DNA from: Fischerella sp. CENA71
Lineage (GTDB): Bacteria; Cyanobacteriota; Cyanobacteriia; Cyanobacteriales; Nostocaceae
Direction: 5' to 3'
DNA: 64,000 nucleotides
NCBI GenBank assembly: GCA_024239075.1
Contig: JANBVI010000030.1
Coordinates: forward strand, 123,246-187,245
Under the pieces are notes generated by a model, which worked only from the letters and a program-made list of their open reading frames with translations, had not been told where the DNA came from and did not search any database. The position numbers were made by a program, and so were the translations under genes. Shown here piece after piece: positions 1 to 64,000 of this stretch; position 1 is the stretch's first letter, and the number at the start of each line of letters is the position of its first letter.

Positions 1-1216
1 TCTTAGAAAGATCACCATTCGCAACAGCAGTAGTGACATCGGCAATATTCCGCACCTGTGCTGTTAAAGAACCCGCCATAAAGTTGACGCTATCTGTTAA
101 ATCTTTCCAAGTACCAGCAACACCTCTAACCTCTGCTTGCACACCAAGTTTACCCTCTGCACCCACTTCTCGCGCCACCCGTGTCACTTCCCCAGCAAAG
201 GAATTGAGTTGATCGACCATTGTGTTGATGGTGTTTTTCAACTCCCGAATTTCGCCTTTGACATCAACGGTAATTTTCTTGGAAAGATCACCATTCGCAA
301 CAGCTGTGGTGACTTCGGCAATATTTCGCACCTGTGCTGTTAACGAACCCGCCATGAAGTTGACGCTATCTGTTAAATCTTTCCAAGTCCCAGCAACACC
401 TTTTACCTCTGCTTGCACACCGAGTTTACCTTCAGTTCCCACTTCTCTGGCAACCCGCGTCACTTCAGAGGCAAAGGAGTTAAGTTGATCTACCATGATG
501 TTTACGGTGTTTTTCAACTCCAGAATTTCACCTTTAACATCAACGGTGATTTTCTTGGAAAGATCACCGTTAGCAACAGCTGTGGTCACTTCAGCAATAT
601 TACGGACTTGGGCTGTTAAATTCCCCGCCATTGAGTTGACGTTATCAGTTAAATCTTTCCAAGTACCAGCCACCCCTGGTACTTCTGCTTGCACACCGAG
701 TTTACCTTCGGTTCCCACTTCCCTCGCCACACGCGTCACTTCACTGGCGAACCCATTCAACTGACCCACCATAGTGTTGACCATTTGGGCAGTTTGAAGA
801 AATTCTCCCTTGAGGGGTCTACCGTCCATCTCTGGTGCTATGGTTTGGGAAAGATCACCATTTGCCACTGCTCGGATTACACGCGCTGTTTCAGCAGTAG
901 GTTGAACTAAGTCAGTAATTAGTGTATTAACAGAATCAACACAGCTAGACCATCCACCCTGCACCTTGCCCAGGGTTGCCCGTTCGCTAATTTTGCCGTC
1001 TTTACCAACAACATTACCAATTCGCTGTAGCTCTGCTGTTAGGCGCTCATTTTGCTCAATAATATCGTTGAGTGTATCAGCAATCTTTCCTGCCATCCCA
1101 GTTTGGTCGATAGGCATCCGTGCCGAAAAGTCGCCTTTTTTGACTGCTGACAGTGTTCTGAGCAGTTGTTTTAAATCTAAATTGTCGCTGTCTTTGGTTA
1201 ACTGTTCAGTAGTCAT
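1..1216 (-). CDS. Multi-HAMP sensor protein, 5' part (runs off window)
   Basis: An open minus-strand frame runs from an ATG at 1216 past the window edge. After an N-terminal segment of about 110 residues it encodes tandem HAMP-type units, each with the pattern VNTMVDQLN...[10 protein letters not shown]...[11 protein letters not shown]...[12 protein letters not shown]. The DNA repeats exactly every 276 bp (92 codons): the same TCTTRGAAAG block starts at 1, 277 and 553. In cyanobacteria and other bacteria such arrays sit in front of GAF, histidine-kinase and receiver domains in large soluble hybrid kinases, so the missing C-terminus is probably a kinase; that part is inference. No membrane segment is seen at the N-terminus, which suggests a cytoplasmic sensor. 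The plus-strand frames here are shadows. Confidence 0.85.
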
Positions 1217-1558
1217 ACGGATGTGTTTATAATAGATTATACTGTTTATCTGTGATTGCTTGCTACTAGTTTCAATTACACTTTGCTCACATCAAAGATA
1301 TACCAACCAAATAGTCAAGGCCAGAGGAAAGTTGGCTCTTTGTCCGCTGGCTAGGCAGACTTGGATGTATAGACTATAACGAAATTTCTAAAAATCGCGA
1401 TCAAGTAATAGATAGAAATCTATCTAAGGTATGATTAATTTTTATAAAGTGAAAAATTTGTGATTTGTCAATCACTCAAACAATTTTTGTGATGAACGTG
1501 AATTTGGTAAGTGCGTAACGGTTGCTTGGAAGGCGATCGTTTAACTGAGATATTGCAC
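1217..1558. other. Intergenic, no gene seen
   Basis: About 340 bp upstream of the multi-HAMP gene. It is AT-rich with one GCGATCG motif and shows no convincing coding frame, hairpin or repeat. It presumably contains the promoter of the minus-strand sensor gene. Confidence 0.4.
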
Positions 1559-2099
1559 CTAACCCTGGAGATTAAAAATCGCGGTTATACAAACTAAGTC
1601 CACCACGCGGATTAATAGAAAGTGATGACCTTTGCGACGGAAACTTGTCGGACTTAAGAATTTGAGAGCGATTGTGTCTTCGTGTTCAGAGTTAAGTAAG
1701 TCAGCATAAGTTACAGGATGGTGAAAAATTTGACAAGACTGTAACCGTAGAGATACGTTGCGTAAATTCACTTCTATTGGTAAAGTCTTTAGCCATTCCC
1801 CCCAGCCATGTTATTACTCGCTTTGACAAAGCTGTCACATACCAACGGTGAGTATTACTAGCAAATAGGTGCAATAACTTACCACTGCTGACCAATTCTC
1901 CATCTAATGCAGAGATCGTAAAAGGTTTTTCTGACTCGCCATCATGGAGGTAAGCAGAAAGTTCTGGATCAACAGCACGCACTTGATTGAGAAACCAAGC
2001 GTGTAGTCCGGTTGTATACTGTGGGTAGATCGAAACATCTGCTTTGGGTACTAATTCAAATACTAATCCCAATAGTTCAGTGTTAGCTGACCAGTTCAG
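1559..2099 (-). pseudogene. cas6: cas6 CRISPR endoribonuclease, frameshifted and truncated relic
   Basis: The minus strand encodes a sequence typical of the N-terminal half of cyanobacterial Cas6 (WSANTELLGLVFELVPKA, then SIYPQYTTGLHAWFL and YLHDGESEKPFTISAL), the endoribonuclease that cuts CRISPR precursor RNA. There is no ATG for this frame; a TTG at 2072 is the first usable start codon, inside the conserved part. Near 1782 the coding sense shifts frame and continues as LPIEVNLRNVSLRLQS...FLSPTSFRRKGHHFL, then ends at a stop at 1559 before the usual C-terminal part. One frameshift, a missing start and a missing C-terminus make this a decayed gene. No CRISPR array and no other cas gene is visible in the window. 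Confidence 0.75.
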
Positions 2100-2494
2100 A
2101 TAAGATTCATGCTGAGTAATTTTATTTTGCTTGCTTCGAGGGATTATTAAAGATTCAAGCTCATTTTTATAAACTTTATTCCCCCTATAGGGAATAAAAG
2201 ATAATTTTATCAGAGCGATCGCACTCCGAATCGATTGTATATTTGCAAAAGCCTTATGAGTGCTTATAGTATGTTAAAACACTTATATATACGTACTTAT
2301 TAATTGGCGATTACCTTCACAGCTAGCAACAGATAAAAGAAACACCTCCTTCTTTCATTTCCTATTCCCCGTTCCCCGTTTCCTATTCGATGATGAAAAT
2401 TAAATATTTTTCTCATCGTTTGTCTTAACTCCTAACTCTTAAAATAGGAGTAGACACTGTTGAGATTTGTATAGTTATTTAGGGATTACCTGTC
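2100..2494. other. Intergenic region upstream of ABC exporter genes
   Basis: AT-rich spacer with one HIP1-like GCGATCGC and a near-palindromic patch around 2280-2300 (CTTATATATACGTACTTAT) that resembles a patch near 9170. No gene is seen. It should carry the promoter for the exporter genes, but no confident -35/-10 pair is apparent. Confidence 0.35.
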
Positions 2495-3514
2495 ATGGCT
2501 CCCGCCGTTTTAATTGAAAACCTCAAAAAGCGCTACGGTTCGGTTGAAGCCGTCAAGGATGTTTCCTTTCAGGTAGAACCAGGAGAAATTTTTGGTTTAC
2601 TTGGCCCCAACGGAGCAGGAAAAACCACTACCCTACGTGCTTTGTGTACTCTCACCACACCAGATGCTGGAAAAATCGAAGTATCTGGTATTTCCGTGAT
2701 CGACAATCCCAGAGCAGCCAGAAAACGCCTTGGTTATGTAGCTCAGGAAGTAGCTATAGATAAAATATTGACTGGACGTGAACTATTACAACTGCAAGCG
2801 GCACTTTATCACTTAAACGCGGCGGTGATCAAACAGCGCGTTGAGGTGGTACTAGATTTACTCGGTTTGCAGGAATACGCAGATAAAAAGACTGGTACAT
2901 ACTCTGGTGGTTTACGTAAACGCCTAGATTTAGCAGCTGGGTTACTACATGCGCCAGATGTATTAGTTTTAGATGAGCCAACAGTGGGGTTAGACATAGA
3001 AAGCCGTTTTATTGTCTGGGAATTCCTGCGTCAACTGCGGGAAGCTGGAACCACTGTAGTGATAACCAGCCATTATTTAGAAGAAATAGATGCTTTAGCT
3101 GATCGCGTCGCTATTATTGACAAAGGCGTAGTCATTGCCAGTGGTACACCATCACAATTAAAAGATAAAGTAGGAGGCGATCGCATTACCCTGCGTATCC
3201 GCGAATTTACACCACCAGAAGAAGCAGAAAAAGCCAAAAATTTACTAGAACCCTTGTCATTTGTACAAGAAGTTATCATCAACAACGCTCAAGGAAATTC
3301 TCTCAACTTGGTGGTAACACCACAAAATGATGCTTTGATTACTATCCAGCAATCCCTCAACCATGTTGGACTACCTGTGTTTGGTATTTCTCAATCTCGT
3401 CCTAGTTTAGACGATGTTTATCTCGCTGCCACAGGACGCACCCTCATGGATGCAGAACTAGCAGCTTTGGGAAATCGTGACCCCAAAGCAGAGAAAAAGC
3501 AGAATATGAGATAA
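2495..3514 (+). CDS. ABC transporter ATP-binding protein (DrrA-like)
   Basis: A 339-aa ATPase subunit of an ABC exporter. Walker A is GPNGAGKTT at residues 37-45, the signature is YSGGLRKR near 136-143 and Walker B is VLVLDEP near 157-162. The C-terminal extension ending SRPSLDDVYLAATGR is the type found in the daunorubicin-resistance DrrA family, which drives efflux of lipids, antibiotics or other hydrophobic molecules. The protein is cytoplasmic and should pair with the ABC-2 permease encoded 117 bp downstream. Substrate unknown. The ATG start is supported by conservation right from the first residues. Confidence 0.93.
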   Translation: MAPAVLIENLKKRYGSVEAVKDVSFQVEPGEIFGLLGPNGAGKTTTLRALCTLTTPDAGKIEVSGISVIDNPRAARKRLGYVAQEVAIDKILTGRELLQLQAALYHLNAAVIKQRVEVVLDLLGLQEYADKKTGTYSGGLRKRLDLAAGLLHAPDVLVLDEPTVGLDIESRFIVWEFLRQLREAGTTVVITSHYLEEIDALADRVAIIDKGVVIASGTPSQLKDKVGGDRITLRIREFTPPEEAEKAKNLLEPLSFVQEVIINNAQGNSLNLVVTPQNDALITIQQSLNHVGLPVFGISQSRPSLDDVYLAATGRTLMDAELAALGNRDPKAEKKQNMR

Positions 3515-3540
3515 GTTTTCTGGTTTGTTGTTTGTTGTTC

Positions 3541-3620
3541 TACTAACCACTAACAATTCCCAATCCAAAATCGTTCGACTGAGCGCTCACGACGAAGTCC
3601 AAAATCCAAAATCTAAAATC
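3541..3620. repeat. STRR-type heptamer repeat, copy 1
   Basis: The spacer between the two ABC genes holds degenerate CCAAAAT heptamers (GTCCAAAATCCAAAATCTAA) and the string ATCGTTCGACTGAGCGCTCA. The same unit occurs inverted around 6648-6735. Short tandemly repeated repetitive (STRR) sequences are known from heterocystous cyanobacteria. Confidence 0.7.
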
Positions 3621-3631
3621 CAAAATTGATT

Positions 3632-4528
3632 ATGAGTGGTACTGTTATACCCCCCAAATCAGATATAAAATGGCAGCAAGTAGCTGCACCACAAGCTCAC
3701 ATTGATAGAACTCCTAATTTTTTTGGTGAGCTAGTTCAAGAAACTTTAGCTTTGACACGCCGCTTGTTTATTCAATTGCAACGGCGTCCTTCTACCTTAC
3801 TTGCAGGTATTATTCAACCTGTAATGTGGTTAGTGCTGTTTGGCGCTTTATTTCAAAACGCACCCAAAGGAATTTTTGGCAGTACGACAAATTACGCGGA
3901 ATTTCTCAGTGCTGGTATTATTGTTTTTACTGCCTTTGGTGGAGCGCTAAATGCTGGTTTACCAGTCATGTTTGACCGTGAATTTGGTTTTTTAAACCGA
4001 TTGTTAGTGGCTCCTTTAGCATCAAGATATTCAATTGTCTTGGCTTCAGCAATCTTTATCATTAGCCAAAGTTTACTGCAAGCAGCCGTGATTGTGGCAG
4101 CCGCAGGATTTTTAGGTGCAGGAGTGCCAGATATAGCTGGTTTGGCTACCATTGCTATAATTGTCTTTCTCCTCGCTTTGGGTGTAACAGCCCTGAGTTT
4201 AGGTTTGGCTTTTACCCTACCCGGACACATTGAATTAATAGCAGTGATTTTTGTTGCCAACCTGCCACTACTATTTGCTAGTACTGCTCTGGCTCCATTA
4301 TCATTTATGCCCCAGTGGTTACAACTTATTGCTACCCTGAATCCTCTGAGCTATGCGATCGAACCAATTCGTTATCTTTATACTCATCAAGATTGGGGCT
4401 TAAGTAGCGTTGTGATGCACGCCTTTTGGGGTGACGTAACCTTTGGTAGCGCCTTAGCTGTATTGTTGGGTTTTGCTCTTGTCGCTTTACTGATTATTCA
4501 ACCCCGACTACGACGGACTCTTGCTTAA
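3632..4528 (+). CDS. ABC-2 type permease (DrrB-like)
   Basis: A 298-aa integral membrane protein with a cytoplasmic N-terminus of about 50 residues followed by about six hydrophobic segments (for example LAGIIQPVMWLVLFGALF and VLLGFALVALLIIQ). It is the membrane partner of the ATPase upstream; together they form a DrrAB-type exporter in the inner membrane. A TTG lies two codons earlier, but the ATG at 3632 is the natural start. The 117-bp gap contains STRR repeats and does not argue against co-transcription. Substrate unknown. Confidence 0.9.
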   Translation: MSGTVIPPKSDIKWQQVAAPQAHIDRTPNFFGELVQETLALTRRLFIQLQRRPSTLLAGIIQPVMWLVLFGALFQNAPKGIFGSTTNYAEFLSAGIIVFTAFGGALNAGLPVMFDREFGFLNRLLVAPLASRYSIVLASAIFIISQSLLQAAVIVAAAGFLGAGVPDIAGLATIAIIVFLLALGVTALSLGLAFTLPGHIELIAVIFVANLPLLFASTALAPLSFMPQWLQLIATLNPLSYAIEPIRYLYTHQDWGLSSVVMHAFWGDVTFGSALAVLLGFALVALLIIQPRLRRTLA

Positions 4529-4654
4529 TTAGAAAAGGGAAAGGTGAAGGGGAAAAGGTTTACCCTTCACCTTTAAATTTTTCCTTGTCAAAGCCCTACC
4601 TCGTAGTTCATTCGTTACAATTGGTAGAAAAATTTGAACTTAGGGAATGGGAAC

Positions 4655-4915
4655 ATGAAAGTTTGGCTTGTTTGCTTTGTAGTGCTGTTTGCGCTCGCAC
4701 AATTATTTGATTGGGTAAAAGGATTGCAATTACCGCTACCTATTTATATTTTGGGTGGAGCATTTTTAGCAGTTGCATCCAATTATGACAAACTGTTTGG
4801 TACATATCTTGCTGATGTAACTGATGCCAGTATGGAAGCATCAGTGGAACAAGCCCAGTTGGATTCTCAAGTTGAAGCGACTGGTTCGATGATTTCTCCT
4901 GCAACTGAAGATTAG
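4655..4915 (+). CDS. Small conserved membrane protein, unknown function
   Basis: 86 aa from the ATG at 4655, which is preceded by AGGGAATGGG as a ribosome binding site. It has two hydrophobic stretches (WLVCFVVLFALAQLF and PIYILGGAFLAVASN) and a short acidic, Ser/Ala-rich tail. I do not recognise a named family, though the composition is that of a real small membrane protein. It follows the ABC permease by about 125 bp and may belong to the same transcript. Confidence 0.6.
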   Translation: MKVWLVCFVVLFALAQLFDWVKGLQLPLPIYILGGAFLAVASNYDKLFGTYLADVTDASMEASVEQAQLDSQVEATGSMISPATED

Positions 4916-5330
4916 TGAAAAGTTTTATTTGGATGAAAGTAATGAAACTTCCCATCCCTATACGCATAATGGGTTAGAAATTGAGGTGTCACTTAATGAC
5001 AAATGGATTGAAGTAGGAGAATGTGGGGAAGTTCATCCTAATTTGTTGCGATCGCATTCTAGCGGTTTAGCCTCTGGTTGGGGATTAGATCGTTTAGCAA
5101 TGTTAGTAAAGGGAATAGATGACATTCGCTTATTGCGAAGTACCCATCCCCGTATTGCAACCCAAATGGCAAATTTAGAACCTTACTACCAAATATCCCA
5201 TCAACCTAGTATCAACCGACATATATCAATTGTCACCGACATAGATACGGAATTAGAAGATATCTGCGGACAAATAATAGATGCATTAGGGTATGAATCT
5301 GAACTTGTGGAAACGTTTGATACTGGATGA
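4911..5330 (+). pseudogene. Phenylalanyl-tRNA-synthetase-like fragment
   Basis: The frame encodes about 133 residues that match the end of a class II phenylalanyl-tRNA synthetase-like protein: a motif 3 region (GLASGWGLDRLAMLVKG, then DDIRLLRSTHPRIA) followed by the start of a ferredoxin-fold anticodon-binding-like domain (ISHQPSINRHISIVTD). The catalytic core that should precede motif 3 is missing and the last domain stops early. Only a TTG at 4929 serves as a start. It is most likely a remnant of a PheRS paralogue rather than the housekeeping enzyme. Confidence 0.65.
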
Positions 5331-5365
5331 TTGCGTATCAAATTCTCTGATAACACAATTATAAT

Positions 5366-5402
5366 AAAAAGCCGCCCTCCACTTCCTTAAAGGACGGGGC
5401 TT
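5366..5402. terminator. Hairpin-like sequence, possible IS200/IS605 end remnant
   Basis: The string GCCGCCCTCCAC...AAAGGACGGGGC can fold on itself and resembles the hairpin ends of cyanobacterial IS200/IS605 elements, with a T-rich side when read on the minus strand. It may also serve as a terminator after the preceding gene fragment. Confidence 0.35.
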
Positions 5403-5480
5403 GTATCCCATTATTTTTTGTTTTAACGGCTAATAGCTAATAGATGATAACTAGATAGCTTCCAAGGAAAAAAATTAGCT

Positions 5481-5522
5481 ATGAACTATGAACTATTAAC
5501 TATTAACTATTAGCTCTTAACT
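5481..5522. repeat. Heptamer tandem repeat (ATGAACT/ATTAACT), six units
   Basis: Six consecutive heptamers: ATGAACT twice, ATTAACT twice, ATTAGCT, CTTAACT. This is an STRR-type array in an intergenic space. Confidence 0.8.
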
Positions 5523-5601
5523 ATTTTTGATATACCAGATATTTTTACGCTCTTTATTAGCAACAAACCTCAAGGAGCTAAATTTCAAGCCACACCTCCA
5601 C

Positions 5602-6012
5602 TTAAGGAGAAGATTCTACTTGCTCAACTTCTACCGCTTTTGGCTTAATCAGCATGATTTGACGCTGGTTGGGGTCAAAGCGATATCCTTGCTCCTGCAT
5701 AATGCTTTTAGCTTGGCGCGGATCGAAGTTACGGCTAAATTCTGTATTCAGGCTGTTTACTCGTGCTTCTAATTGCCTGACTTCCGTCCGAATTTCTTGT
5801 AACTTGGCTTGCCGTGACCAGTGATATGGTAGAAGTTGTATCAGTGCAGATATTGCTGCTGCTGAAATCACAAGATTCACCCCGATCTTTGCTGTTGTTT
5901 CCAACGCCATCACTTGGTAAGAACGTTGACGCAGATGACGTTTTGGTCGAGGAACAACTCGGCGTTTTGGTGTTGGTTGTAGCGGGGGTCTGGACGGTTG
6001 AATCGCATTCAT
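5602..6012 (-). CDS. Conserved cyanobacterial single-pass membrane protein
   Basis: 136 aa from the ATG at 6012. A basic, proline-rich N-terminus (PKRRVVPRPKRHLRQRS) precedes one hydrophobic segment (GVNLVISAAAISALIQLLPY), then a predicted coiled coil (LQEIRTEVRQLEARVNSLN) and a tail rich in Gln/Arg. The layout (cytoplasmic basic tail, one helix, extracytoplasmic coiled coil) is like that of small division or envelope-assembly proteins such as FtsL/DivIC, but I see no specific signature and do not assign that function. Confidence 0.65.
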   Translation of the reverse strand: MNAIQPSRPPLQPTPKRRVVPRPKRHLRQRSYQVMALETTAKIGVNLVISAAAISALIQLLPYHWSRQAKLQEIRTEVRQLEARVNSLNTEFSRNFDPRQAKSIMQEQGYRFDPNQRQIMLIKPKAVEVEQVESSP

Positions 6013-6427
6013 AGTATTTAAAAGAACCTCGCTGATGAAATTTATGCACGTAAACAATGCTCTAGCCCTGTTTACGGCCTTATTTAGCTGTCATATTACT
6101 TCATTTTTTGGAAATTGCTACACGTGTGCAGCTAGTTAAAAATAAACCTAACATACGTACGTATCTGCACATTAAGTTTGAACGGTACTAAACCGCAACT
6201 TTTCCGCAAATGCGCCCCGTATTGTCAGGTTTATTGGCTTTTATATCGAATTTGAAAGTAAGTCAATCTAATTTGGAATTGATAATTGAGAATTTGGAAT
6301 TCCCAACAGGGGCTTTTGCTTGTGCAAACGATACAACAATTCGGAATTAGGAGGACGGAATTCGGAATAAATGATTATTCCGAATTGCCGATCGCCAATT
6401 CCGACTTGTTTGGGTTAAGTCAATGGT
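6013..6427. other. Intergenic region between psaM and the membrane-protein gene
   Basis: About 415 bp without a long gene. It contains a strong hairpin (separate entry) and repeated GGAATT/CGGAATT strings around 6290-6410. It lies downstream of psaM and upstream of the minus-strand gene at 5602-6012, so it should carry the latter's promoter. Confidence 0.4.
6359..6386. terminator. Perfect 12-bp hairpin downstream of psaM
   Basis: AATTCGGAATAA (6359-6370) and TTATTCCGAATT (6375-6386) are perfectly complementary around an ATGA loop. It lies about 40 bp downstream of the psaM stop in the psaM direction. There is no long T-run, so it may stabilise or end the short psaM transcript without being a classic intrinsic terminator. 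Confidence 0.5.
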
Positions 6428-6517
6428 TTATTTGTAAAGTTCTGTTGCTAACCGCCAAGCCAGAAATCCTGGGAGCAGTGCCACAACTAGAGCGATGTAG
6501 ACTTGAGTATCAGTCAT
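6428..6517 (-). CDS. psaM: Photosystem I reaction centre subunit PsaM (PsaXII)
   Basis: A 29-residue protein read on the minus strand, MTDTQVYIALVVALLPGFLA followed by WRLATELYK. It has the length, single transmembrane helix and C-terminal WRLATELYK signature of cyanobacterial PsaM, a small photosystem I subunit in the thylakoid membrane that helps stabilise the trimer. TTAGGAGATTTGAAACC directly precedes the ATG and supplies a good ribosome binding site (AGGAG). It is too short for routine gene finding and easy to miss. Confidence 0.92.
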   Translation of the reverse strand: MTDTQVYIALVVALLPGFLAWRLATELYK

Positions 6518-6647
6518 GGTTTCAAATCTCCTAATCTCAACAAAATTTGATCAGTTCGTTTACTACTTTTCCTTGTTTTGCCAAGATTGGGGAATAGGTT
6601 GTTACAAGATGAAACAAATTAGTCAATGGTCAAGGGTTGAGAGTCAA

Positions 6648-6735
6648 CCGATTTTGGATTTTGGATTTTGGACTTCGTCGTGAGCGCTACTTCGACAAGG
6701 CTCAGTACAAGTCAGTCGAACGATTTTGGATTGAC
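6648..6735. repeat. STRR-type heptamer repeat, copy 2 (inverted relative to copy 1)
   Basis: Tandem GATTTTG-type heptamers followed by TGAGCGC, AAGTCAGTCGAACGATTTTG and related strings. Its core matches the reverse complement of the repeat at 3541-3620. It lies upstream of the FGGY kinase and produces a spurious N-terminal extension of that frame. Confidence 0.7.
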
Positions 6736-6810
6736 CCCATAGATAAATCTGCTTGCTCTATACCATTAATGAATTATCGGTCAAGTTTTTCTCAAAAATT
6801 TATATTAAAT

Positions 6811-8115
6811 ATGGCATTTTATCTAGGTATTGATTTTGGGACATCTGGCGCAAGAGGTGTGGTGATTAATGAAGTAGGGATTGTGCAACAACAGGTACGT
6901 TACCCGTTTGAGATGTCCCCTAGCGTGGATTTAGCAAATATTTGGCAGACGGCTTTATTTAGCCTGCTAGAGCAAATTTCTGGGGAATGGCGACGAGAAA
7001 TTCAGGCGATCGCGATCGATGGTACTTCTTCGACTGTCCTATTGAGCGATGCTAGCGGTAATCCTGTAGATGCGCCTTTGCTGTACAACGATGGACGAGG
7101 TGCTGTAGTCATGGATAGGTTAAAGAGTGCAGCACCCCCAAATCATACTGTTTTAAGTGCAACTTCAAGCCTTGCTAAACTTCTGTGGATGTCACAACAA
7201 GCTAATTTCGCGCAAGCTAGCTACTTTCTGCATCAAGCCGACTGGCTAGCATTTCTGCTGCATGGAAAATTAGGTATTAGCGATTACCACAATGCTTTAA
7301 AACTGGGTTACGACGTAGAAGCTTTGCAATATCCACTATGGCTAGATAAACTGCAAATTTCTATTCATCTACCAAAAGTAGTAACTCCTGGTAGCCCTAT
7401 TGGTGAGCTACGTCCAGAAATTGCTGTTAAGTACAATTTCCCCGAAGATTGCTTGGTGTGTGCTGGTACGACAGATAGTATTGCAGCATTTCTCGCCAGT
7501 GGTGCAGAGTTACCAGGGGAAGCGGTGACTTCTCTTGGTTCTACACTAGTGCTAAAACTTTTAAGCCGTACCCGCGTGGAAGATTCCAGATATGGTATCT
7601 ACAGCCATCGATTTCCCTGTTTAAAAAAACTAGAGACAAAAGAGGATTTATGGCTTACTGGGGGCGCTTCTAATACTGGTGGTGCTGTGCTGCGACAATT
7701 TTTTACTAACACCGAGTTAGAAAATTTTAGCCAGGAAATTGATGCAAGTAAAGCAAGCACTTTGGATTATTATCCCTTGTTGAAACCAGGCGATCGCTTT
7801 CCGATTAATGACCCTAATTTACAACCACGATTAGAACCACGTCCAGATGATCCGGTGGAATTTCTCCATGGGTTATTAGAAAGTATTGCCCGAATTGAGG
7901 CACACGGTTATGAGTTATTGCAAGAATTGGGGGCGGATAATTTAACTCGTGTTTATACTGCTGGTGGTGGTGCAGCCAATAATACTTGGACAGCAATTAG
8001 AGGACGGTATTTACAGGTTCCGGTACTGCGTTCTGTGAATACAGAGGCGGCCTATGGGACAGCTTTACTAGCAATGCGGACAATGAGAGAATTAAATGCT
8101 TTTCAGACTGGATAA
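6811..8115 (+). CDS. FGGY-family carbohydrate kinase (D-ribulose kinase-like)
   Basis: 434 aa from the ATG at 6811; an in-frame upstream extension to 6637 runs through a repeat and is not credible. The N-terminal phosphate-binding signature is YLGIDFGTSGARG and a second ATPase-fold motif is AIDGTSSTVLLSD. The C-terminal half has the FGGY-type SLGSTLVLKLLS and TGGASNTGGAVLR stretches and VYTAGGGAANNTW near the end. Cyanobacterial and plant relatives of this size (the SePSK/AtXK-1 group) were shown to phosphorylate D-ribulose. Substrate assignment here is by family resemblance. Transcription probably ends at the hairpin at 8184. Confidence 0.88.
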   Translation: MAFYLGIDFGTSGARGVVINEVGIVQQQVRYPFEMSPSVDLANIWQTALFSLLEQISGEWRREIQAIAIDGTSSTVLLSDASGNPVDAPLLYNDGRGAVVMDRLKSAAPPNHTVLSATSSLAKLLWMSQQANFAQASYFLHQADWLAFLLHGKLGISDYHNALKLGYDVEALQYPLWLDKLQISIHLPKVVTPGSPIGELRPEIAVKYNFPEDCLVCAGTTDSIAAFLASGAELPGEAVTSLGSTLVLKLLSRTRVEDSRYGIYSHRFPCLKKLETKEDLWLTGGASNTGGAVLRQFFTNTELENFSQEIDASKASTLDYYPLLKPGDRFPINDPNLQPRLEPRPDDPVEFLHGLLESIARIEAHGYELLQELGADNLTRVYTAGGGAANNTWTAIRGRYLQVPVLRSVNTEAAYGTALLAMRTMRELNAFQTG

Positions 8116-8183
8116 TTATGTATGTTGCTATATCTCCTGTTCGTAGGCGACCAAACCATTTATTTCAACATACTTGACAGAAG

Positions 8184-8207
8184 AAAAGCCAAATTTATTT
8201 GGCTTTT
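8184..8207 (+). terminator. Intrinsic terminator of the FGGY kinase gene
   Basis: AAAAGCCAAA (8184-8193) pairs perfectly with TTTGGCTTTT (8198-8207) around a TTTA loop. A-run and T-run on either side suggest it can work in both directions. Confidence 0.8.
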
Positions 8208-8218
8208 CGCAGAGCAAT

Positions 8219-8243
8219 CCCCCGCCTGAAGCGCGGGGGTTTT
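8219..8243 (+). terminator. GC-rich hairpin with T-run; possible IS605-type end
   Basis: CCCCCGC (8219-8225) pairs with GCGGGGG (8233-8239) and is followed by TTTT. The loop CTGAAGC and stem sequence resemble the hairpins found at ends of cyanobacterial IS200/IS605 elements; no transposase is adjacent. Confidence 0.6.
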
Positions 8244-8365
8244 ACGCATCACGACTCATAAGGATGTTATTGGTATTTTTATACGATTAAACCCGCTTTT
8301 TTCTACCCTATTTCCAGTTGATAACTGTTTACTGTTGCGGCAAGCCGCTGACGCGTCTACACTGT

Positions 8366-9079
8366 TCACTGAATTTTGGTTAACTCATTGAACCAGTTTT
8401 CAACTTGTAAACGCAAGCGCCAACCGGGGATTTCCTCCTCACTGTCACCGGAGGGTAGTAAAAGTAGAGCGCGACGATAATCGGCGATCGCACAATTCCA
8501 GTCGCCCCAGAGATGATAAGTTCTACCGCGTTCTGCGAAAACACGACTTTCTAGCTGGCCAAACAGCAGCGCTACCTCAAAATTATCGATCGCCTCTTCA
8601 TATTGTCCCAAGTCGCGCAAAGTAATGCCTCTATTCAACCATGCTCGGACATAACTAGGATTTAAGTCTAGCGCTTGATCATAGTCAGCGATCGCTGCTA
8701 CTAATTCCCCACGAGCAGCATAGTAGTTAGCTCGATTATTATAAGCGCTAACCAATTTAGGATTTAGTTGCAAAGCCGTGTTGTAATCGCAAAAAGCTTT
8801 TTGGCTTTCACCGCATTGAAAATAAATCAGTCCCCGATTGTTGTAATCAATCGCATTTTGGGGATGACGGTTGATTAATTGACTCAACAGTGCGATCGCT
8901 TCAGGATAATCTCCTTGTTGGGCTGACTTCAAAGCACAAGAGCGTAAGTAGCCGTCACCGAAAGCAGATTCGCCGCTACCGTTATTTTCTCGCTGTTGAA
9001 GATTATTGGTAGTTTTTAACACGTTTGTGTATCTGTGATTTTGCTGTTCACTAGATGCTAAAAATGAGTGGCTGTTCAT
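8366..9079 (-). CDS. Tetratricopeptide repeat protein
   Basis: 237 aa. After about 45 residues of low-complexity N-terminus it has four to five TPR units, recognisable by the pattern NRG-(x)n-Y-(x)n-AIxDYxxAL-x-LNP (for example AIADYDQALDLNPSYVRAWL, then NRGITLRDLGQYEEAIDNFE). TPR proteins are scaffolds for protein-protein contact. No signal peptide or enzyme domain is seen, so the role is open. Neighbouring genes give no hint. Confidence 0.85.
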   Translation of the reverse strand: MNSHSFLASSEQQNHRYTNVLKTTNNLQQRENNGSGESAFGDGYLRSCALKSAQQGDYPEAIALLSQLINRHPQNAIDYNNRGLIYFQCGESQKAFCDYNTALQLNPKLVSAYNNRANYYAARGELVAAIADYDQALDLNPSYVRAWLNRGITLRDLGQYEEAIDNFEVALLFGQLESRVFAERGRTYHLWGDWNCAIADYRRALLLLPSGDSEEEIPGWRLRLQVENWFNELTKIQ

Positions 9080-9408
9080 ATCTTCCTGCCTGAGCTGCTG
9101 GCTCTGTGAATCAACTTATAATTTTTGCAGTGCTTGTGGTTCTGCCCCTGTGTCACTTACTAAGGTGTCTATAAGTACATATATAAGCACCATATATGAA
9201 TATTACCCACCAATACAAGATGAATAACGTCATATTTAAATTAAGCCTTGAGTTTAAGAGTAGATACTTCATCCTCAAGTTCAATTCCAGAAAACAGCAA
9301 ATATCAATCCAAGAGACTAGTCAAGTAGCAGGAGCAACAACTTGCTAGAATGCCAACAAACCCTTCAGATTTTTTTAATTGAATCTATAGTTTTGCAAAC
9401 AAATCCTT
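9080..9408. other. Intergenic region, no gene seen
   Basis: About 330 bp between divergent genes. It contains an AT-rich, partly palindromic stretch (TATAAGTACATATATAAG near 9170) similar to one near 2290. Promoters for both flanking genes should lie here; no specific site is resolved. Confidence 0.4.
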
Positions 9409-9873
9409 ATGCCAACAGCAGCTTCTTACCCTAATGCACCTGATCTCACAACCGAGGATTACATCGTCATCGGTTTAGCTACCTGCTTTATCAAAGAAGA
9501 CGGAGAAGTTCATCAAGTCGAAGTCATAGAACCCATTCCCTCAGCCGCTTTAGAAGCCCTTGTTAAAGGAATTCCCACTTCCTACAAATTTGCTTGGGCT
9601 ACAACTTTGGGAAATGTTGTGGATGGTGATACCCTGCAAAAGCCAACTAATTTTCCACAAACAGCTCAGTTTAGTGATGAATTTTTGCAACGCACTATTG
9701 CAGCTGCTCGCACCTACAAGCGTAAGGAAAATGCAAAATCCTTAATTCCCGTCGGCACTACCTACACAGATTTTCAATATTCTACCGAACGTAAACGCGT
9801 CCTGAATGCTAGTCGAGTTGTCACCAAAGAAGACAACGTCAAACAGCACTCTCACACTCATCAGGTTCTTTGA
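9409..9873 (+). CDS. Conserved hypothetical cyanobacterial protein
   Basis: 154 aa, soluble, no signal peptide or membrane segment. It starts MPTAASYPNAPDLTTEDYIV and contains IGLATCFIKEDGEVHQVEVI and EPIPSAALEAL. Codon use and composition look like a real gene and I believe similar proteins occur widely in cyanobacteria, but I cannot name a domain. An ATG after a purine-poor leader is the only start near the N-terminus. Confidence 0.6.
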   Translation: MPTAASYPNAPDLTTEDYIVIGLATCFIKEDGEVHQVEVIEPIPSAALEALVKGIPTSYKFAWATTLGNVVDGDTLQKPTNFPQTAQFSDEFLQRTIAAARTYKRKENAKSLIPVGTTYTDFQYSTERKRVLNASRVVTKEDNVKQHSHTHQVL

Positions 9874-9874
9874 T

Positions 9875-9926
9875 GGGGATCGGGGATTCTCCAGAGGAGA
9901 CGCTTCGCGAACGGGGATCGGGGATT
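9875..9926. repeat. Direct repeat GGGGATCGGGGATT, two copies
   Basis: Identical 14-mers at 9875-9888 and 9913-9926 flank a GACGCTTCGCGAAC segment. A short dispersed intergenic repeat between the hypothetical gene and the GST gene, followed up to 10016 by AATGACT/ATCAACA-type tandem heptamers. Confidence 0.65.
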
Positions 9927-10018
9927 GGGAAACAAGGGGGACACGGGAGACTTATTTAACAAGTCTCTTTCCAATGACTAATGACTCATGACCAAAAATC
10001 AACAATCAACAATCATCT

Positions 10019-10576
10019 ATGCTTAAACTTTACGGTGGCGCTCGTAGTCGCGCTTCAATTGTTCAATGGTATCTTGAGGAATTAGGACTTCCCTACGAAT
10101 ATGTCATGCTAGACATGCAGGCTGGAGAACATCGTCAACCAGAATATTTAGCAATTAACCCAATGGGGAAAGTACCAGCAATTACTGATGGTGATTTGCA
10201 ACTCTGGGAATCGGGGGCAATATTACTTTATCTGGATGAAAAGTATGGTAAAGTCCAGCACTCTCCAGAAGAAAGGGCAAAAATTGCCCAGTGGACATTG
10301 TTTGGTAATTCTACTTTGGCTACAGGCATATTTGTAGAAACCAATCGTGAACGAGAAATGCCTCGTTTAATGGCTCCTCTCAATGACATTCTCCAACGTC
10401 AACTATTTTTATTAGGTGGTGGATTTACTGTTGCTGATGTTGCAGTGGGTTCTGTTTTAGCTTATATTCCAATGATGCTTAAGCTAGACCTCAGTTCTTA
10501 TCCAGGTGTGTTCACCTACATTAAACGCCTGTCTGAACGTCCTGCTTTTCAAGCAACTATCGGTTCTCGAAAATAA
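10019..10576 (+). CDS. Glutathione S-transferase family protein
   Basis: 185 aa. The N-terminal thioredoxin-like domain carries LKLYGGARSRASIVQWYLEE, the cis-Pro segment GKVPAITDG and the glutathione-binding WESGAILLYLDEKYG. The C-terminal helical domain (about residues 85-185) contains FTVADVAVGSVLAYIP, typical of the GST C-domain, but it is shorter than usual. It probably acts in the cytoplasm in detoxification or redox defence; substrate unknown. The stop is followed by the inverted repeat cluster at 10581-10662. Confidence 0.9.
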   Translation: MLKLYGGARSRASIVQWYLEELGLPYEYVMLDMQAGEHRQPEYLAINPMGKVPAITDGDLQLWESGAILLYLDEKYGKVQHSPEERAKIAQWTLFGNSTLATGIFVETNREREMPRLMAPLNDILQRQLFLLGGGFTVADVAVGSVLAYIPMMLKLDLSSYPGVFTYIKRLSERPAFQATIGSRK

Positions 10577-10580
10577 ATCT

Positions 10581-10662
10581 TTAGTTGGTTGTTAGTTGTT
10601 GGTTGTTGGTTGTTGTTGGTGGATTTTCCTAACAACTAAGAACTAAGAACTAACAACTAACT
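10581..10662. repeat. Inverted clusters of TTAGTTGTT/AACAACTAA heptamers between convergent genes
   Basis: Left side: tandem GTTGTTG/GTTAGTT units; right side: CTAAGAA and CTAACAA units. GTTAGTTGTT (10591-10600) and AACAACTAAC (10652-10661) can pair over 10 bp. It sits exactly between the ends of the GST and yajQ genes and could serve as a shared terminator as well as being an STRR-type repeat. Confidence 0.65.
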
Positions 10663-10665
10663 CAT

Positions 10666-11157
10666 TTACCGATAATTTGTAAATTGCAAAGCCACAGGAA
10701 AGTCCTCTTGTTTTAAACGTTGAATGACGGTTTGCAATTCATCTTTACTTTTAGCGCTGACACGCACAGCATCACCTTGAATTGAGGCTTGCACTTTTTT
10801 AAATTCATCACGAATTAACTTAGAAATTTGCTTGGCAATTTCCTGACTGATGCCTTTTTTTAGCTTGATTTCTTGACGAACACGGTTTCCACTAGCTGAT
10901 TCAACTTTACCAAAATCAAAGATTTTTTGAGAAAGATTACGCTTGGCAGCCTTTTCTCGCAAGATATTATGTACAGATTCTAAGGTGAACTCGCTATCGG
11001 TGTTGATGATGATGCTTTGTTCGCCCAACTCTATTGTTGTTTGAGTATCTTTGAGATCGTAACGACTTTTAAGATCTCGCGCAGTTTGATCAACAGCGTT
11101 AACCAACTCTTGTCTGTCAAAATCACTTACAGTATCAAAGGAATACGTAGAAGCCAT
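10666..11157 (-). CDS. yajQ: YajQ-family nucleotide-binding protein
   Basis: 163 aa, the normal size for YajQ. It begins [20 protein letters not shown] and contains [20 protein letters not shown] and [20 protein letters not shown], all typical family blocks of the two ferredoxin-like domains. Members bind nucleotides, and some bind cyclic di-GMP and control transcription; others are linked to tRNA or RNA binding. Cytoplasmic. The start ATG at 11157 is the only one and matches the family N-terminus. Confidence 0.93.
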
Positions 11158-11575
11158 AGGAACAATGTAATTCTAGATGGTTGGTGGTTGATGGTTGGCA
11201 GTTCGTTGTCAATCATTTTTCCATAAACGCGCTTTACTCGGCTACCTACGGTAGGCGGTACAGCAAACAACTAATAACAACCAACAAAACATAACTTATT
11301 TGTAGCTCTGATTATACTTATTACCAAAAGCCTTCGCTCTCTAGCCTCTGGATGCGCCATATGGAATGCTCTAGGCGATCGCTCCAATTCCATCAGTTTT
11401 TGCAATTTGTAATAAATGCTGACAGCATATTTAATTTGTTCATATGACTATTATTTGTAGTGGGAAACAGCTGTTTGCCCTCACGACAAGACTGTATATT
11501 ATTTAAGCTGATTAAAGCTGATTACTTGAAAGTTCCCATTTCAGAGCAGCTATGATGAACTGCTAATAATAAGTT
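11158..11575. other. Intergenic region upstream of the ZnuA-like gene
   Basis: About 420 bp with a HIP1 site near 11376 and a direct repeat GCTGATTAAAGCTGATTA around 11505-11523. No gene is seen. I looked for a Zur box of the TGATAATnATTATCA type in front of the metal-transport gene and did not find a convincing one. Confidence 0.4.
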
Positions 11576-12592
11576 ATGTTAAAAAAATTACTATTATCCC
11601 AACCACTGCGTGTTATCTGTGTTGCCTTCACTGTTGGACTTGTTGGGTGTAATTATGTAGGTAATTTGTTTAATTCCCCTGCTACAACCACTGAATCTTC
11701 TGGTGAATCAAACAAGAATCTACCTAAAGTTGTTGCAACGAATAGTGTAATTTGCGACTTAGTTAAACAAGTAGCAGAAAATACAGTTAATCTGACTTGC
11801 TTAATTTCTCCTGGTGTCGCTCCTGATCGCTATCAACCAAAATCAGGCGATCGCCAAGCCATAGAACAAGCCAAAATAGTTTTTTTTAATGGATATAACT
11901 TTGAACCAACAAGTTTATTTAAATTAATCAGAGCCAGTAAAAACGGCGCAGCTAAAATAGCAGTTGCTCAACGTGCAGTTCCCAAACCATTGCAATATAG
12001 AAAAAATGGCAAGTTAGTATCCAATCCTTATGTTTGGCATCATCCGAAAAATGGTATCAAGATGGCAGAGGTTATTAGCACTAACTTAAGTAAATTTATA
12101 CCTGAAAATGCTTCATTATATGGAAGAAATACACAAAAAATTAAAAAAGAATTAAACCAGTTAGATGTATGGATTAAGTTACGTATTGATAGTATTCCTG
12201 CGAAAAATCGTAAATTAATTGCAACTAATGATGATGCGATGATTTATTATACCAAAGCCTACAATCTTCCATCTATCAGCGCGTTGGAAAGAATTAATAA
12301 TGTGAAACCTACATCCGTAAGAATTAAAGCGGTAGTTCGAGAAATCAGAAGAGCAACAGTGCCAACAATCTTTGTAGACAGCACAACTAACTCTAATGTT
12401 ATTAATAAAGTTGCCAAGCAAGCACAAGTACAAGTCGCAGAAAGGCAAATTTTGGCTGAAAATTTAGGTAAACCAGGTAATTATGGAGATACTTACCAAA
12501 AAATGTTAACTGCTAATACTCGTACCATTGTTGAGGGTTTGGGGGGAACATATTTAATATTTGAACCGCAAGCTTTAGCTAACAAAAATTAA
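11576..12592 (+). CDS. ZnuA/MntC-type metal-binding lipoprotein with altered ligands
   Basis: 338 aa with a lipoprotein signal (hydrophobic segment then VGLVGC lipobox) and the cluster A-I solute-binding fold: VVATNSVICDLVKQVA near the start, VWHHPKNG in the middle, IATNDDAMIYYTKAYNLP and IFVDSTTNSN towards the end. Canonical ZnuA/MntC proteins bind the metal with His, His, Glu/His and Asp. Here the first ligand region reads PGVAPDRYQPKSGD, where a His is usual, and the third reads TNDDA where SHDA or EGA is usual; the second His is kept. It lies without ATPase or permease genes beside it. It could bind another ligand or act as an orphan; metal specificity is uncertain. Confidence 0.85.
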   Translation: MLKKLLLSQPLRVICVAFTVGLVGCNYVGNLFNSPATTTESSGESNKNLPKVVATNSVICDLVKQVAENTVNLTCLISPGVAPDRYQPKSGDRQAIEQAKIVFFNGYNFEPTSLFKLIRASKNGAAKIAVAQRAVPKPLQYRKNGKLVSNPYVWHHPKNGIKMAEVISTNLSKFIPENASLYGRNTQKIKKELNQLDVWIKLRIDSIPAKNRKLIATNDDAMIYYTKAYNLPSISALERINNVKPTSVRIKAVVREIRRATVPTIFVDSTTNSNVINKVAKQAQVQVAERQILAENLGKPGNYGDTYQKMLTANTRTIVEGLGGTYLIFEPQALANKN

Positions 12593-12695
12593 GTTATACA
12601 ATTTCATTTTTTTGATGATACAAATACATAAGTAGGGACGTACAAGTATACGCCCCTACGGCAAATTTAATTATTTATGATTTCTCATTTATATT

Positions 12696-13436
12696 TTATT
12701 TGACTTCACTATGACCAGCAAAAACAAAATGTTCCCGGCGATTACCTTTACTGGTGTCAAGCCATTCGACTAAATAATGCCCTTCTTCAAAATGAGCGTC
12801 TAGAATTGAATAAGTACCAGGTTCAATCTTTATACAACTTTCCTTTAGTAAATCTTTAACTTGTTCCGTTGAAGGTTTGAGAAAAGTAGGTGTTTTAATG
12901 ATTAAATTGTGTGGTTTGTTAGTTGTTTGAGAGTTGCCAATCAAACCTTTTGTAATTGCATCAGCCATTTTTTGAGAATTGAATTTTGCCATATCAATTG
13001 GCGAATCGCAAAAGCAGCACTCGACTAAAATAGCTGGCATATCAGTATTTTTTAAAACAAAATAGTTAGCACTTTTCACTCCTCTATCTCTAAATCCTAA
13101 TTCGACAATTTCATTTAAAACTCTATCAGCAACTTCACAGGCTTTTGGACTGATAGCGTAAACTTCTGTACCATTCGCTGTACCATTAAATTTATTAAAG
13201 TGAATTGAAACGTAAAAATCTACCTTTTCTTTGTTAGCTTTATTCACTCTTTTACTCAGAGAGTCATTTAGGTCAGTAGCAGAACTAGGAGTACAATTAA
13301 CAACTGTATTACCTGCTTTTTGTAAGTTTTGAATTACAATTTCGCCAACTGCTTTGGTTAAATCGTCTTCTTGCTTAATTCCTGTAGCGCCTATATCAGG
13401 TGGACAGTTGTGACCTATATCAATTCCAAATTTCAT
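12696..13436 (-). CDS. N-acetylmuramoyl-L-alanine amidase (Amidase_3)
   Basis: 246 aa. The catalytic zinc-site pattern of the AmiA/AmiC type is visible: GHN at His9, Glu23 after the ATG-like GATGIKQED stretch, SIHFNK with His79 and the catalytic Glu139 in ILVECCF. Residues 1-175 are the catalytic domain; the last 70 residues contain an SH3-like strand-rich tail (KIEPGTYSILDAHFEEGHYL). No signal peptide is seen, so export is not obvious and the enzyme may be phage- or element-derived or act after lysis. It cleaves the amide bond between muramic acid and the stem peptide. Confidence 0.88.
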   Translation of the reverse strand: MKFGIDIGHNCPPDIGATGIKQEDDLTKAVGEIVIQNLQKAGNTVVNCTPSSATDLNDSLSKRVNKANKEKVDFYVSIHFNKFNGTANGTEVYAISPKACEVADRVLNEIVELGFRDRGVKSANYFVLKNTDMPAILVECCFCDSPIDMAKFNSQKMADAITKGLIGNSQTTNKPHNLIIKTPTFLKPSTEQVKDLLKESCIKIEPGTYSILDAHFEEGHYLVEWLDTSKGNRREHFVFAGHSEVK

Positions 13437-13598
13437 AATGTAAACTCCTAAATTGTGTGAAGTGTGACATATGTACTTGTTAAAGCCAGAATCCTGTGTT
13501 TTGTATACGCTTTATCACTACTTCACATTCAAAAAAGGAGTTTTCGGAAAATAAAACAAAATTTGGATTTGATAGTGAAAACTCAACTTATTGTTTTC

Positions 13599-14096
13599 TT
13601 ACCATCCCCAACTACCAGGAATACCTTTGAAAGGCCCAACGATATCACTCGTGATCCAGCCACCATAAAAATTACCTGGTTGTGGTTGTACTTTTTCGCC
13701 ATCTACATAACAAGCATCCATAAAATGAGCATAAAAAGCTACATGATTTTTCAGAGATGCAAAAGCAGGTGTAGGATTCGGATAAAACCAAGCTGCATTT
13801 TGCACTTCTTTCTCGCCTACGCGAATTGTGTAGTAACCAGCACTTCCTTTCCATTCACAAAAGCTAGATTGTGGTGATTGGATTAAGTATTCCATTTTGA
13901 TATCTTCTGGGGGTATGTAATAAGAAGGCGGATGACTAGTTTCTAAGACGCGCTTGGCGTGATGAGTGTCGGCGATCGCCACACCATTAAATATTATTTG
14001 GATATGCTTATTTGTTTCCTCAAGGCGAGGAGGGCGGGGATAATCCCAGACAGATTCTTGTCCAGGGTTAGGTTCAATACGTTGAGGTTTGATCAT
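13599..14096 (-). CDS. DUF427 domain protein
   Basis: 165 aa with the DUF427 core: GVAIADTHHAKRVLETSHPP, YYIPPEDI, CEWKGSAGYYTI and AAWFYPNP. The C-terminal KNHVAFYAHFMDACYVDGEK is also characteristic. The domain folds as a small beta-sandwich; its function is not known. Cytoplasmic by appearance. It follows the amidase gene by 160 bp on the same strand. Confidence 0.9.
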   Translation of the reverse strand: MIKPQRIEPNPGQESVWDYPRPPRLEETNKHIQIIFNGVAIADTHHAKRVLETSHPPSYYIPPEDIKMEYLIQSPQSSFCEWKGSAGYYTIRVGEKEVQNAAWFYPNPTPAFASLKNHVAFYAHFMDACYVDGEKVQPQPGNFYGGWITSDIVGPFKGIPGSWGW

Positions 14097-14290
14097 TTTA
14101 TTTGTTGTTAGTGATCAATAATTATCTACGGAGTTAGAGCATCTCATTTAGGATTGACACAAGGATTCAGAAGAATCTAAAGTACTGTGTAATTAAACAA
14201 GTAATGAGAACCTGAATCATATAATTATTATCCATAGCTGTGTGTTAAAACTCAAACCTCATTGAGAATAGTAAATGCGATCGCGATTCT

Positions 14291-14839
14291 CTACCTAATC
14301 AAATTTAAACCTAAAAATAGAGCAGCAACACTACCTACTACACAAATTTCTCCCTGAATAATTTTTTCTAAAACCGAATCAATAGGTATTAAAATAACTT
14401 CTATTTCTTCTGTAATATCCAATTGTTGATCACTTGTTTTCATGACATCTTTAGCCGAAAATAAATGTAATTGATTGGTATCTTTACTTGGTCGATCATA
14501 TAAAGTAGCTATTTTTTTAATTTCTTTAGCTGTATAGCCAGTTTCTTCTTCTAGTTCTCTTTTTGCTGCTACTTCGGCACTTTCTTGAGTGGGATCAAAA
14601 CTACCTGCTGGTAGTTCTAGAAAAAAATCTTCTACTGCGTGTCTATATTGACGGACAAAGACAATTTCTTGGTTGGTAGTAATAGGTAAAATTAACGCTA
14701 CTTCTGGTTTAATATGGACAAAATAATCATCTATAATTTTGCCAGTCGGTAAGATTATTTCATCTTGCCTAACTTGACACCAAGGATGATTTAATACCAA
14801 TTTTGATTGTAATAATTTCCATTTTTTTAATTGTTGCAT
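14291..14839 (-). CDS. NUDIX hydrolase (ADP-ribose pyrophosphatase-like)
   Basis: 182 aa. The Nudix box is GSFDPTQESAEVAAKRELEE followed by ETGY; it has six residues rather than five between the first Gly and Glu, a known variation. The preceding ELPAG and the upstream VRQYRHAVEDF match the ADP-ribose/NDP-sugar pyrophosphatase branch. The predicted activity is hydrolysis of a nucleoside diphosphate linked to a sugar. The second His/Asp half (LFSAKDVM) is short. Confidence 0.9.
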   Translation of the reverse strand: MQQLKKWKLLQSKLVLNHPWCQVRQDEIILPTGKIIDDYFVHIKPEVALILPITTNQEIVFVRQYRHAVEDFFLELPAGSFDPTQESAEVAAKRELEEETGYTAKEIKKIATLYDRPSKDTNQLHLFSAKDVMKTSDQQLDITEEIEVILIPIDSVLEKIIQGEICVVGSVAALFLGLNLIR

Positions 14840-15112
14840 AGATTTTATTTATATGATTTGTGAGAATTGTAAAGCCCAGACACCTAACGTAATTTAATAA
14901 ATCGGGAATTTTGTCTTTCACGAAAATTTCATAGATTTTAATTTATATTAACACATCAAGTATTTTAAATATATTTCAAATCAAAATCAAATTAAAACAA
15001 AATGATAAAATTATTATAAATATTTTTAATAAACTCTCAGCTTAAATTAATCTTTTCCGTAATTTGAGGTATTAGATTGGAATTAATAAATAAATTTAGA
15101 GATCACCTAATT

Positions 15113-15562
15113 ATGAAAGTCAAAATTTTAGCATTTTTAACTACTTTGACTCTCTTAACTGTCGGTTGTACAAAGAATGTAGACTCTAAGCAGTCAGTGA
15201 ATGAAGCCGAGCCTGTAGCTAGCGCCCAAGTATCTCAACCAGGAAAGTTTGTTGGTGGAGAACATCCTACTCAAGGGAACATTAAAGTTGTGACAGAGAA
15301 TGGTAAACGTTATCTAGAATTAGATGAAAGTTTTAAAACAAGCAAAGGCCCTGATTTATTTGTAATTTTATACCGAAATCAAACAGTACCGATATCTGGG
15401 ATTAAAGAAAAAGATTATCTAAAAATTGCTGCTTTACAAAAAACAAGTGGTAATCAACGCTATCTCCTTCCTAATAATCTAAACTTAGTAGATTATAAAT
15501 CTGTAGTAATTTGGTGTCGTCAGTTTAATGCAACTTTTGGTTATGCGCCTTTAGGCAGTTGA
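15113..15562 (+). CDS. DM13-domain lipoprotein
   Basis: 149 aa from the ATG at 15113 (a TTG 36 nt upstream would add residues before the signal peptide and is rejected). Signal peptide with the lipobox LLTVGC, so it should be lipid-anchored. Residues 45-149 form a DM13 domain (GKFVGGEHPTQGNIKVVTEN, LELDESFKTSKGPDLFVIL, YKSVVIWCRQFNATFGYAPL); the Cys in IWCRQF is the conserved DM13 cysteine proposed to take part in redox reactions. Confidence 0.9.
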   Translation: MKVKILAFLTTLTLLTVGCTKNVDSKQSVNEAEPVASAQVSQPGKFVGGEHPTQGNIKVVTENGKRYLELDESFKTSKGPDLFVILYRNQTVPISGIKEKDYLKIAALQKTSGNQRYLLPNNLNLVDYKSVVIWCRQFNATFGYAPLGS

Positions 15563-15757
15563 ATTTAGTTCACAGATCATATTTAATTATGAGCTAAAAT
15601 TTTAATAAGTTTGTAGTAAGCACTTTAGTGCTTGAATATATGAGGACTAAAGTCCTGACTACAAACATATTTACCCTTCTAATTAATGCGATATATGAGT
15701 AGTTATTTATTGAATTGGAACAAAATAATAATATTATACTTTTAATTAAAGCTAATA

Positions 15758-17179
15758 GTGAATATAATCAACGTGATTGGTAGAAAATTTGATACTTTTT
15801 CATTAAGGTTACGTCTCACAATTGGCATTGCTGTACTTTCTGCTTTGGGTAATGCAGGTATTGCATTCTGGACAAGCTGGAAAATGCAGCAACTTTTAAT
15901 TAATAGTCATAAACAAAATATTGAAAATCTTACTGTACGTTTTCCACAGGATGTGGAATTATACAGTGAAATGATGCCACCAGAAGTAGGTTTACAAAAA
16001 GCTGTTAATAATTTAACAACTAAAAATATATTTTTATGGATTAAAAGTCCTGAAGAAAAGTTTTTAGCAAAATCTATAACTTCAGATAACTTATCTAATG
16101 CTAGATTATCTGAGTTAATGTCTATAGCGGAAATGCCAATTAGGCCACAAGTTCATCAAATTAACCAAAGTTATTTTGTATTATATAGTAATATTTTAAG
16201 TGTACGTGGAAAAGTACTAGGAAAATTATTTGTAGTGCAAGATATTACTCGCGAGCAAACAATGTTTTTGGCAATAGTAAATAGTTTGAAAATCGCGAGT
16301 TTTTTGATCGTTACAGTGATATCTGTGGCGATCGCATTTTACGTGCGGCGCTCTTTACAACCCTTGTGCGATTTGAGTCAAAAGACGGCAGTCCTTTCGG
16401 TTGTAGATTTATCGAAAGCAAAACTATCTTTAGATCATGCACCAAGTGAAGTGAGAGAATTAGCTCAAACTTTCAATATGATGTTATCACGTCTGTCTCA
16501 ATCTTGGGAACAAGAGCGAGAATTTGTTAGTAATGTTTCCCATGAATTACGTACGCCTCTAACCATAGTGTATGGTTATTTGCAAAGCGTTTTACGACGA
16601 CAAGATAATTTAACAGAAGTTCAACAAGAAGCATTAGAAACTGCTGCTTTGGAAGCAAAACGTACCATTCATCTGTTAGAAGATTTACTCGATTTAGCAC
16701 GAGCAGATAGTGGTCATTTACATTTTAATTTTAGATATTTTTTGTTAAATGATTTGCTATTAGAATTAGCAGAAATGTCAGAAAAATACAGTGGCAGAGA
16801 AATTAAATCTCTGGTCAATACTGAACCGTTGGAAGTGAAAGCAGATTATAATCGCCTCAAACAGGTCTTGCTCAACTTAATCGATAATGCTGTTAAATAT
16901 TCTGAAGCGAATACACCCATATTCTTGAAAGCAAATCAACAAGAACAAGAGGTGATTATTGAAGTCTGTGATCAAGGTTATGGCATTCCTTTACAACATC
17001 AATCTCGAATTTTTGAGAGATTTTATCGGATAGATGAATCTCGGAATCAAGCCACTGGTGGTACAGGTTTGGGATTATCAATTGTCAAGACACTGGTAGA
17101 AGGAATGGGTGGGAAAGTATCAGTGCGATCGCGCTTAGGTGAAGGAAGTATATTCACTGTTATTTTGCCCGTCAAATAA
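15758..17179 (+). CDS. Membrane sensor histidine kinase
   Basis: 473 aa from a GTG. Two membrane segments (TIGIAVLSALGNAGIAFW and SFLIVTVISVAIAFYV) enclose an extracytoplasmic sensor region of about 130 residues. A HAMP linker follows, then the H box VSHELRTPLTIVYGY, N box NLIDNAVKYSE, G1 DQGYGIP, F box IFERFYR and G2 GGTGLGLSIVK. All catalytic boxes are intact, so it should autophosphorylate. No response regulator gene is adjacent, so it is an orphan kinase. Confidence 0.93.
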   Translation: MNIINVIGRKFDTFSLRLRLTIGIAVLSALGNAGIAFWTSWKMQQLLINSHKQNIENLTVRFPQDVELYSEMMPPEVGLQKAVNNLTTKNIFLWIKSPEEKFLAKSITSDNLSNARLSELMSIAEMPIRPQVHQINQSYFVLYSNILSVRGKVLGKLFVVQDITREQTMFLAIVNSLKIASFLIVTVISVAIAFYVRRSLQPLCDLSQKTAVLSVVDLSKAKLSLDHAPSEVRELAQTFNMMLSRLSQSWEQEREFVSNVSHELRTPLTIVYGYLQSVLRRQDNLTEVQQEALETAALEAKRTIHLLEDLLDLARADSGHLHFNFRYFLLNDLLLELAEMSEKYSGREIKSLVNTEPLEVKADYNRLKQVLLNLIDNAVKYSEANTPIFLKANQQEQEVIIEVCDQGYGIPLQHQSRIFERFYRIDESRNQATGGTGLGLSIVKTLVEGMGGKVSVRSRLGEGSIFTVILPVK

Positions 17180-17324
17180 TCTTGGCTAAATTTTTTATAC
17201 AATTCATTATCTTTTTACCTCACCGTTTGTCTAATCAACTTGAACTAAGAGAAATTATCGACCAAGTGGTGATAGATGTTCCCTTATTTAATTAAATTCA
17301 TTCTTGATGACACAAAGGGTGAGT

Positions 17325-17870
17325 TCAGTAATAACCATAAAACAAGTTTCCAGTAGCTTCTGGGTTCTCCCCACAGTATTCTTTTATAAGTTGTAAATAC
17401 TCTTGTTTGGAAATATAACCGTCACCATTGGTATCGAGTTGTTGAAAAATTTCTTCGTACCCACTCGTATTAAAACCAAACGCCGTGAGCAACTGCTTGT
17501 ATTCTTCTAAACCAATTTTCTTATCACCATTGATGTCTATTACGTCAAACAAAGTCGCCATCGGCTGTTCCCAAGCTGCTACTGAAGAGTCACTATCTAC
17601 AGCGAATTGCTTGCTGTAACTTTCAACGAATTCATCTAAAGAAACTTTGTTGTCTTTATCAAGATCGGCGTCAATCCAGTACTGTTCCCACATTAACAGC
17701 AGCTGATTATGCAGATTTTCATAATCGGGTGAACTGGGTTCCCAACCACGTATCTGCGCCAAATTACTAGTAATTTGATCAAAATCTTCTCGCTCTACAA
17801 ATCCGTTTTTATCGACATCTAAGCCTTGGAAAAGAACTGCCAATTTTCTCTTTAGTAGTTCAGATATCAT
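17325..17870 (-). CDS. EF-hand calcium-binding protein, four hands
   Basis: 181 aa, acidic, no signal peptide. Four EF-hand loops are visible: DVDKNGFVERED, DLDKDNKVSLDE, DINGDKKIGLEE and DTNGDGYISKQE. All have the Asp/Asn pattern at positions 1, 3, 5 and Glu/Asp at 12, so all four should bind calcium. The layout is like calerythrin and sarcoplasmic-type calcium-binding proteins, which buffer or sense calcium in the cytoplasm. Confidence 0.92.
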   Translation of the reverse strand: MISELLKRKLAVLFQGLDVDKNGFVEREDFDQITSNLAQIRGWEPSSPDYENLHNQLLLMWEQYWIDADLDKDNKVSLDEFVESYSKQFAVDSDSSVAAWEQPMATLFDVIDINGDKKIGLEEYKQLLTAFGFNTSGYEEIFQQLDTNGDGYISKQEYLQLIKEYCGENPEATGNLFYGYY

Positions 17871-18100
17871 TAGTTAGACACCCTTACAAATATTAACTAT
17901 TAAATATCATAAACTAGGTACAATTTCAAACCTTGTGAGGAGCGCTTACATATCCTTTATTTCATCAAATTTATTCTTGATTACGCGAATGGAGAGTTTT
18001 ACTCTCTATATTTCTTAGCAACTCTTAATTAACTTCTCAGTCTGATGTAAAAATCGCGACGGATAATCAAAATAGCGATTCCAAACAGGTATGCAGTGAT

Positions 18101-20092
18101 ATGTGCATTGATTTTGGCAGAGAAATTTGCGGTACTCTCGATTTAGCAGAGTCACGAGAATGGTTAGTGACTAATGGTATCGGTGGATACGCCTCTGGTA
18201 CAGTAGCAGGTTTGCTCAGTCGCCGCTACCACGGGTTACTAATAGCAGCCCTCAAGCCGCCTGTGGCTCGCACTCTCATGTTAGCCAAGCTAGATGAAAC
18301 GGCTTTGTATGGCGATCGCATTTACCCTTTGCACACAAATCGTTGGGCTGATGAAATTGTCAGTCCTCAAGGCTACCAGCACATAGAACGTTTTTTTTTG
18401 GAAGGTACTATTCCCGTATGGCACTTTGCTTGTGCTGATGCGCTATTAGAAAAGCGAGTTTGGATGCAACAAGGCGCTAACACTACCTATGTACGCTATG
18501 TATTACGTCGTGCTTCTATGCCATTACAGCTAACACTCAAAGCCTTAGTCAACTACCGCGATTATCATGGCAGTACCCAAAGCAATGGCTGGCAAATGAG
18601 TGTTGAACCTGTTTCCCAAGGAATTTGTGTCACAGCCTATCCAACTGCTGTACCACTTTATTTGTTGTGCGATCATGCGAGCGCCATTCCTGCACATAAT
18701 TGGTATTACGGATTTAACTTGGCAGTAGAACGCTACCGGGGATTAAGCGACAAAGAAGATCATTTACACGCCGCAACTTTCCAAATTACTCTGAATCCTG
18801 GTGAAGCTTTGACCTTTGTTGCTAGCACAGATAAGCAACCAGATTTGCATGGTGAAACAACCCTCAGGCTGCGCCATTCTCAAGAACAAAAGTTAATCAA
18901 TCTTTGGAAAATTAACCGTCCTTCCCATGCTAAAGAAACTCCTGCTTGGGTAAACCATCTAGTCTTAGCTGCTGATCAATTTATTGTAGATCGTTCCTTG
19001 CCCGATGAAATGCATGGCAAAACGATCATCGCAGGCTATCACTGGTTTAGTGATTGGGGACGAGATACAATGATTAGCTTACCAGGGCTAACCATCTCTA
19101 CAGGTCGCCCCGAAATAGCCCGGTATATTCTCCACACTTTTGCCAAGTATGTCAACCAGGGAATGCTTCCCAATCGCTTCCCAGATGCAGGCGAAATACC
19201 AGAATACAACACTGTTGATGCTACTCTCTGGTATTTTGAAGCTCTACGCGCTTACTACAACGCCACAGAAGATGATGACTTCTTAGAAGAGATGTTTCCC
19301 ATCCTGGCAGATATCATCGATTGGCATTGTCGCGGCACTCGCTACAATATCCATTTAGATGCAGCAGACGGGCTGCTTTACGCTGGGGAAGCGGGAGTGC
19401 AGCTGACTTGGATGGATGCCAAAATCGGCGATTGGGTTGTGACGCCCCGGATTGGCAAACCGATTGAAGTCAATGCCCTCTGGTATAATGCATTACGTAC
19501 AATGGCTAACTTTGCTCGTCATATTCGTAAACCCCATCAAGAGTATGATGCGATCGCCGAGCGAGCTTTGGTCAGATTCTCGCGCTTTTGGAATCAAGAA
19601 ACAGGTTACTGCTACGATGTTCTTGATGGCCCTGATGGTGATGATCCTTCGTTGCGTCCTAACCAAATTTTTGCTGTCTCTTTACCTGAAAGCCCCCTGA
19701 ATCCGACTCAACAAAAAGGTGTGGTTGATGCTTGTGCAAGAATGTTGCTGACTTCCCACGGATTGCGATCGCTTGCAACTGAACATTCCCAATATCAAGG
19801 ACATTATGGTGGCGATCAACAGCAACGGGATAGTGCTTATCATCAGGGAACAGTATGGGGATGGTTAATAGGCCCCTTTGTACAGGCACATCTGCGAGTT
19901 TACAAAGATCCTGCCCAAGCACGGCAATTTCTTGAGCCAATGGCAAATCACCTACACGCCCACGGACTCGGTAGTCTAAGCGAAATCTTTGATGGCGATC
20001 CTCCCATGACACCAAGGGGTTGCATTGCTCAAGCTTGGACTGTAGCGGAAGTTCTACGGGCTTGGTTAGCAACTGATATCATATCCGCTTGA
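18101..20092 (+). CDS. Archaeal-type glycogen debranching enzyme (amylo-alpha-1,6-glucosidase)
   Basis: 663 aa. The N-terminal domain (EWLVTNGIGGYASGTVAGLL, RRYHGLL) and the C-terminal (alpha/alpha)6 domain (ADQFIVDR, WFSDWGRDTMISLPGLTI, LPNRFPDAGEIPEYNTVDAT, YHQGTVWGWLIGPF) are those of the bacterial/archaeal debranching family, distinct from GlgX. It would hydrolyse alpha-1,6 branches in cytoplasmic glycogen. The length is normal and no lesions are seen. Internal frames on both strands are shadows. Confidence 0.93.
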   Translation: MCIDFGREICGTLDLAESREWLVTNGIGGYASGTVAGLLSRRYHGLLIAALKPPVARTLMLAKLDETALYGDRIYPLHTNRWADEIVSPQGYQHIERFFLEGTIPVWHFACADALLEKRVWMQQGANTTYVRYVLRRASMPLQLTLKALVNYRDYHGSTQSNGWQMSVEPVSQGICVTAYPTAVPLYLLCDHASAIPAHNWYYGFNLAVERYRGLSDKEDHLHAATFQITLNPGEALTFVASTDKQPDLHGETTLRLRHSQEQKLINLWKINRPSHAKETPAWVNHLVLAADQFIVDRSLPDEMHGKTIIAGYHWFSDWGRDTMISLPGLTISTGRPEIARYILHTFAKYVNQGMLPNRFPDAGEIPEYNTVDATLWYFEALRAYYNATEDDDFLEEMFPILADIIDWHCRGTRYNIHLDAADGLLYAGEAGVQLTWMDAKIGDWVVTPRIGKPIEVNALWYNALRTMANFARHIRKPHQEYDAIAERALVRFSRFWNQETGYCYDVLDGPDGDDPSLRPNQIFAVSLPESPLNPTQQKGVVDACARMLLTSHGLRSLATEHSQYQGHYGGDQQQRDSAYHQGTVWGWLIGPFVQAHLRVYKDPAQARQFLEPMANHLHAHGLGSLSEIFDGDPPMTPRGCIAQAWTVAEVLRAWLATDIISA

Positions 20093-20144
20093 ATACTTGT
20101 ATGATTCGTTAAGATCGGTAATGGGTAATTGGTAATGGGAAAAC

Positions 20145-20543
20145 TCAATCCATTGCAGCTTGATTTATGTGACATTGATTACATAGCCCAAAAAACTCTA
20201 AAGTATGGTAAAAAATTTTAAAATTATGGGTGACTTGCAATTGTGCTTCTAGTTCGTGGGCTGGACACTGATTAATTGGAATTGAAGTACCACATTGCAA
20301 ACAAGTGAGATGATGCTTATCTTGCTGTACTAAGCTATAAAGGGCTTCACCGTTAGCCAATGTCCGCATTTGCACCATACCTTCGAGTTTTAAGGTTTCT
20401 AAAGAGCGGTAAACTGTTGCCAGACCCATACTTTGGTCGCGATTACGCAATTCGACATAAATATCTTGGGCGGAAATACCTTGTTTGACGGTTTTGAGAA
20501 GATTCAGAATCCGCTCTTGGCTACGGGTGCGTACGGCTTTCAT
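20145..20543 (-). CDS. zur: Fur-family zinc regulator (Zur/FurB)
   Basis: 132 aa from the ATG at 20543; its first residues, MKAVRTRSQERILNLLKT, match my recollection of Anabaena FurB/Zur. Winged-helix recognition region SMGLATVYRSLETLKLEG. Structural zinc site: C81xxC84 and C121xxC124. Candidate regulatory ligands include H77, H78, C93 and H113. It should repress zinc uptake genes when zinc is plentiful. Alternative Fur paralogues (FurA, PerR) have different N-termini. Confidence 0.88.
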   Translation of the reverse strand: MKAVRTRSQERILNLLKTVKQGISAQDIYVELRNRDQSMGLATVYRSLETLKLEGMVQMRTLANGEALYSLVQQDKHHLTCLQCGTSIPINQCPAHELEAQLQVTHNFKIFYHTLEFFGLCNQCHINQAAMD

Positions 20544-20686
20544 AGACACTATCTTGAAAATAGGGGCAAGGGTCAAGCTATATCTTGGCTGACTTATAGC
20601 TTAACGCCAATGATTTGTCATCTTCATTGTCGCTGAACTGCAACATAAAGATATAGTATGAGCGTAGCAGCATTCAGCAAAAGTCA

Positions 20687-20965
20687 GTGCAAAGGAAGTA
20701 TCGAGCCAAAATTTTTGTCACACTCCGTCCTTCAGTTTTAGACCCTGCTGGTGTAGCAGTGCAGTCTGGACTGAAGCAAATGGGATACAATAACGTAGAA
20801 CAAGTGCGGATTGGCAAGTATATAGAGGTCACCTTGATCTCACCAGATGAAAACTCTGCGCGCCGAAATCTGGATCAGATATGTGATCAGATGTTAGCAA
20901 ATCCAGTAATTGAAAATTATCGGTTTGATTTGATTGAAGTGGAATCACAGACTGGAGTGATTTAA
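20687..20965 (+). CDS. purS: Phosphoribosylformylglycinamidine synthase subunit PurS
   Basis: 92 aa, starting from a GTG. The PurS pattern is clear: AKIFVTLRPSVLDPAGVAVQ, LKQMGYNNVEQVRIGKYIEV and NPVIENYRFDLIEVE. PurS bridges PurL and PurQ in the complex that makes FGAM in purine synthesis. purQ follows after 63 bp on the same strand, so the two are very likely one operon. Confidence 0.93.
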   Translation: MQRKYRAKIFVTLRPSVLDPAGVAVQSGLKQMGYNNVEQVRIGKYIEVTLISPDENSARRNLDQICDQMLANPVIENYRFDLIEVESQTGVI

Positions 20966-20981
20966 AAACGATGTGGAATTC

Positions 20982-21026
20982 TAATGACAATTGACTAATG
21001 ACAATTGACAATTGACTCTTGACTAA
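20982..21026. repeat. AATGACA/AATTGAC tandem repeats between purS and purQ
   Basis: Degenerate heptamers and octamers (CTAATGACAATTGACTAATG followed by ACAATTGACAATTGACTCTT) fill the purS-purQ spacer up to the purQ start. Confidence 0.7.
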
Positions 21027-21028
21027 AA

Positions 21029-21709
21029 ATGAAATTTGGTGTTGTTGTTTTTCCAGGCTCTAATTGCGATCGCGATGTTGCTTACGTTACCAGGGACATC
21101 TTAGGACAACCAACTCGCATGGTTTGGCACCAAGATACGGATATCGCTGATTTAGACGTGATTATTATCCCTGGTGGATTTAGTTATGGTGATTATTTGC
21201 GTTGTGGTGCGATCGCTCGTTTCTCACCCGTAATGCAACAAGTCATCGAACATGCACAAAAAGGTAAATTTGTCTTGGGTATTTGCAATGGTTTTCAGGT
21301 ATTAACTGAAGCAGGGCTATTACCAGGAGTACTAACGAGAAATCGGGATTTGCATTTTATTTGCGATCGCGCTCCCTTAAAAGTCGTACGCAATGATTTA
21401 GCTTGGACACAAGCTTATTCCAGTGGTGAAGTAATAACTTTACCCATTGCCCACGGGGAAGGACGATTTTATGCAGATAAGAAGACCTTAGCAAAACTTG
21501 AAGACAACAATCAAATAGTGTTCCGCTACCAGGGTGATAATCCTAACGGCTCGCTCAAAAATATTGCCGGTATTTGCAATACTACAGGTAATGTCTTAGG
21601 GATGATGCCACACCCAGAGAGAGCCGCAGATCCCGCCCTTGGTGGTACGGATGGATTGAAGTTGTTTGCTGGTTTATTGGAGAAAGCAGTGGTGGCAGCA
21701 GGAGTTTAG
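21029..21709 (+). CDS. purQ: Phosphoribosylformylglycinamidine synthase subunit PurQ
   Basis: 226 aa class I glutamine amidotransferase. The nucleophile is Cys86 in [10 protein letters not shown]; His195 and Glu197 in [11 protein letters not shown] complete the triad. The N-terminus [15 protein letters not shown] is diagnostic for PurQ. It supplies ammonia to PurL in the fourth step of purine synthesis. It is encoded directly after purS; purL is not in the window. Confidence 0.95.
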
Positions 21710-21805
21710 TACATTAGTACGAACTTAAGTCTGTGGATAGGGTATTCCTCGTGTTTGTGAGTCTAAGCTGAGATGTATTCAGTGATGCAAACCGAGGAAT
21801 TTATT

Positions 21806-22009
21806 ATGCCAGGTGGACACGCTAGCCATAAAGGCACTTCTGCTAAACCCAACGTCAACGCCAATGGACTCACTAATGCTGCTGACGATGCTACGGAAAA
21901 TCCGCAAGAAGTCGTAGGAAATCGTACCGATTCTTCGAGTAGAACTGATGAAGCGACGGTAAATCCTGCTGCTATTGAGCGCCCGCAAGCATCGGATGAG
22001 CAAGAGTAG
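21806..22009 (+). CDS. Small hydrophilic protein, unknown
   Basis: 67 aa from the ATG at 21806, preceded by GAGGAATTT. Rich in Asn, Ala, Asp, Glu and Ser/Thr, with no hydrophobic stretch, so probably disordered. It begins MPGGHASHKGTSAKPNVNAN. The composition suggests a real but unclassified small protein; an upstream in-frame start at 21773 is less likely. Confidence 0.5.
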   Translation: MPGGHASHKGTSAKPNVNANGLTNAADDATENPQEVVGNRTDSSSRTDEATVNPAAIERPQASDEQE

Positions 22010-22034
22010 GGTTTGGCAAATTTTTTATGTAGGG

Positions 22035-22054
22035 GCGCACAGCTAACTGTGCGC
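22035..22054. terminator. Perfect 8-bp hairpin GCGCACAG-CTAA-CTGTGCGC
   Basis: Stem GCGCACAG (22035-22042) and CTGTGCGC (22047-22054) with a CTAA loop, preceded by TAGGG. Similar TAGGGnCGnACA...CGCCCCTA strings occur at 12633-12659. It lies between convergent genes and may end both transcripts. Confidence 0.65.
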
Positions 22055-22056
22055 TC

Positions 22057-22210
22057 TTAATCTGTTAACTCCCTCACCCAATTACGAAAATTCCGTGTCA
22101 TCCCCATCACCCTAATTCTTTGACTTTCATCCAACAATTGCGCAATTTCAATTAAAGGCAACTGGGCAAAAGTTGGTGAATCACTGCACTCGATATATTG
22201 CCCTTGTTGG
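22057..22210 (-). pseudogene. Fragment of an Uma2/DUF820-type gene C-terminus
   Basis: A minus-strand frame ending at a TAA at 22057 reads FKCETQQGQYIECSDSPTFA, then QLPLIEIAQLLDESQRIRVM and NFRNWVRELTD. It is not in the frame of the Uma2 gene that stops just upstream. It looks like the tail of a second related gene left after rearrangement. Confidence 0.4.
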
Positions 22211-22219
22211 GTTTCGCAT

Positions 22220-22921
22220 TTAAATTGTATCTGGATCGATATTTAACTCCCGCAATTTAGCAGCCAATTTTTCTGCTCTACTTAGTGCTAATTCTTTTTG
22301 TTGACGTTCAGACTCAGCCTCTTCTTCAGGTGTTGGAACTAACTGTCCTTCAGGTGTAAAAAAACGCAACAAACCCTGATAAATACCTAGATATAAACCA
22401 AGTTGCTGACTCCATAAATGCCCTTGATTACTTGCTTCTAGGGGTTGATAATTGCCGTCTACTAAATGAAAACCAGCGAATTCTAATGTGTATGGATCGA
22501 ACCAAAAATAATCGGGTGTGCGGAAGGTATTTTGGTAAAGTTTTTTCTTGAATTCTTTATCAATATTAGCTGTAGATTCAGAGAGAATTTCCAGAATTAC
22601 ATTTGGATATTTGCCATCTTCTTCCCAAACTATCCAACTTTTACGAGCTTTGCGTTCCGTGTCTAGCACAACAAAAAAATCTGGTCCCCGGAAGTCTTCT
22701 GATTTACTTTTACTGAAGCTGTAGTAAATAGTCAGATTGCCAGCAGCATAAAAATCTGTTCTGTCTCGCCACAACCATTTTAGACATTTAAGTAAGAGCA
22801 TGATTTGCTCTAGATGCAGTTCCGTTTCCAAAGGAGGCTCATCGCTGTATAAATCACTTGGGGGAAGGATAACATCTTCTGGGATGCCTTGGGGAGAGTC
22901 TAATTCTTTGGCGAGGGACAT
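22220..22921 (-). CDS. Uma2 family (DUF820) putative restriction-like endonuclease
   Basis: 233 aa. The Uma2 pattern is present: ADFYAAGNLTIYYS-like DRTDFYAAGNLTIYY, RGPDFFVVLD, and PNVILEILSESTANID followed by KKLYQ, with the catalytic-core D, E and K positions of a PD-(D/E)XK fold. The C-terminus is a charged helix (EEEAESERQQKELALSRAEK). The family is greatly expanded in cyanobacteria, and its role is unsettled. Confidence 0.88.
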   Translation of the reverse strand: MSLAKELDSPQGIPEDVILPPSDLYSDEPPLETELHLEQIMLLLKCLKWLWRDRTDFYAAGNLTIYYSFSKSKSEDFRGPDFFVVLDTERKARKSWIVWEEDGKYPNVILEILSESTANIDKEFKKKLYQNTFRTPDYFWFDPYTLEFAGFHLVDGNYQPLEASNQGHLWSQQLGLYLGIYQGLLRFFTPEGQLVPTPEEEAESERQQKELALSRAEKLAAKLRELNIDPDTI

Positions 22922-23091
22922 GGCTAGGGCATCAGGTATTTATGAGTTTATTTTAACGTTGTCATAATGGAGCGATCGCATTTGCTGCTCTGGTAGGTTT
23001 GAAAACCGCATTTCGCATCCGGTAACATCACAATCGGTAAGAGTTTTGACATAAAAACAGTATTGTAAAATAGGAAAAGTAGGATTCGGAG

Positions 23092-23107
23092 GACCAGTTC
23101 ACTGGTC
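23092..23107 (+). promoter_or_regulatory. Hairpin between Shine-Dalgarno and presumed hflX start
   Basis: A GGAGG ribosome binding site (23088-23092) is followed directly by the inverted repeat GACCAGT-TC-ACTGGTC (23092-23107). The conserved hflX reading frame begins about 10 nt after the hairpin. If folded, the hairpin would shorten the effective spacing to the start. Confidence 0.35.
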
Positions 23108-23117
23108 AAATACGCTT

Positions 23118-24860
23118 ATCGAGACTATTTTCGGTAATCTTCAAGGTTTAAAATCCAGCCAGCTAAAGCAACTACAGCGGCTGTATCACCAACGCATTCC
23201 GGGCGATCGCATCACTACGCCGGAGTTTGCCCAGCGTTTGGCTGCTATTAGTACAGAAATCAATCAACCTGTATGTACCTATCTCAATCGTCGTGGACAA
23301 GTGATCCGCGTTGGAGTTGGTACTCCGCGTCAAACGCAAATTCCACCGTTGGAATTGCCCCGTTATGGTGCGGAACGACTTAGCGGTATCCGTTGTATCG
23401 CCACACATCTGAAGTCAGAACCGCCTAATGAAGCGGCACTGACATCTATGGCCCTACAACGCCTTGACGTATTGGCAGTCATAAATATTACAGGTACAGG
23501 ATTTCAAAAACGAGGTGGTGGGGCTACAGGCTACGTTAAAGAAGCATATTTAGCGCACCTGACATCACATGATTCCCGCACCCTGATTACCAGTCCCTCT
23601 TTAAAGCCAGAAAATGGTAATGTTCCATCTCCTAGTTGGAACATATCGCCACCAATGAGTCTGGATGCTCTGAGCAACCAGGACTTGGTTGCTCTAGTCG
23701 AAGAATTAGAAGAGGGTTTCCGGCGGGAATTTGTCGCCCAAGAGGTAGACACTGATCATGATCGCGTGGTGATAGTTGGAGTTCTGACCGATGATCTGTC
23801 ATCTCAACAATTTCAAGACATTGTGGCAGAATTGGGGCGATTGGTAGATACTGCTGGTGGAGAAGTATTACAGACTTTATGGCAGAAGCGATCGCGTATT
23901 CATCCCCAAACTGTAGTGGGTGAAGGTAAGGTACAAGAAATAGCCCTCACAGCGCAAACTTTGGGAGCTAATCTTGTAGTTTTTGATCGCGATCTTTCAC
24001 CCTCTCAAGTCCGTAATCTAGAGACTCAAATTGGATTGCGAGTCGTTGATCGTACGGAAGTAATTTTAGATATTTTTGCCCAACGCGCTCAATCTCGTGC
24101 TGGTAAATTACAAGTAGAGCTGGCGCAGTTAGAATATATGCTGCCACGACTCACTGGGAGAGGACAAGCCATGTCTCGACTCGGTGGTGGTATCGGTACT
24201 CGTGGTCCTGGGGAGACTAAATTGGAAACCGAACGCCGTGCGATCGGTCGGCGGATTTCTCGTCTACAACAAGAAGTTAACCAGCTACAGGCCCATCGAG
24301 AACGGTTACGACAACGGCGACAAAACCGAGAAATTCCTTCCGTAGCTTTGGTTGGTTATACCAATGCAGGTAAATCCACCTTATTGAATGCTTTAACAAA
24401 TGCCGAAGTTTACACCGCCGACCAGCTATTTGCTACCCTTGACCCTACCACACGCCGCTTAGTTGTTCCCCACGCAGCAACTAGCGAACCCCAAGAAATT
24501 CTGATTACAGACACGGTAGGTTTTATCCACGAATTACCAGCATCGTTGATGGATGCCTTCCGCGCTACCTTGGAAGAAGTCACAGAAGCTGATGCTTTGC
24601 TACATTTAGTAGATTTGTCTCATCCTGCTTGGTTAAGTCACATTCGTTCAGTCAGAGAAATTTTGGCTCAAATGCCAGTTACACCCGGCCCAGCATTGGT
24701 TGTTTTTAACAAAATTGACCAAGTTAGTAGTGAAATCTTAGCTCAAGCACGAGAAGAATTTCCCCTAGCAGTGTTTATTTCTGCAAGCAATCGCTTGGGA
24801 TTAGAAACTCTACGTCAGCGTCTCGGTCAACTGGTGCAATACGCCACTTCCTCTCGGTAA
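23118..24860 (+). CDS. hflX: Ribosome-associated GTPase HflX
   Basis: The first conventional start is an internal TTG at 23238 (540 aa), but family-like sequence begins further up: from 23121 the frame reads ETIFGNLQGLKSSQLKQLQR and continues without a stop. The codon in the expected Met position is ATC at 23118, and no ATG, GTG or TTG lies between the stop at 23052 and 23238 in this frame. HflX domain (GGIGTRGPGETKLETERR) and G domain with G1 GYTNAGKST, G3 DTVGF and G4 NKID are intact. HflX splits and rescues stalled ribosomes. Either a non-standard start codon or a sequence change has removed the normal one. Confidence 0.85.
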   Translation: METIFGNLQGLKSSQLKQLQRLYHQRIPGDRITTPEFAQRLAAISTEINQPVCTYLNRRGQVIRVGVGTPRQTQIPPLELPRYGAERLSGIRCIATHLKSEPPNEAALTSMALQRLDVLAVINITGTGFQKRGGGATGYVKEAYLAHLTSHDSRTLITSPSLKPENGNVPSPSWNISPPMSLDALSNQDLVALVEELEEGFRREFVAQEVDTDHDRVVIVGVLTDDLSSQQFQDIVAELGRLVDTAGGEVLQTLWQKRSRIHPQTVVGEGKVQEIALTAQTLGANLVVFDRDLSPSQVRNLETQIGLRVVDRTEVILDIFAQRAQSRAGKLQVELAQLEYMLPRLTGRGQAMSRLGGGIGTRGPGETKLETERRAIGRRISRLQQEVNQLQAHRERLRQRRQNREIPSVALVGYTNAGKSTLLNALTNAEVYTADQLFATLDPTTRRLVVPHAATSEPQEILITDTVGFIHELPASLMDAFRATLEEVTEADALLHLVDLSHPAWLSHIRSVREILAQMPVTPGPALVVFNKIDQVSSEILAQAREEFPLAVFISASNRLGLETLRQRLGQLVQYATSSR

Positions 24861-25055
24861 ATACTTAAAAAGAATTAATTAAGTGATCAAAATCTCCTGT
24901 GGGGTGGACAGCGGTTCACCCCTACTTTATTTAAGAAAAATGCGAAAACCAGTGTTTGTGCGGTAGATAAGAATTATTTTTCAATCTAGGCTTGATACAA
25001 GTATTTCAGAACTATTGTTAAAAATATTTCGCATTATTATAACTAGGCAATATTT

Positions 25056-25946
25056 ATGCAGTTAGCTTCAGAGCAATTTGAGTCGAGAGACGTCAAAGTA
25101 AAGCTTCTTCTCACTGGAGGACATGAGTACACCGTTTATTTGAGATCAGATGCGCCTACATTACATAATCTTTTAAAAGCTGTTGCGGCTCGTGCATATA
25201 AACAAGAATCTGCTTGCCAGAGTTTATTTCAAATTCCCATCGAGGAAGGACGTTCTGTTTTATGTTTTCCTAGCGAACATCTAACTGGGCTTGTGATAGA
25301 ACCACCAATTTTTTTACAGCCAATCGAAAATCATAAAGATCAATCGACAGATATATTAACTTCTGATTATGTACAAATAGATAATTTTCTGAGTACAGAA
25401 GAATATAAAAAATTAATTAAATATGTTCTCAAACAAGAATCTCAATTTGTACCTACAAGTACTTCTACAAATGATGTAAATTATCGTCGTTCAATGGTAA
25501 TTTATTCATTTTCTGAGTTTTCAGATATGATTCTCAAACGTGTGAGAGCGATGATTCCAGATATCATTAGCAAATTAGGTATACCTTCATTTTCAATATC
25601 TCAAATCGAAGCTCAATTAACAGCACATAATGATGGTAATTATTACAAAATTCATAATGATAATGGGAGTTCTGATACTGCTAATAGAGAATTGACTTTT
25701 GTTTATTACTTTTATCGAGAGCCAAAAGCATTTACTGGTGGAGAATTAAAGATATATGACAGCAAAATAAAAAATAACTTATATGTAAATGCAGAGTCAT
25801 TTACAAAAATAGAACCACGTAACAACAGTATCGTTTTCTTTCTTAGCCGTTGTATGCATGAAGTTCTGCCTGTCAGTTGCAACTCCAGAGCTTTTGCGGA
25901 TAGTCGTTTTACTATTAATGGCTGGGTACGTAAAGCAACAAATTAA
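25056..25946 (+). CDS. 2-oxoglutarate/Fe(II)-dependent oxygenase (prolyl-4-hydroxylase-like)
   Basis: 296 aa. Residues 1-95 form a separate N-terminal domain (VKLLLTGGHEYTVYLRSDAP...) and residues 105-296 a P4Hc-type double-stranded beta-helix. Iron ligands are H200 and D202 in YKIHNDNG and H268 in CMHEV; R284 in SRFTINGW should bind 2-oxoglutarate. The C-terminal oxygenase domain resembles PKHD/Rps23-hydroxylase-type enzymes. Substrate unknown. A strong terminator follows at 25980. Confidence 0.88.
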   Translation: MQLASEQFESRDVKVKLLLTGGHEYTVYLRSDAPTLHNLLKAVAARAYKQESACQSLFQIPIEEGRSVLCFPSEHLTGLVIEPPIFLQPIENHKDQSTDILTSDYVQIDNFLSTEEYKKLIKYVLKQESQFVPTSTSTNDVNYRRSMVIYSFSEFSDMILKRVRAMIPDIISKLGIPSFSISQIEAQLTAHNDGNYYKIHNDNGSSDTANRELTFVYYFYREPKAFTGGELKIYDSKIKNNLYVNAESFTKIEPRNNSIVFFLSRCMHEVLPVSCNSRAFADSRFTINGWVRKATN

Positions 25947-25979
25947 GTTATCAATAACTATGATATTATCTTTGTGTTT

Positions 25980-26009
25980 CAGGGAAGGCGAGTGCCTTCC
26001 CTGTTTTTT
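25980..26009 (+). terminator. Intrinsic terminator of the oxygenase gene
   Basis: Perfect stem CAGGGAAGGC (25980-25989) with GCCTTCCCTG (25994-26003), loop GAGT, followed by TTTTTT. Confidence 0.92.
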
Positions 26010-26222
26010 AGTTACTACAATATTTGTTTATTTATAGATATATCAGTAAAAACCCTGAATTTAATTAACAAAAAATGAAAGGAATCTTCATTTTTTTTAG
26101 ATTTATTTTTAGATAAAAAATATAGACGAGTAAGATGAATTTGAGAAAATTGATACAGCTATAAAGAACGAGTTACAGAAGAGCAACTCACATACTTTTG
26201 TAAAAGCAAATAAAGAGGAATA

Positions 26223-27206
26223 ATGTCAAAATATTCAAAGTCAGCCTTTACACATTTAGTCGTAGGTTTAGTGACATTCAGCGTAATTGGCACTGGTTTG
26301 GTCAGTACTGCTTATGCTGGTAACGGTAATGGAGCACCCGCACCAGCACCAGCACCCGCACCAACACCCGCACCCGCACCAACACCCGCACCAGTTAGCA
26401 AGGGTACTATTAGTTTTTCAGCAACAGGAACGAATACTTACGATAAATCTAATGACCCTCTAGCAGCATCAGCTGTCTTTGATTTTTTAGAAAATGGTAT
26501 ATTGTCACTGACTCTGTCTAATACGTCTTCCATTGGTATATCAAACCCTTCTGATGTTTTGACAGCAGTTTTCTGGGACTATGATGGCTCTCCCCTAAAT
26601 TTATCGTTGTCGTCAGCTACAGCCTCAACTTTAGTCAGTGGCTCTTCCACTGTTGGACATAATGTTGATCTTCTTGGCTCTCTAAATGAATGGAAATTGC
26701 CAAACACTAGCAATACCAATGGACTACCTGGTATCACTCAACATTATGGTATCGGTACTGCTGGCTTGGATATTTTCCAGGGTGGTGGTGGACAACAATT
26801 CAATTACGGCATTATCAGTGGTTACTCTGATGATGCAAACAAAGCTGTCAAAGATGGAACTTTTGTTAAAGGTTCCGCCACCTTCCTTTTATCAGGGCTG
26901 ACCTCTAAGTTTGATATAAACAAGATTGGTAATATCCGCTTTCAGTACGGTACATCGTTAAGCGAAGCTAGTTTAACACCAACACCCGCACCAGCACCAG
27001 CACCCGCACCAGCACCAGCACCAACACCAGCACCAGCACCAACACCAACACCAGCACCTGCAACTTACTACCAACCTACTCCGCCCGAACCTACACCTAA
27101 AAAAGTGCCTGAACCAGGTTTGGCTACAGCATTGGGACTGTTTGCTTTAGGTGCTTTGAGAAAAGGAGAAAAAGAGAAAAATAAAAACAACTTCTCCCAA
27201 ATTTAA
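26223..27206 (+). CDS. Secreted PEP-CTERM-like surface protein with Ala-Pro-Thr linkers
   Basis: 327 aa. A signal peptide (VVGLVTFSVIGTGLVSTAYA) is followed by an APAPAPTPAPAPTPAP linker, a beta-rich domain of about 190 residues, a second longer linker of the same kind, and a C-terminal VPEPGLATALGLFALGALRK, which has the PEP motif, a hydrophobic helix and basic residues as in exosortase-processed proteins. The tail then runs on with about 15 charged residues, which is longer than usual. The DNA of the linkers is a CACCAGCACC-type repeat and could vary in length by slippage. Confidence 0.8.
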   Translation: MSKYSKSAFTHLVVGLVTFSVIGTGLVSTAYAGNGNGAPAPAPAPAPTPAPAPTPAPVSKGTISFSATGTNTYDKSNDPLAASAVFDFLENGILSLTLSNTSSIGISNPSDVLTAVFWDYDGSPLNLSLSSATASTLVSGSSTVGHNVDLLGSLNEWKLPNTSNTNGLPGITQHYGIGTAGLDIFQGGGGQQFNYGIISGYSDDANKAVKDGTFVKGSATFLLSGLTSKFDINKIGNIRFQYGTSLSEASLTPTPAPAPAPAPAPAPTPAPAPTPTPAPATYYQPTPPEPTPKKVPEPGLATALGLFALGALRKGEKEKNKNNFSQI

Positions 27207-27458
27207 ACAAAGCTGTTAGATTTTTATCGATTTTAGATTAAGGCTTAGAGGTACAGCTTGCTGTCCTTCTGAGCCAGTTTTTTTCAAAATATAATGAAGT
27301 CTGGTAGGAGGCGATCGCTTATGTCCAAACCGAAAATCACTAATTCTGTTGGAGTTTAAAATTTAAGTAATATTCAGCACTTATAAACAACTGTCTTAAT
27401 AAAAATTTTACCTACATTAGTGACAATGATCACTAAATTAATATAGGAATCAAAGATC

Positions 27459-28163
27459 ATGGAAAACAGTCAACACAACCGCACTCTCTCGGTTGATATT
27501 GGTGGTAGTGGTGTCAAAGTACTTGTTTTAGATATTACAGGCAATCCTTTAACTAAAAGATCACGTTTAGAAACACCCCAGCCTGCGAAACCACTATCTG
27601 TAATTCATGCGATCGCAACTTTAGCTTCTAGTCAAGGTGAATTTGATCGGGTTTCGGTGGGTTTTCCTGGTGTGGTACGCAATGGTGTTACGCAAACAGC
27701 TGTAAATCTAGATTCAGATTGGGTTGGGTTTGATTTAGCAGGTGTGTTATCAGAACACTTGGGTAAACCTGTGCGAGTCATTAACGACGCCGATATGCAA
27801 GGATTGGGAGCAATCCAAGGTAAGGGTGTAGAGATGGTGATTACTCTGGGTACTGGATTTGGCTCTGCTTTATTTGTCGATGGAAAATTAGTGCCAAATT
27901 TAGAAATGGGACATCATCTTTTTAGAAAAGGTGAAACCTACGAACAACAGCTAGGAAGAGCAGCACTAGAAAAAGTCGGGGATGACAAATGGAACAGGCG
28001 TTTACTCAAAGCGATCGCATCTTTACAACATTTATTTAATTACGATTATCTTTACATCGGTGGTGGTGAAGCCACAAGGATCAAAATCCAATTACCAAAA
28101 AATGTAAAAATAGTTCCCAATATTACTGGTTTATTGGGTGGAATTACTTTGTGGCGTGATTAA
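27459..28163 (+). CDS. ROK-family glucokinase (polyphosphate glucokinase-like)
   Basis: 234 aa. The phosphate-binding motif is SVDIGGSGVKVLVLD; VRVINDADMQGLGA carries the catalytic Asp; TLGTGFGSALFVDG is the second phosphate motif. Short ROK kinases with this arrangement are often polyphosphate- or ATP-dependent glucokinases. The usual zinc-binding HxxxC motif of ROK repressors is absent. Cytoplasmic, glucose phosphorylation likely. Confidence 0.88.
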   Translation: MENSQHNRTLSVDIGGSGVKVLVLDITGNPLTKRSRLETPQPAKPLSVIHAIATLASSQGEFDRVSVGFPGVVRNGVTQTAVNLDSDWVGFDLAGVLSEHLGKPVRVINDADMQGLGAIQGKGVEMVITLGTGFGSALFVDGKLVPNLEMGHHLFRKGETYEQQLGRAALEKVGDDKWNRRLLKAIASLQHLFNYDYLYIGGGEATRIKIQLPKNVKIVPNITGLLGGITLWRD

Positions 28164-28305
28164 TACCCGATGAGTGTGTTATTGATATATTGTCAATAAA
28201 CGTCGTAACTTAGGAAAAATTGAGAAAATCCATCTCTTGATTAAGAAAAAGTTAATTTTAGGTTATCATTAACTTCGGATTTTACTTACATAACTAACAC
28301 AGCTA

Positions 28306-28503
28306 TTGCATAACTCAGAGAATGTTCAAGTAGGAGCCAAAGTATTAATTCTAGAACCGGTTTATGTTGCTGGCAAAACCGGAGTTGTTCGTTGCCCGGA
28401 ACAACTGGCTGATGGCAGGTTAAGCGATCGCTGGCTGATCGAAGTAGATGATGAAAATATTGTGGTGTCGTTGGCTCGCAATGAGTTTCAGGTAATTAGC
28501 TAA
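28306..28503 (+). CDS. Small hypothetical protein
   Basis: 65 aa from a TTG. The sequence VQVGAKVLILEPVYVAGKTG has a KOW/SH3-like beta pattern and the rest (GRLSDRWLIEVDDENIVVSL) looks like a compact beta barrel. I do not recognise a named family. The true start may be another codon nearby. Confidence 0.5.
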   Translation: MHNSENVQVGAKVLILEPVYVAGKTGVVRCPEQLADGRLSDRWLIEVDDENIVVSLARNEFQVIS

Positions 28504-28866
28504 CCCAGAACTACGCGATCGCGTCCTTTTCTTTTAGCTTGGTAAAGAGCTTTTTCGGCTGTGTTGACTAAAAATTCAGGTTCGCTTTTTTCTTGGGGAG
28601 TCATGCTAGCAACACCTAAACTCACAGTTAAAACATTAGCAGGCAAACCACCAATACCAGGATATTCACAGTTAATAGCTAAAGCTTTGACTTGTTCGCG
28701 AATTTTTTCAGCGATACATACAGCAGTAACTGCATCTACATCGACCAAAATAGCAAATTCTTCTCCACCATAACGAGCCAGCAATGATGAATGATTTTCG
28801 TGTCTCATATTCGGATTGCGAGAATTTTCTGTACCTAAAGCTGTGCTGACATAAGTAACTAAGCAG
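28500..28866 (-). pseudogene. C-terminal fragment of a GGDEF diguanylate cyclase
   Basis: The minus strand reads ...ARYGGEEFAILVDVDAVTAV, SLGVASMTPQ and TAEKALYQAKRKGRDRVVLG, the second half of a GGDEF domain with an intact GGEEF active-site loop. The frame is closed by a stop about 20 codons upstream of the ATG at 28808 (near 28867), so the first half of the domain and any sensor domain are missing. Not expected to be active. Confidence 0.75.
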
Positions 28867-29183
28867 AATTAATTACACAAACAACTGATAGAATATAATC
28901 AAAGTTAAATTTGCATAAAAATTAAGGTTTTAGATGTTCTTCATCAGAGAAATAAACCCTCTTTCTTTGAAAAATTTAGGTAGTATTATCATTTGATAGG
29001 TCTTGTTGAGAATACCTGACCTATCTTTTTTACCCCAAAACTGTCATACTCCTCTACTGACTTTGCTTCACCCGCTTTGTCACCCCGTCAGCTACCAATC
29101 TTTAAAATTGGGTATTCTTGGAATTCGCCAACGGTATCCATACCTCGGCGGATACCTATTTTTGGAAGTAAGTTAAAAAATCA
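28867..29183. other. Intergenic region with the GGAATTCGCCAAC motif
   Basis: About 315 bp without a gene. At about 29120 it holds GGAATTCGCCAACGGT, the same core found near 36990 and, inverted, near 56285. Otherwise nothing is recognised. Confidence 0.4.
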
Positions 29184-29658
29184 TTAAGCAGGATTAGCCG
29201 CCAAATTCAATCGAACAGTATTGACAGGCAATTCAAGAAGTTTTGCAACTTCTTTTATTAACTGCTCCGGCTCAAAAGGCTTTTCCATATAAATTTGAAA
29301 CCCAGCTTTGAGAGCTTTTAAGCGCACTTGATTGAAAATATTGCCAGTTAAAGCAATTGCCGGAATGTCTCTTTTTTCTAATAATTTTAGTGAACGAATC
29401 TTCTCTATTAAGCAATATCCAGACTCTCCCGGCATAGTAATGTCTGAAATTAAAAGATTCACACTATGTTGTTTTATTAACTCAAATCCTGCTCTGGCAT
29501 TAGATGCTGTTATTACCTGAATACCATAGCTTTCAAGAAGCGCGGGAATTACCACACGCATTATTTCATTATCATCAACCACAAGAATTGTTAATCCTTG
29601 AAAGACATTAATGTTAGTTATCTCATCTTCAGGATGTATAGCTACTATTTTTTTTCAT
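29184..29658 (-). CDS. Response regulator receiver protein with a frameshifting A8 tract
   Basis: The receiver domain is complete: VVDDNE acidic pair, phosphoacceptor Asp in LLISDITMPGESGY, Thr in AIALTG and Lys in YMEKPFEP. In the current frame only a GTG at 29582 can start it and would remove the first beta strand. Eight A residues right after an ATG at 29658 put that ATG out of frame; with seven A residues the N-terminus reads MKKIVAIHPEDEITNINVFQ followed by GLTILVVDDNE. So either slippage, a recent mutation or a sequencing error is likely. Stand-alone receivers of this type act as phosphorelay partners. Confidence 0.75.
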
Positions 29659-29902
29659 GAGTTTATTGCCCCGCTATTTGCTCAATCAATTACAGAGTAA
29701 GTCATGTTAAAAGTTAGTGTACAACTAGCTGTCTAGTAACAATTATTGATTGCGCTTTGGTTTATTTAAACAGGTTTTCATGTATTTAGGTTTATTACCT
29801 TAGACAGAAATGATGGGTATTTATCGCTATACCAAGGGAGTATTTATTAATTTTATTTACAGTTTTACCGCTCTTAACCGGAGCATCTTTTGTATTCCAA
29901 TT

Positions 29903-29998
29903 AATAAAATGTGCCGCCTGAGCGTTCCCACGTGGTGGGAACGCTCACCAGTCCTTGGGTGAACCCAAAATATATTTGATAGGGCGGCACATTTTATT
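29903..29998. mobile_element. MITE-like element with 16-bp perfect inverted termini
   Basis: AATAAAATGTGCCGCC (29903-29918) and GGCGGCACATTTTATT (29983-29998) are exact inverted repeats. Inside, GAGCGTTCCCAC (29920-29931) and GTGGGAACGCTC (29935-29946) form a 12-bp stem with a GTG loop, followed by a small GGGT-GA-ACCC hairpin. The 96-bp unit folds into a three-way structure and codes for nothing. Confidence 0.7.
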
Positions 29999-30016
29999 TT
30001 CACCGAGATCCCTAAT
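29954..30016 (+). repeat. CCAAAATATATTT repeat family, copy A
   Basis: Starts CTTGGGTGAACCCAAAATAT and ends GAGATCCCTAAT. It overlaps the right half of the MITE-like element. Copy C at 33678-33741 matches it closely in inverted orientation. Confidence 0.8.
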
Positions 30017-30077
30017 CGAAAGTGTTACTCGCTTCCCCTGAGTTAAAACATACAGTGTTGCGTATGCATAATAAATA

Positions 30078-30137
30078 CTTGGGCGGATGCCAAAATATAT
30101 TTAATACGGCGCTTGCTTTTATTTCGAGGATTGGCCC
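30078..30137 (+). repeat. CCAAAATATATTT repeat family, copy B
   Basis: Starts CTTGGGCGGATGCCAAAATA and continues TATTTAATACGGCGCTTGCT; a diverged direct copy of copy A about 124 bp away. Confidence 0.75.
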
Positions 30138-30248
30138 TCAACCTCAAGGGTGCGATGCTCGCCTGGAAGATTAATGACCAAACTCTCCTAGAATCCACCT
30201 GTCAATAGGGTTTGAGACGCGCAAACCCTGATAGTTTATAGACATTTG

Positions 30249-30289
30249 GAAAAATGGTAAACACTCAATTCAACGTTTTACCATTTTTC
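30249..30289 (-). terminator. 13-bp hairpin downstream of the methyltransferase gene
   Basis: GAAAAATGGTAAA (30249-30261) pairs perfectly with TTTACCATTTTTC (30277-30289). It lies about 70 bp past the stop of the minus-strand methyltransferase gene and has A/T-rich arms. Confidence 0.65.
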
Positions 30290-30356
30290 TTTTCATAAGT
30301 TAATATTTCGGACAAGTCTATTAGGTTAAGAATTATCTTGGTTCATCCTCGTATGT

Positions 30357-31430
30357 CTATAATCGAGCTTCTAAGATCAGGTTAAACGGGGTTTGAGTTG
30401 CTTGCCGGAACGTTTTGAACCCAGCCTCTCTAAATATCTGTGCCAGTCGTTTCTCGCCTGCTTGTGCACCCAAGGCAACTCCAACCTCTTCAGACAGAGA
30501 ATGGGCACAACAGATCGTTGTGGATGCTGCATAGTATAGGCGACCAACCGTGTTTAGATTATCCTCGACGCGATCGTTGGCAAACGGTTCAACCAGCATG
30601 ACCGTGCCATCAGTAGCAAGGGATTGAGCAGCATGTTTCGCTGCTCCTACCGGATCTCCCATATCATGTAAGCAATCGAAAAAGCAGATCAGATCAAAGC
30701 CTCCCTTCGGGTATCCCTTTGCAGTTGCCACCTCGAAGGTGACTCGAGCGGTTAAATCTTCCTGTTGGGCTCGGTCTCGGGCTGCTTGGATTGATCCAGC
30801 ATGGTAATCGAATCCCCAAAAGCGCGACTGAGGATAGGCTTTTGCCATAAGCAGCGTGGAATGACCATGGCCACAGCCGACATCAGCAACCTTTGCACCA
30901 GCCTTCAGTTGTGCTTCCACGCCAGTCAGGGCAGGCAACCATTGCGACACCAAGCTGCTTTGATAACAATTGCGATAAAACGCTGCAACGCCACAAAACA
31001 GACGAGCGTGGTGCTCTCCCCAGCCAACGCCAAGGCCTGTCTTGAAGGCATGAATTGTTTTCTCCTCATCTAGCCACATGGAAGCAGGAACTTCCCACGC
31101 AGGCGGCATGAACACCGGGCTATTCTCATTAGCCAATACCATCGCCTGTTCTGGAGTAAGTTCGTAGGTACTGCTGGTCGGATGATAAATCACATATCCT
31201 CCAGCAGCCTGACTATTGAGCCATTCACGAACGTAACGCTCAGCGCAGTTCGCTCGATGAGCGAGTTCTACGGAACTCAAAGGACCTGCCCCAGCCATTG
31301 CTTTATAAAGCCCCAGCTTATGGCCCAGGCTGACCATCACTCCGCCATACCCAGCAGCGAGATCGCCCACCACGCGATCGAGAAATTGATTCAGTTTTTG
31401 TTCATTTAGTTTTTGTCCAGAGACAGTCAT
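30357..31430 (-). CDS. Class I SAM-dependent methyltransferase with winged-helix N-terminus
   Basis: 357 aa. Residues 25-110 form a winged-helix dimerisation-type domain (LGHKLGLYKAMAGAGPLSSV...); SAM-binding motif I is VADVGCGHGHST and motif II-like FWGFDYHAGSIQAARDRA follows; GGFDLICFFDCLHDMGDP is the next motif. Related proteins are annotated as small-molecule methyltransferases of unknown substrate. It is divergent from a truncated GlxA-type gene 150 bp away, an arrangement that suggests regulation by that protein before it decayed. Confidence 0.88.
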   Translation of the reverse strand: MTVSGQKLNEQKLNQFLDRVVGDLAAGYGGVMVSLGHKLGLYKAMAGAGPLSSVELAHRANCAERYVREWLNSQAAGGYVIYHPTSSTYELTPEQAMVLANENSPVFMPPAWEVPASMWLDEEKTIHAFKTGLGVGWGEHHARLFCGVAAFYRNCYQSSLVSQWLPALTGVEAQLKAGAKVADVGCGHGHSTLLMAKAYPQSRFWGFDYHAGSIQAARDRAQQEDLTARVTFEVATAKGYPKGGFDLICFFDCLHDMGDPVGAAKHAAQSLATDGTVMLVEPFANDRVEDNLNTVGRLYYAASTTICCAHSLSEEVGVALGAQAGEKRLAQIFREAGFKTFRQATQTPFNLILEARL

Positions 31431-31581
31431 ATTTATATCCTCCGAAACGAAGCCTGGATGCTCCGTCAGTATTGATCGTTATGTTTTAAGTCTGATGCTT
31501 GTAAAGCCCGAGAGCGAGTGTCAAACTAGCCAGATTCGGTTCATTTATGCCATGATCATAAATGTCATTGGAGCTAAGAGA

Positions 31582-32025
31582 ATGAACAGCATTCGTGTCA
31601 GCATTGTCGCGATTCCCGATGCCATGTTTTCAACATTAAGCGGTATTTATGATGTGCTGAATGCGTTTTCAATCCTGAGTACTTATGACAACGCCCTACC
31701 CAAAACATCTCCCTTTCAAGTCAAGATTGTGGCACCAACGCAGCAGGCAATCAACACTGCAAGTGGATTGCCTCTCAATGCCCAAGTTGCGATCGCAGAT
31801 GTTGATTGCACCGACATTGCGATCATACCGTCTGTAATGGTTGAACACGCGATATGGAAAACGGGGCGCTACCCTGAGGTTGTTCAGTGGTTACTGGATA
31901 TGCATTCGCAGGGCGCTACCTTGTGTTCGGCTTGTTCAGGAGTATTGTTGTTAGCTGAAACTGGATTATTGGATGGCAAAGAGGCGACGATGCACTGGGC
32001 TTATGCTTCTACGTTTAAGGGGTAG
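31582..32025 (+). pseudogene. GlxA-type AraC regulator, N-terminal DJ-1/PfpI domain only
   Basis: 147 aa from the ATG at 31582. The DJ-1/PfpI-like domain is recognisable (VSIVAIPDAMFSTLSGIYDV, LCSACSGVLLLAETGLLDGK with the nucleophile-elbow Cys, EATMHWAYASTF). GlxA-type regulators are about 320 residues with an AraC helix-turn-helix at the C-terminus; here the frame stops at STFKG, directly after the Rossmann-like domain. It is probably a truncated, non-functional regulator. Confidence 0.75.
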
Positions 32026-32380
32026 TGTGACTGTTGCTGCGACCAGGGGCAAACTAAACGGTGTAGTTTAAAGTCGGGAAATTTTTTAGTATAAAGGCAT
32101 TTTGGTAGCATCCATACAGAAACTGACGCACTTGCTCACAAAGCAGACAGAGCAAGAATTCTAGCAATCGTTAAACATTGCCTAGTTTATATTCTTTTAG
32201 GCAAAGTCAAATCACTTTTTAACGAAAGAATCTTTTTTTGTAGCTTCTTCGGGAGGTGCTGCCTGAGTTCTGTTTTAGGCCTTAGACAGAGATTCATCAC
32301 ACAGCGATCGCAAAACTTTTCGGTCTACTGATATTTTATTTTCTGAAGTCCCCAAAATTTTTCGCTCTCTTCAGTGAAAG
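32026..32380. other. Intergenic, no gene seen
   Basis: About 355 bp between the truncated regulator and the convergent aminotransferase gene. One GCGATCGC is present near 32305. I recognise neither the missing AraC domain nor another gene in it. Confidence 0.45.
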
Positions 32381-33556
32381 TCACAAAACTGACGCAAGTG
32401 CCGCACAAAACCGCTTAACTTCCTCTTCGCTGTTGTAGTAGTGAACAGAAGCACGGACAAGCTCAGTAAGTCCTCGTGCCTCCATGTCGAGACGGGTCGA
32501 GTTTAAAGTCGAAACTGAGACGTTGATGCTTTGTTGAGCGAGTGTATGAACGATCTCTTTTGAACTCTTGCCGTCAATAGTAAAGCTGACAATGCCACAC
32601 CGTTCGATACCCAGATCCCAAAGTGTGACACCTTTAAGGAGATCTAGCTGAGCACGGAAAGTGGTAGCCAGGGCTGAAATGCGTGACCAAATGGCTTCAA
32701 GAGTCCACTTTAAGGCATAGTCAATGGCAACGCCGAGACCGATCTTGGTAGCATAGTTCGTCTCCCAGTTCTCGAAGCGGCGTGCATCTGGGCGCAACTT
32801 GTATCTGTCTTGCGCCACCCACTGCGCTGCATGGACATCTAAAAACGGAGGCTCAAGCTGTTCCATTGAATCACGCCGGACATACAAGAACCCGGTTCCA
32901 CGGGGACCACGCAGATACTTGCGACCAGTTGCTGAAAGAAAGTCGCAGCCGATGACATTGACATCAATTGGCATCTGGCCGATGGATTGGCAAGCATCTA
33001 GCAAGTATAGAATCCCAGCTTCGCGTGCTACCTTTCCCACGGCGACAGCAGGGTTAACGAGGCCACCGTTAGTTGGGACATGGGTGATGGCAATTAGCTT
33101 GACATGATTGTCGATAGCATTGCGTAGAGCATTAATTGAGATTTGGCCATGTTCGTCGTTGGGAATGACTTCAACCGTTGCACCTGTCTTGCGGACTACC
33201 TGAAGAAAAGCTATGTAGTTACTCGCGTACTCCGCCATCGACGTCAGGATTCGGTCGCCAAAACCAAGAGGAATTGAATAGAAAGCCATGTCCCATGCTC
33301 GCGTAGCGTTCTCGATGATAGCTATCTCGTCTCGATTGCAGCTAATTAGCGTAGCCACAGAATCATAAACGTGTTCAACAGCATCATGCGAACGATCAGC
33401 GGCCTCGTAGCCTCCAATTTCTGCCTCCATTTGCAAATGGATGATAATCCTGTCTAGCACCGGCTTTGGCATGAGTGCCGCACCTGCATTGTTGAAGTGC
33501 AAAACGTTTTCACAACCCGGAGTTTCATGACGGGCATGTAGAAGATCGAACGCCAT
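32381..33556 (-). CDS. Class V aminotransferase-fold PLP enzyme
   Basis: 391 aa. PLP-binding features: ATRAWDMAF near residue 84, ITHVPTNGGLVNPV, LLDACQSIGQMPIDV with the PLP-ring Asp, and SATGRKYLRGPRGTGFLYVR with the Schiff-base Lys. The C-terminal part (SFTIDGKSSKEI, VRASVHYYNSEEE) fits the SufS/EgtE/isopenicillin-epimerase-like group, but no cysteine-desulfurase active-site Cys loop is seen, so it is not a cysteine desulfurase. Reaction unknown; C-S lyase or epimerase are options. Confidence 0.88.
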   Translation of the reverse strand: MAFDLLHARHETPGCENVLHFNNAGAALMPKPVLDRIIIHLQMEAEIGGYEAADRSHDAVEHVYDSVATLISCNRDEIAIIENATRAWDMAFYSIPLGFGDRILTSMAEYASNYIAFLQVVRKTGATVEVIPNDEHGQISINALRNAIDNHVKLIAITHVPTNGGLVNPAVAVGKVAREAGILYLLDACQSIGQMPIDVNVIGCDFLSATGRKYLRGPRGTGFLYVRRDSMEQLEPPFLDVHAAQWVAQDRYKLRPDARRFENWETNYATKIGLGVAIDYALKWTLEAIWSRISALATTFRAQLDLLKGVTLWDLGIERCGIVSFTIDGKSSKEIVHTLAQQSINVSVSTLNSTRLDMEARGLTELVRASVHYYNSEEEVKRFCAALASVL

Positions 33557-33677
33557 TTAATTCACTTTGAGCGCGTGGTCATCAGATTATATGTTTAGGA
33601 TATCTCTATCTCTGTGACTTTTAAGGTCAAAAGATGGCACAGACTTCCGAAACGAGTAATTTCGCCGTACGCGCCGT

Positions 33678-33741
33678 ATTAGGGATCTCCAAGAAATAAA
33701 ATGAGAGCGCCCTATCAAATATATTTTGGCGAGCGTCCAAG
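33678..33741 (-). repeat. CCAAAATATATTT repeat family, copy C (inverted)
   Basis: On the minus strand it reads CTTGGACGCTCGCCAAAATA, TATTTGATAGGGCGCTCTCA, then TTTTATTTC and GAGATCCCTAAT. The match to copy A runs over about 63 bp with a few substitutions. Copies A and C point towards each other across a 3.7-kb gene cassette. Confidence 0.8.
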
Positions 33742-33938
33742 ATATAGCAACAGTTACAGAGATTGATACGAGATTTAAGCGCGATCGCAAAAAGATAAGT
33801 TGCACAAATACTTTTTCTAGTGCAGAGACAGTAAAATAACTTTGCCTAAAACAGAGCTTGGAGTACCTCCATCCGTGAGAGGTTAAGATAAAGTGAATTT
33901 TGTCAACCAGTTAAAATACTCAAAATAATTCAAATAAG

Positions 33939-34014
33939 AATGATAATCGTGCGCCGAGTAGGGGGAAGGAGGCGAGCATTGCTCGCCTCCTTCCCCCTCT
34001 GTTTGATTATCATT
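33939..34014. repeat. Large two-tier hairpin in the IS leader
   Basis: Outer arms AATGATAATC (33939-33948) and GATTATCATT (34005-34014); inner arms AGGGGGAAGGAGGCGAGC (33960-33977) and GCTCGCCTCCTTCCCCCT (33981-33998), an 18-bp perfect stem with an ATT loop. The inner stem is far more GC-rich than its surroundings. It may be a separate palindromic insertion or a transcription shield for the transposase. Confidence 0.85.
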
Positions 34015-34150
34015 ATCACGCTCAGTTGTTGATAGCTGAAATCTCAATTGAAAAAGGATTGTAACGACAGAATAACTTCGTCAAAAATGGGCAACATTAT
34101 TATGTAAATTCAATTATCAAACGAGGTAACGAAAAGTTTGGTCTACCACC

Positions 34151-35595
34151 ATGCCCAAGCGACAAAAACAAAACTCTGACCACGCACACAAATATAATAC
34201 TCCTACTATAGATAATGAGGCGATTTCTCAGCAATTAGAAGCCTTATTAACTCCAGCTATTTTTGCTCAACAAAAATATTACAAGCAATTAGGGCTACGA
34301 GATAGAGTTCTCAATTTATCATTCATGGTGGCAGCAGTATTAACATTATTGTGGCGACAAGTTCCTGGTGTACAAGAGTTAAATCGTCTCTTAGCAAGAG
34401 AAGGTTTATTATGGTGTCGTGCCACAAAAATCGCTCAACAATCTCTCTCGGAAAGATTTTTAGTATTTCCGGCTGAATTGTTTGAACGAGTATTTAAAGA
34501 TTTACTACCTCAGTTACAACTCAATTGGCAGCAAAGGTCGAGACGACCACTCCCCGATAGTGTTAAATTTACCCTCAAGAATTTTGACCGGATTTGGATA
34601 GCTGATGGCTCAACGTTAGAGGCTTTATTCCGAAAGCTCAAAAGCCTGGAAGACTTGAAAGCAGGTCAGTTGGCAGGAAAAATCTGTACAGTTATTGATT
34701 TGGTTACTCGTTTACCTGTTGAAATTTGGTTTCACACTAACCCCGCCGCATCAGAGACCAATTTTGAAGCTCCATTACTGAATTTACTAACAGCTAAAAC
34801 TCTGATTTTACTTGACCTTCGATTCATGAATTTAAAAAAGAGCGAAGCCTTTTTAAATTATTCGACAAGCCCCTTGATTTATCTAAGTGGTGGCACGGGC
34901 AAAGCTTTGCCCGTGCTAGGCTTCGCTCTTTTTTAAAAGGAGAAAACTGTGACAGAGGTTTTTACCATTTTCAATTCTTTCAACAACTTATTAATCAAGA
35001 AGTCCATTTTATTACTCGTCTAAAAGCTAAAGCGTCTATTAAATACTTAAAGATTTTTAGCTATGACCATTTAGTTAAAGACCGAGTGATTCAACTTGGT
35101 ACTGTTCGTCGTGGCGCACCAGTTCTCACTTTACGTTTAATCGAAATCAAAGTTGGTAAAACTAGCTATTCTTATATTACTTCTGTTCTTGACCCACACA
35201 TTTTACCTCCTTATGCCGTAGCTGATTTATATCGAAGAAGATGGCGAATTGAAGAAGCTTTTCACACGGTTAAACGTTTGTTGGGATTATCTTATTTGTG
35301 GACTGGTTCTATTAATGGTGTGAAGTTACAGGTATGGGCTACTTGGTTATTTTATGCTGTTTTAGTTGATTTAGGCGATGCGGTTGCTGATGAGCTATCT
35401 CTACCATTTGACCGTATTTCTTTAGAAATGATTTATCGTGGTTTATACCATTTCAGTGTTGCTTATGACAAAGGCAACGCTGATCACCCTGTTAAGTACT
35501 TCGCTGCAAAAGAAAATCAAGATTTAGGAGTAGTCAAAGCTTTGCGAAAGCCAGTCACCAAGCTGGATTTATCCCCTTTTTTCACACCCCCTTGA
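34151..35595 (+). pseudogene. IS4-type DDE transposase gene interrupted by a 137-bp insertion
   Basis: The first part (34151-34816) encodes a transposase N-terminus up to TAKTLILLD; the second part resumes after 34953 with RGFYHFQFFQQLINQEVHFI and goes on through the YRRRWRIEEAFHTVKRLLGL block with the catalytic Glu. Deleting 34817-34953 joins the two frames exactly (LILLD-RGFYHF, the second DDE motif). In its present state translation stops at 34936, so the gene should be inactive unless the insert is removed. Confidence 0.88.
34817..34953. mobile_element. Small palindromic (MITE-like) insertion inside the transposase
   Basis: 137 bp flanked by GAC direct repeats (34814-34816 and 34951-34953). 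Inverted arms TTTAAAAAAGAGCGAAGCCT (34831-34850) and AGGCTTCGCTCTTTTTTAAA (34918-34937) are exact over 20 bp; a second, 24-bp perfect palindrome lies at 34893-34916 (core GGGCAAAGCTTTGCCC). It interrupts the second catalytic block of the transposase. Confidence 0.85.
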
Positions 35596-35630
35596 CAAAT
35601 GTCCCATCACTCTAACCTCTCACGGGTGAC

Positions 35631-36449
35631 ATGACGGAGATTTGTGACGAAAATAGCCCTCGTTTCATTACAAATGTTCACACGACGCTATCCACTATTA
35701 CTGATGAGCAGGCAGTCCCACCGATTCATGAAGTACTAGCTCTTAAAGCATTGCTGCCAAAAGAACATTTAATGGATAGTGGATATACTGCTTCCGAGTA
35801 TTTGGTCAACAGCAAGACTGATCATGACGTAGAAATAATTGGGCCAGTGCGACCAGACCCCAGTTGGCACTTCAAAGCGGGGCAGGGATTCGATACCACT
35901 AATTTTGTAGTGGATTGGGATAATAAAGTAGTTACTTGTCCACAAGGGCATAAAAGTACCAAATGGATACCAAGAAAAGATGTCAAAGGTCAAGCTATCA
36001 TTGACATTCGATTTTTGGGTAGTACTTGCCGAGCCTGTCCAGTACGTTTAAAGTGTACCCAATCAAAAACTCAACCACGGGAGTTAAGTCTTCAGTCTCA
36101 AGCACGTCAAATTGCGCTTCAGTCAAGGCGACAACAACAGCAGACACCCGAATGGAAACAAACTTATAACCAGCGTGCGGGCATAGAAGCAACACATTCA
36201 CAAGGTATCAGGCGCTCTGCCCTGCGTCGCTCTCGCTACATCGGATTGGTTAAAACCCATCTTCAGCATATTCTCATTGCTACGGCACTGAATTTAGTCA
36301 GGTTGGATGCTTGGCTGAGTGGGATACCCCTTGCCAAAACTCGCTCCAGAAAGCTTCAAACAGCTACAAAATACACCTTCTTAATTAAAAATCAAACTAT
36401 AGATTCCGTGTATTACATGGAAAAATATTCACAGACCTCATCGGTGTAA
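35631..36449 (+). pseudogene. IS1182-family transposase, 5'-truncated
   Basis: 272 aa matching the C-terminal half of IS1182-type transposases: HLMDSGYTASEYL, VVTCPQGHKSTKW, the CRACPVRLKCTQSK zinc-like block and a final YNQRAGIEATHSQGIRRSAL with the catalytic Glu. The N-terminal half with the first DDE Asp is missing. The frame begins immediately after the right end of the IS4-type element, which suggests that the latter inserted into or rearranged with it. Confidence 0.85.
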
Positions 36450-36770
36450 TACACGGTTGATTTTGGCGGTAAAAGTTTGTAGACTTTCCGTGTAATACAT
36501 GGGTAAGTTTGATGAAAAAGGTCAAAAGGGATATTCAAGGTAAGTTTACACTCAAAAATGATGACTATCGTGAAGTCCGTTCTTTGCGACTAACAGATGA
36601 TACTTGGAAGAGGTTAGGTAGAGTTTGCTGAATGTTTGGGATTAACCAGAGCTGATTATTTGGAGGAAATAATTCAACAGCAGTCTTCTCCATGTAATAC
36701 ACGGCAAACCCAAGGGATTATTCAATTATTAACATCGACAGAATTGGAACCTCAACCAAGTATTACACGG
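36406..36770. repeat. Five near-palindromic 15-mers, consensus CCRTGTAWTACAYGG
   Basis: Copies at 36406-36420 (CCGTGTATTACATGG), 36442-36456 (CGGTGTAATACACGG), 36488-36502 (CCGTGTAATACATGG), 36690-36704 (CCATGTAATACACGG) and 36756-36770 (CCAAGTATTACACGG). The first three are upstream of a small ribbon-helix-helix-like gene; the last two lie within its coding sequence. Spacing is irregular. Confidence 0.85.
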
Positions 36771-36983
36771 GAAAGCGAGTTTCATCAAACATCTGATACC
36801 GCGATCGCAAAAAACGCTCCGCAGCCCATCGCAAAACAGTCTGTTCGATTGCCTGTTGCATCCCTGGAAATTTTACGTGACCGTGTTTTGTCTGATCTGA
36901 AGCTGGGTAAGCAAGCACCTGGCTATAAAACTGCTCAGAAAGCTCTCAATCGGTTTATTTCTGAACTAATCGGTTCAGTTTAG
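36512..36983 (+). pseudogene. Ribbon-helix-helix-like protein gene, frameshifted
   Basis: An ATG at 36512 starts MKKVKRDIQGKFTLKNDDYR and EVRSLRLTDDTWKRLG, then the frame breaks. One extra A at about 36620 separates it from the continuation EFAECLGLTRADYLEEIIQQ in the frame that runs to 36983. The block SLRLTDDTWKRLGEFAECLG looks like a CopG/MetJ-type DNA-binding fold. The C-terminus (LKLGKQAPGYKTAQKALNRF) recurs in the remnant at 56302. With the frameshift the gene is probably inactive. Confidence 0.65.
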
Positions 36984-37006
36984 CTGTTTGGGAATTCGCC
37001 AACAGT

Positions 37007-37501
37007 GTCTTCGCTACTTTCCCCCCAATTCCCGGCGTAGCACGTAATACTGCTGAAGTGTTACTAGCTGAGATTGGCATTGACATGACTCGTTTCCCTT
37101 CTGCTGCACACTTAGCTAGATGGGCAAGGGTCTGTCCAGGAAACAATGAGAGTGCCGGAAAACAATTTTCTGGTAGAACTGGACAAGGTAACAATTGGTT
37201 ACGCAGTGCTTTGATTCAAGCGGCTAACGCCGCCAGCAGATGTCAAAACTCTTATTTGGCAGTAGTTTATCAACGTCTCAAGGCACGACGCGGTAGGAAA
37301 AGGGCTATTGTCGCTGTTGCACACCGAATTTTGACTGCTGTCTTTCATATGTTATCCACAGGTCAACCTTATACAGATTTGGGGGTTAATTATCTTAATC
37401 AGCCTCAAAAACAGCATTTGCTCAAACGTCTACGTTCTCGATTGGAACAACTTGGTTACAAGGTGACTCTCGACGCACAGCCCTCTCCAACACCCAATTA
37501 A
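37007..37501 (+). pseudogene. IS110-family transposase C-terminal fragment
   Basis: The frame encodes about 164 residues of the Transposase_20 half of an IS110 transposase: IPGVARNTAEVLLAEIG, HLARWARVCPGNNESAGKQF and GRTGQGNNWLRSALIQAANA, then RGRKRAIVAVAHRILTAVFH. The N-terminal DEDD half is missing. The homology starts directly after GGAATTCGCCAACAGT (36992-37007). Confidence 0.85.
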
Positions 37502-37689
37502 AACAAAAACTACTTTCACCGTTGTGTGGTGACACCTTTTTTTCTTCTGTTTAAAATTGTGACTAACAGAAGATTCAACATCGCACCATTGTTCTAACCA
37601 CTGTCAACCGTTTTATTTTCAAGGCAGGTCTATTGGAAAGGCCTAATTCAACTTAGAGTTTCTAAATAAGCGAACGCCGAGTTGGAAGC

Positions 37690-38727
37690 TTATACTCGAA
37701 TTCCCTCGATCACACTTACGTTTGACTTTGTAGTGATCACTTTGGTCAGCTTGAAGCCAGAAGCCTCAAACAGAGTTTGATATTCCATCTTGGTACGTTC
37801 ACGACCGCCAGAAATGGCTATTAGCATATGCATATCCAGAAACTTGCTCCAAGAAGGTTCATTGCCAGGTGGAATGATCAGCTCGACCAACAAAAGTTTG
37901 CCATTTTCCACCATAGCGCTGTGACAGTTCTTAAGAAGAGCGATCGCACGTTCATCATCTAAAAGATGGATAACGTATTTGAGAATGTAAGCATCGCCAC
38001 CGCTTGGTACAGTCTCTAAGAAGTTTCCAGCAACAATTTGACAGCGTTTTGAGACTCCCTCTGCTTCGAGAACACTCTTTGCTCCCTCAATTACCGATGG
38101 TCTTTCAAAGAGAACACCTTCCATTGTGGGATTAACTTTTAAAATGGAGGCTAAGAAACTTCCGTGTCCACCACCAACGTCAACTAATTTGCGGATAGAT
38201 GAAAAGTCATATGCTGCAACAACCTCTACTTTATCTTTTGCTGAAACATTTGTCATCGCCTCATCAAAAGTCTTTCCCGCCTCTGAATTTTGTGCATAAT
38301 ACTGGAAAACTGGCATATCGTACAAATTCTGGAAAGCGTTATCACCAGTTTGTATGCTGTGGACAATATCTCCCCAAGCGCGGTAATGTTCTTCACCAAA
38401 ACTAATCGCAAAGGCACGTATTGAGTTAGGAGCATCACTCTGGAGATAAGTAGCTAGTGGTGTGAGGGTAAAGCATCCCTGTTCATTCTCAGCAAAGATC
38501 CCCAAACTAGCAAGCGCACGCATGAGTCGATAAAGAGCTTGTGCATTTGTTCCAGTTGAAGTTGCCAGAAGCTCGCAGTTTTGCGGACTATCTTTTAAGA
38601 TGTCAGCTATACCAAGCTTTGCGGCAGCATATACTGCTCGTGAAACCCAGTAGCTAGTTGCCAATTGAATCATTACTATTTGTGATGGCATATCTTGTGA
38701 GATCTGAGTATTTTCTTTGAGAAACAT
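37690..38727 (-). CDS. SAM-dependent O-methyltransferase (acetylserotonin/caffeate type)
   Basis: 345 aa. N-terminal dimerisation winged helix (ATSYWVSRAVYAAAKLGIAD, NAQALYRLMRALASLGIF) and C-terminal Rossmann domain with SAM motif LVDVGGGHGSFLASIL; DAYILKYVIHLLDDERAIAL carries the usual catalytic-His helix (VIHLLDD). Such enzymes methylate hydroxyl groups on phenolic or polyketide products. It points away from the PKS 1.8 kb downstream and is a plausible tailoring enzyme of that cluster, though membership is not proven. Confidence 0.88.
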   Translation of the reverse strand: MFLKENTQISQDMPSQIVMIQLATSYWVSRAVYAAAKLGIADILKDSPQNCELLATSTGTNAQALYRLMRALASLGIFAENEQGCFTLTPLATYLQSDAPNSIRAFAISFGEEHYRAWGDIVHSIQTGDNAFQNLYDMPVFQYYAQNSEAGKTFDEAMTNVSAKDKVEVVAAYDFSSIRKLVDVGGGHGSFLASILKVNPTMEGVLFERPSVIEGAKSVLEAEGVSKRCQIVAGNFLETVPSGGDAYILKYVIHLLDDERAIALLKNCHSAMVENGKLLLVELIIPPGNEPSWSKFLDMHMLIAISGGRERTKMEYQTLFEASGFKLTKVITTKSNVSVIEGIRV

Positions 38728-38949
38728 GATTTTTACTTGTCCTTAAAACAATTAAGTTAAGTTCTCTAAAAGAAGACAAGACATTTAAACCTCCTCAAAA
38801 ATATGTCTGAACTCTGCCATATCGTTTGTTCTACAATTTACTTTCTGGAGGTATCTTTATGGTCTTGAATTTAGTTAAGTCAGTAATAGATTTATAGAGA
38901 CACTGACTAGTATTAATGAGCAGAATCAATACTCAAACATAAACTTTTT

Positions 38950-39645
38950 TTAGTTATCTATTGACCTATCAATATCTGAAATTATGACATCGCTAGGAAA
39001 AGGTATAGGTTCAGGATTCATTAAGAAAGTAGTTTGTGAATACCATTGTCCATTAACCTCAAACCTTTCAAATTCGCTTTCTAAGATGGCCCAAATATGC
39101 GGATTAAGTGCAGCATTATATTGCCACCTGAAACGGTTTGTCATCACAAATTCACGTTCCAGTGTTTCTAAATCGCTCAGACGCCAAAAGCGAGTCATTA
39201 TGCGTTGAGTTAATTCGATAGCAGGAGTTTGTAATGCCATCTCCATTGGTTTATTAATAATGATTTGTTTGCGATCAGAACATCTAACAATGGAGACGGG
39301 TCTTTCTGTTTCTCCTGCCTGTACTATCTGCTTTAATAATGGTACAGGCAGATGTAGTAAAGAACATAATACTTCGCCATCTGTACGTAAAATCGCTTCT
39401 GCCGTTTCATATGCTGTTGGTGGTTGTTCTAATGCCATCCAACCAAAGATTTGGATAGGAGACTTGCAGCATCGCCAAGTGATTTTTACCTTGCCTTTGA
39501 TATTATAGGCTGTCTCAGTCAAACATTCCCGATACATTAAAGCTAAATGTGTTGCAGCTTGTTTATTAGGAGCTTTAATTGTTATACCTTCATGGCTAAA
39601 AAAATAATTCCAGTGAGGCTGATTGAGAACTTTAAATAGTTCCAT
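38950..39645 (-). CDS. Hypothetical protein, plasmid/accessory-type
   Basis: 231 aa from the ATG at 39645, which lies inside the end of the upstream gene (14-nt overlap), so the two are coupled. No membrane segment. Recognisable stretches are WNYFFSHEGITIKAPNKQAA and RFWRLSDLETLEREFVMTNR. I do not recognise the family. Its operon partner is a small ribbon-helix-helix-like protein. Confidence 0.6.
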   Translation of the reverse strand: MELFKVLNQPHWNYFFSHEGITIKAPNKQAATHLALMYRECLTETAYNIKGKVKITWRCCKSPIQIFGWMALEQPPTAYETAEAILRTDGEVLCSLLHLPVPLLKQIVQAGETERPVSIVRCSDRKQIIINKPMEMALQTPAIELTQRIMTRFWRLSDLETLEREFVMTNRFRWQYNAALNPHIWAILESEFERFEVNGQWYSQTTFLMNPEPIPFPSDVIISDIDRSIDN

Positions 39646-40039
39646 TTTCAACACCTTTCTGATAGTTGCTGTTATTGCCATAGGTTGCAAACCAAAGCTT
39701 TTGTTGTAGTTTTTCAGGTACAGCTAAGGCTTGCATGATCAAAAGGAAATCATCTTTTGTCGGTAAAACCTCAGCGCTAGCAATTAATTTGAGGTTTCTA
39801 ACTCCTGTACGCCGTCGAAGCTTGTTAATATTGCGTTGAACTAACTCATGAATAGTTGCTGGTTCTGGTTCGGCTTCTTTTTTGAGAGTTTTTTTATCTT
39901 GTCTTGCACTGAGGGCTTCAGCAACAATTGATCCAACAAGGCTACTAATAGTTTGTCCTTCTTGTTTCGCCCAGTGTTCCAGTTCTGTTTTTGTGTCTAA
40001 ATCACAGATAAAAGTGACTTTTTCTTTTTTTGTTGGCAT
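39632..40039 (-). CDS. Small ribbon-helix-helix-like protein
   Basis: 135 aa from the ATG at 40039 (MPTKKEKVTFICDLDTKTEL); a longer frame to 40138 adds a region without family character. Residues 8-45 (VTFICDLDTKTELEHWAKQE, TISSLVGSIVAEAL) have the beta-helix-helix layout of CopG/Arc proteins. A second domain (NKLRRRTGVRNLKLIASAEV) follows. Likely a DNA-binding regulator of its own operon; targets unknown. Confidence 0.6.
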   Translation of the reverse strand: MPTKKEKVTFICDLDTKTELEHWAKQEGQTISSLVGSIVAEALSARQDKKTLKKEAEPEPATIHELVQRNINKLRRRTGVRNLKLIASAEVLPTKDDFLLIMQALAVPEKLQQKLWFATYGNNSNYQKGVENGTI

Positions 40040-40139
40040 TTTGAGTAAATCCACAATTCTGCACTCTTCTTTATCATGATCTATGCTCCTAGAAGGATGA
40101 TTTTTTAGTTCTAACCCTATTGACAGGTTCGGAACCAAA

Positions 40140-40491
40140 ATTTAATATATCATCAGCGACGAAAAAATGTCCATAACAAACACACTCTATTTTTATTCAA
40201 AAAGAGAAAATGCTTCGGCGATTATATTGTGGACAAAACAAGGACTCAAAGCCTAGTACCGCTGCCTTGGAAGTCAAAAGTCAAAAGACTTTGATTTGAA
40301 GCTTTTGGGCTATTTTAAATGGTCTGTTTATTTACGTTGTGCTGTACTAGTTCAAGTTGGCTTAGAATCTGACCAATTGCTTAAAAGAGGATGGAAATAA
40401 ATATATCAACCTGCCTGCGTTAAAAATAACCGCTTCAACTGCAATAAAGCAATTTCAGTTGAAATTGGAATTAAACACACTGGAGCATCTA
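40140..40491. other. Intergenic region upstream of the PKS gene
   Basis: About 350 bp between divergent genes. It must hold the promoter of the PKS operon. The string AAGTCAAAAGTCAAAAGACT around 40280 is a short direct/inverted repeat. No clear operator is resolved. Confidence 0.4.
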
Positions 40492-43400
40492 ATGTCTAAT
40501 CCTGCGATCGCAGTTATTGGAATGGGTTGTTGGTATCCTGGCGCCCATAATTTACCACAGCTTTGGGAAAACATACTTGCCAGACGGATTCAATTTCGCA
40601 GGATACCCCAGCAGCGATTACCGCTTTCTGATTACTACGATCCTGACCCAACTGCGGCCGAAAAGACCTACGCCAACCGTGCTGCTGTTATTGATGGTTT
40701 TGAGTTCGATTGGATTGGTAAACATATTCCCAAAGGAACCGTTGAATCGGCAGACATCGTTCATTGGCTAGCACTTGAAGTCGCACTCTCTGCTTTGGAG
40801 GATGCCGGGTATACACGTCAAAACGTTGTGACTAAACGTTCAGGTGTAGTACTTGGTAACACACTGACTGGGGAGCAAATGCGGTCTAATGCAATGCGCT
40901 TGCGCTGGCCTTATGTTCAACGATCAATGCGCGCAGCTGCCGAAGCCAGAGGATTGCCATCACAATTAATAAATGAATTGATAGAGACTACAGAAGAATA
41001 CTACAAGTCAGCATTTGCAGCAATAACAGAGGATTCCTTGGCTGGATGCCTTTCTAACACTATAGCTGGCAGAATTTGCAACTTTCTTAACTTTAACGGT
41101 GGTGGATATGTAGTGGATGGTGCTTGCTCTGCTTCACTGATCGCAATTGCTACCGCTGCGACAGCCTTAGTTAATAATGATTTAGATTTGGCACTTGCTG
41201 GAGGTGTTGATGTTAGTCTAGATCCTTTTGAAATCGTTGGATTTGCCAAGATGGGTGCAATTACCGCTCGGCACATGACAGTTTACGACAAAAAAGCTAG
41301 CGGTTTTATTCCAGGTGAAGGTTGTGGTTTTGTTGTCCTCAAACGGTTAGAAGATGCTCGTCGAGATGGCAACTATGTGTATGCAGTATTGCGTGGCTGG
41401 GGTATTTCTTCTGACGGTAGGGGCGGCGTTACTGCACCCAAAGCGGAGGGTCAAGCGATCGCACTTTTGCAGGCCTATGATCGGGCAGGTTACAAAATTC
41501 GCGACCTTGATTTGATTGAGGGACATGGTACAGGTACTCCTGTAGGCGATCGGGCAGAACTGGAAGCCATTGGACTAGCTATGGGTGCTGATGGAGAGGC
41601 AACTAAGCGCAATTGTGGTATCACCTCCTTTAAATCAATAGTTGGTCATACGAAAGCAGCAGCAGGTATAGGAGGGTTTATCAAAGCCGTGATGGCCGTA
41701 AATTCTCGAATCCTACCACCAACTGCTAGCTGTAAAGAACCCAATCAAGTATTTGAAACGTCTGCTAGCTGTATCTACCCGATCCTGCAAGGAGAAATCC
41801 GCAGCCAAACCGAAACTCTGCGAGCAGGTGTTTCGGCGATGGGATTTGGCGGCATTAATTGCCACGTGACTCTTGAGTCTGGTGATCATCCCTCTGTTCG
41901 TCTAGCAACGTCTATTGAAGAGCGTGCTTTACTCGTTTCTAAACAAGATACAGAACTGTTTGTGCTTGGTGCGGAGTCTATTTTAGGTTTGCTGCAACGC
42001 ACACAGGCTATAATCCGCCTTGCAGAAGGAATTAGCGTTGCCGAACTTACCGATTTGGCAGTACACCTGACTCAGGAACTGGATTTAAAATCACCAGTTC
42101 GGGCAGCTGTTATTGCTGATACACCCGAAGAACTGATTGACAGTCTCAAGCAACTTGAGAAAATGTTGAGCGACAAGCCTCCTGCTAAAGGAGAGATTGC
42201 GATTAGCCAACAAAAAAATATCTGGCTTGGTAATACAGTTTTTCGCCGCAGAATTGGTTTTCTGTTTCCCGGTCAAGGTTCTGGACAATTGAATATGGGG
42301 CGCACCCTTGTTGAACGCTATAGCTGTGCTAGCGAACTTGTAAAGCAAGCAGATGGCTGGTTACAGGAAATGGGAGCGCAAGCAATTAGTCAATTCATAT
42401 TCCGTCCTTTAGATAGAGCTGTTAATGCAGAGCAGATTCAGGAGTGGTCAACAGCACTGACACAAACACAAGTTGCCCAACCTGCTATTTGCCTAGCCTC
42501 TTTGCTTTGGACTCGTAGACTTGCTAACCTTGGCATCAAGCCTGTAGCAGTAGCAGGACACAGTCTTGGAGAACTTACTGCTTTTCGGGTTGCAGGTGCT
42601 TTTGATGACAAAACTTTGCTGAACTTAGCTACAGTTCGAGGGCAAGCTATGTCTGCATCACAAAACGATGCTGGAACTATGGTCAGTTTAGCTTGCTCGC
42701 AGCAAACAGCTGTGAAACTTTTGCAGCAAGTTAGTGGTTATGCAGTTGTAGCAAATATCAACAGTCCAAAGCAGGTGGTTATATCAGGCGATCGCCTAAG
42801 CATTCAGCAAGTTATTGAACTTGCCGCAAATCATGGCATCCAAACATATCAACTTCCTGTTTCTCATGCATTTCATTCTCAATTGGTTTCAGGAGCAGCC
42901 GAACATTTAAAGAATCATGCATCAGTTCCGGAGAAGCTTGGAGAAATCACTACCCAGTTATTTTCAAGTGTAGACGGACAACAAGTACAACCAGGACTCA
43001 AACTGCGCGAGCATTTTGCACACCAAGTTACAGCCCAAGTAAACTTTGTTGCTTTGGTTCAAAAACTAGCCCAGTCATGCGATTTGATCATAGAGGTAGG
43101 CCCTGGAAAAGTTCTCTCAGGTTTAGTAAAAGATATTATTGAACCAAGTAGTTCTCTATGTCTGCCTGTTGAATCAAAACCTGGCATGGATAAGGATCTC
43201 AATACTGTGTTAGCGAGTCTCTTCGTTCACGGTAGCGAAATCAACTGGGAAGCGCTTTACGAAAAGCGTCTTGTCCGACCTTTTATGCCAGCGTCAGCTC
43301 GTGTCTTCATTGAGAATCCTTGCGAGCATCCATTTCAAGTCTCTGCTGTTACTCCATCGCAGACTATATTACCTTCTCAAGACCGGGTCCAGTCAATGGT

Positions 43401-46400
43401 TGCTGATGGAAGCAATGTTTCCCCACAGGTTGTGTCTCAAGTACTGTTCGATTACCTCTCTCAAAGAGGTAAGTTTCTCGCCGAGGTGGTTCGAGCAGAC
43501 ATGCAAAACCTGCCATCACTTAACAATGGTGCCGTTAAGGATTACCACCAAGCACAAATTTCTCCCATTTCTGTGGAACCAAAGTCAAAAACAAAGGTAG
43601 AAACCTCTAATGACCATAGCAAAATAGAAGCTATTGAGGAACTTCTGTTAAATCAGGTTGCTCAACGCACAGGATATCCCAGAGAAAACATTGTACTGCA
43701 AGCAAGATTGCTTGACGATTTAAACTTAGACTCGATTAAAGCTGGTGATCTAATTGCAACTTTGGCTAAGGAATGTAATGTGGCGGGTAAGATTGATCCA
43801 TCAACTCTTGCCAATGCAACACTCCAAGAAATAGCTCTTGTCATTCGTGCAACCATAGCAAATAATCAAACAGATGTTGAAGCGATCGCGCCAGAATTAA
43901 CAGTATCTACTCAAGCCTTAAACTTGCCAGCATCAATACCTAATCTTCTGTTGGAACTGGTAGAACAACGTACAGGTTTTCCACGAGAAACCTTGTCAAT
44001 GAACCTGCGTCTACTCAATGATTTAAATCTTGACTCAATCAAAGCCGGGGAGTTCGTTGCAGAAGCGGCCAAGCGCGTCCAAGTACCGGGACGCCTAGAC
44101 CCTTCACAATTTGCTAATGCTACCTTGACGGAAATTGCAAATGCTCTACAACAGCTTTATTTAGAAGAAAATACCTTAGAGCATTCACAGCCGAGTGTAG
44201 CCAAAACCGCCAAGAGCGCAACTAAACCCTCAACCATGACAAGCTTCGGGCAAAAGTCTTGGGCGCGCAACTTTATTATTCAATATGCCATTGAGGAAGC
44301 TCAAGCAAGTCTCAGCGAAAGCCAACAAAACCATTGGAAAACTGCAAATGTGCTGATTCTCTGTACTCCGGAGCAGGGAATTGTAGCAGAAGCAATGCAA
44401 AAAGAACTACAAAGCCGAGGCGCACAGGTTCATGTAAAAGCCTTTACGGCAGCCAATGAGCAGTCGTTGACGAACAGTGTTGATTGTTCTCACTTTATTG
44501 CTTTTCTTCCCCAAGCTACGACTGATCGCTTGTCAGCAGACGTTAATTTACAAGAAATAATTAGACGGCTATATACTGTAGCAACACTCACACCTGTTGT
44601 CAGCAAACCACACAAACCCACGACCTTGGCTTTTATTCAGTTTGGCGGAGGATACTTCGGTAAACAACCACAGGTTGCCAATATCGAACAGTGCTGTGCA
44701 ACAGCCTTTGCAGCCAGTATCCATGTCGAGCGACCCAATTTGAAAGTCCGAGCAATTGATTTTTCTACAGATGTTAATCCGACTTTGCTGGCAGAACGTG
44801 TAATCTATGAACTCTCGACACCTGAGACTTATGCCGCAGTTGGCTATGATTCAGAACTGACTCGACGTGTTCCCCGACCAGTTTTACAGCATCCAGCAAG
44901 TTATTCAAAAAGACCCATTTCTTGGTCAGCAGACGATGTTATTTTAGTCACAGGTGGTGCGAAAGGCATCACTGCCACCTGCGCTCTTGCTTTTGCCCAA
45001 GCGACAGGCGTGCGTATGGCACTAGTTGGCACTTCGCCCCACCCGCAAGGCGAATACAACGAGGTTGCTAGCACACTGGAAAGCTTCAAAAATGCAGGAT
45101 TAACTTGTCAATACTATCAGTGTGATATTACCGACGCAGAAGCAGCGATCGCTCTCATTCACCAAATCCGCCAAGAAATGGGCAAAATTACAGGTGTCAT
45201 TCACGGTGCTGGACTCAATAAAGCTAGAAGAGTAGAGCAGGTTTCTGTACAAGCAGCACGTGCAGAAGTTGCGCCTAAAGTCCTCGGCGCTCTCAATCTC
45301 TGCAATGCTTTGCAAGACAATCCACCAAAACTTTTTGTCGGCTTTGGATCGATTATTGGTATCATAGGTGTGCCGGGCAATACTTGGTATGCTTTTTCAA
45401 ATGAAGCACTAGATCTAATTTTGCGCCGCTTTGAGGCGGAACATCCAGAAACATCTGTTCTTACCATTGCCTTCACTGGCTGGGAAGAGGTTGGCATGGC
45501 AGAACGTATGGGTAGTATTCCAGCTTTAGTTAAGCTTGGACTCTATCCCATTTCCAAAGAGGAAGGAGTGCGTCGATTCCTGAAGTTGATGCTGAATTAT
45601 CCTGGCGATCGCCAAGTTGCAGTTGCAGGTAGAATAAAATATGATACATGGTTGCCAAAGCTTCCTCCATTATCACCCGCCTCAAGGTTTTTAGAGCAAA
45701 TCATCCATATCGAACCCGGTGTGGAAGTGATCTCGCGAGTTCACCTAAGTATAGAGAAAGACCTTTACATCCAGGATCATATTTACAAAGGATCATATCT
45801 GTTTCCCACTGTATTTGGTCTGGAGGCTATGGCTCAAGTGATTGCCTATGCTACAGGTCAGTCTCAATTCTCAGCACTGCGTATTGAAGATATCCGTCTT
45901 GAGCGACCCATTGTAGTAGACCCTGTAGAAGGTGTGGATATTGAAATTCATGCAGAGGTGATTGAAGACTGGTCTGCTGGTGCTGAACAGAGGGTACGTG
46001 CAGGTATAAGAACAGAACAGACAGGCTTTACTATAGACCATTTTTCGGCAACCTTTGTCCTAAATACCGATAGCAATGTACCCAAAGTAACTGTCGAACT
46101 CTCAGAAACTCCTTTAGATATTCAGCCACAGCAGGATCTCTACAGTTGGTTGTTATTCCAGGGTTCACGTTTTCAACGTCTCCAGGAGATTTATACTCTC
46201 AATGCTAAGGAGTGTGTATTTAGTACAGAGATACGTGCATCTTCGTTAACGGGTAAGGATAGCTTTGCTGGCAAAATATCATCTCCTTTACTACTTGGAG
46301 ACCCGTTTTTCCGAGACTCGCTACTGCAAGTTGTGCAGCTGATCATTCCACAAGATATTAGTCTTCCAATCCGTATTGATAGTATCGAACTCTATCAACT

Positions 46401-46776
46401 AAATAAAAATGTCTCACACAAGGCTATTGCAATTGCCACCCTTGAGGGTCGAGATGGTCAACACTATAGCAGTACCGTCTTTGCCTTTGACAAAGATGGG
46501 CAGATGATCGAAAAGTTAGAAGGCTACCAGTTAAGAGTTCTAGAGCATCGAGAAGATCATCCCACAGCACAAGAACTAGCACAGCCAAGTCAACGAGATG
46601 AACAAATGTTGTGTACTCAATTGGCTCATTGGGCTGAACAATTTCAGGTAGCAGTACCAGAAGTATCTCTGGTTTATCTCCCAGGTTTACATGAGCTATC
46701 TAGAGCGGAACGTCATCAGCGAGAACTCCCTGTGTTCTCAAGAGCGATCGCAAAGTTGCTTAATACCAATCAATAA
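40492..46776 (+). CDS. Iterative type I polyketide synthase, KS-AT-ACP-ACP-KR-DH
   Basis: 2,094 aa from the ATG at 40492 (GGAG seven nt upstream). KS about 1-450: Cys212 in DGACSAS, His345 in EGHGTGTP, His386 in GHTKAAAG. AT about 600-890: FLFPGQGSGQ, Ser691 in GHSLGE and HAFH at 792-795, which favours malonyl-CoA. Two ACPs, Ser1081 and Ser1182, both in DLNLDSIKAG. KR: GGAKGI at 1488-1493, Ser1620, Tyr1633, Asn1637. Hotdog DH: His1763-x3-Gly-x4-Pro1772 and Asp1942-x3-Gln1946. No ER, MT or thioesterase domain. This order is that of PfaA plus a DH, and of enediyne PKSs, which work iteratively; here ACPs are tandem and the PPTase is a separate gene. All catalytic residues are present. The product is unknown, probably a polyene. 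Confidence 0.93.
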   Translation: MSNPAIAVIGMGCWYPGAHNLPQLWENILARRIQFRRIPQQRLPLSDYYDPDPTAAEKTYANRAAVIDGFEFDWIGKHIPKGTVESADIVHWLALEVALSALEDAGYTRQNVVTKRSGVVLGNTLTGEQMRSNAMRLRWPYVQRSMRAAAEARGLPSQLINELIETTEEYYKSAFAAITEDSLAGCLSNTIAGRICNFLNFNGGGYVVDGACSASLIAIATAATALVNNDLDLALAGGVDVSLDPFEIVGFAKMGAITARHMTVYDKKASGFIPGEGCGFVVLKRLEDARRDGNYVYAVLRGWGISSDGRGGVTAPKAEGQAIALLQAYDRAGYKIRDLDLIEGHGTGTPVGDRAELEAIGLAMGADGEATKRNCGITSFKSIVGHTKAAAGIGGFIKAVMAVNSRILPPTASCKEPNQVFETSASCIYPILQGEIRSQTETLRAGVSAMGFGGINCHVTLESGDHPSVRLATSIEERALLVSKQDTELFVLGAESILGLLQRTQAIIRLAEGISVAELTDLAVHLTQELDLKSPVRAAVIADTPEELIDSLKQLEKMLSDKPPAKGEIAISQQKNIWLGNTVFRRRIGFLFPGQGSGQLNMGRTLVERYSCASELVKQADGWLQEMGAQAISQFIFRPLDRAVNAEQIQEWSTALTQTQVAQPAICLASLLWTRRLANLGIKPVAVAGHSLGELTAFRVAGAFDDKTLLNLATVRGQAMSASQNDAGTMVSLACSQQTAVKLLQQVSGYAVVANINSPKQVVISGDRLSIQQVIELAANHGIQTYQLPVSHAFHSQLVSGAAEHLKNHASVPEKLGEITTQLFSSVDGQQVQPGLKLREHFAHQVTAQVNFVALVQKLAQSCDLIIEVGPGKVLSGLVKDIIEPSSSLCLPVESKPGMDKDLNTVLASLFVHGSEINWEALYEKRLVRPFMPASARVFIENPCEHPFQVSAVTPSQTILPSQDRVQSMVADGSNVSPQVVSQVLFDYLSQRGKFLAEVVRADMQNLPSLNNGAVKDYHQAQISPISVEPKSKTKVETSNDHSKIEAIEELLLNQVAQRTGYPRENIVLQARLLDDLNLDSIKAGDLIATLAKECNVAGKIDPSTLANATLQEIALVIRATIANNQTDVEAIAPELTVSTQALNLPASIPNLLLELVEQRTGFPRETLSMNLRLLNDLNLDSIKAGEFVAEAAKRVQVPGRLDPSQFANATLTEIANALQQLYLEENTLEHSQPSVAKTAKSATKPSTMTSFGQKSWARNFIIQYAIEEAQASLSESQQNHWKTANVLILCTPEQGIVAEAMQKELQSRGAQVHVKAFTAANEQSLTNSVDCSHFIAFLPQATTDRLSADVNLQEIIRRLYTVATLTPVVSKPHKPTTLAFIQFGGGYFGKQPQVANIEQCCATAFAASIHVERPNLKVRAIDFSTDVNPTLLAERVIYELSTPETYAAVGYDSELTRRVPRPVLQHPASYSKRPISWSADDVILVTGGAKGITATCALAFAQATGVRMALVGTSPHPQGEYNEVASTLESFKNAGLTCQYYQCDITDAEAAIALIHQIRQEMGKITGVIHGAGLNKARRVEQVSVQAARAEVAPKVLGALNLCNALQDNPPKLFVGFGSIIGIIGVPGNTWYAFSNEALDLILRRFEAEHPETSVLTIAFTGWEEVGMAERMGSIPALVKLGLYPISKEEGVRRFLKLMLNYPGDRQVAVAGRIKYDTWLPKLPPLSPASRFLEQIIHIEPGVEVISRVHLSIEKDLYIQDHIYKGSYLFPTVFGLEAMAQVIAYATGQSQFSALRIEDIRLERPIVVDPVEGVDIEIHAEVIEDWSAGAEQRVRAGIRTEQTGFTIDHFSATFVLNTDSNVPKVTVELSETPLDIQPQQDLYSWLLFQGSRFQRLQEIYTLNAKECVFSTEIRASSLTGKDSFAGKISSPLLLGDPFFRDSLLQVVQLIIPQDISLPIRIDSIELYQLNKNVSHKAIAIATLEGRDGQHYSSTVFAFDKDGQMIEKLEGYQLRVLEHREDHPTAQELAQPSQRDEQMLCTQLAHWAEQFQVAVPEVSLVYLPGLHELSRAERHQRELPVFSRAIAKLLNTNQ

Positions 46777-46804
46777 TGGCATCACCTCTAATTAGGAGTG
46801 TTAA

Positions 46805-47434
46805 ATGGTAAACACATCGCTATCAACTTCAGTAGAAGTCGAGGATAACAATATTGAGCATACACCAATGCCTCTGCAAGAAACAGGTCTGCAACAGGTT
46901 CAGATCAAATGGCTTGATTCAGGTAAACCTGTACTTGAAGGGCTAGAAGAAAAAGCTATAAATGTGTCTCTTTCTCATGATGACTATGTCTGCATGTGTG
47001 TCGCTGGTTATGGACTTCAAGGTTGCGATATTGTTCCTGTCACACGTAGAACACAACAAGAATGGATTGCTTTGTTGAGCTACAAACGGGAACCATTGAT
47101 GCAACAGTTGTTACGTATTAATGACTCGCTAGACCAGGCTGGGATTCGTATCTGGGCAGCAGTAGAGGCTTTGCGTAAAGCAACCAACGCTTTAGATATT
47201 GACTTGGCTATTACTCAAACCAAGGAAAATTGTGTTTTGTTTCAGGATGTATTTTCTGGGGATAAGCTTCAAGTCCTCACCTTTCCTATTCGGCTGACTC
47301 GGGGGGCTGAAAGAATGGTGGCACTAGTTGTACAAAATATTAGCTTATACGTTCCGACTACAAAGTTACGGTTAAACGCAAAAATCAACACGGAGACAGT
47401 TGTGAATGCACAGCACTCAATTATCAGAATATGA
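46805..47434 (+). CDS. Stand-alone 4'-phosphopantetheinyl-transferase-like protein
   Basis: 209 aa. Residues 53-125 resemble the PPTase domain fused to the C-terminus of enediyne-type PKSs: VSLSHDDYVCMCVAGYGLQG, CDIVPV with Asp75, and IWAAVEALRKAT with Trp117, Glu121 and Lys125. The usual DxE metal pair reads D-I-V, so the middle Glu is Val77. It starts 28 bp after the PKS and most likely activates, or binds, its two ACPs. It could be a split-off domain of the PKS. Whether it is active with the altered metal site is uncertain. Confidence 0.75.
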   Translation: MVNTSLSTSVEVEDNNIEHTPMPLQETGLQQVQIKWLDSGKPVLEGLEEKAINVSLSHDDYVCMCVAGYGLQGCDIVPVTRRTQQEWIALLSYKREPLMQQLLRINDSLDQAGIRIWAAVEALRKATNALDIDLAITQTKENCVLFQDVFSGDKLQVLTFPIRLTRGAERMVALVVQNISLYVPTTKLRLNAKINTETVVNAQHSIIRI

Positions 47435-49169
47435 TGTTATAGTACTAGGTACAGGATTTGCTGGTAACTGCCAAGTCCGACACCTATTGCTCAAGATCCC
47501 AGATATTCGAGTAGCCCTCATTGATCCTCATCTGGAAGAAGATTTAGAAGCAGACTTCAAACCTGGCGAGTCAATGATTGAAATTGGCACACTATTTGTT
47601 TGTAAAGAACTTGGTCTTTATGACTATGTGGTTGAAAATCATCTGCCCAGAGTCGGCTCAAATTTCCACTGGCCGAAAGACCCAAGTCAAACGGAAATTG
47701 CAGATGATTACCATCATATTTGGTGTAATCGGCAACCTGAACTTGATTCTACTCAAATAAACAGCGCTAGATTTGAGCAAGACTTGCTACACATGAATAA
47801 AGAGATGGGCGCTGACTTCTTTAAAGGTCGTGTTGTTGATGTAGATCTGACCCCAAGTGATGCCTTAAAAACAGTTAAGGTGCAGTTGGGCAACGAAAAC
47901 ATCCAACTAAAAGCCAAACATATCATTGATAGTGCAGGCTGGAAATTTATTGTCGGACATAAAACAGACAATCTCCTGTTTGAACCAGAAAATCTGGATG
48001 GAGTCAACGTTGGCTCTGCATGGATCAATATCAAACATGTAAATCGTGATATTTTCCACAATGGTTATGATCCACACGGTGCAACTTGTAGCCATTACTA
48101 TGCCACCAATCATTGGTTTGGTTATGGTCACTGGGTATGGATGATTCCTACAGATAAGTACACTCAAGAAATCTCGATTGGTGTGATTCACCACCGTGAG
48201 GTGATTTCTACTTCTGATATCAATACTCAGGAAAAATTTTATGCTTTTCTTGAGGCAAATCACACCAATTTGTACAAGCTACTCAGCAGTGGTGACAGTG
48301 ACAATGTTGATTTTCACTATTTGCCAAGCATTACTCACACTAGTAAGGTGATGTTCTCACCAGACAACTGGTACGTGCTTGGTGATGCAGCCTGCTGTTT
48401 TGATATCTTCTATTCTTCAGCAACAACAATGATTTCATTCAGCATCGAAAGCATCACAGAAATCATCCGTGCTAAACTCGCTGGCGAACCTGATGCTGAA
48501 GAGAAGCGCTCTGCTTATAATGACTTCTGTATTGCTTACGCACACCAAGTCAACCATCAGATGAAACATCGTGTTCAGCAACTTGGACACGCCAGTGTTA
48601 TGAGTTGGCGCATTTATTTGGAGTATATGTGGCTTTTTGGGTTAACTTTGCCAATGTATGTAGGCAAATGGTTTTTAGACCCGAAGTATATTCGTGCGTA
48701 TCTGAAGAAAACTCCTAGTTTACAGAGAGTGATTTCCGAAGTATATGAGGACTTTAACAAGTTAGTAGACCGAGGTGCCAATATCGGATTGATGGATATC
48801 TACCGAGCCGATCAATTATTTGGAGATTACACACCGATTAAGCCTCAAGATGACTACTTGGAGAACGCAAAATTTGAACCCAAGCATTGCAACGTCTTTG
48901 CCAGCTTAAAACAGACTTACTTTTACACTGCTATCTGGTACATCCTTCTGCTGTGGAAAGGTTTTGGCCTTTCGGGTGTGCTAGCTCTACGCCATCTCTA
49001 CAACTTCTTTAGTTTGTTGAAAGGAGCATTAGACAGTGCTGTGAGGGAGAGAGCTTACTTGCAAGAGACTAAACATATGCCTACTAACAGTGAAGTGGCT
49101 GAGATGCGACAGGAGTTTAAAAACTATCGATATCAACCACAATTCCAGCCCAGGTCTAAGATTGTATGA
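47406..49169 (+). CDS. Flavin-dependent halogenase-like protein, copy 1
   Basis: 587 aa; the start overlaps the previous gene by 29 nt, so translation is probably coupled. FAD-binding motif GTGFAG at 15-20, KPGESM near 60, and WVWMIP at 243-248, which matches the WxWxIP motif of flavin-dependent halogenases. YVLGDAACCFD is the second FAD contact. After about residue 400 a long extension has hydrophobic segments (YMWLFGLTLPMYVGKWFL, FYTAIWYILLLWKG) that suggest membrane association. Substrate probably ACP-bound or free polyketide; halogenation itself is inferred from the motif and could be another flavin oxidation. Confidence 0.85.
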   Translation: MHSTQLSEYDVIVLGTGFAGNCQVRHLLLKIPDIRVALIDPHLEEDLEADFKPGESMIEIGTLFVCKELGLYDYVVENHLPRVGSNFHWPKDPSQTEIADDYHHIWCNRQPELDSTQINSARFEQDLLHMNKEMGADFFKGRVVDVDLTPSDALKTVKVQLGNENIQLKAKHIIDSAGWKFIVGHKTDNLLFEPENLDGVNVGSAWINIKHVNRDIFHNGYDPHGATCSHYYATNHWFGYGHWVWMIPTDKYTQEISIGVIHHREVISTSDINTQEKFYAFLEANHTNLYKLLSSGDSDNVDFHYLPSITHTSKVMFSPDNWYVLGDAACCFDIFYSSATTMISFSIESITEIIRAKLAGEPDAEEKRSAYNDFCIAYAHQVNHQMKHRVQQLGHASVMSWRIYLEYMWLFGLTLPMYVGKWFLDPKYIRAYLKKTPSLQRVISEVYEDFNKLVDRGANIGLMDIYRADQLFGDYTPIKPQDDYLENAKFEPKHCNVFASLKQTYFYTAIWYILLLWKGFGLSGVLALRHLYNFFSLLKGALDSAVRERAYLQETKHMPTNSEVAEMRQEFKNYRYQPQFQPRSKIV

Positions 49170-49254
49170 CGACTGAAAAACCCAAAAATTTTAGCGTTTC
49201 ATTTTGAGCTGATTTGCAAATAGATTTTTAACAAATTACAAAGTGGAGTTTTCA

Positions 49255-51102
49255 ATGCATACTATTCAACAGCAAGAATACGATGTCGTTATTATGGGTG
49301 CAGGTTTTGTTGGAGTCTGTCAAGCTCGGCATCTCTTACTTAAACTCCCAAATATCCGAATTGCTCTGGTTGACCCGCGTCCAGAGGAGCGTACAGACAA
49401 AGACCTCAAGCTTGGTGAATCAATGGTCGAAATTGCTACCCTGTTTGTGTCTAAGGAATTAGGTCTCCATGAGTATTTAATTGAAAATCATCCTCCCAAA
49501 TCTGGGTTGAATTTTCACTGGGCTAAAGACCCAGCAAAAACAGAGACGACTGACGATCACTACCACGTTTGGTCTAATCGACGCTCACCTATTCAAACTT
49601 TTCAAATGAACCGCGCTAAATTTGAGCGGGATTTATTGAGAATGAACAAAGAAATGGGTGCTACCTTCTACAATGGTCGCGTGGTTGATGTAGATTTGAC
49701 CCCAGGGGATGCCCTAAAAACGATCAAAGTCAAGCTGGGCAATGAGGACATCGAACTGAAAACCAAACATGTTATTGATGGTTCGGGTCGCAAATTTATT
49801 ATTGGACATAAGACAGACAACCTCTTATTCGGTCCAGAAAATCTTTTTGGAGTCAACAGTGGTTCAGCTTGGGTACGCGTCAAACATGTGGATCGGACTA
49901 TCTTCCACGACGGTTATGATCCCTACGGTGCTACTTGCAGCCATTACTATGCTACTAATCACTGGTTTGGTCATGGTCATTGGCTGTGGATGATTCCCAC
50001 AGACAAGGATACTCAGGAAATATCAATTGGTGTTGTCCATCACCATGATGTGATTCCGGCTTCTGACATTAATACTCAGGAAAAGTTTTATGCTTTCCTA
50101 AAAGCAAATCACGCCAACTTGTATAACTTGCTTACCAGTGGTGAGAATGTAGACTTTCACTACTTACCAAGACTTGCCCACAAGAGCAAGGTTATGTTTT
50201 CTCCAGATAACTGGTATGTGCTTGGTGATGCGGCTTGTATTTTTGATGCTTTCTATTCTTTAGGAACAACGATGATTGCCTTTGAGATTGAAAGTGTCAC
50301 AGAAATTATCCGTGCCAAACTTGCTGGTGAACCTGACGCAGAAGAGAAGCGTGCTATCTATAACAGCTTCATTGTTGCTTACACGGGTGCGGTTAACTAC
50401 ACCATGAAAAACCATTCTAAACATCTTGGTCATGCCAGCATCATGAGTTGGCGCATTTACTTTGAGTATATGTGGTTCTTCGGGTTGATTTTACCCATGT
50501 ACGTAAGCAAATGGTTCTTGGACCCGCAGTATATTCGTGCGTACTTGCAGGGTGCTGGTGCTGCCAAGAGAGTGATTTCTGACGTATACGAGCAGTTTAG
50601 CCAGCTTGTAGATCGGGGTGCTAACATCGGGTTGATGGATACTTACCGAGCCGATCAATTGCTTGGACACTACTCAACAATTCAACACTTTGGCAATTAT
50701 CTAGAAAACGCCAAGCTTGAACCGAAGCGCCATAACATTTTTGTCAGTGGGGTATATGCCTACTTTTACCTTACTATTTGGTATATAATGTTTCAGTGGA
50801 AAGGTTTTGGGCTGAAGGGCGTATTGGCTCCGCGAAATCTCTATAATGTCTTCAGCTTATTGTCCTCATCAGTCAAATCTGGTTTTGCTGCACTGAATTA
50901 CTGGCTCAAGAATAAAAATGTACCGACGAATAGCTTGGTAGGAAAAATGCGTCAAGAGTTTGAGAGCTATCAATATCGACCTGAACTCCAGCCTTGGATA
51001 AAGGATATAACTGTTCCAAGAGTCAAAATACAAGGTTCTGAGGATCAACATTTAAACGGTACAAACGTATCAAAAGTTCATGAAGTTGCAGTATCTGGTT
51101 AA
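49255..51102 (+). CDS. Flavin-dependent halogenase-like protein, copy 2
   Basis: 615 aa from the ATG at 49255, after GTGGAG. Closely similar to the preceding gene over its whole length (roughly two thirds identical by eye). GAGFVG at 15-20, WLWMIP at 243-248, YVLGDAACIFDAF and the same C-terminal hydrophobic extension (YMWFFGLILPMYVSKWFL, FYLTIWYIMFQWKG). The tail of about 40 residues past the point where copy 1 ends is unique. A tandem duplication with two kept copies suggests two different positions or substrates. Confidence 0.85.
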   Translation: MHTIQQQEYDVVIMGAGFVGVCQARHLLLKLPNIRIALVDPRPEERTDKDLKLGESMVEIATLFVSKELGLHEYLIENHPPKSGLNFHWAKDPAKTETTDDHYHVWSNRRSPIQTFQMNRAKFERDLLRMNKEMGATFYNGRVVDVDLTPGDALKTIKVKLGNEDIELKTKHVIDGSGRKFIIGHKTDNLLFGPENLFGVNSGSAWVRVKHVDRTIFHDGYDPYGATCSHYYATNHWFGHGHWLWMIPTDKDTQEISIGVVHHHDVIPASDINTQEKFYAFLKANHANLYNLLTSGENVDFHYLPRLAHKSKVMFSPDNWYVLGDAACIFDAFYSLGTTMIAFEIESVTEIIRAKLAGEPDAEEKRAIYNSFIVAYTGAVNYTMKNHSKHLGHASIMSWRIYFEYMWFFGLILPMYVSKWFLDPQYIRAYLQGAGAAKRVISDVYEQFSQLVDRGANIGLMDTYRADQLLGHYSTIQHFGNYLENAKLEPKRHNIFVSGVYAYFYLTIWYIMFQWKGFGLKGVLAPRNLYNVFSLLSSSVKSGFAALNYWLKNKNVPTNSLVGKMRQEFESYQYRPELQPWIKDITVPRVKIQGSEDQHLNGTNVSKVHEVAVSG

Positions 51103-51261
51103 ATAACAGGAGTATTTGTGGCGATCGCTCAAGTGATCGCCACTAGTCTAAGTAAAAGTCTTTTCAAACAAGAGTTGCGATGTTTATTTTCTCAAAGTTG
51201 CATACTCCCAGAATTTCAATTGGCTCACTATCCTAATGAAACTTCTTGGTAGAGCAACAGT

Positions 51262-51618
51262 ATGTCCTCCAGATTATCTCAAACTTTAGACTGCTACAAA
51301 ATCCAGAAAGGAATCCATCTGTTGGGATTGAATATTTCAGAGTCAGAACTGAAAGAATTACTGTCTGGAAATAGCATTTCACTCGAAAGTAGAGGTTTAA
51401 GTGAAATAGGTTTATTGTTTATTCTTGCAGAAGCACTTTCGGCCTCAAATTCCTTTAAAAAAGTTACTTTTCGAGATTTATCAGAAGTGATTACAGAAGA
51501 TTTATCTAGTCCTGGTATTCCAATTTTCTGTTGGAATTCAGAAGTTGGCAAGTGTTGTCTATACTTGGCTTTAGTCAATGGTCAGCCTGCACTCAAGACT
51601 TGCTATCAGCATTTCTAA
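51262..51618 (+). CDS. Orphan 118-aa protein of the PKS cluster
   Basis: Soluble protein starting MSSRLSQTLDCYKIQKGIHL, with SEIGLLFILAEALSASNSFK and SSPGIPIFCWNSEVGKCCLY. No family recognised. It lies in the middle of the same-strand gene run, 160 bp after the second halogenase-like gene and 35 bp before the next gene, so a role in the pathway is likely. The CxxxxxxCC pattern near residues 89-99 may be functional. Confidence 0.6.
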   Translation: MSSRLSQTLDCYKIQKGIHLLGLNISESELKELLSGNSISLESRGLSEIGLLFILAEALSASNSFKKVTFRDLSEVITEDLSSPGIPIFCWNSEVGKCCLYLALVNGQPALKTCYQHF

Positions 51619-51653
51619 AAAGATTTTGTGTTACACAACTGGAGAGATTAAAG

Positions 51654-52016
51654 ATGGTGTTTGTATCTTCAACATATATGCGGCTGAAATCACCTCTTTA
51701 TATTCCACTACTGATCTTCTATGTTCTGCGAGCTATGCTTCAAATTGAACGTGCCTCTGGCAAGCTGAATACTCGATATCGGTGGGTGGATGGCGAATTT
51801 TGGACGCTCAGTCTCTGGCAAGACGAAGCATCAATGAAAACCTATCGTAATCAAGGAGTACATCGTCAAGTCATGCCAAAACTAGTTGAGTGGAGCAGTG
51901 AAGCAGGTATTGTAAATTGGTATCAAGAAAGTGCGAAACTTCCAGATTGGCAAAGCGTAGAACAACGTATGCAGGAAACAGGAAAGCGGCAAAAATTTGG
52001 GCATTTTGTGAGATAA
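51654..52016 (+). CDS. Dimeric alpha/beta-barrel protein (monooxygenase/DUF3291-like)
   Basis: 120 aa from the ATG at 51654, preceded by GGAGAGATTAAAG; the longer frame to 51531 overlaps the previous gene and is rejected. The pattern YRWVDGEFWTLSLWQDEASM, TYRNQGVHRQVMPKLVEWSS and VNWYQESAKLPDW is that of small ferredoxin-like dimeric barrels (antibiotic-biosynthesis monooxygenases, DUF3291). Such proteins oxidise or cyclise aromatic polyketides. One hydrophobic N-terminal segment (PLYIPLLIFYVLRAML) precedes it. Confidence 0.7.
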   Translation: MVFVSSTYMRLKSPLYIPLLIFYVLRAMLQIERASGKLNTRYRWVDGEFWTLSLWQDEASMKTYRNQGVHRQVMPKLVEWSSEAGIVNWYQESAKLPDWQSVEQRMQETGKRQKFGHFVR

Positions 52017-52126
52017 CGGAAGAAGACGTTATTTGAATGTACTTAACTAGGAATAGGAATTAAGTTGAGCAGCAAAACTTAATTCTCTACAGGCTTGATT
52101 TATCCAAAACTCCATAGGAAATATCA

Positions 52127-53269
52127 ATGCTGAAAATTATTGACAATGCCACAAACTTCATCGTACACCGGAAAGACCCAAGCCAATATAAATTCATCTC
52201 CGCAGGAATTGAGACAGATTTGAAATCAGATCAAGTACTCTTAAAAGTCGATAAGTTTGCATTGACCGCAAACAATATCTCTTACGCTTTGGTAGGAGAG
52301 GCTTTAGGATACTGGGACTTTTTTCCTATTGCGGAGGAAGCTTGGGGATGCATTCCAGCCTGGGGATTTGCTGAGGTCGTTCGTTCCAAAAAAGACAGCT
52401 TGGCAGAAGGCGATCGCATTTTTGGATTCGTGCCAATGTCAACTCATCTTATACTGCAACCTGATGCTGTATCCCAAGAAGGCTTTGTCGATGCCTCGCC
52501 GCATAGGAGCAAGTTTTCCCCATTGTACAACCAATACCAATTGCTAAAACATAATCCCCTGTATTTACCTGAACACGAAGACCTCTGGGGGCTTTTTTGG
52601 CCGCTGTTCATGAGCGCTTTTGTGCTAAATGAGTTTTTGAACGAAAACAACTTTTTCGGCGCCCAAGCCATTTTGATTTCTAGTGCATCAAGCAAGACTG
52701 CGATCGGGCTTGCGTTCCTTTTATCTCAGAAGCGGAACTCTCAATGTGAGGTCATTGGTCTGACCTCATCACAAAACTTGTCGTTTGTTGAGAGTCTTGG
52801 ATATTATAGCCAGGTGCTGACCTACGACCAGATCCAATTGCTTCCTAGCAATTTATCGGTAGTGTATGTGGATATAGCGGGTGATGAAGACGTATTGAGT
52901 GCTCTCCATTATTACTTTCAGAACATGAGGTACAGCTGTTTGCTGGGTGCAACTCACCGAAAACGTCGGAGCAACTTAGAAATTAATAGTATGCTTCCAG
53001 GCCCCCATCCAACGTTTTTCTTGGCTCCAGAGGAGATCCAGAAGCGAGTACAACAATTGGGAGTCAATAGTTTTCATAAAAGTTTTGGTCACTCATGGTC
53101 AAAATTTTTGTTGTCAATAAGCAAGTGGATTCAGATCGTTTCTGGCACAGGCAAGATAATTGTAGAGAAAACTTACCTAGATATACTAGCGGGTCGTTCA
53201 AAGCCAAATCAAGGGCAGGTGCTTTCTCTTGAACAAGTAAAAGGATTTTTTTCAAGACTCCCAGAGTGA
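52127..53269 (+). CDS. DUF2855 family protein
   Basis: 380 aa. The DUF2855 pattern is present: VLLKVDKFALTANNISYALV, WGCIPAWGFAEVVRS, GDRIFGFVPMSTHLIL and the Rossmann-type AILISSASSKTAIGLAFLLS. The family is related to medium-chain dehydrogenases/quinone and enoyl reductases but lacks a named reaction. As the last gene of the run it could supply the reductase activity that the PKS itself lacks. Cytoplasmic. Confidence 0.85.
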   Translation: MLKIIDNATNFIVHRKDPSQYKFISAGIETDLKSDQVLLKVDKFALTANNISYALVGEALGYWDFFPIAEEAWGCIPAWGFAEVVRSKKDSLAEGDRIFGFVPMSTHLILQPDAVSQEGFVDASPHRSKFSPLYNQYQLLKHNPLYLPEHEDLWGLFWPLFMSAFVLNEFLNENNFFGAQAILISSASSKTAIGLAFLLSQKRNSQCEVIGLTSSQNLSFVESLGYYSQVLTYDQIQLLPSNLSVVYVDIAGDEDVLSALHYYFQNMRYSCLLGATHRKRRSNLEINSMLPGPHPTFFLAPEEIQKRVQQLGVNSFHKSFGHSWSKFLLSISKWIQIVSGTGKIIVEKTYLDILAGRSKPNQGQVLSLEQVKGFFSRLPE

Positions 53270-53311
53270 AGAAAAAAGGCTCCTTGTTTGAAACCCCTAA
53301 AATTTTATTAT

Positions 53312-53824
53312 TTAATCTACCTTCAAGCGGCTGCTTTGAGTATGAGCTGTTCCAAGAGACTGACATTCCTCTCCTGCATTATTACAAAGTGAAACTTGCT
53401 CAAAACCTTGAAAGCTATCGTCTCCGGTCAAATTAATAACTTCCTCTATTCTAAAGACAAAAATTCCTTGTTGCTGAGTAATAGGGTTAAACTCTATAAA
53501 CTTCTCAAAGACAGCTTTAAACTCGTTTTTACCGATTTTCTTCCATACTCCATGACCGGAGCGACTACCTTCGAGGGAATATGAGCTTGATTCAATTAAC
53601 GTTCCCCCCTCATTAAAAGTAGTGTAACCATAAAATATTGGCGGGTCTCCTATAGGATTTGGATCGACATCTACCCTTACACGCCAGGTTCCTATTATCT
53701 TTTTCTCGTCAGAGTTATCCATCTGTAAGCTTTGACTGTTTGCCTTATTTTGAGCCAACCATACAGGTAAGACAGTAAGTGCAACAATAGTTCCTAATAC
53801 AGTCAGAATCTTTTTGTTGATCAT
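53312..53824 (-). CDS. Secreted lipocalin-like protein
   Basis: 170 aa with a signal peptide (ILTVLGTIVALTVLPVWLAQ, cleavage probably after NSQS or nearby). KKIIGTWRVRVDVDPNPIGD is a lipocalin-like start and the rest is beta-rich with a C-terminal C-x5-C (SLCNNAGEECQS) that may form a disulfide. It is convergent with the DUF2855 gene. Ligand and role unknown; not obviously part of the PKS operon. Confidence 0.65.
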   Translation of the reverse strand: MINKKILTVLGTIVALTVLPVWLAQNKANSQSLQMDNSDEKKIIGTWRVRVDVDPNPIGDPPIFYGYTTFNEGGTLIESSSYSLEGSRSGHGVWKKIGKNEFKAVFEKFIEFNPITQQQGIFVFRIEEVINLTGDDSFQGFEQVSLCNNAGEECQSLGTAHTQSSRLKVD

Positions 53825-54496
53825 AAAATGTATTGTTCAGTAGCGTCAACAACTGCTTTGACTGAACTATAGTATCAAGTTGCCGAAGTGAGTATTATTA
53901 CATTGTGTTGCATTTCCCTCCTATGATGTACATACAAGTTCTAGTAAACTACTAAAAGAAGGAATTGTGAGGGGTAAGCAGCAAGTGCTAATATATCTGG
54001 CATGGGCTTTCTGTGACGTAGACGTTGTAGTTGTGGTAAACAATAATAACTCTACTACGGAAAGCCCTCTTTCATTTTGGCGAAGGTATACTGAATCGCA
54101 ACGTTGCGATCGCATCGGAGGCACAAAAACCCTGCTGCTCTACGCATTAGGCACCTTCAATTGTGCGTTTACTCCCAATATTAGGATAACGAAATGTTTG
54201 AGGGATAAAAGGTAATACCAATTTAAGACTAGCCCTTTCAAGGTGTAATGTATTTTTCTTGGTGTCTTAGTGTCTTAGTGGTTAAAAAATAATTATTAAA
54301 ACACATAGACGCGTCAGCGGCTTTCCGCAGGGTAGACACTAAGACACAAAGAGGAAATATGGCTTCTTAATTCAAATAATGGTTCTTTTTCTATCCACCT
54401 TTAAAGGGCTGGTTCTACAATTTCTTATTTGATTGCGATTTTAAAGGATGTCCGAAAAGTCGCGAAAGAGCTGGTTGGCAACAGGTAAAAGAGGTA
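53825..54496. other. Long intergenic region with a structured segment
   Basis: About 670 bp. A potential folded segment lies at 54004-54067. A 17-mer TAGACGCGTCAGCGGCT (54306-54322) is shared, inverted, with 8343-8359. The small frames here look non-coding. Confidence 0.5.
54004..54067. ncRNA. Possible structured RNA element
   Basis: Outer arms GGGCTTTC (54004-54011) and GAAAGCCC (54060-54067) pair exactly; directly inside, CGTTGTAG can pair with CTACTACG with one mismatch. The stem encloses about 45 nt. No known family recognised. Confidence 0.3.
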
Positions 54497-56134
54497 ATGA
54501 CAGTGATTAGAAATCATTCATTTTGGAAATGGGCAGTCGTAATCGTTACGGTGGCATCGTTCTTAATTATGCCGACAATTGGCAGTGATGCCAATATAAA
54601 AAGTGAGTGGAGATTGGGTGGTCAGAACTTAAACAATACTCGTTATCAAGCAACTGAGGAATACCTCAGTCCGGCCAATGTGGCTAAATTGTCTCCCAAA
54701 TGGGTTTTTACAATGGGCGGTGACATCTCGGCGACACCGGCGGTCTTAGATAGAGCTGTATACTTGCCTGACTGGGGCGGTAACTTGTTCAAGATAGATG
54801 CACGAACGGGTACACAGATTTGGTCAAATAGTATCGCCAACTACATCAGCGATCCAAGTATCCCAAAAGCTGTCTCGCGTACAAGTCCAGCGGTCACGGG
54901 GAACAAAGTGATCATTGGTAGTCAGGAAGGTGCCTTCCTAATGGCAATTAACAAAAATACGGGAGAGCTAATCTGGAAGACAAAACTTGACTCTCATCCA
55001 AACGCCATCATCACTCAGTCTCCAGCTATTTATGGCAACCGTATATACGTTGGGATTTCCTCATTGGAAGAGACTATATCTAGCATAGATCCAAATTATC
55101 CGTGCTGCATCTTTCGCGGCAGCATGACGGCGGTCAATTTGACCACCGGCAAGATATTGTGGAAGACCTACACTGTTCCGGACAACGGCGGTCAGCCAGG
55201 TGGCTACTCAGGTGCAGCAGTGTGGGGTAGCACACCAGCAATTGACCCTAAGCGCAAGTTGGTATACATAACAACTGGCAATAACTACAATGTACCCCAG
55301 ACAGTAAAAGATTGCATCGCGAATCTCTCAACACCCAGCGACCAGTCGCAGTGTCTCGATCCAAATAATCATATTGATGCGATCATGGCACTCAATCTCG
55401 ATACCGGCGCGATTAAGTGGTCAAATAAGTTGCAGGGATACGATGCGTCCAATCTAGCCTGCTTTCCAGGCTTTGATCCGACGAATTGCCCTGACCCAAA
55501 GGGAGAGGACTATGATTTTGGTCAGGCACCAATGCTGTTTACTGTTAAGAATGCTGGAAAACAACGCGACTTAGTCGGCGCTGGGCAGAAGAGCGGCATA
55601 TTTTGGGCGCTTGACCCAGATGCCGGCAAAGTTGTTTGGAGTCAAATCGTTGGTCCTGGTGGTCCACTAGGTGGAATAATGTGGGGTTCGGCTACGGATG
55701 ACCAACAAATTTATGTTGCGAACTCAAACTCCATATCCCAGAAGCACACGCTACAGCCTTCGGGTGAGACTATCACAGGTGGGTCATGGAGTGCGCTCGA
55801 CGCAGCAACTGGCAAAATTATCTGGCAGATTGCAGATCCAGGGGATAAGGACGCTCTGCCTCCAACGATTTTACCTGGTGGGAGCGCTCAGGCTCCAATG
55901 ACAGTAGCGAATGGAGTGGTTTATGCTGGCTCTATGGCAGCAGGGCAAGGCGTAAATAATATGTATGCATTGGACGCAAAGACTGGTAACATTCTCTGGA
56001 GATTTAACAGCGGGGGGTCAGTAGTTGCAGGTGCAGCGGTAGTTGATGGCTCGGTGTATTGGGGTTCTGGCTACAAGCGCTACGGTCCAACCGTGTCGAA
56101 TAATCAGTTCTACGCATTTACAGTCTTGCCATAG
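54497..56134 (+). CDS. PQQ-type beta-propeller protein (quinoprotein dehydrogenase-like)
   Basis: 545 aa. Signal peptide or anchor (FWKWAVVIVTVASFLIM), then repeated PQQ-like blades with the DxxTGxxxW pattern (KIDARTGTQIWSNSI, AINKNTGELIWKT, AVNLTTGKILWKT, ALDAKTGNILWRF). An adjacent CysCys pair in YPCCIFRGS recalls the vicinal disulfide of quinoprotein alcohol dehydrogenases. It resembles polyvinyl-alcohol-dehydrogenase-type proteins without a cytochrome domain. Probably periplasmic; PQQ synthesis genes are not in the window. Confidence 0.85.
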   Translation: MTVIRNHSFWKWAVVIVTVASFLIMPTIGSDANIKSEWRLGGQNLNNTRYQATEEYLSPANVAKLSPKWVFTMGGDISATPAVLDRAVYLPDWGGNLFKIDARTGTQIWSNSIANYISDPSIPKAVSRTSPAVTGNKVIIGSQEGAFLMAINKNTGELIWKTKLDSHPNAIITQSPAIYGNRIYVGISSLEETISSIDPNYPCCIFRGSMTAVNLTTGKILWKTYTVPDNGGQPGGYSGAAVWGSTPAIDPKRKLVYITTGNNYNVPQTVKDCIANLSTPSDQSQCLDPNNHIDAIMALNLDTGAIKWSNKLQGYDASNLACFPGFDPTNCPDPKGEDYDFGQAPMLFTVKNAGKQRDLVGAGQKSGIFWALDPDAGKVVWSQIVGPGGPLGGIMWGSATDDQQIYVANSNSISQKHTLQPSGETITGGSWSALDAATGKIIWQIADPGDKDALPPTILPGGSAQAPMTVANGVVYAGSMAAGQGVNNMYALDAKTGNILWRFNSGGSVVAGAAVVDGSVYWGSGYKRYGPTVSNNQFYAFTVLP

Positions 56135-56301
56135 CGCTTCGTTACTGTTACGGTTCACCGTTGTAGTTTTAGTTAAATCAAAAATAGGAAACGATGCAAT
56201 ACTTCTCGGTTAAGAATTAAGCAGTATACTGACTTGGAAATAGATTTCCATTTGTGCTGGTGTACGCAGTTCATGACGACTGTTGGCGAATTCGCAAAAG
56301 A

Positions 56302-56440
56302 CTATGCGCTTGTAGTTAATTTAGCAATGAAACGATTGAGAGCTTTAAGTGCCGCTTTGTAACCAGTGGCTTGCTTACCTAACTTCAGCTCCAACAAAAT
56401 GCGATCGCGTAAAAGGAGAGCGAAAAATTTCGGGGGAGAT
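56302..56440 (-). pseudogene. Remnant of the ribbon-helix-helix-type gene 3' end
   Basis: On the minus strand DRILLELKLGKQATGYKAAL followed by KALNRFIAKLTTSA matches the C-terminus of the frameshifted gene at 36512-36983. The upstream part of the gene is missing. GCGAATTCGCCAACAGT follows its stop, as GGAATTCGCCAACAGT does in the other copy. Confidence 0.65.
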
Positions 56441-56973
56441 GAGGGACACAATACGATAAGATGGGTGAAAGTTGGTATTTGACAGCAAAGTAACATTGAT
56501 TTTTTAGGGGTTCTGGGTATGAAGAAAGAAACTATTCAATCATCGAAAGTTGGTAAAAGTCAAAATCAATAGCGTAAATTCCGCAAAAACATCTGCGAGC
56601 GATCGCTACTAACAGTCGTTAAATACCAGATATATCAAGGATTACAGCAATTATGTAGTCTTGATGCCACATATTAGGCGACCATTTGAAGCTGCAATTT
56701 CTCTAACTACCAAAATCTTTGAAACCTAGAATGAGCAAGGGTTAAGAGCCGCTATTTCCGAATTTGCGCTTATCTCGGCTCCATGCCAATGTTGATTGGT
56801 GCAACTTGGGGAAGACCTGTTAGAGGGGTAGTTGGTAGCTATCTCTCTAAGGGGCATCTTTAGTTTTCAACAGCATACTGCTACCAGGGGTGATTTGACC
56901 AGTGTGCTTATTGATGCTTAGTCGGTCTTGTTGACAACATTATCAATATTAATGACGCTATTCTCAATATATT

Positions 56974-57123
56974 CGGGGGTGTTTTTACCCCCGCAAAGTG
57001 GTATTTTTGAAAAAAAGCCCGACTTGGGGGGGTGAAGCGTCTTGAAAAAATCGGCTTTTTGCAAGGTTTACAGCGATCGCGTTGGTGCAAACCGCCTTAT
57101 ATAGGGGAAAAGGCTTTGCACCA
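56974..57123. repeat. Three consecutive strong hairpins
   Basis: Hairpin 1: CGGGGGT (56974-56980) with ACCCCCG (56987-56993). Hairpin 2: AAAAAGCC-c-GA (57012-57022) with TCGGCTTTTT (57051-57060). Hairpin 3: TGGTGCAAA and GCCTT (57083-57091, 57094-57098) with AAGGCTTTGCACCA (57110-57123). This may be a structured RNA or the ends of a decayed element. Confidence 0.6.
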
Positions 57124-57730
57124 CCCCCCAGTAAAACGGCGCAGAAAAAATCAACGTCAAAGATGGCTGTTTTGGTGAAGGGGGGTCATCGGCTGTTAAA
57201 ACTTGAGGCGGTGATAACACGTCAAATCCTTAAGCAGAGCAAAGAATTTAAAAGTCAAAGACAAAGGAACCCTTAAGGGGTGTAGGATGTTTTCTAAGCC
57301 TAGAAAAATATGCACTTTTCGTAGTTGGATTAGTTAACTTGTCTAATCACTTTTTGTAATCATTTGTGGACAACGGTTATTCCTGTCGTTTCTCATTTGC
57401 AGATGCGTGTAAATCAAACAAGGAGGACACCAATAGGTGTTCCTTTTCATTTGCAGACAGCACGCATCCCCAAATTACAAGCAACAAGTATACTTATCGG
57501 CGTTATTTCATGGTGTTAATCTGTTCTAAAGTAGTCAAACCCATAAGAGGACAAGTATACATCTCTCCTTCTAGTCTATACTCCTATTACCAATTCTACT
57601 ATTAGATTAAGTACAGATACTTATTAAACCGATCAATAGTAAAGTTAGTTTTGAGTCAAATCTCTCTGATTAATAGAAATGTCGTCATAGCCATCTTTCC
57701 CGACATTTTAGAATCTAGTTCAACAAAAAA

Positions 57731-57746
57731 CCCGCACTATGACGGG
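57731..57746 (-). terminator. Short terminator-like hairpin CCCG-N8-CGGG
   Basis: CCCG (57731-57734) and CGGG (57743-57746); on the minus strand it is followed by a T-run (TTTTTTG). It is the second hairpin downstream of the small secreted protein gene. Confidence 0.5.
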
Positions 57747-57782
57747 CTTGTGAAAATGTGACAGCACTTAATCCAATTTAAA

Positions 57783-57812
57783 AAAAAGCTACCTAAATCA
57801 CTGCTAGCTTTT
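57783..57812 (-). terminator. Terminator of the small secreted protein gene
   Basis: AAAAAGCTA (57783-57791) pairs with TAGCTTTTT (57804-57812), with T-runs on both strands. It lies 30 bp past the stop of the minus-strand gene. Confidence 0.75.
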
Positions 57813-57841
57813 TATTAGGTTGAAATAAAAAACTTTAAGGC

Positions 57842-58183
57842 TTAAAGACACCCGCCGTAACCCCGACAGCCTGCTATCAAAGTTTTTTTCTTACCTACAG
57901 CATTTATATTTTGAAATTGATTTTGTTTGTTGTGATTAATTTTCAAAGTTTTTTTCTTACCTACAGCATTTATATTTTGAAATTGATTTTGTTTGTTGTG
58001 ATTAATTTTCAGTGCATTATCTCCTAATGTATTGGGTTTGTTAATCGCTGCGTTTAAGCTAGGCACATTGAAATTATTTAGAGTCACATCCTGGTTGATT
58101 GTGGCAATAGCAGTATTTCCAGACAAAACTATTGCACTAACAACTGCAACTCCTGAACCTTTAACTAAACTCCAAACATCCAT
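57842..58183 (-). CDS. Small secreted protein with a 22-residue duplication and Cys/Gly tail
   Basis: 113 aa from the ATG at 58183, preceded by AAAAGGCGG. Signal peptide VKGSGVAVVSAIVLSGNTAI with cleavage likely after A-I-A. A 22-residue unit (LKINHNKQNQFQNINAVGKK, ending KT) occurs twice in tandem at residues 58-79 and 80-101, and each copy ends in a basic KKKT stretch. The protein ends LIAGCRGYGGCL with two Cys six residues apart. It has no family that I know. The basic KKKT site before a small Cys-containing tail looks like a leader-core arrangement, but no modifying enzyme lies beside it. Confidence 0.65.
   Translation of the reverse strand: MDVWSLVKGSGVAVVSAIVLSGNTAIATINQDVTLNNFNVPSLNAAINKPNTLGDNALKINHNKQNQFQNINAVGKKKTLKINHNKQNQFQNINAVGKKKTLIAGCRGYGGCL
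57878..58009. repeat. Perfect 66-bp tandem duplication
   Basis: Two identical 66-bp units, 57878-57943 and 57944-58009, in frame within the small secreted protein gene. No substitution is seen between them, even at third positions. Confidence 0.95.
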
Positions 58184-58671
58184 AGTTCTATTCCGCCTTT
58201 TTATCAATTCTGAATACTGTACAAATACAACATTTAATTCTAATTTGTCTTCAACTAAAAGTTGAAAAATTTATTACAACTTTAGTACAGTTTCCTCTAA
58301 ACTATATTTCCCGACATCTCCCCCCAACTATTAAGGGTTTTGACAAAAGCTTGACGATTACTGGGTTGATTCTGGTTTTATGCAGTAGAGGGGGAAAATG
58401 CTTCAACTTATATCTTGCAGCTGTATGGAAAAACCACTAATACCAGAACCAGTGTGTAACAAATTAACATTCATAGTGAAAAGCAATTACGGCTATAGAA
58501 AGTAGTTTTTCATACTAATTAAACGCAATATTACGGTAAATGAGACAAGACAATTGGTGTAGAACCCACCGCGCCTGCGATCAGCAACTTGCAACTTGGT
58601 GTAAATTTGCATTTATGAGCCGAAATATGAGAAAAAGGGCGTTGAAATATATCTAAAATACAGCAAGAAAA

Positions 58672-59787
58672 ATGGTTTCAATTCTTGCCCACGCCCAGAA
58701 TTTAGTTTACACTCTGTTGTCTTTAATGCCCTCTGTTTACCAACGAGAAAATTTGGAAGCGATGTTGGGATTATTTTTACAGGCACAAGGATATCCCCTA
58801 CCTGAACACAGTAAAAGTAAGTCACCCAGTGCCTTAAGCCGATTTCTCAATGTTTATGATTGGTCAACTAAGGGCGTGATTCAAACTACTCGTAACCGTA
58901 TGATTAAGGAGATTTTGTCTGAGCGTCCAAAGGGGCGTAAACCATTTCTACAAGTGATTATTGACCTAACAACCTTGGAGAAAGCTGGAAAATTTAAGGG
59001 ATTGGAAAATTTAATGTGTGTGTACAACGGAAAACGAGGCTTGCATCTGGTTGTGATGTACTTGGTTGTTGGTCGGTGGCGAGTTCCTTGGAGTTTCCGT
59101 ATCTGGAAAGGAAAAGGAACCCTTTCCCCAGCACAGTTGGGATTAAAGCTGGTCAAATCTTTGCCTCGAAAATTAACCCAGCACTTCAAGGTGATGGTTC
59201 TTGTGGATACAGCCTTTGGCAGCGTAGAGTTTTTACATGGTGTGCGAAAGCTAAAGTACCACGTAATTGCTGGCATCGCAAGGAAGCGTAAGTTGAATGA
59301 TGGGCGCTGTGTCGCTCGATTGCATAAGCGAGGACAACAACTACGTCTGGTAGGCTTAAAATTTCCTGTCTCTGTATCTTGGTACTATTTTAAACGTGAC
59401 GATGGCAAGTATGAAAAACGATTTCTCGTCTCTACAAAAGCCCTCAAAGCTAGCACCATTTCTTGGTGGGGTAAACGACGATGGCAGATAGAGGGTTGGT
59501 TTAAAACTGCAAAGCACCGTTTTGGCTTGCATCGTTTTGGACAGGGAACACTTTTAGGGGTTTATCGTTGGTTAATACTGTCCCTTATCTCCTATGTTTT
59601 AGCGCATTGGGCTTATTTATCGATCGCCAACAAAGACCTCCCTGACTGGGGAGAAGCTGCACGAATTGCATTTGAGACAATATTTCCACAATTGCTTCTG
59701 TGTTATTTTTTACTTGACCTTGAACGAATACGTCCGATTGCACTTAGTCACGGAATTGACATTCAAATTTCCAGGTGCAAGATATAA
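58672..59787 (+). CDS. DDE transposase (IS4/IS701-like)
   Basis: 371 aa. IIDLTTLEK and VMVLVDTAFGSVEFLHG fit the two DDE Asp blocks and WWGKRRWQIEGWFKTAKHRF the Y-x2-R-x3-E-x6-K-type block with the catalytic Glu. The gene is intact. Ends of the element were not resolved by eye, so only the gene is given. The element interrupts an otherwise empty region. Confidence 0.85.
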   Translation: MVSILAHAQNLVYTLLSLMPSVYQRENLEAMLGLFLQAQGYPLPEHSKSKSPSALSRFLNVYDWSTKGVIQTTRNRMIKEILSERPKGRKPFLQVIIDLTTLEKAGKFKGLENLMCVYNGKRGLHLVVMYLVVGRWRVPWSFRIWKGKGTLSPAQLGLKLVKSLPRKLTQHFKVMVLVDTAFGSVEFLHGVRKLKYHVIAGIARKRKLNDGRCVARLHKRGQQLRLVGLKFPVSVSWYYFKRDDGKYEKRFLVSTKALKASTISWWGKRRWQIEGWFKTAKHRFGLHRFGQGTLLGVYRWLILSLISYVLAHWAYLSIANKDLPDWGEAARIAFETIFPQLLLCYFLLDLERIRPIALSHGIDIQISRCKI

Positions 59788-59798
59788 GTAATAAGTAG

Positions 59799-59955
59799 TT
59801 ACTCAAAATTAATTACATAGTTTTGTCCAAATTCTCTGAGTATTTTTTCCAGAGATTCAACAAACGTTTGCCAGCTAGAATAAGCATCGAGCTCAATCCA
59901 TTGATATGTTGTACCAATAATTCCAGACCATACATGGGTACACTTATTGTTACGT
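59799..59955 (-). pseudogene. Short coding remnant
   Basis: A minus-strand frame reads NKCTHVWSGIIGTTYQWIEL and DAYSSWQTFVESLEKILREF before a stop at 59799. The amino-acid pattern looks coding (Trp/Tyr/acidic), but only about 50 residues remain. Family unknown. Confidence 0.3.
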
Positions 59956-61067
59956 TAAGAGCTAAATTGATTGTACAGTAAGGCTTACGAGCTTTTTTAG
60001 TACAAATGCACGGGGGAAGTTCAGATTAACGCTTGGGCAAATGTTTCAGCTGCACTCACACTGTAGCGGCTGGTCAACAGCACCACGGGGCCAAGAAAGC
60101 CCGGTTTGGCACTTGGTGTGACAATGCTGGGCTGGGGCTTGGTAAAATGGGAGGGATTGTTCGGGTCGTTACGAGCTACTTTTGAATAAGCCAAATATGG
60201 CTTGCTGGTGAGTCTCGAAGCGATCGCCAGTCCAAGAGCATCTGAGCCTCCGTCATTGACTCTAACATCAATAACAAGCCCTTGAAGCTTTTTAGATATG
60301 AAGATTGAGTCGAGCGCAGTTTCAAGTTCTTTGAGTGCGTCTGCAAATACACCGCTATCTGTATACTCCGAAAAGCTAATGAGCCGCAGATAGCCAATCG
60401 ATGGATTGAGCATTCCGTAGGCCACTTTACCCTTAGCCCAAAAGCGCAGCGGTCTAGAAAGATATTTGCTAGAAATAATTTCCTCAGCGCGCTTAAATCC
60501 CTGCTCGCTGACTGGGTTAGGGTCTAAGCGCTCACCACTAAAAGACTTCTTAATGTCTTGTGCCATTATAGATGTATGAGCATCCCTAAGAGGTTCGAGC
60601 ATTGAACGAAAAACCTTGAACAGTTGTTCGGGTGTAGTCTTTTGGGTGACTTGAGTCCGATACTTCTCGCCCACTGCCGACCAGTTTACTTTTTTTATGG
60701 CAAATAGCCGGTAGTTCTCGTCGAAGTTCTTCCAGAACACCTCGAAATTTTTCTGAGGATTCTTCGTTACCGCTTTCTTGCACACCGCTGGTTTCCTTGA
60801 GATTCGTCGAAACACAATATTAGATACCCTGCCCGCGATGTGGACGTGCTTGGAGTTGTTTGAAGCACTGGGTTCGATTGTATATTCCCTTATGTCAGAA
60901 GGTTCACCCACTACAAACTTCGCCTTAGCACCTGAGGGTATCTGGGTAGCTTGGTGGGCGGTTTCGGAGGGAATGCAGCTAATTTCCGTCACTTGATACT
61001 GACGTATTGCGTTCCCCTTAATTTCAAAGATCAATCCGTAACCGTCTGAACGCCACACTCCGTCTAG

Positions 61068-62873
61068 AACACCGATTCAGTAATCGCAGAAGAAAAGAAA
61101 AATCAACCCATAGTGAAGTAAATATATGGAAGAGAAAATAGAGAAAAGTTTGCCAGACAATACTTGTAGCAACAAACAAGCTTTGAGAAATGTTTAATAA
61201 AGTCTCAAGGGGAGGTATAGCCCAAATTGATGTAAATTCAGGTAATAAATGTGCATTACCAACAGCGAATTTACGTATGCGACCCCAGATATGGCAGCCA
61301 CCGATAGAACTATCAGCATTAGAGCAAAGCATCGTTAAGCGAATTAAACGAGCAAAGCTGTTTACGTTCTTACGGCAATATCGCCATCAATTATTTGATG
61401 AGGAATTTCAAGCAGAATTGGGCAAGTTGTATGCAGATTCTCCCAAAGGACATCCACCAGTACCACCAGCACAGTTGGCGTTAGCAGTCATCTTGCAAGC
61501 ATATACAGGTGCCTCAGATGCGGAAGCAATTGAAGCGTTGAGCATGGACAGGCGTTGGCAGTTAGTACTTGATTGCATAGATTGCCAAAAAGCACCTTTT
61601 TCGCCAGCGACACTGGTCAGATTTCGGAGTGCGCTAATTATTCAAGGTCTTGACCGAAAATTAATTGAGAAAACAGTCGAATTAGCAGAACAAACCAAAG
61701 GGTTTGGTTCAAGACAGTTACGGGCAGCACTGGATTCCAGCCCATTGTGGGGAGCATCAAAGGTCGAAGATACATATAACTTGTTGGGTCACGCACTTAA
61801 AAAAGCGATTGGCGTGATAGCTGGGCAGCAGGGGCGGGGGCTGGCAGAAGTAGCCAACGAGATTGGCGTGGATATAGTAGCCAGTTCCAGTTTGAAAGCG
61901 GCTTTAGATTTAAACTGGGATGACCCAGACCAGAAAAATTTGGCTTTGGGAATTGTACTGGATGCAATAGATCGATTTGAAACTTTTGCACAAACACAGC
62001 CTGAAAATCTTGAACACCCTCAAGTTCGTTCGGCTTTGTCAACCGCAAGCCTGATTGAAGCCCAAGATGTGGAAGTGGATGCTCATGGTGAAATCAAACT
62101 ACTCTCTGGTGTTGCCAAAGAACGACGCATCTCCATTGAAGATGATGAGATGAGACATGGGCGTAAAAGTAAAAGCCAACGATTTGATGGTTATAAGCGT
62201 CATGTCTTGCGTGATTTAGACAACGGTCTGGTTCGAGCCGTCGGAATCACAAGAGCAAATGTCCCAGAAGCATCTGTTACTGATGCAATTGCCACTGACT
62301 TAAAACACCAGCAGGTAAACTTGGTTGAATTACACATTGACCGTGCTTATCTCAGTAGTTCCTTGGTTCAAAACAGAACTGATGAACTAGTTGTTTACTG
62401 TAAAGCTTGGCAAGTCAGAAACGGTAAGAAGTTTACCAAGACTGCTTTTATCCTGGATTGGGACAATCAAACTATTTGCTGCCCTAATGGGGTCATTTTA
62501 CCTTTTAGCATTGGTGGCAAAGTTCAGTTCCCCAAAAATATTTGTGCAACTTGTCCAGTCAGGGAACGCTGCACTACTTCTAAAACTGGGCGCAGTGTTT
62601 CTATCCATCCTGATGAGCCGTTATTTCGAGAATTACAACAACGTCAATTAACGTCTACTGGTCGTGCAAAACTCCGAGAACGCGTTGCTGTTGAGCATTC
62701 TTTATCTCATATTGGTCGCTGGCAAACAGATAAAGCTCGTTATGTTGGTTCTCGCAAAAATCTCTTTGATCTTCGCCGTACCGCCGTTGTTCACAATCTT
62801 CATGTCCTTGCCAAAATTTTTACTCACACTACTGAGCAGTCTGCTACTTCATCGTGATTACTGAATCGGTGTT
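61068..62873 (+). mobile_element. IS1182-family insertion sequence, complete
   Basis: 1,806 bp. Terminal inverted repeats AACACCGATTCAGTAATC (61068-61085) and GATTACTGAATCGGTGTT (62856-62873) are perfect over 18 bp. The target duplication is CTAG (61064-61067 and 62874-62877). The transposase gene is intact. Confidence 0.93.
61190..62857 (+). CDS. IS1182-family transposase
   Basis: 555 aa as the longest frame; the family-like part begins at MRPQIWQPPIELSALEQSIV (ATG at 61277), so the true start may be there. The N-terminal helical domain (PPAQLALAVILQAYTGASDA) and the RAALDSSPLWGASKVEDTYN, SQRFDGYKRHVLRDLDNGLV and ELHIDRAYLSS blocks with the DDE Asp residues are intact, as are CATCPVRERCTTSK and AVEHSLSHIGRWQTDKARY with the catalytic Glu. 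It appears functional. Confidence 0.93.
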   Translation: MFNKVSRGGIAQIDVNSGNKCALPTANLRMRPQIWQPPIELSALEQSIVKRIKRAKLFTFLRQYRHQLFDEEFQAELGKLYADSPKGHPPVPPAQLALAVILQAYTGASDAEAIEALSMDRRWQLVLDCIDCQKAPFSPATLVRFRSALIIQGLDRKLIEKTVELAEQTKGFGSRQLRAALDSSPLWGASKVEDTYNLLGHALKKAIGVIAGQQGRGLAEVANEIGVDIVASSSLKAALDLNWDDPDQKNLALGIVLDAIDRFETFAQTQPENLEHPQVRSALSTASLIEAQDVEVDAHGEIKLLSGVAKERRISIEDDEMRHGRKSKSQRFDGYKRHVLRDLDNGLVRAVGITRANVPEASVTDAIATDLKHQQVNLVELHIDRAYLSSSLVQNRTDELVVYCKAWQVRNGKKFTKTAFILDWDNQTICCPNGVILPFSIGGKVQFPKNICATCPVRERCTTSKTGRSVSIHPDEPLFRELQQRQLTSTGRAKLRERVAVEHSLSHIGRWQTDKARYVGSRKNLFDLRRTAVVHNLHVLAKIFTHTTEQSATSS

Positions 62874-63036
62874 CTAGACGAAATAATGGGTGACGCTGTC
62901 GCCTGTTGTGTCTCTCAAACCACGTTATTTTTTTGTGCATAGCCCACTTTCCTCCTCTGTTTGCTGGGCAGGTAGAGGCGCATGACCATGTAGAACGGAT
63001 CCTTGTGTTCTTAACGGCAAAATCTGACCTGGAACG

Positions 63037-63927
63037 TTACTCTACGGCTGAAGTGAGTGTGCGCTTGTAGCGATTGTGATAGAGGGTGACAGCAATAGCA
63101 CAAACCAGAGCATAAACAATAATCGTGGGCAGAATTTCCGCTTTCGTGAAGTTGAAGACGGTAATCACCAGAGCTAAACCAGGATTGCGCGTAGCATTGG
63201 CAATTGCTAAAGTTGCCCGATCCCTAGAATCTGCTCCTGCTAAGAAATGCCCAATCGCCAATGACGCTGCCGCAATCAGAGCGATTGCCAAAATCGGCAA
63301 AATCCCAGCACTTAACACCTGCTCCAGTCCTTTGATCAGAATCAGAACTCCCAAGGCCAGAAACATGACGTTACCAATGGGGGAAACGAAGTCCTCCATC
63401 TGTTCAGCAAGATCGGGAATGCCTGCACGAATGGCAAGCCCGATCGTCAGGGGAATAATCTGCACAGCTAAAATTTGCTTAAAAACCTCCAGCGGAGTGA
63501 TCACACCCTGATTAGGATAAAGATTGCTCAAGACAGCAGCAAGCACAGGTAGAAACACGATCGCCAGCAGGGAAACCGTCACCTGATAGGAGGCAGCCAA
63601 CGTAGCATTCCATCCCATTTTTGAAATTTTGCGATAGATCAGCGGCGCACCCGGTGTAATTGCCATCAAGGCAATGCCAATTCTCACGGGAGCAGAGAGC
63701 GGCAAGATGCCCACCACAATCGCTGCGGCCAGCGGCACCAGGACAAAAGATGCCAGTAAAACCCGAATCAGTAACCCTGGTTTGTTCCAGAGATAGGACA
63801 GTTGTCTGATCGTCAGGTTTAACCCCATGCCCAGCATCAGCACGAACAAAGTCAATTGGGCAGCTTTGGTAATCAAAGATTCGATTGTTGCGGGTTCCAT
63901 AATCTCACTTGCAATCTCCAAAGACAA
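63037..63927 (-). CDS. Bile acid:sodium symporter family (BASS-type) transporter
   Basis: 296 aa with about nine to ten hydrophobic segments. The pattern LFVLMLGMGLNLTIRQLSYL and MAITPGAPLIYRKISKMGWN, and the ANATRNPGLALVITVFN stretch in the second half, are typical for this family (COG0385). Cyanobacterial relatives include sodium-dependent bicarbonate (BicA is unrelated) and organic-acid transporters; the substrate is unknown. A later ATG at 63900 is possible. Confidence 0.88.
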   Translation of the reverse strand: MSLEIASEIMEPATIESLITKAAQLTLFVLMLGMGLNLTIRQLSYLWNKPGLLIRVLLASFVLVPLAAAIVVGILPLSAPVRIGIALMAITPGAPLIYRKISKMGWNATLAASYQVTVSLLAIVFLPVLAAVLSNLYPNQGVITPLEVFKQILAVQIIPLTIGLAIRAGIPDLAEQMEDFVSPIGNVMFLALGVLILIKGLEQVLSAGILPILAIALIAAASLAIGHFLAGADSRDRATLAIANATRNPGLALVITVFNFTKAEILPTIIVYALVCAIAVTLYHNRYKRTLTSAVE

Positions 63928-64000
63928 TCAGAAGTTTTCTTCCTGATGTACAACCGCAGTCACTCATTGAGTAGGTAGTGTTGTAGATGCGTTGTTCATT

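Follow-up and report, generated by a model that had tools for sequence, protein, structure and literature searches.

An iterative type I polyketide synthase of the enediyne-synthase side beside twin halogenase-like flavoproteins in Fischerella sp. CENA71

The window, meaning the whole 64,000-nucleotide stretch that was analysed (contig C30:123246-187245 of the 7.47-Mb genome G000, whose genus code g1 is common to G001, G002, and G003), carries seven genes between positions 40492 and 53269, all on the + strand and separated by intergenic gaps of -29 to +159 bases. In order, they encode a polyketide synthase (PKS), a PPTase-like protein (PPT), the flavoproteins FLA and FLB, an orphan protein (ORPH), and DUF3291 and DUF2855 proteins. 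The gene inventory of the original prediction (a KS-AT-ACP-ACP-KR-DH synthase, a PPTase-like protein, two WxWxIP flavoproteins, a 118-aa orphan, a small protein and DUF2855, on one strand with short gaps) was thus recovered in full. A trio of genes upstream is divergent from the PKS. The features are as follows.

40492..46776, + strand: iterative type I PKS, KS-AT-ACP-ACP-KR-DH, 2094 aa from ATG 40492 (alternative start TTG 40459); Pfam, KS clade and SgcE collinearity
40504..41733, + strand: KS domain (PF00109 and PF02801, residues 16-425 of P0001)
42259..43137, + strand: AT domain (PF00698, residues 601-893; GHSLG in the alignment)
43642..43836, + strand: first ACP (PF00550, residues 1062-1126; LNLDSIKAG at 1088)
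43945..44139, + strand: second ACP (second PF00550 stretch; LNLDSIKAG at 1189; ends approximate, by analogy with the first ACP)
44941..45459, + strand: KR domain (PF08659, residues 1495-1667)
45727..46554, + strand: DH (double hot-dog) domain (PF21089, 1757-1833, and PF14765, 1878-2032; residues 1757-2032 overall)
46805..47434, + strand: PPTase-like protein, 209 aa, motif GCDIV (weak PF01648, NCBIfam AcpT, alignment to the SgcE C-terminus)
47406..49169, + strand: FLA, halogenase-like flavoprotein with Arg in place of the catalytic Lys (motifs, tandem-duplicate tree, dN/dS)
49243..51102, + strand: FLB, halogenase-fold flavoprotein with the catalytic Lys (start GTG 49243 or ATG 49255)
51262..51618, + strand: ORPH, 118 aa, of a small cyanobacterial family, without Pfam or NCBIfam match
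51654..52016, + strand: DUF3291 protein, 120 aa (PF11695; probable start from orthologues and upstream purines)
52127..53269, + strand: DUF2855 protein, 380 aa (PF11017, 327.7 bits)
39632..40054, - strand: ribbon-helix-helix (RHH)-like protein, possible regulator, 140-aa form, probable member of the cluster (PF07878, 25.0 bits, narrowly short of its cut-off of 26)
38950..39690, - strand: 246-aa protein without known family, possible member (orthologues upstream in relatives)
37690..38727, - strand: SAM-dependent O-methyltransferase, possible member (PF00891 and PF08100; best PDB match 6c5b, E 5e-97)

Matches of the PPTase-like protein to family models are weak (Pfam PF01648, E 0.026; NCBIfam AcpT, E 4e-4; both under cut-off), but the protein can be aligned to the C-terminal PPTase domain of SgcE. 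Its motif reads GCDIV or GCDIA in proteins of the window type, against GCDIE in relatives with a fused PPTase, L049-L055 among them. The ORPH family is found in 14 of 150 genomes. PF11695 narrowly clears its cut-off (26.7 against 23.5 bits) on the longer open reading frame 51531-52016; within this frame, 51654 is the probable start of the DUF3291 gene, because it gives the 120 aa found in L041 and L042 and purines lie upstream. DUF2855 was detected in three of 60 genomes, all three with the PKS cluster. In the upstream trio, the 246-aa protein has no Pfam, NCBIfam or PDB match. Orthologues of the RHH-like gene lie upstream in four relatives (L040-L043) and those of the O-methyltransferase and 246-aa genes in three (L040, L042, L043), the sequences of L041 and L044 stopping short of where the rest of the trio would lie upstream; given these orthologues, the cluster may begin near 37690.

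Taken together, the PKS and PPTase-like protein align end to end with SgcE of the C-1027 pathway, through KS, AT, ACP, KR, DH and PPTase, plus one extra ACP. The domain order of enediyne synthases (PKSE), KS-AT-ACP-KR-DH-PPTase, is therefore matched, the window PKS being collinear with SgcE and its Streptomyces clavuligerus counterpart, with the PPTase as the next gene. The Cys and two His motifs of the KS are seen in the alignment with SgcE, and the Pfam scan of the synthase gave no ER match. Among 72,556 plasmid records, Streptomyces synthases of the PKSE type gave the best non-cyanobacterial matches to the KS-AT region, with 42.8% identity to NBC_01237 and 43.1% to C-1027 over 97% of the query; both records are annotated with two DUF1702 genes and with CRTAC1, E4, PKS and thioesterase genes. 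The best NCBIfam model for the window PKS is PfaA, at 636 bits under a cut-off of 1010; by the same measure two PUFA-like synthases of the genome itself pass (1746 and 2195), a third scores 943, and SgcE scores 457.

In a KS tree of 53 of 74 rows (the 21 dropped being second copies of a contig, near-duplicates, or partial or extra modular rows), the window KS groups with 22 further cyanobacterial KS in a clade (100/99) whose sister comprises five actinobacterial KS, cyanobacterial G021 and a Sinorhizobium KS (99/95); one actinobacterial row, L147 (Nonomuraea), is without annotation, so that its cassette is unread. The union of the two groups received 100/100, with the window genome's own PUFA/Hgl-like KS outside. 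A second tree, with L157 added and the three long rows L075, L150_10992 and L064_15773 also dropped, gave the same picture and placed the KS of G021, G062 and the five actinobacteria on one side of a branch (100/99). Forcing the window clade together with the four PUFA/Hgl-like rows of its own genome, which are multidomain synthases labelled by the analyst and stand in for a characterised HglE, cost 299.6 log units and was rejected (p-AU 5.6e-10). When the window type and enediyne PKSE were forced apart from the other cyanobacterial rows, the constraint was not rejected at 5% (p-AU 0.058); both constraint groups were named only after the first tree. From the KS clade, the AU test and the PfaA scores, the window synthase is placed by its sequence on the PKSE side and not the PUFA/Hgl side, the branching order within the PKSE side not being firm. 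This bears out the predicted iterative type I PKS of PUFA/enediyne architecture and refines it.

Six genomes, those of the window, G001, G002, G053, G060, and G062, share the order PKS-PPT-FLA-FLB-ORPH at 72-97% identity per protein, which marks these genes, as judged from their sequences, as a unit conserved far beyond chance. DUF2855 is present in five of the six (not G060) and DUF3291 in four; at the corresponding place in L040 (G002) an opposite open reading frame was called, leaving DUF3291 unjudged there. The window-type PKS of G062 falls into two open reading frames of 879 and 1243 aa and so may be interrupted. Mechanical gene calls missed the flavoproteins in L122 and L129 and the PKS of L148. 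From the dN/dS values between the window and three to four relatives, six genes are under purifying selection: PKS (0.14-0.17), FLA (0.15-0.20), FLB (0.05-0.14), PPT (0.14-0.28), ORPH (0.10-0.22) and DUF2855 (0.29-0.36).

When 150 genomes were searched with the KS-AT region (E 1e-130, with five candidates scored in each), 26 had matches. At 23 places identity is at least 59%; by position, a member of the FLA/FLB flavoprotein family lies no more than about 10 kb from the PKS, on its contig, at 20 of them. In G132 the flavoprotein lies on another contig, and in G034 and G040 none was found at E 1e-20, the surroundings there holding PKS fragments, DevB and a TE-like domain or gene (the G040 contig ends soon after DevC, so that a flavoprotein may lie beyond it). 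Four further places, in G021, G055, G058 and G062, show 46-52% identity and no adjoining family flavoprotein; in all four an E5 gene adjoins the PKS, about 47% identical to that of C-1027, and in G021 and G062 the gene order is E3-E5-E4-PKSE-thioesterase, the G062 PKSE of this cassette lying in two reading frames. The five remaining places have 34-36% identity. The flavoprotein-linked and E5-linked places thus delineate, on sequence evidence, two coexisting PKSE-like lines, both of which occur in the single genome G062. A further 55 loci were fetched by their flavoprotein, so that their flavoprotein count is no test of this linkage and the search from the PKS side is. Thirty of them hold a PKSE-clade synthase, accompanied by DUF1702 (13), ORPH (12), a thioesterase-like domain (11), DevC (10) or a carotenoid-oxygenase-like gene (5), and none of the 30 has E4 or E5. 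The cluster of L050 encodes an RPE65-type oxygenase, an aldehyde dehydrogenase, a PF10118 protein and two DUF1702 proteins; the presence in relatives of a polyene-cleaving enzyme family would suit a polyene intermediate. Carriers of this cluster type include Microcystis, Prochloron, Nostoc, and Fischerella.

FLA and FLB are 67% identical, and a quick tree of 58 of 84 flavoprotein rows, made without bootstrap, indicates that the pair arose by a single, lineage-specific tandem duplication. Halogenases top both the sequence and the structure match lists. PF04820 is matched by FLB above its cut-off of 21 (36.8 bits) and by FLA below it (19.1), and both carry WxWMIP. FLB combines GxGxxG and WxWxIP with a halogenase fold in the predicted model, which also has a long helical C-terminal region unlike the FAD halogenases compared. 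Lysine K86 of FLB was aligned by eye with the lysine of PltA, which we take to be the catalytic one; this lysine is kept in 77 of 84 flavoprotein relatives. At the same position FLA has arginine in the window and four orthologues, and lysine in the orthologue of G060 (Scytonema NIES-4073), and despite this loss it has remained under purifying selection. The motif FxPxSxG, given for FAD halogenases in the excerpted text of PMC8407142, is unmatched in both twins, FLB reading FDAFYSLG with A for P. The expectation that the product would be chlorinated once or twice thus becomes uncertain, since FLA is without the catalytic lysine and neither twin matches FxPxSxG.

The locus is best read, with modest confidence, as a non-enediyne branch of the enediyne-PKS family, in which an iterative polyene synthase would build an ACP-bound chain that is modified, perhaps chlorinated, by FLB with FLA as its non-catalytic partner; because a PKSE-sister synthase stands beside two halogenase-like proteins instead of enediyne genes, the product is probably a decorated polyene. 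The AT would load malonyl units and the KS extend the chain iteratively, with KR and DH reducing and dehydrating it each round; with no ER, a conjugated polyene would accumulate on one of the two ACPs, as the domain content and the analogy to CalE8 suggest, for which ACP-bound polyene assembly is described in the excerpted text of PMC3107222. FLB, with the fold of halogenases acting on carrier-bound substrates, would then modify the chain, the likeliest reaction being chlorination, or an oxidation that took its place. FLA, as a maintained paralogue without the catalytic lysine, would probably either support FLB structurally or catalyse an altered reaction, and reduced flavin could come from an SgcE6-like reductase on contig C20 (37%). 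Release would proceed without an E10-type thioesterase, the DUF2855, DUF3291 and ORPH proteins and the divergent O-methyltransferase being candidates for release, reduction and capping.

A less probable but still substantial alternative is that the twins are flavin monooxygenases or oxidoreductases that epoxidize, hydroxylate or dehydrogenate the polyene, adding no halogen. The order of both match lists and the retention of the lysine among relatives argue against it, as does the WxWxIP motif kept in FLA and FLB, which in the excerpt of PMC8407142 is suggested to prevent monooxygenation. It is rather doubtful that, in cyanobacteria, flavin halogenases which chlorinate the ACP-bound polyene have replaced the E3/E4/E5 cassette of the enediyne-type synthase, the active enzyme in this lineage working as a heterodimer with a lysine-less pseudo-halogenase, so that either a chlorinated polyene is the end product or vinyl chlorides are eliminated to alkynes.

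Whether the locus could belong to a true enediyne pathway, with its remaining genes elsewhere in the genome and an enediyne as final product, turns on the accessory genes. As originally predicted, these are absent: DUF1702 (E3), E4, E5 and an E10-type thioesterase, by which membership in an enediyne cluster was judged, were all missing beside the window PKS, and the locus was not assigned to such clusters. In G000 as a whole, E5 (CRTAC1/UnbV) has no match at E 1e-8, within a search that covered 40 genomes (six handles being covered by a second E5 search), and E4 (UnbU) has only a generic 26% match, on contig C74. Collinearity with SgcE favours the enediyne pathway, as does a second PKS/flavoprotein cluster on contig C46, whose synthase has fused TE-like domains, the sole E10-type thioesterase matches in the genome, with the one DUF1702 copy (C46:30523-31455) about 10 kb on; in G001 and G002, which carry window-type clusters, DUF1702 genes likewise occur on separate contigs, where they accompany further clusters of the family. 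DUF1702 is, however, absent from the stretches around the window-type clusters L040-L044, and the E5 cassettes of four relatives adjoin a different KS line, G062 having both. With the thioesterase query, G001, G002, G053 and G060 gave no match, and the sole match in G062 lies in the separate enediyne cassette. An enediyne pathway consequently appears improbable. That the synthase makes an HglE-like glycolipid alkyl chain or a PUFA is least probable of all and is refuted as to clade: the general domain set is shared, PfaA is the best NCBIfam model and DevBCA, whose exporters export heterocyst glycolipids, stands beside some relatives, but the KS tree, the AU test and the PfaA scores point the other way, and no ER match, second KS or DevBCA was found at the window cluster.

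The kind of cluster is known, contrary to the prediction that it was apparently undescribed. The excerpted text of Frangeul (2008; PMC2442094) describes an 'enediyne-type' PksE-like iterative PKS with three halogenases in Microcystis aeruginosa PCC 7806, that of Humbert (2013; PMC3741299) lists 'PKSI iterative' as an orphan cluster of unknown compound, that of Calteau (2014) reports an enediyne KS clade and clusters in cyanobacteria, and that of a 2023 KS survey (PMC10308959) links enediyne-like KS to Cyanobacteria, such compounds being called unreported there; the main text of Micallef (2015; PMC4558948), on Subsection V genomes, contains neither 'enediyne' nor 'iterative'. As expected, no reported product was found among the open-licence literature matches listed. 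New in this variant, as far as seen, are the duplicated flavoproteins with one lysine-less twin, the detached PPTase without the motif glutamate, the lack of a thioesterase, and DUF2855/DUF3291.

The Microcystis clusters, compared here in strains other than PCC 7806, likewise place a PksE-like iterative PKS beside halogenase homologues, and the PKS, flavoproteins and ORPH of L095, L096 and L102 belong to the families seen in the window; these three loci also have a fused thioesterase-like domain, an alpha/beta hydrolase and DevBCA, all three missing from the window, which differs further in its lineage-specific, partly lysine-less flavoprotein pair, its separate PPTase gene and its DUF2855 and DUF3291 genes. 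Enediyne cassettes (SgcE of C-1027, L072; S. clavuligerus, L073) share the domain order and 43% KS-AT identity with SgcE but have one ACP with H(L/M)(S/T/N)S(I/L), against two with NLDSI in the window, where the PPTase is separate and E3, E4, E5 and thioesterase are not beside the PKS. The cyanobacterial cassettes of G021, G055, G058 and G062 share family code f1 and a PKSE homologue, but theirs is E5-adjacent and without a flavoprotein of the window family. The FAD halogenases of carrier-bound substrates PltA, Bmp2 and CndH, together with CmlS and PltM, share the fold, GxGxxG, WxWxIP and the FLB lysine, differing in the A for P, the long helical C-terminus and the lysine-less FLA; HglE and PUFA synthases are likewise iterative type I PKSs of similar general architecture, from which the window synthase is set apart by its KS clade and its PfaA score under cut-off.

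To our knowledge, how PKSE polyenes become enediynes is an open question, and the two lines offer a natural contrast, with related synthases that have E5 at four places and, at 20 of 23, halogenase-fold partners without E5, both kinds meeting in G062. Comparison of their products would show what the E3/E4/E5 cassette contributes, and would also reveal if ACP-bound polyenes can be substrates of flavin halogenases and if a halogenase paralogue that has lost its lysine can serve as a conserved partner. If vinyl chlorides are indeed eliminated to alkynes, PKSE polyenes would have a second path to unsaturated carbon.

The whole window cluster, comprising the iterative PKS gene and its partners, lies between inverted repeat arms at 36871-37006 and 56279-56414 (99 nt at 77% and 20 nt at 95%), and transposase genes are found in the following window positions:

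35086-36449: transposase
37058-37501: IS110-type transposase fragment, beside the left inverted repeat arm
58672-59787: transposase
61190-62857: transposase

The cluster may be located in a mobile or IS-rich stretch. A perfect 66-base tandem duplication is also present at 57877-58008. Elsewhere in the window, the region 12001-18000, which encodes a NUDIX protein, an amidase and a histidine kinase, is low in G+C (31-35%, versus mostly 36-48%).

The same genome carries another cluster with an enediyne-type iterative PKS (PKSE) on contig C46 (loci L060 and L061), in which the synthase is split and has TE-like domains, and which additionally encodes ORPH, DevBCA and DUF1702. Its flavoprotein has lost the catalytic Lys as well as the residues of the D-S-G motif, and its GxGxxG is missing the central Gly. 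PKSE-like KS sequences with an adjoining E5 gene were detected in four cyanobacterial genomes, two of which (G021 and G062) share the gene order E3-E5-E4-PKSE-thioesterase, the G062 PKSE being spread over two reading frames in the assembly used:

G021, C1, 174001-192000: enediyne cassette (L144)
G062, C1, 3886001-3906000: enediyne cassette (L157)
G055, C24: PKSE-like KS and neighbouring E5
G058, C15: PKSE-like KS and neighbouring E5

Relatives of the 118-aa ORPH protein (53-58%) are encoded at L173-L177, stretches from which an FLA/FLB-family flavoprotein is absent; at L174 the neighbours are NRPS, ACP, KS, KS III and DAHP synthase genes. Relatives of the flavoproteins themselves (41-52% identity) occur in Myxococcota, Deltaproteobacteria and Verrucomicrobiales MAGs (L122, L124 and L128-L131), and no PKSE-type PKS was called in their flanks. 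Members of the family possessing both the Lys and DPFYSLG are encoded at L106, L107, L126 (Microcystis), L099, L110, L091 and L090 beside PKS genes that fall outside the PKSE clade, accompanied in L126 by a lone ACP. These seven loci represent a distinct cluster type, in which the flavoproteins may modify a starter unit.
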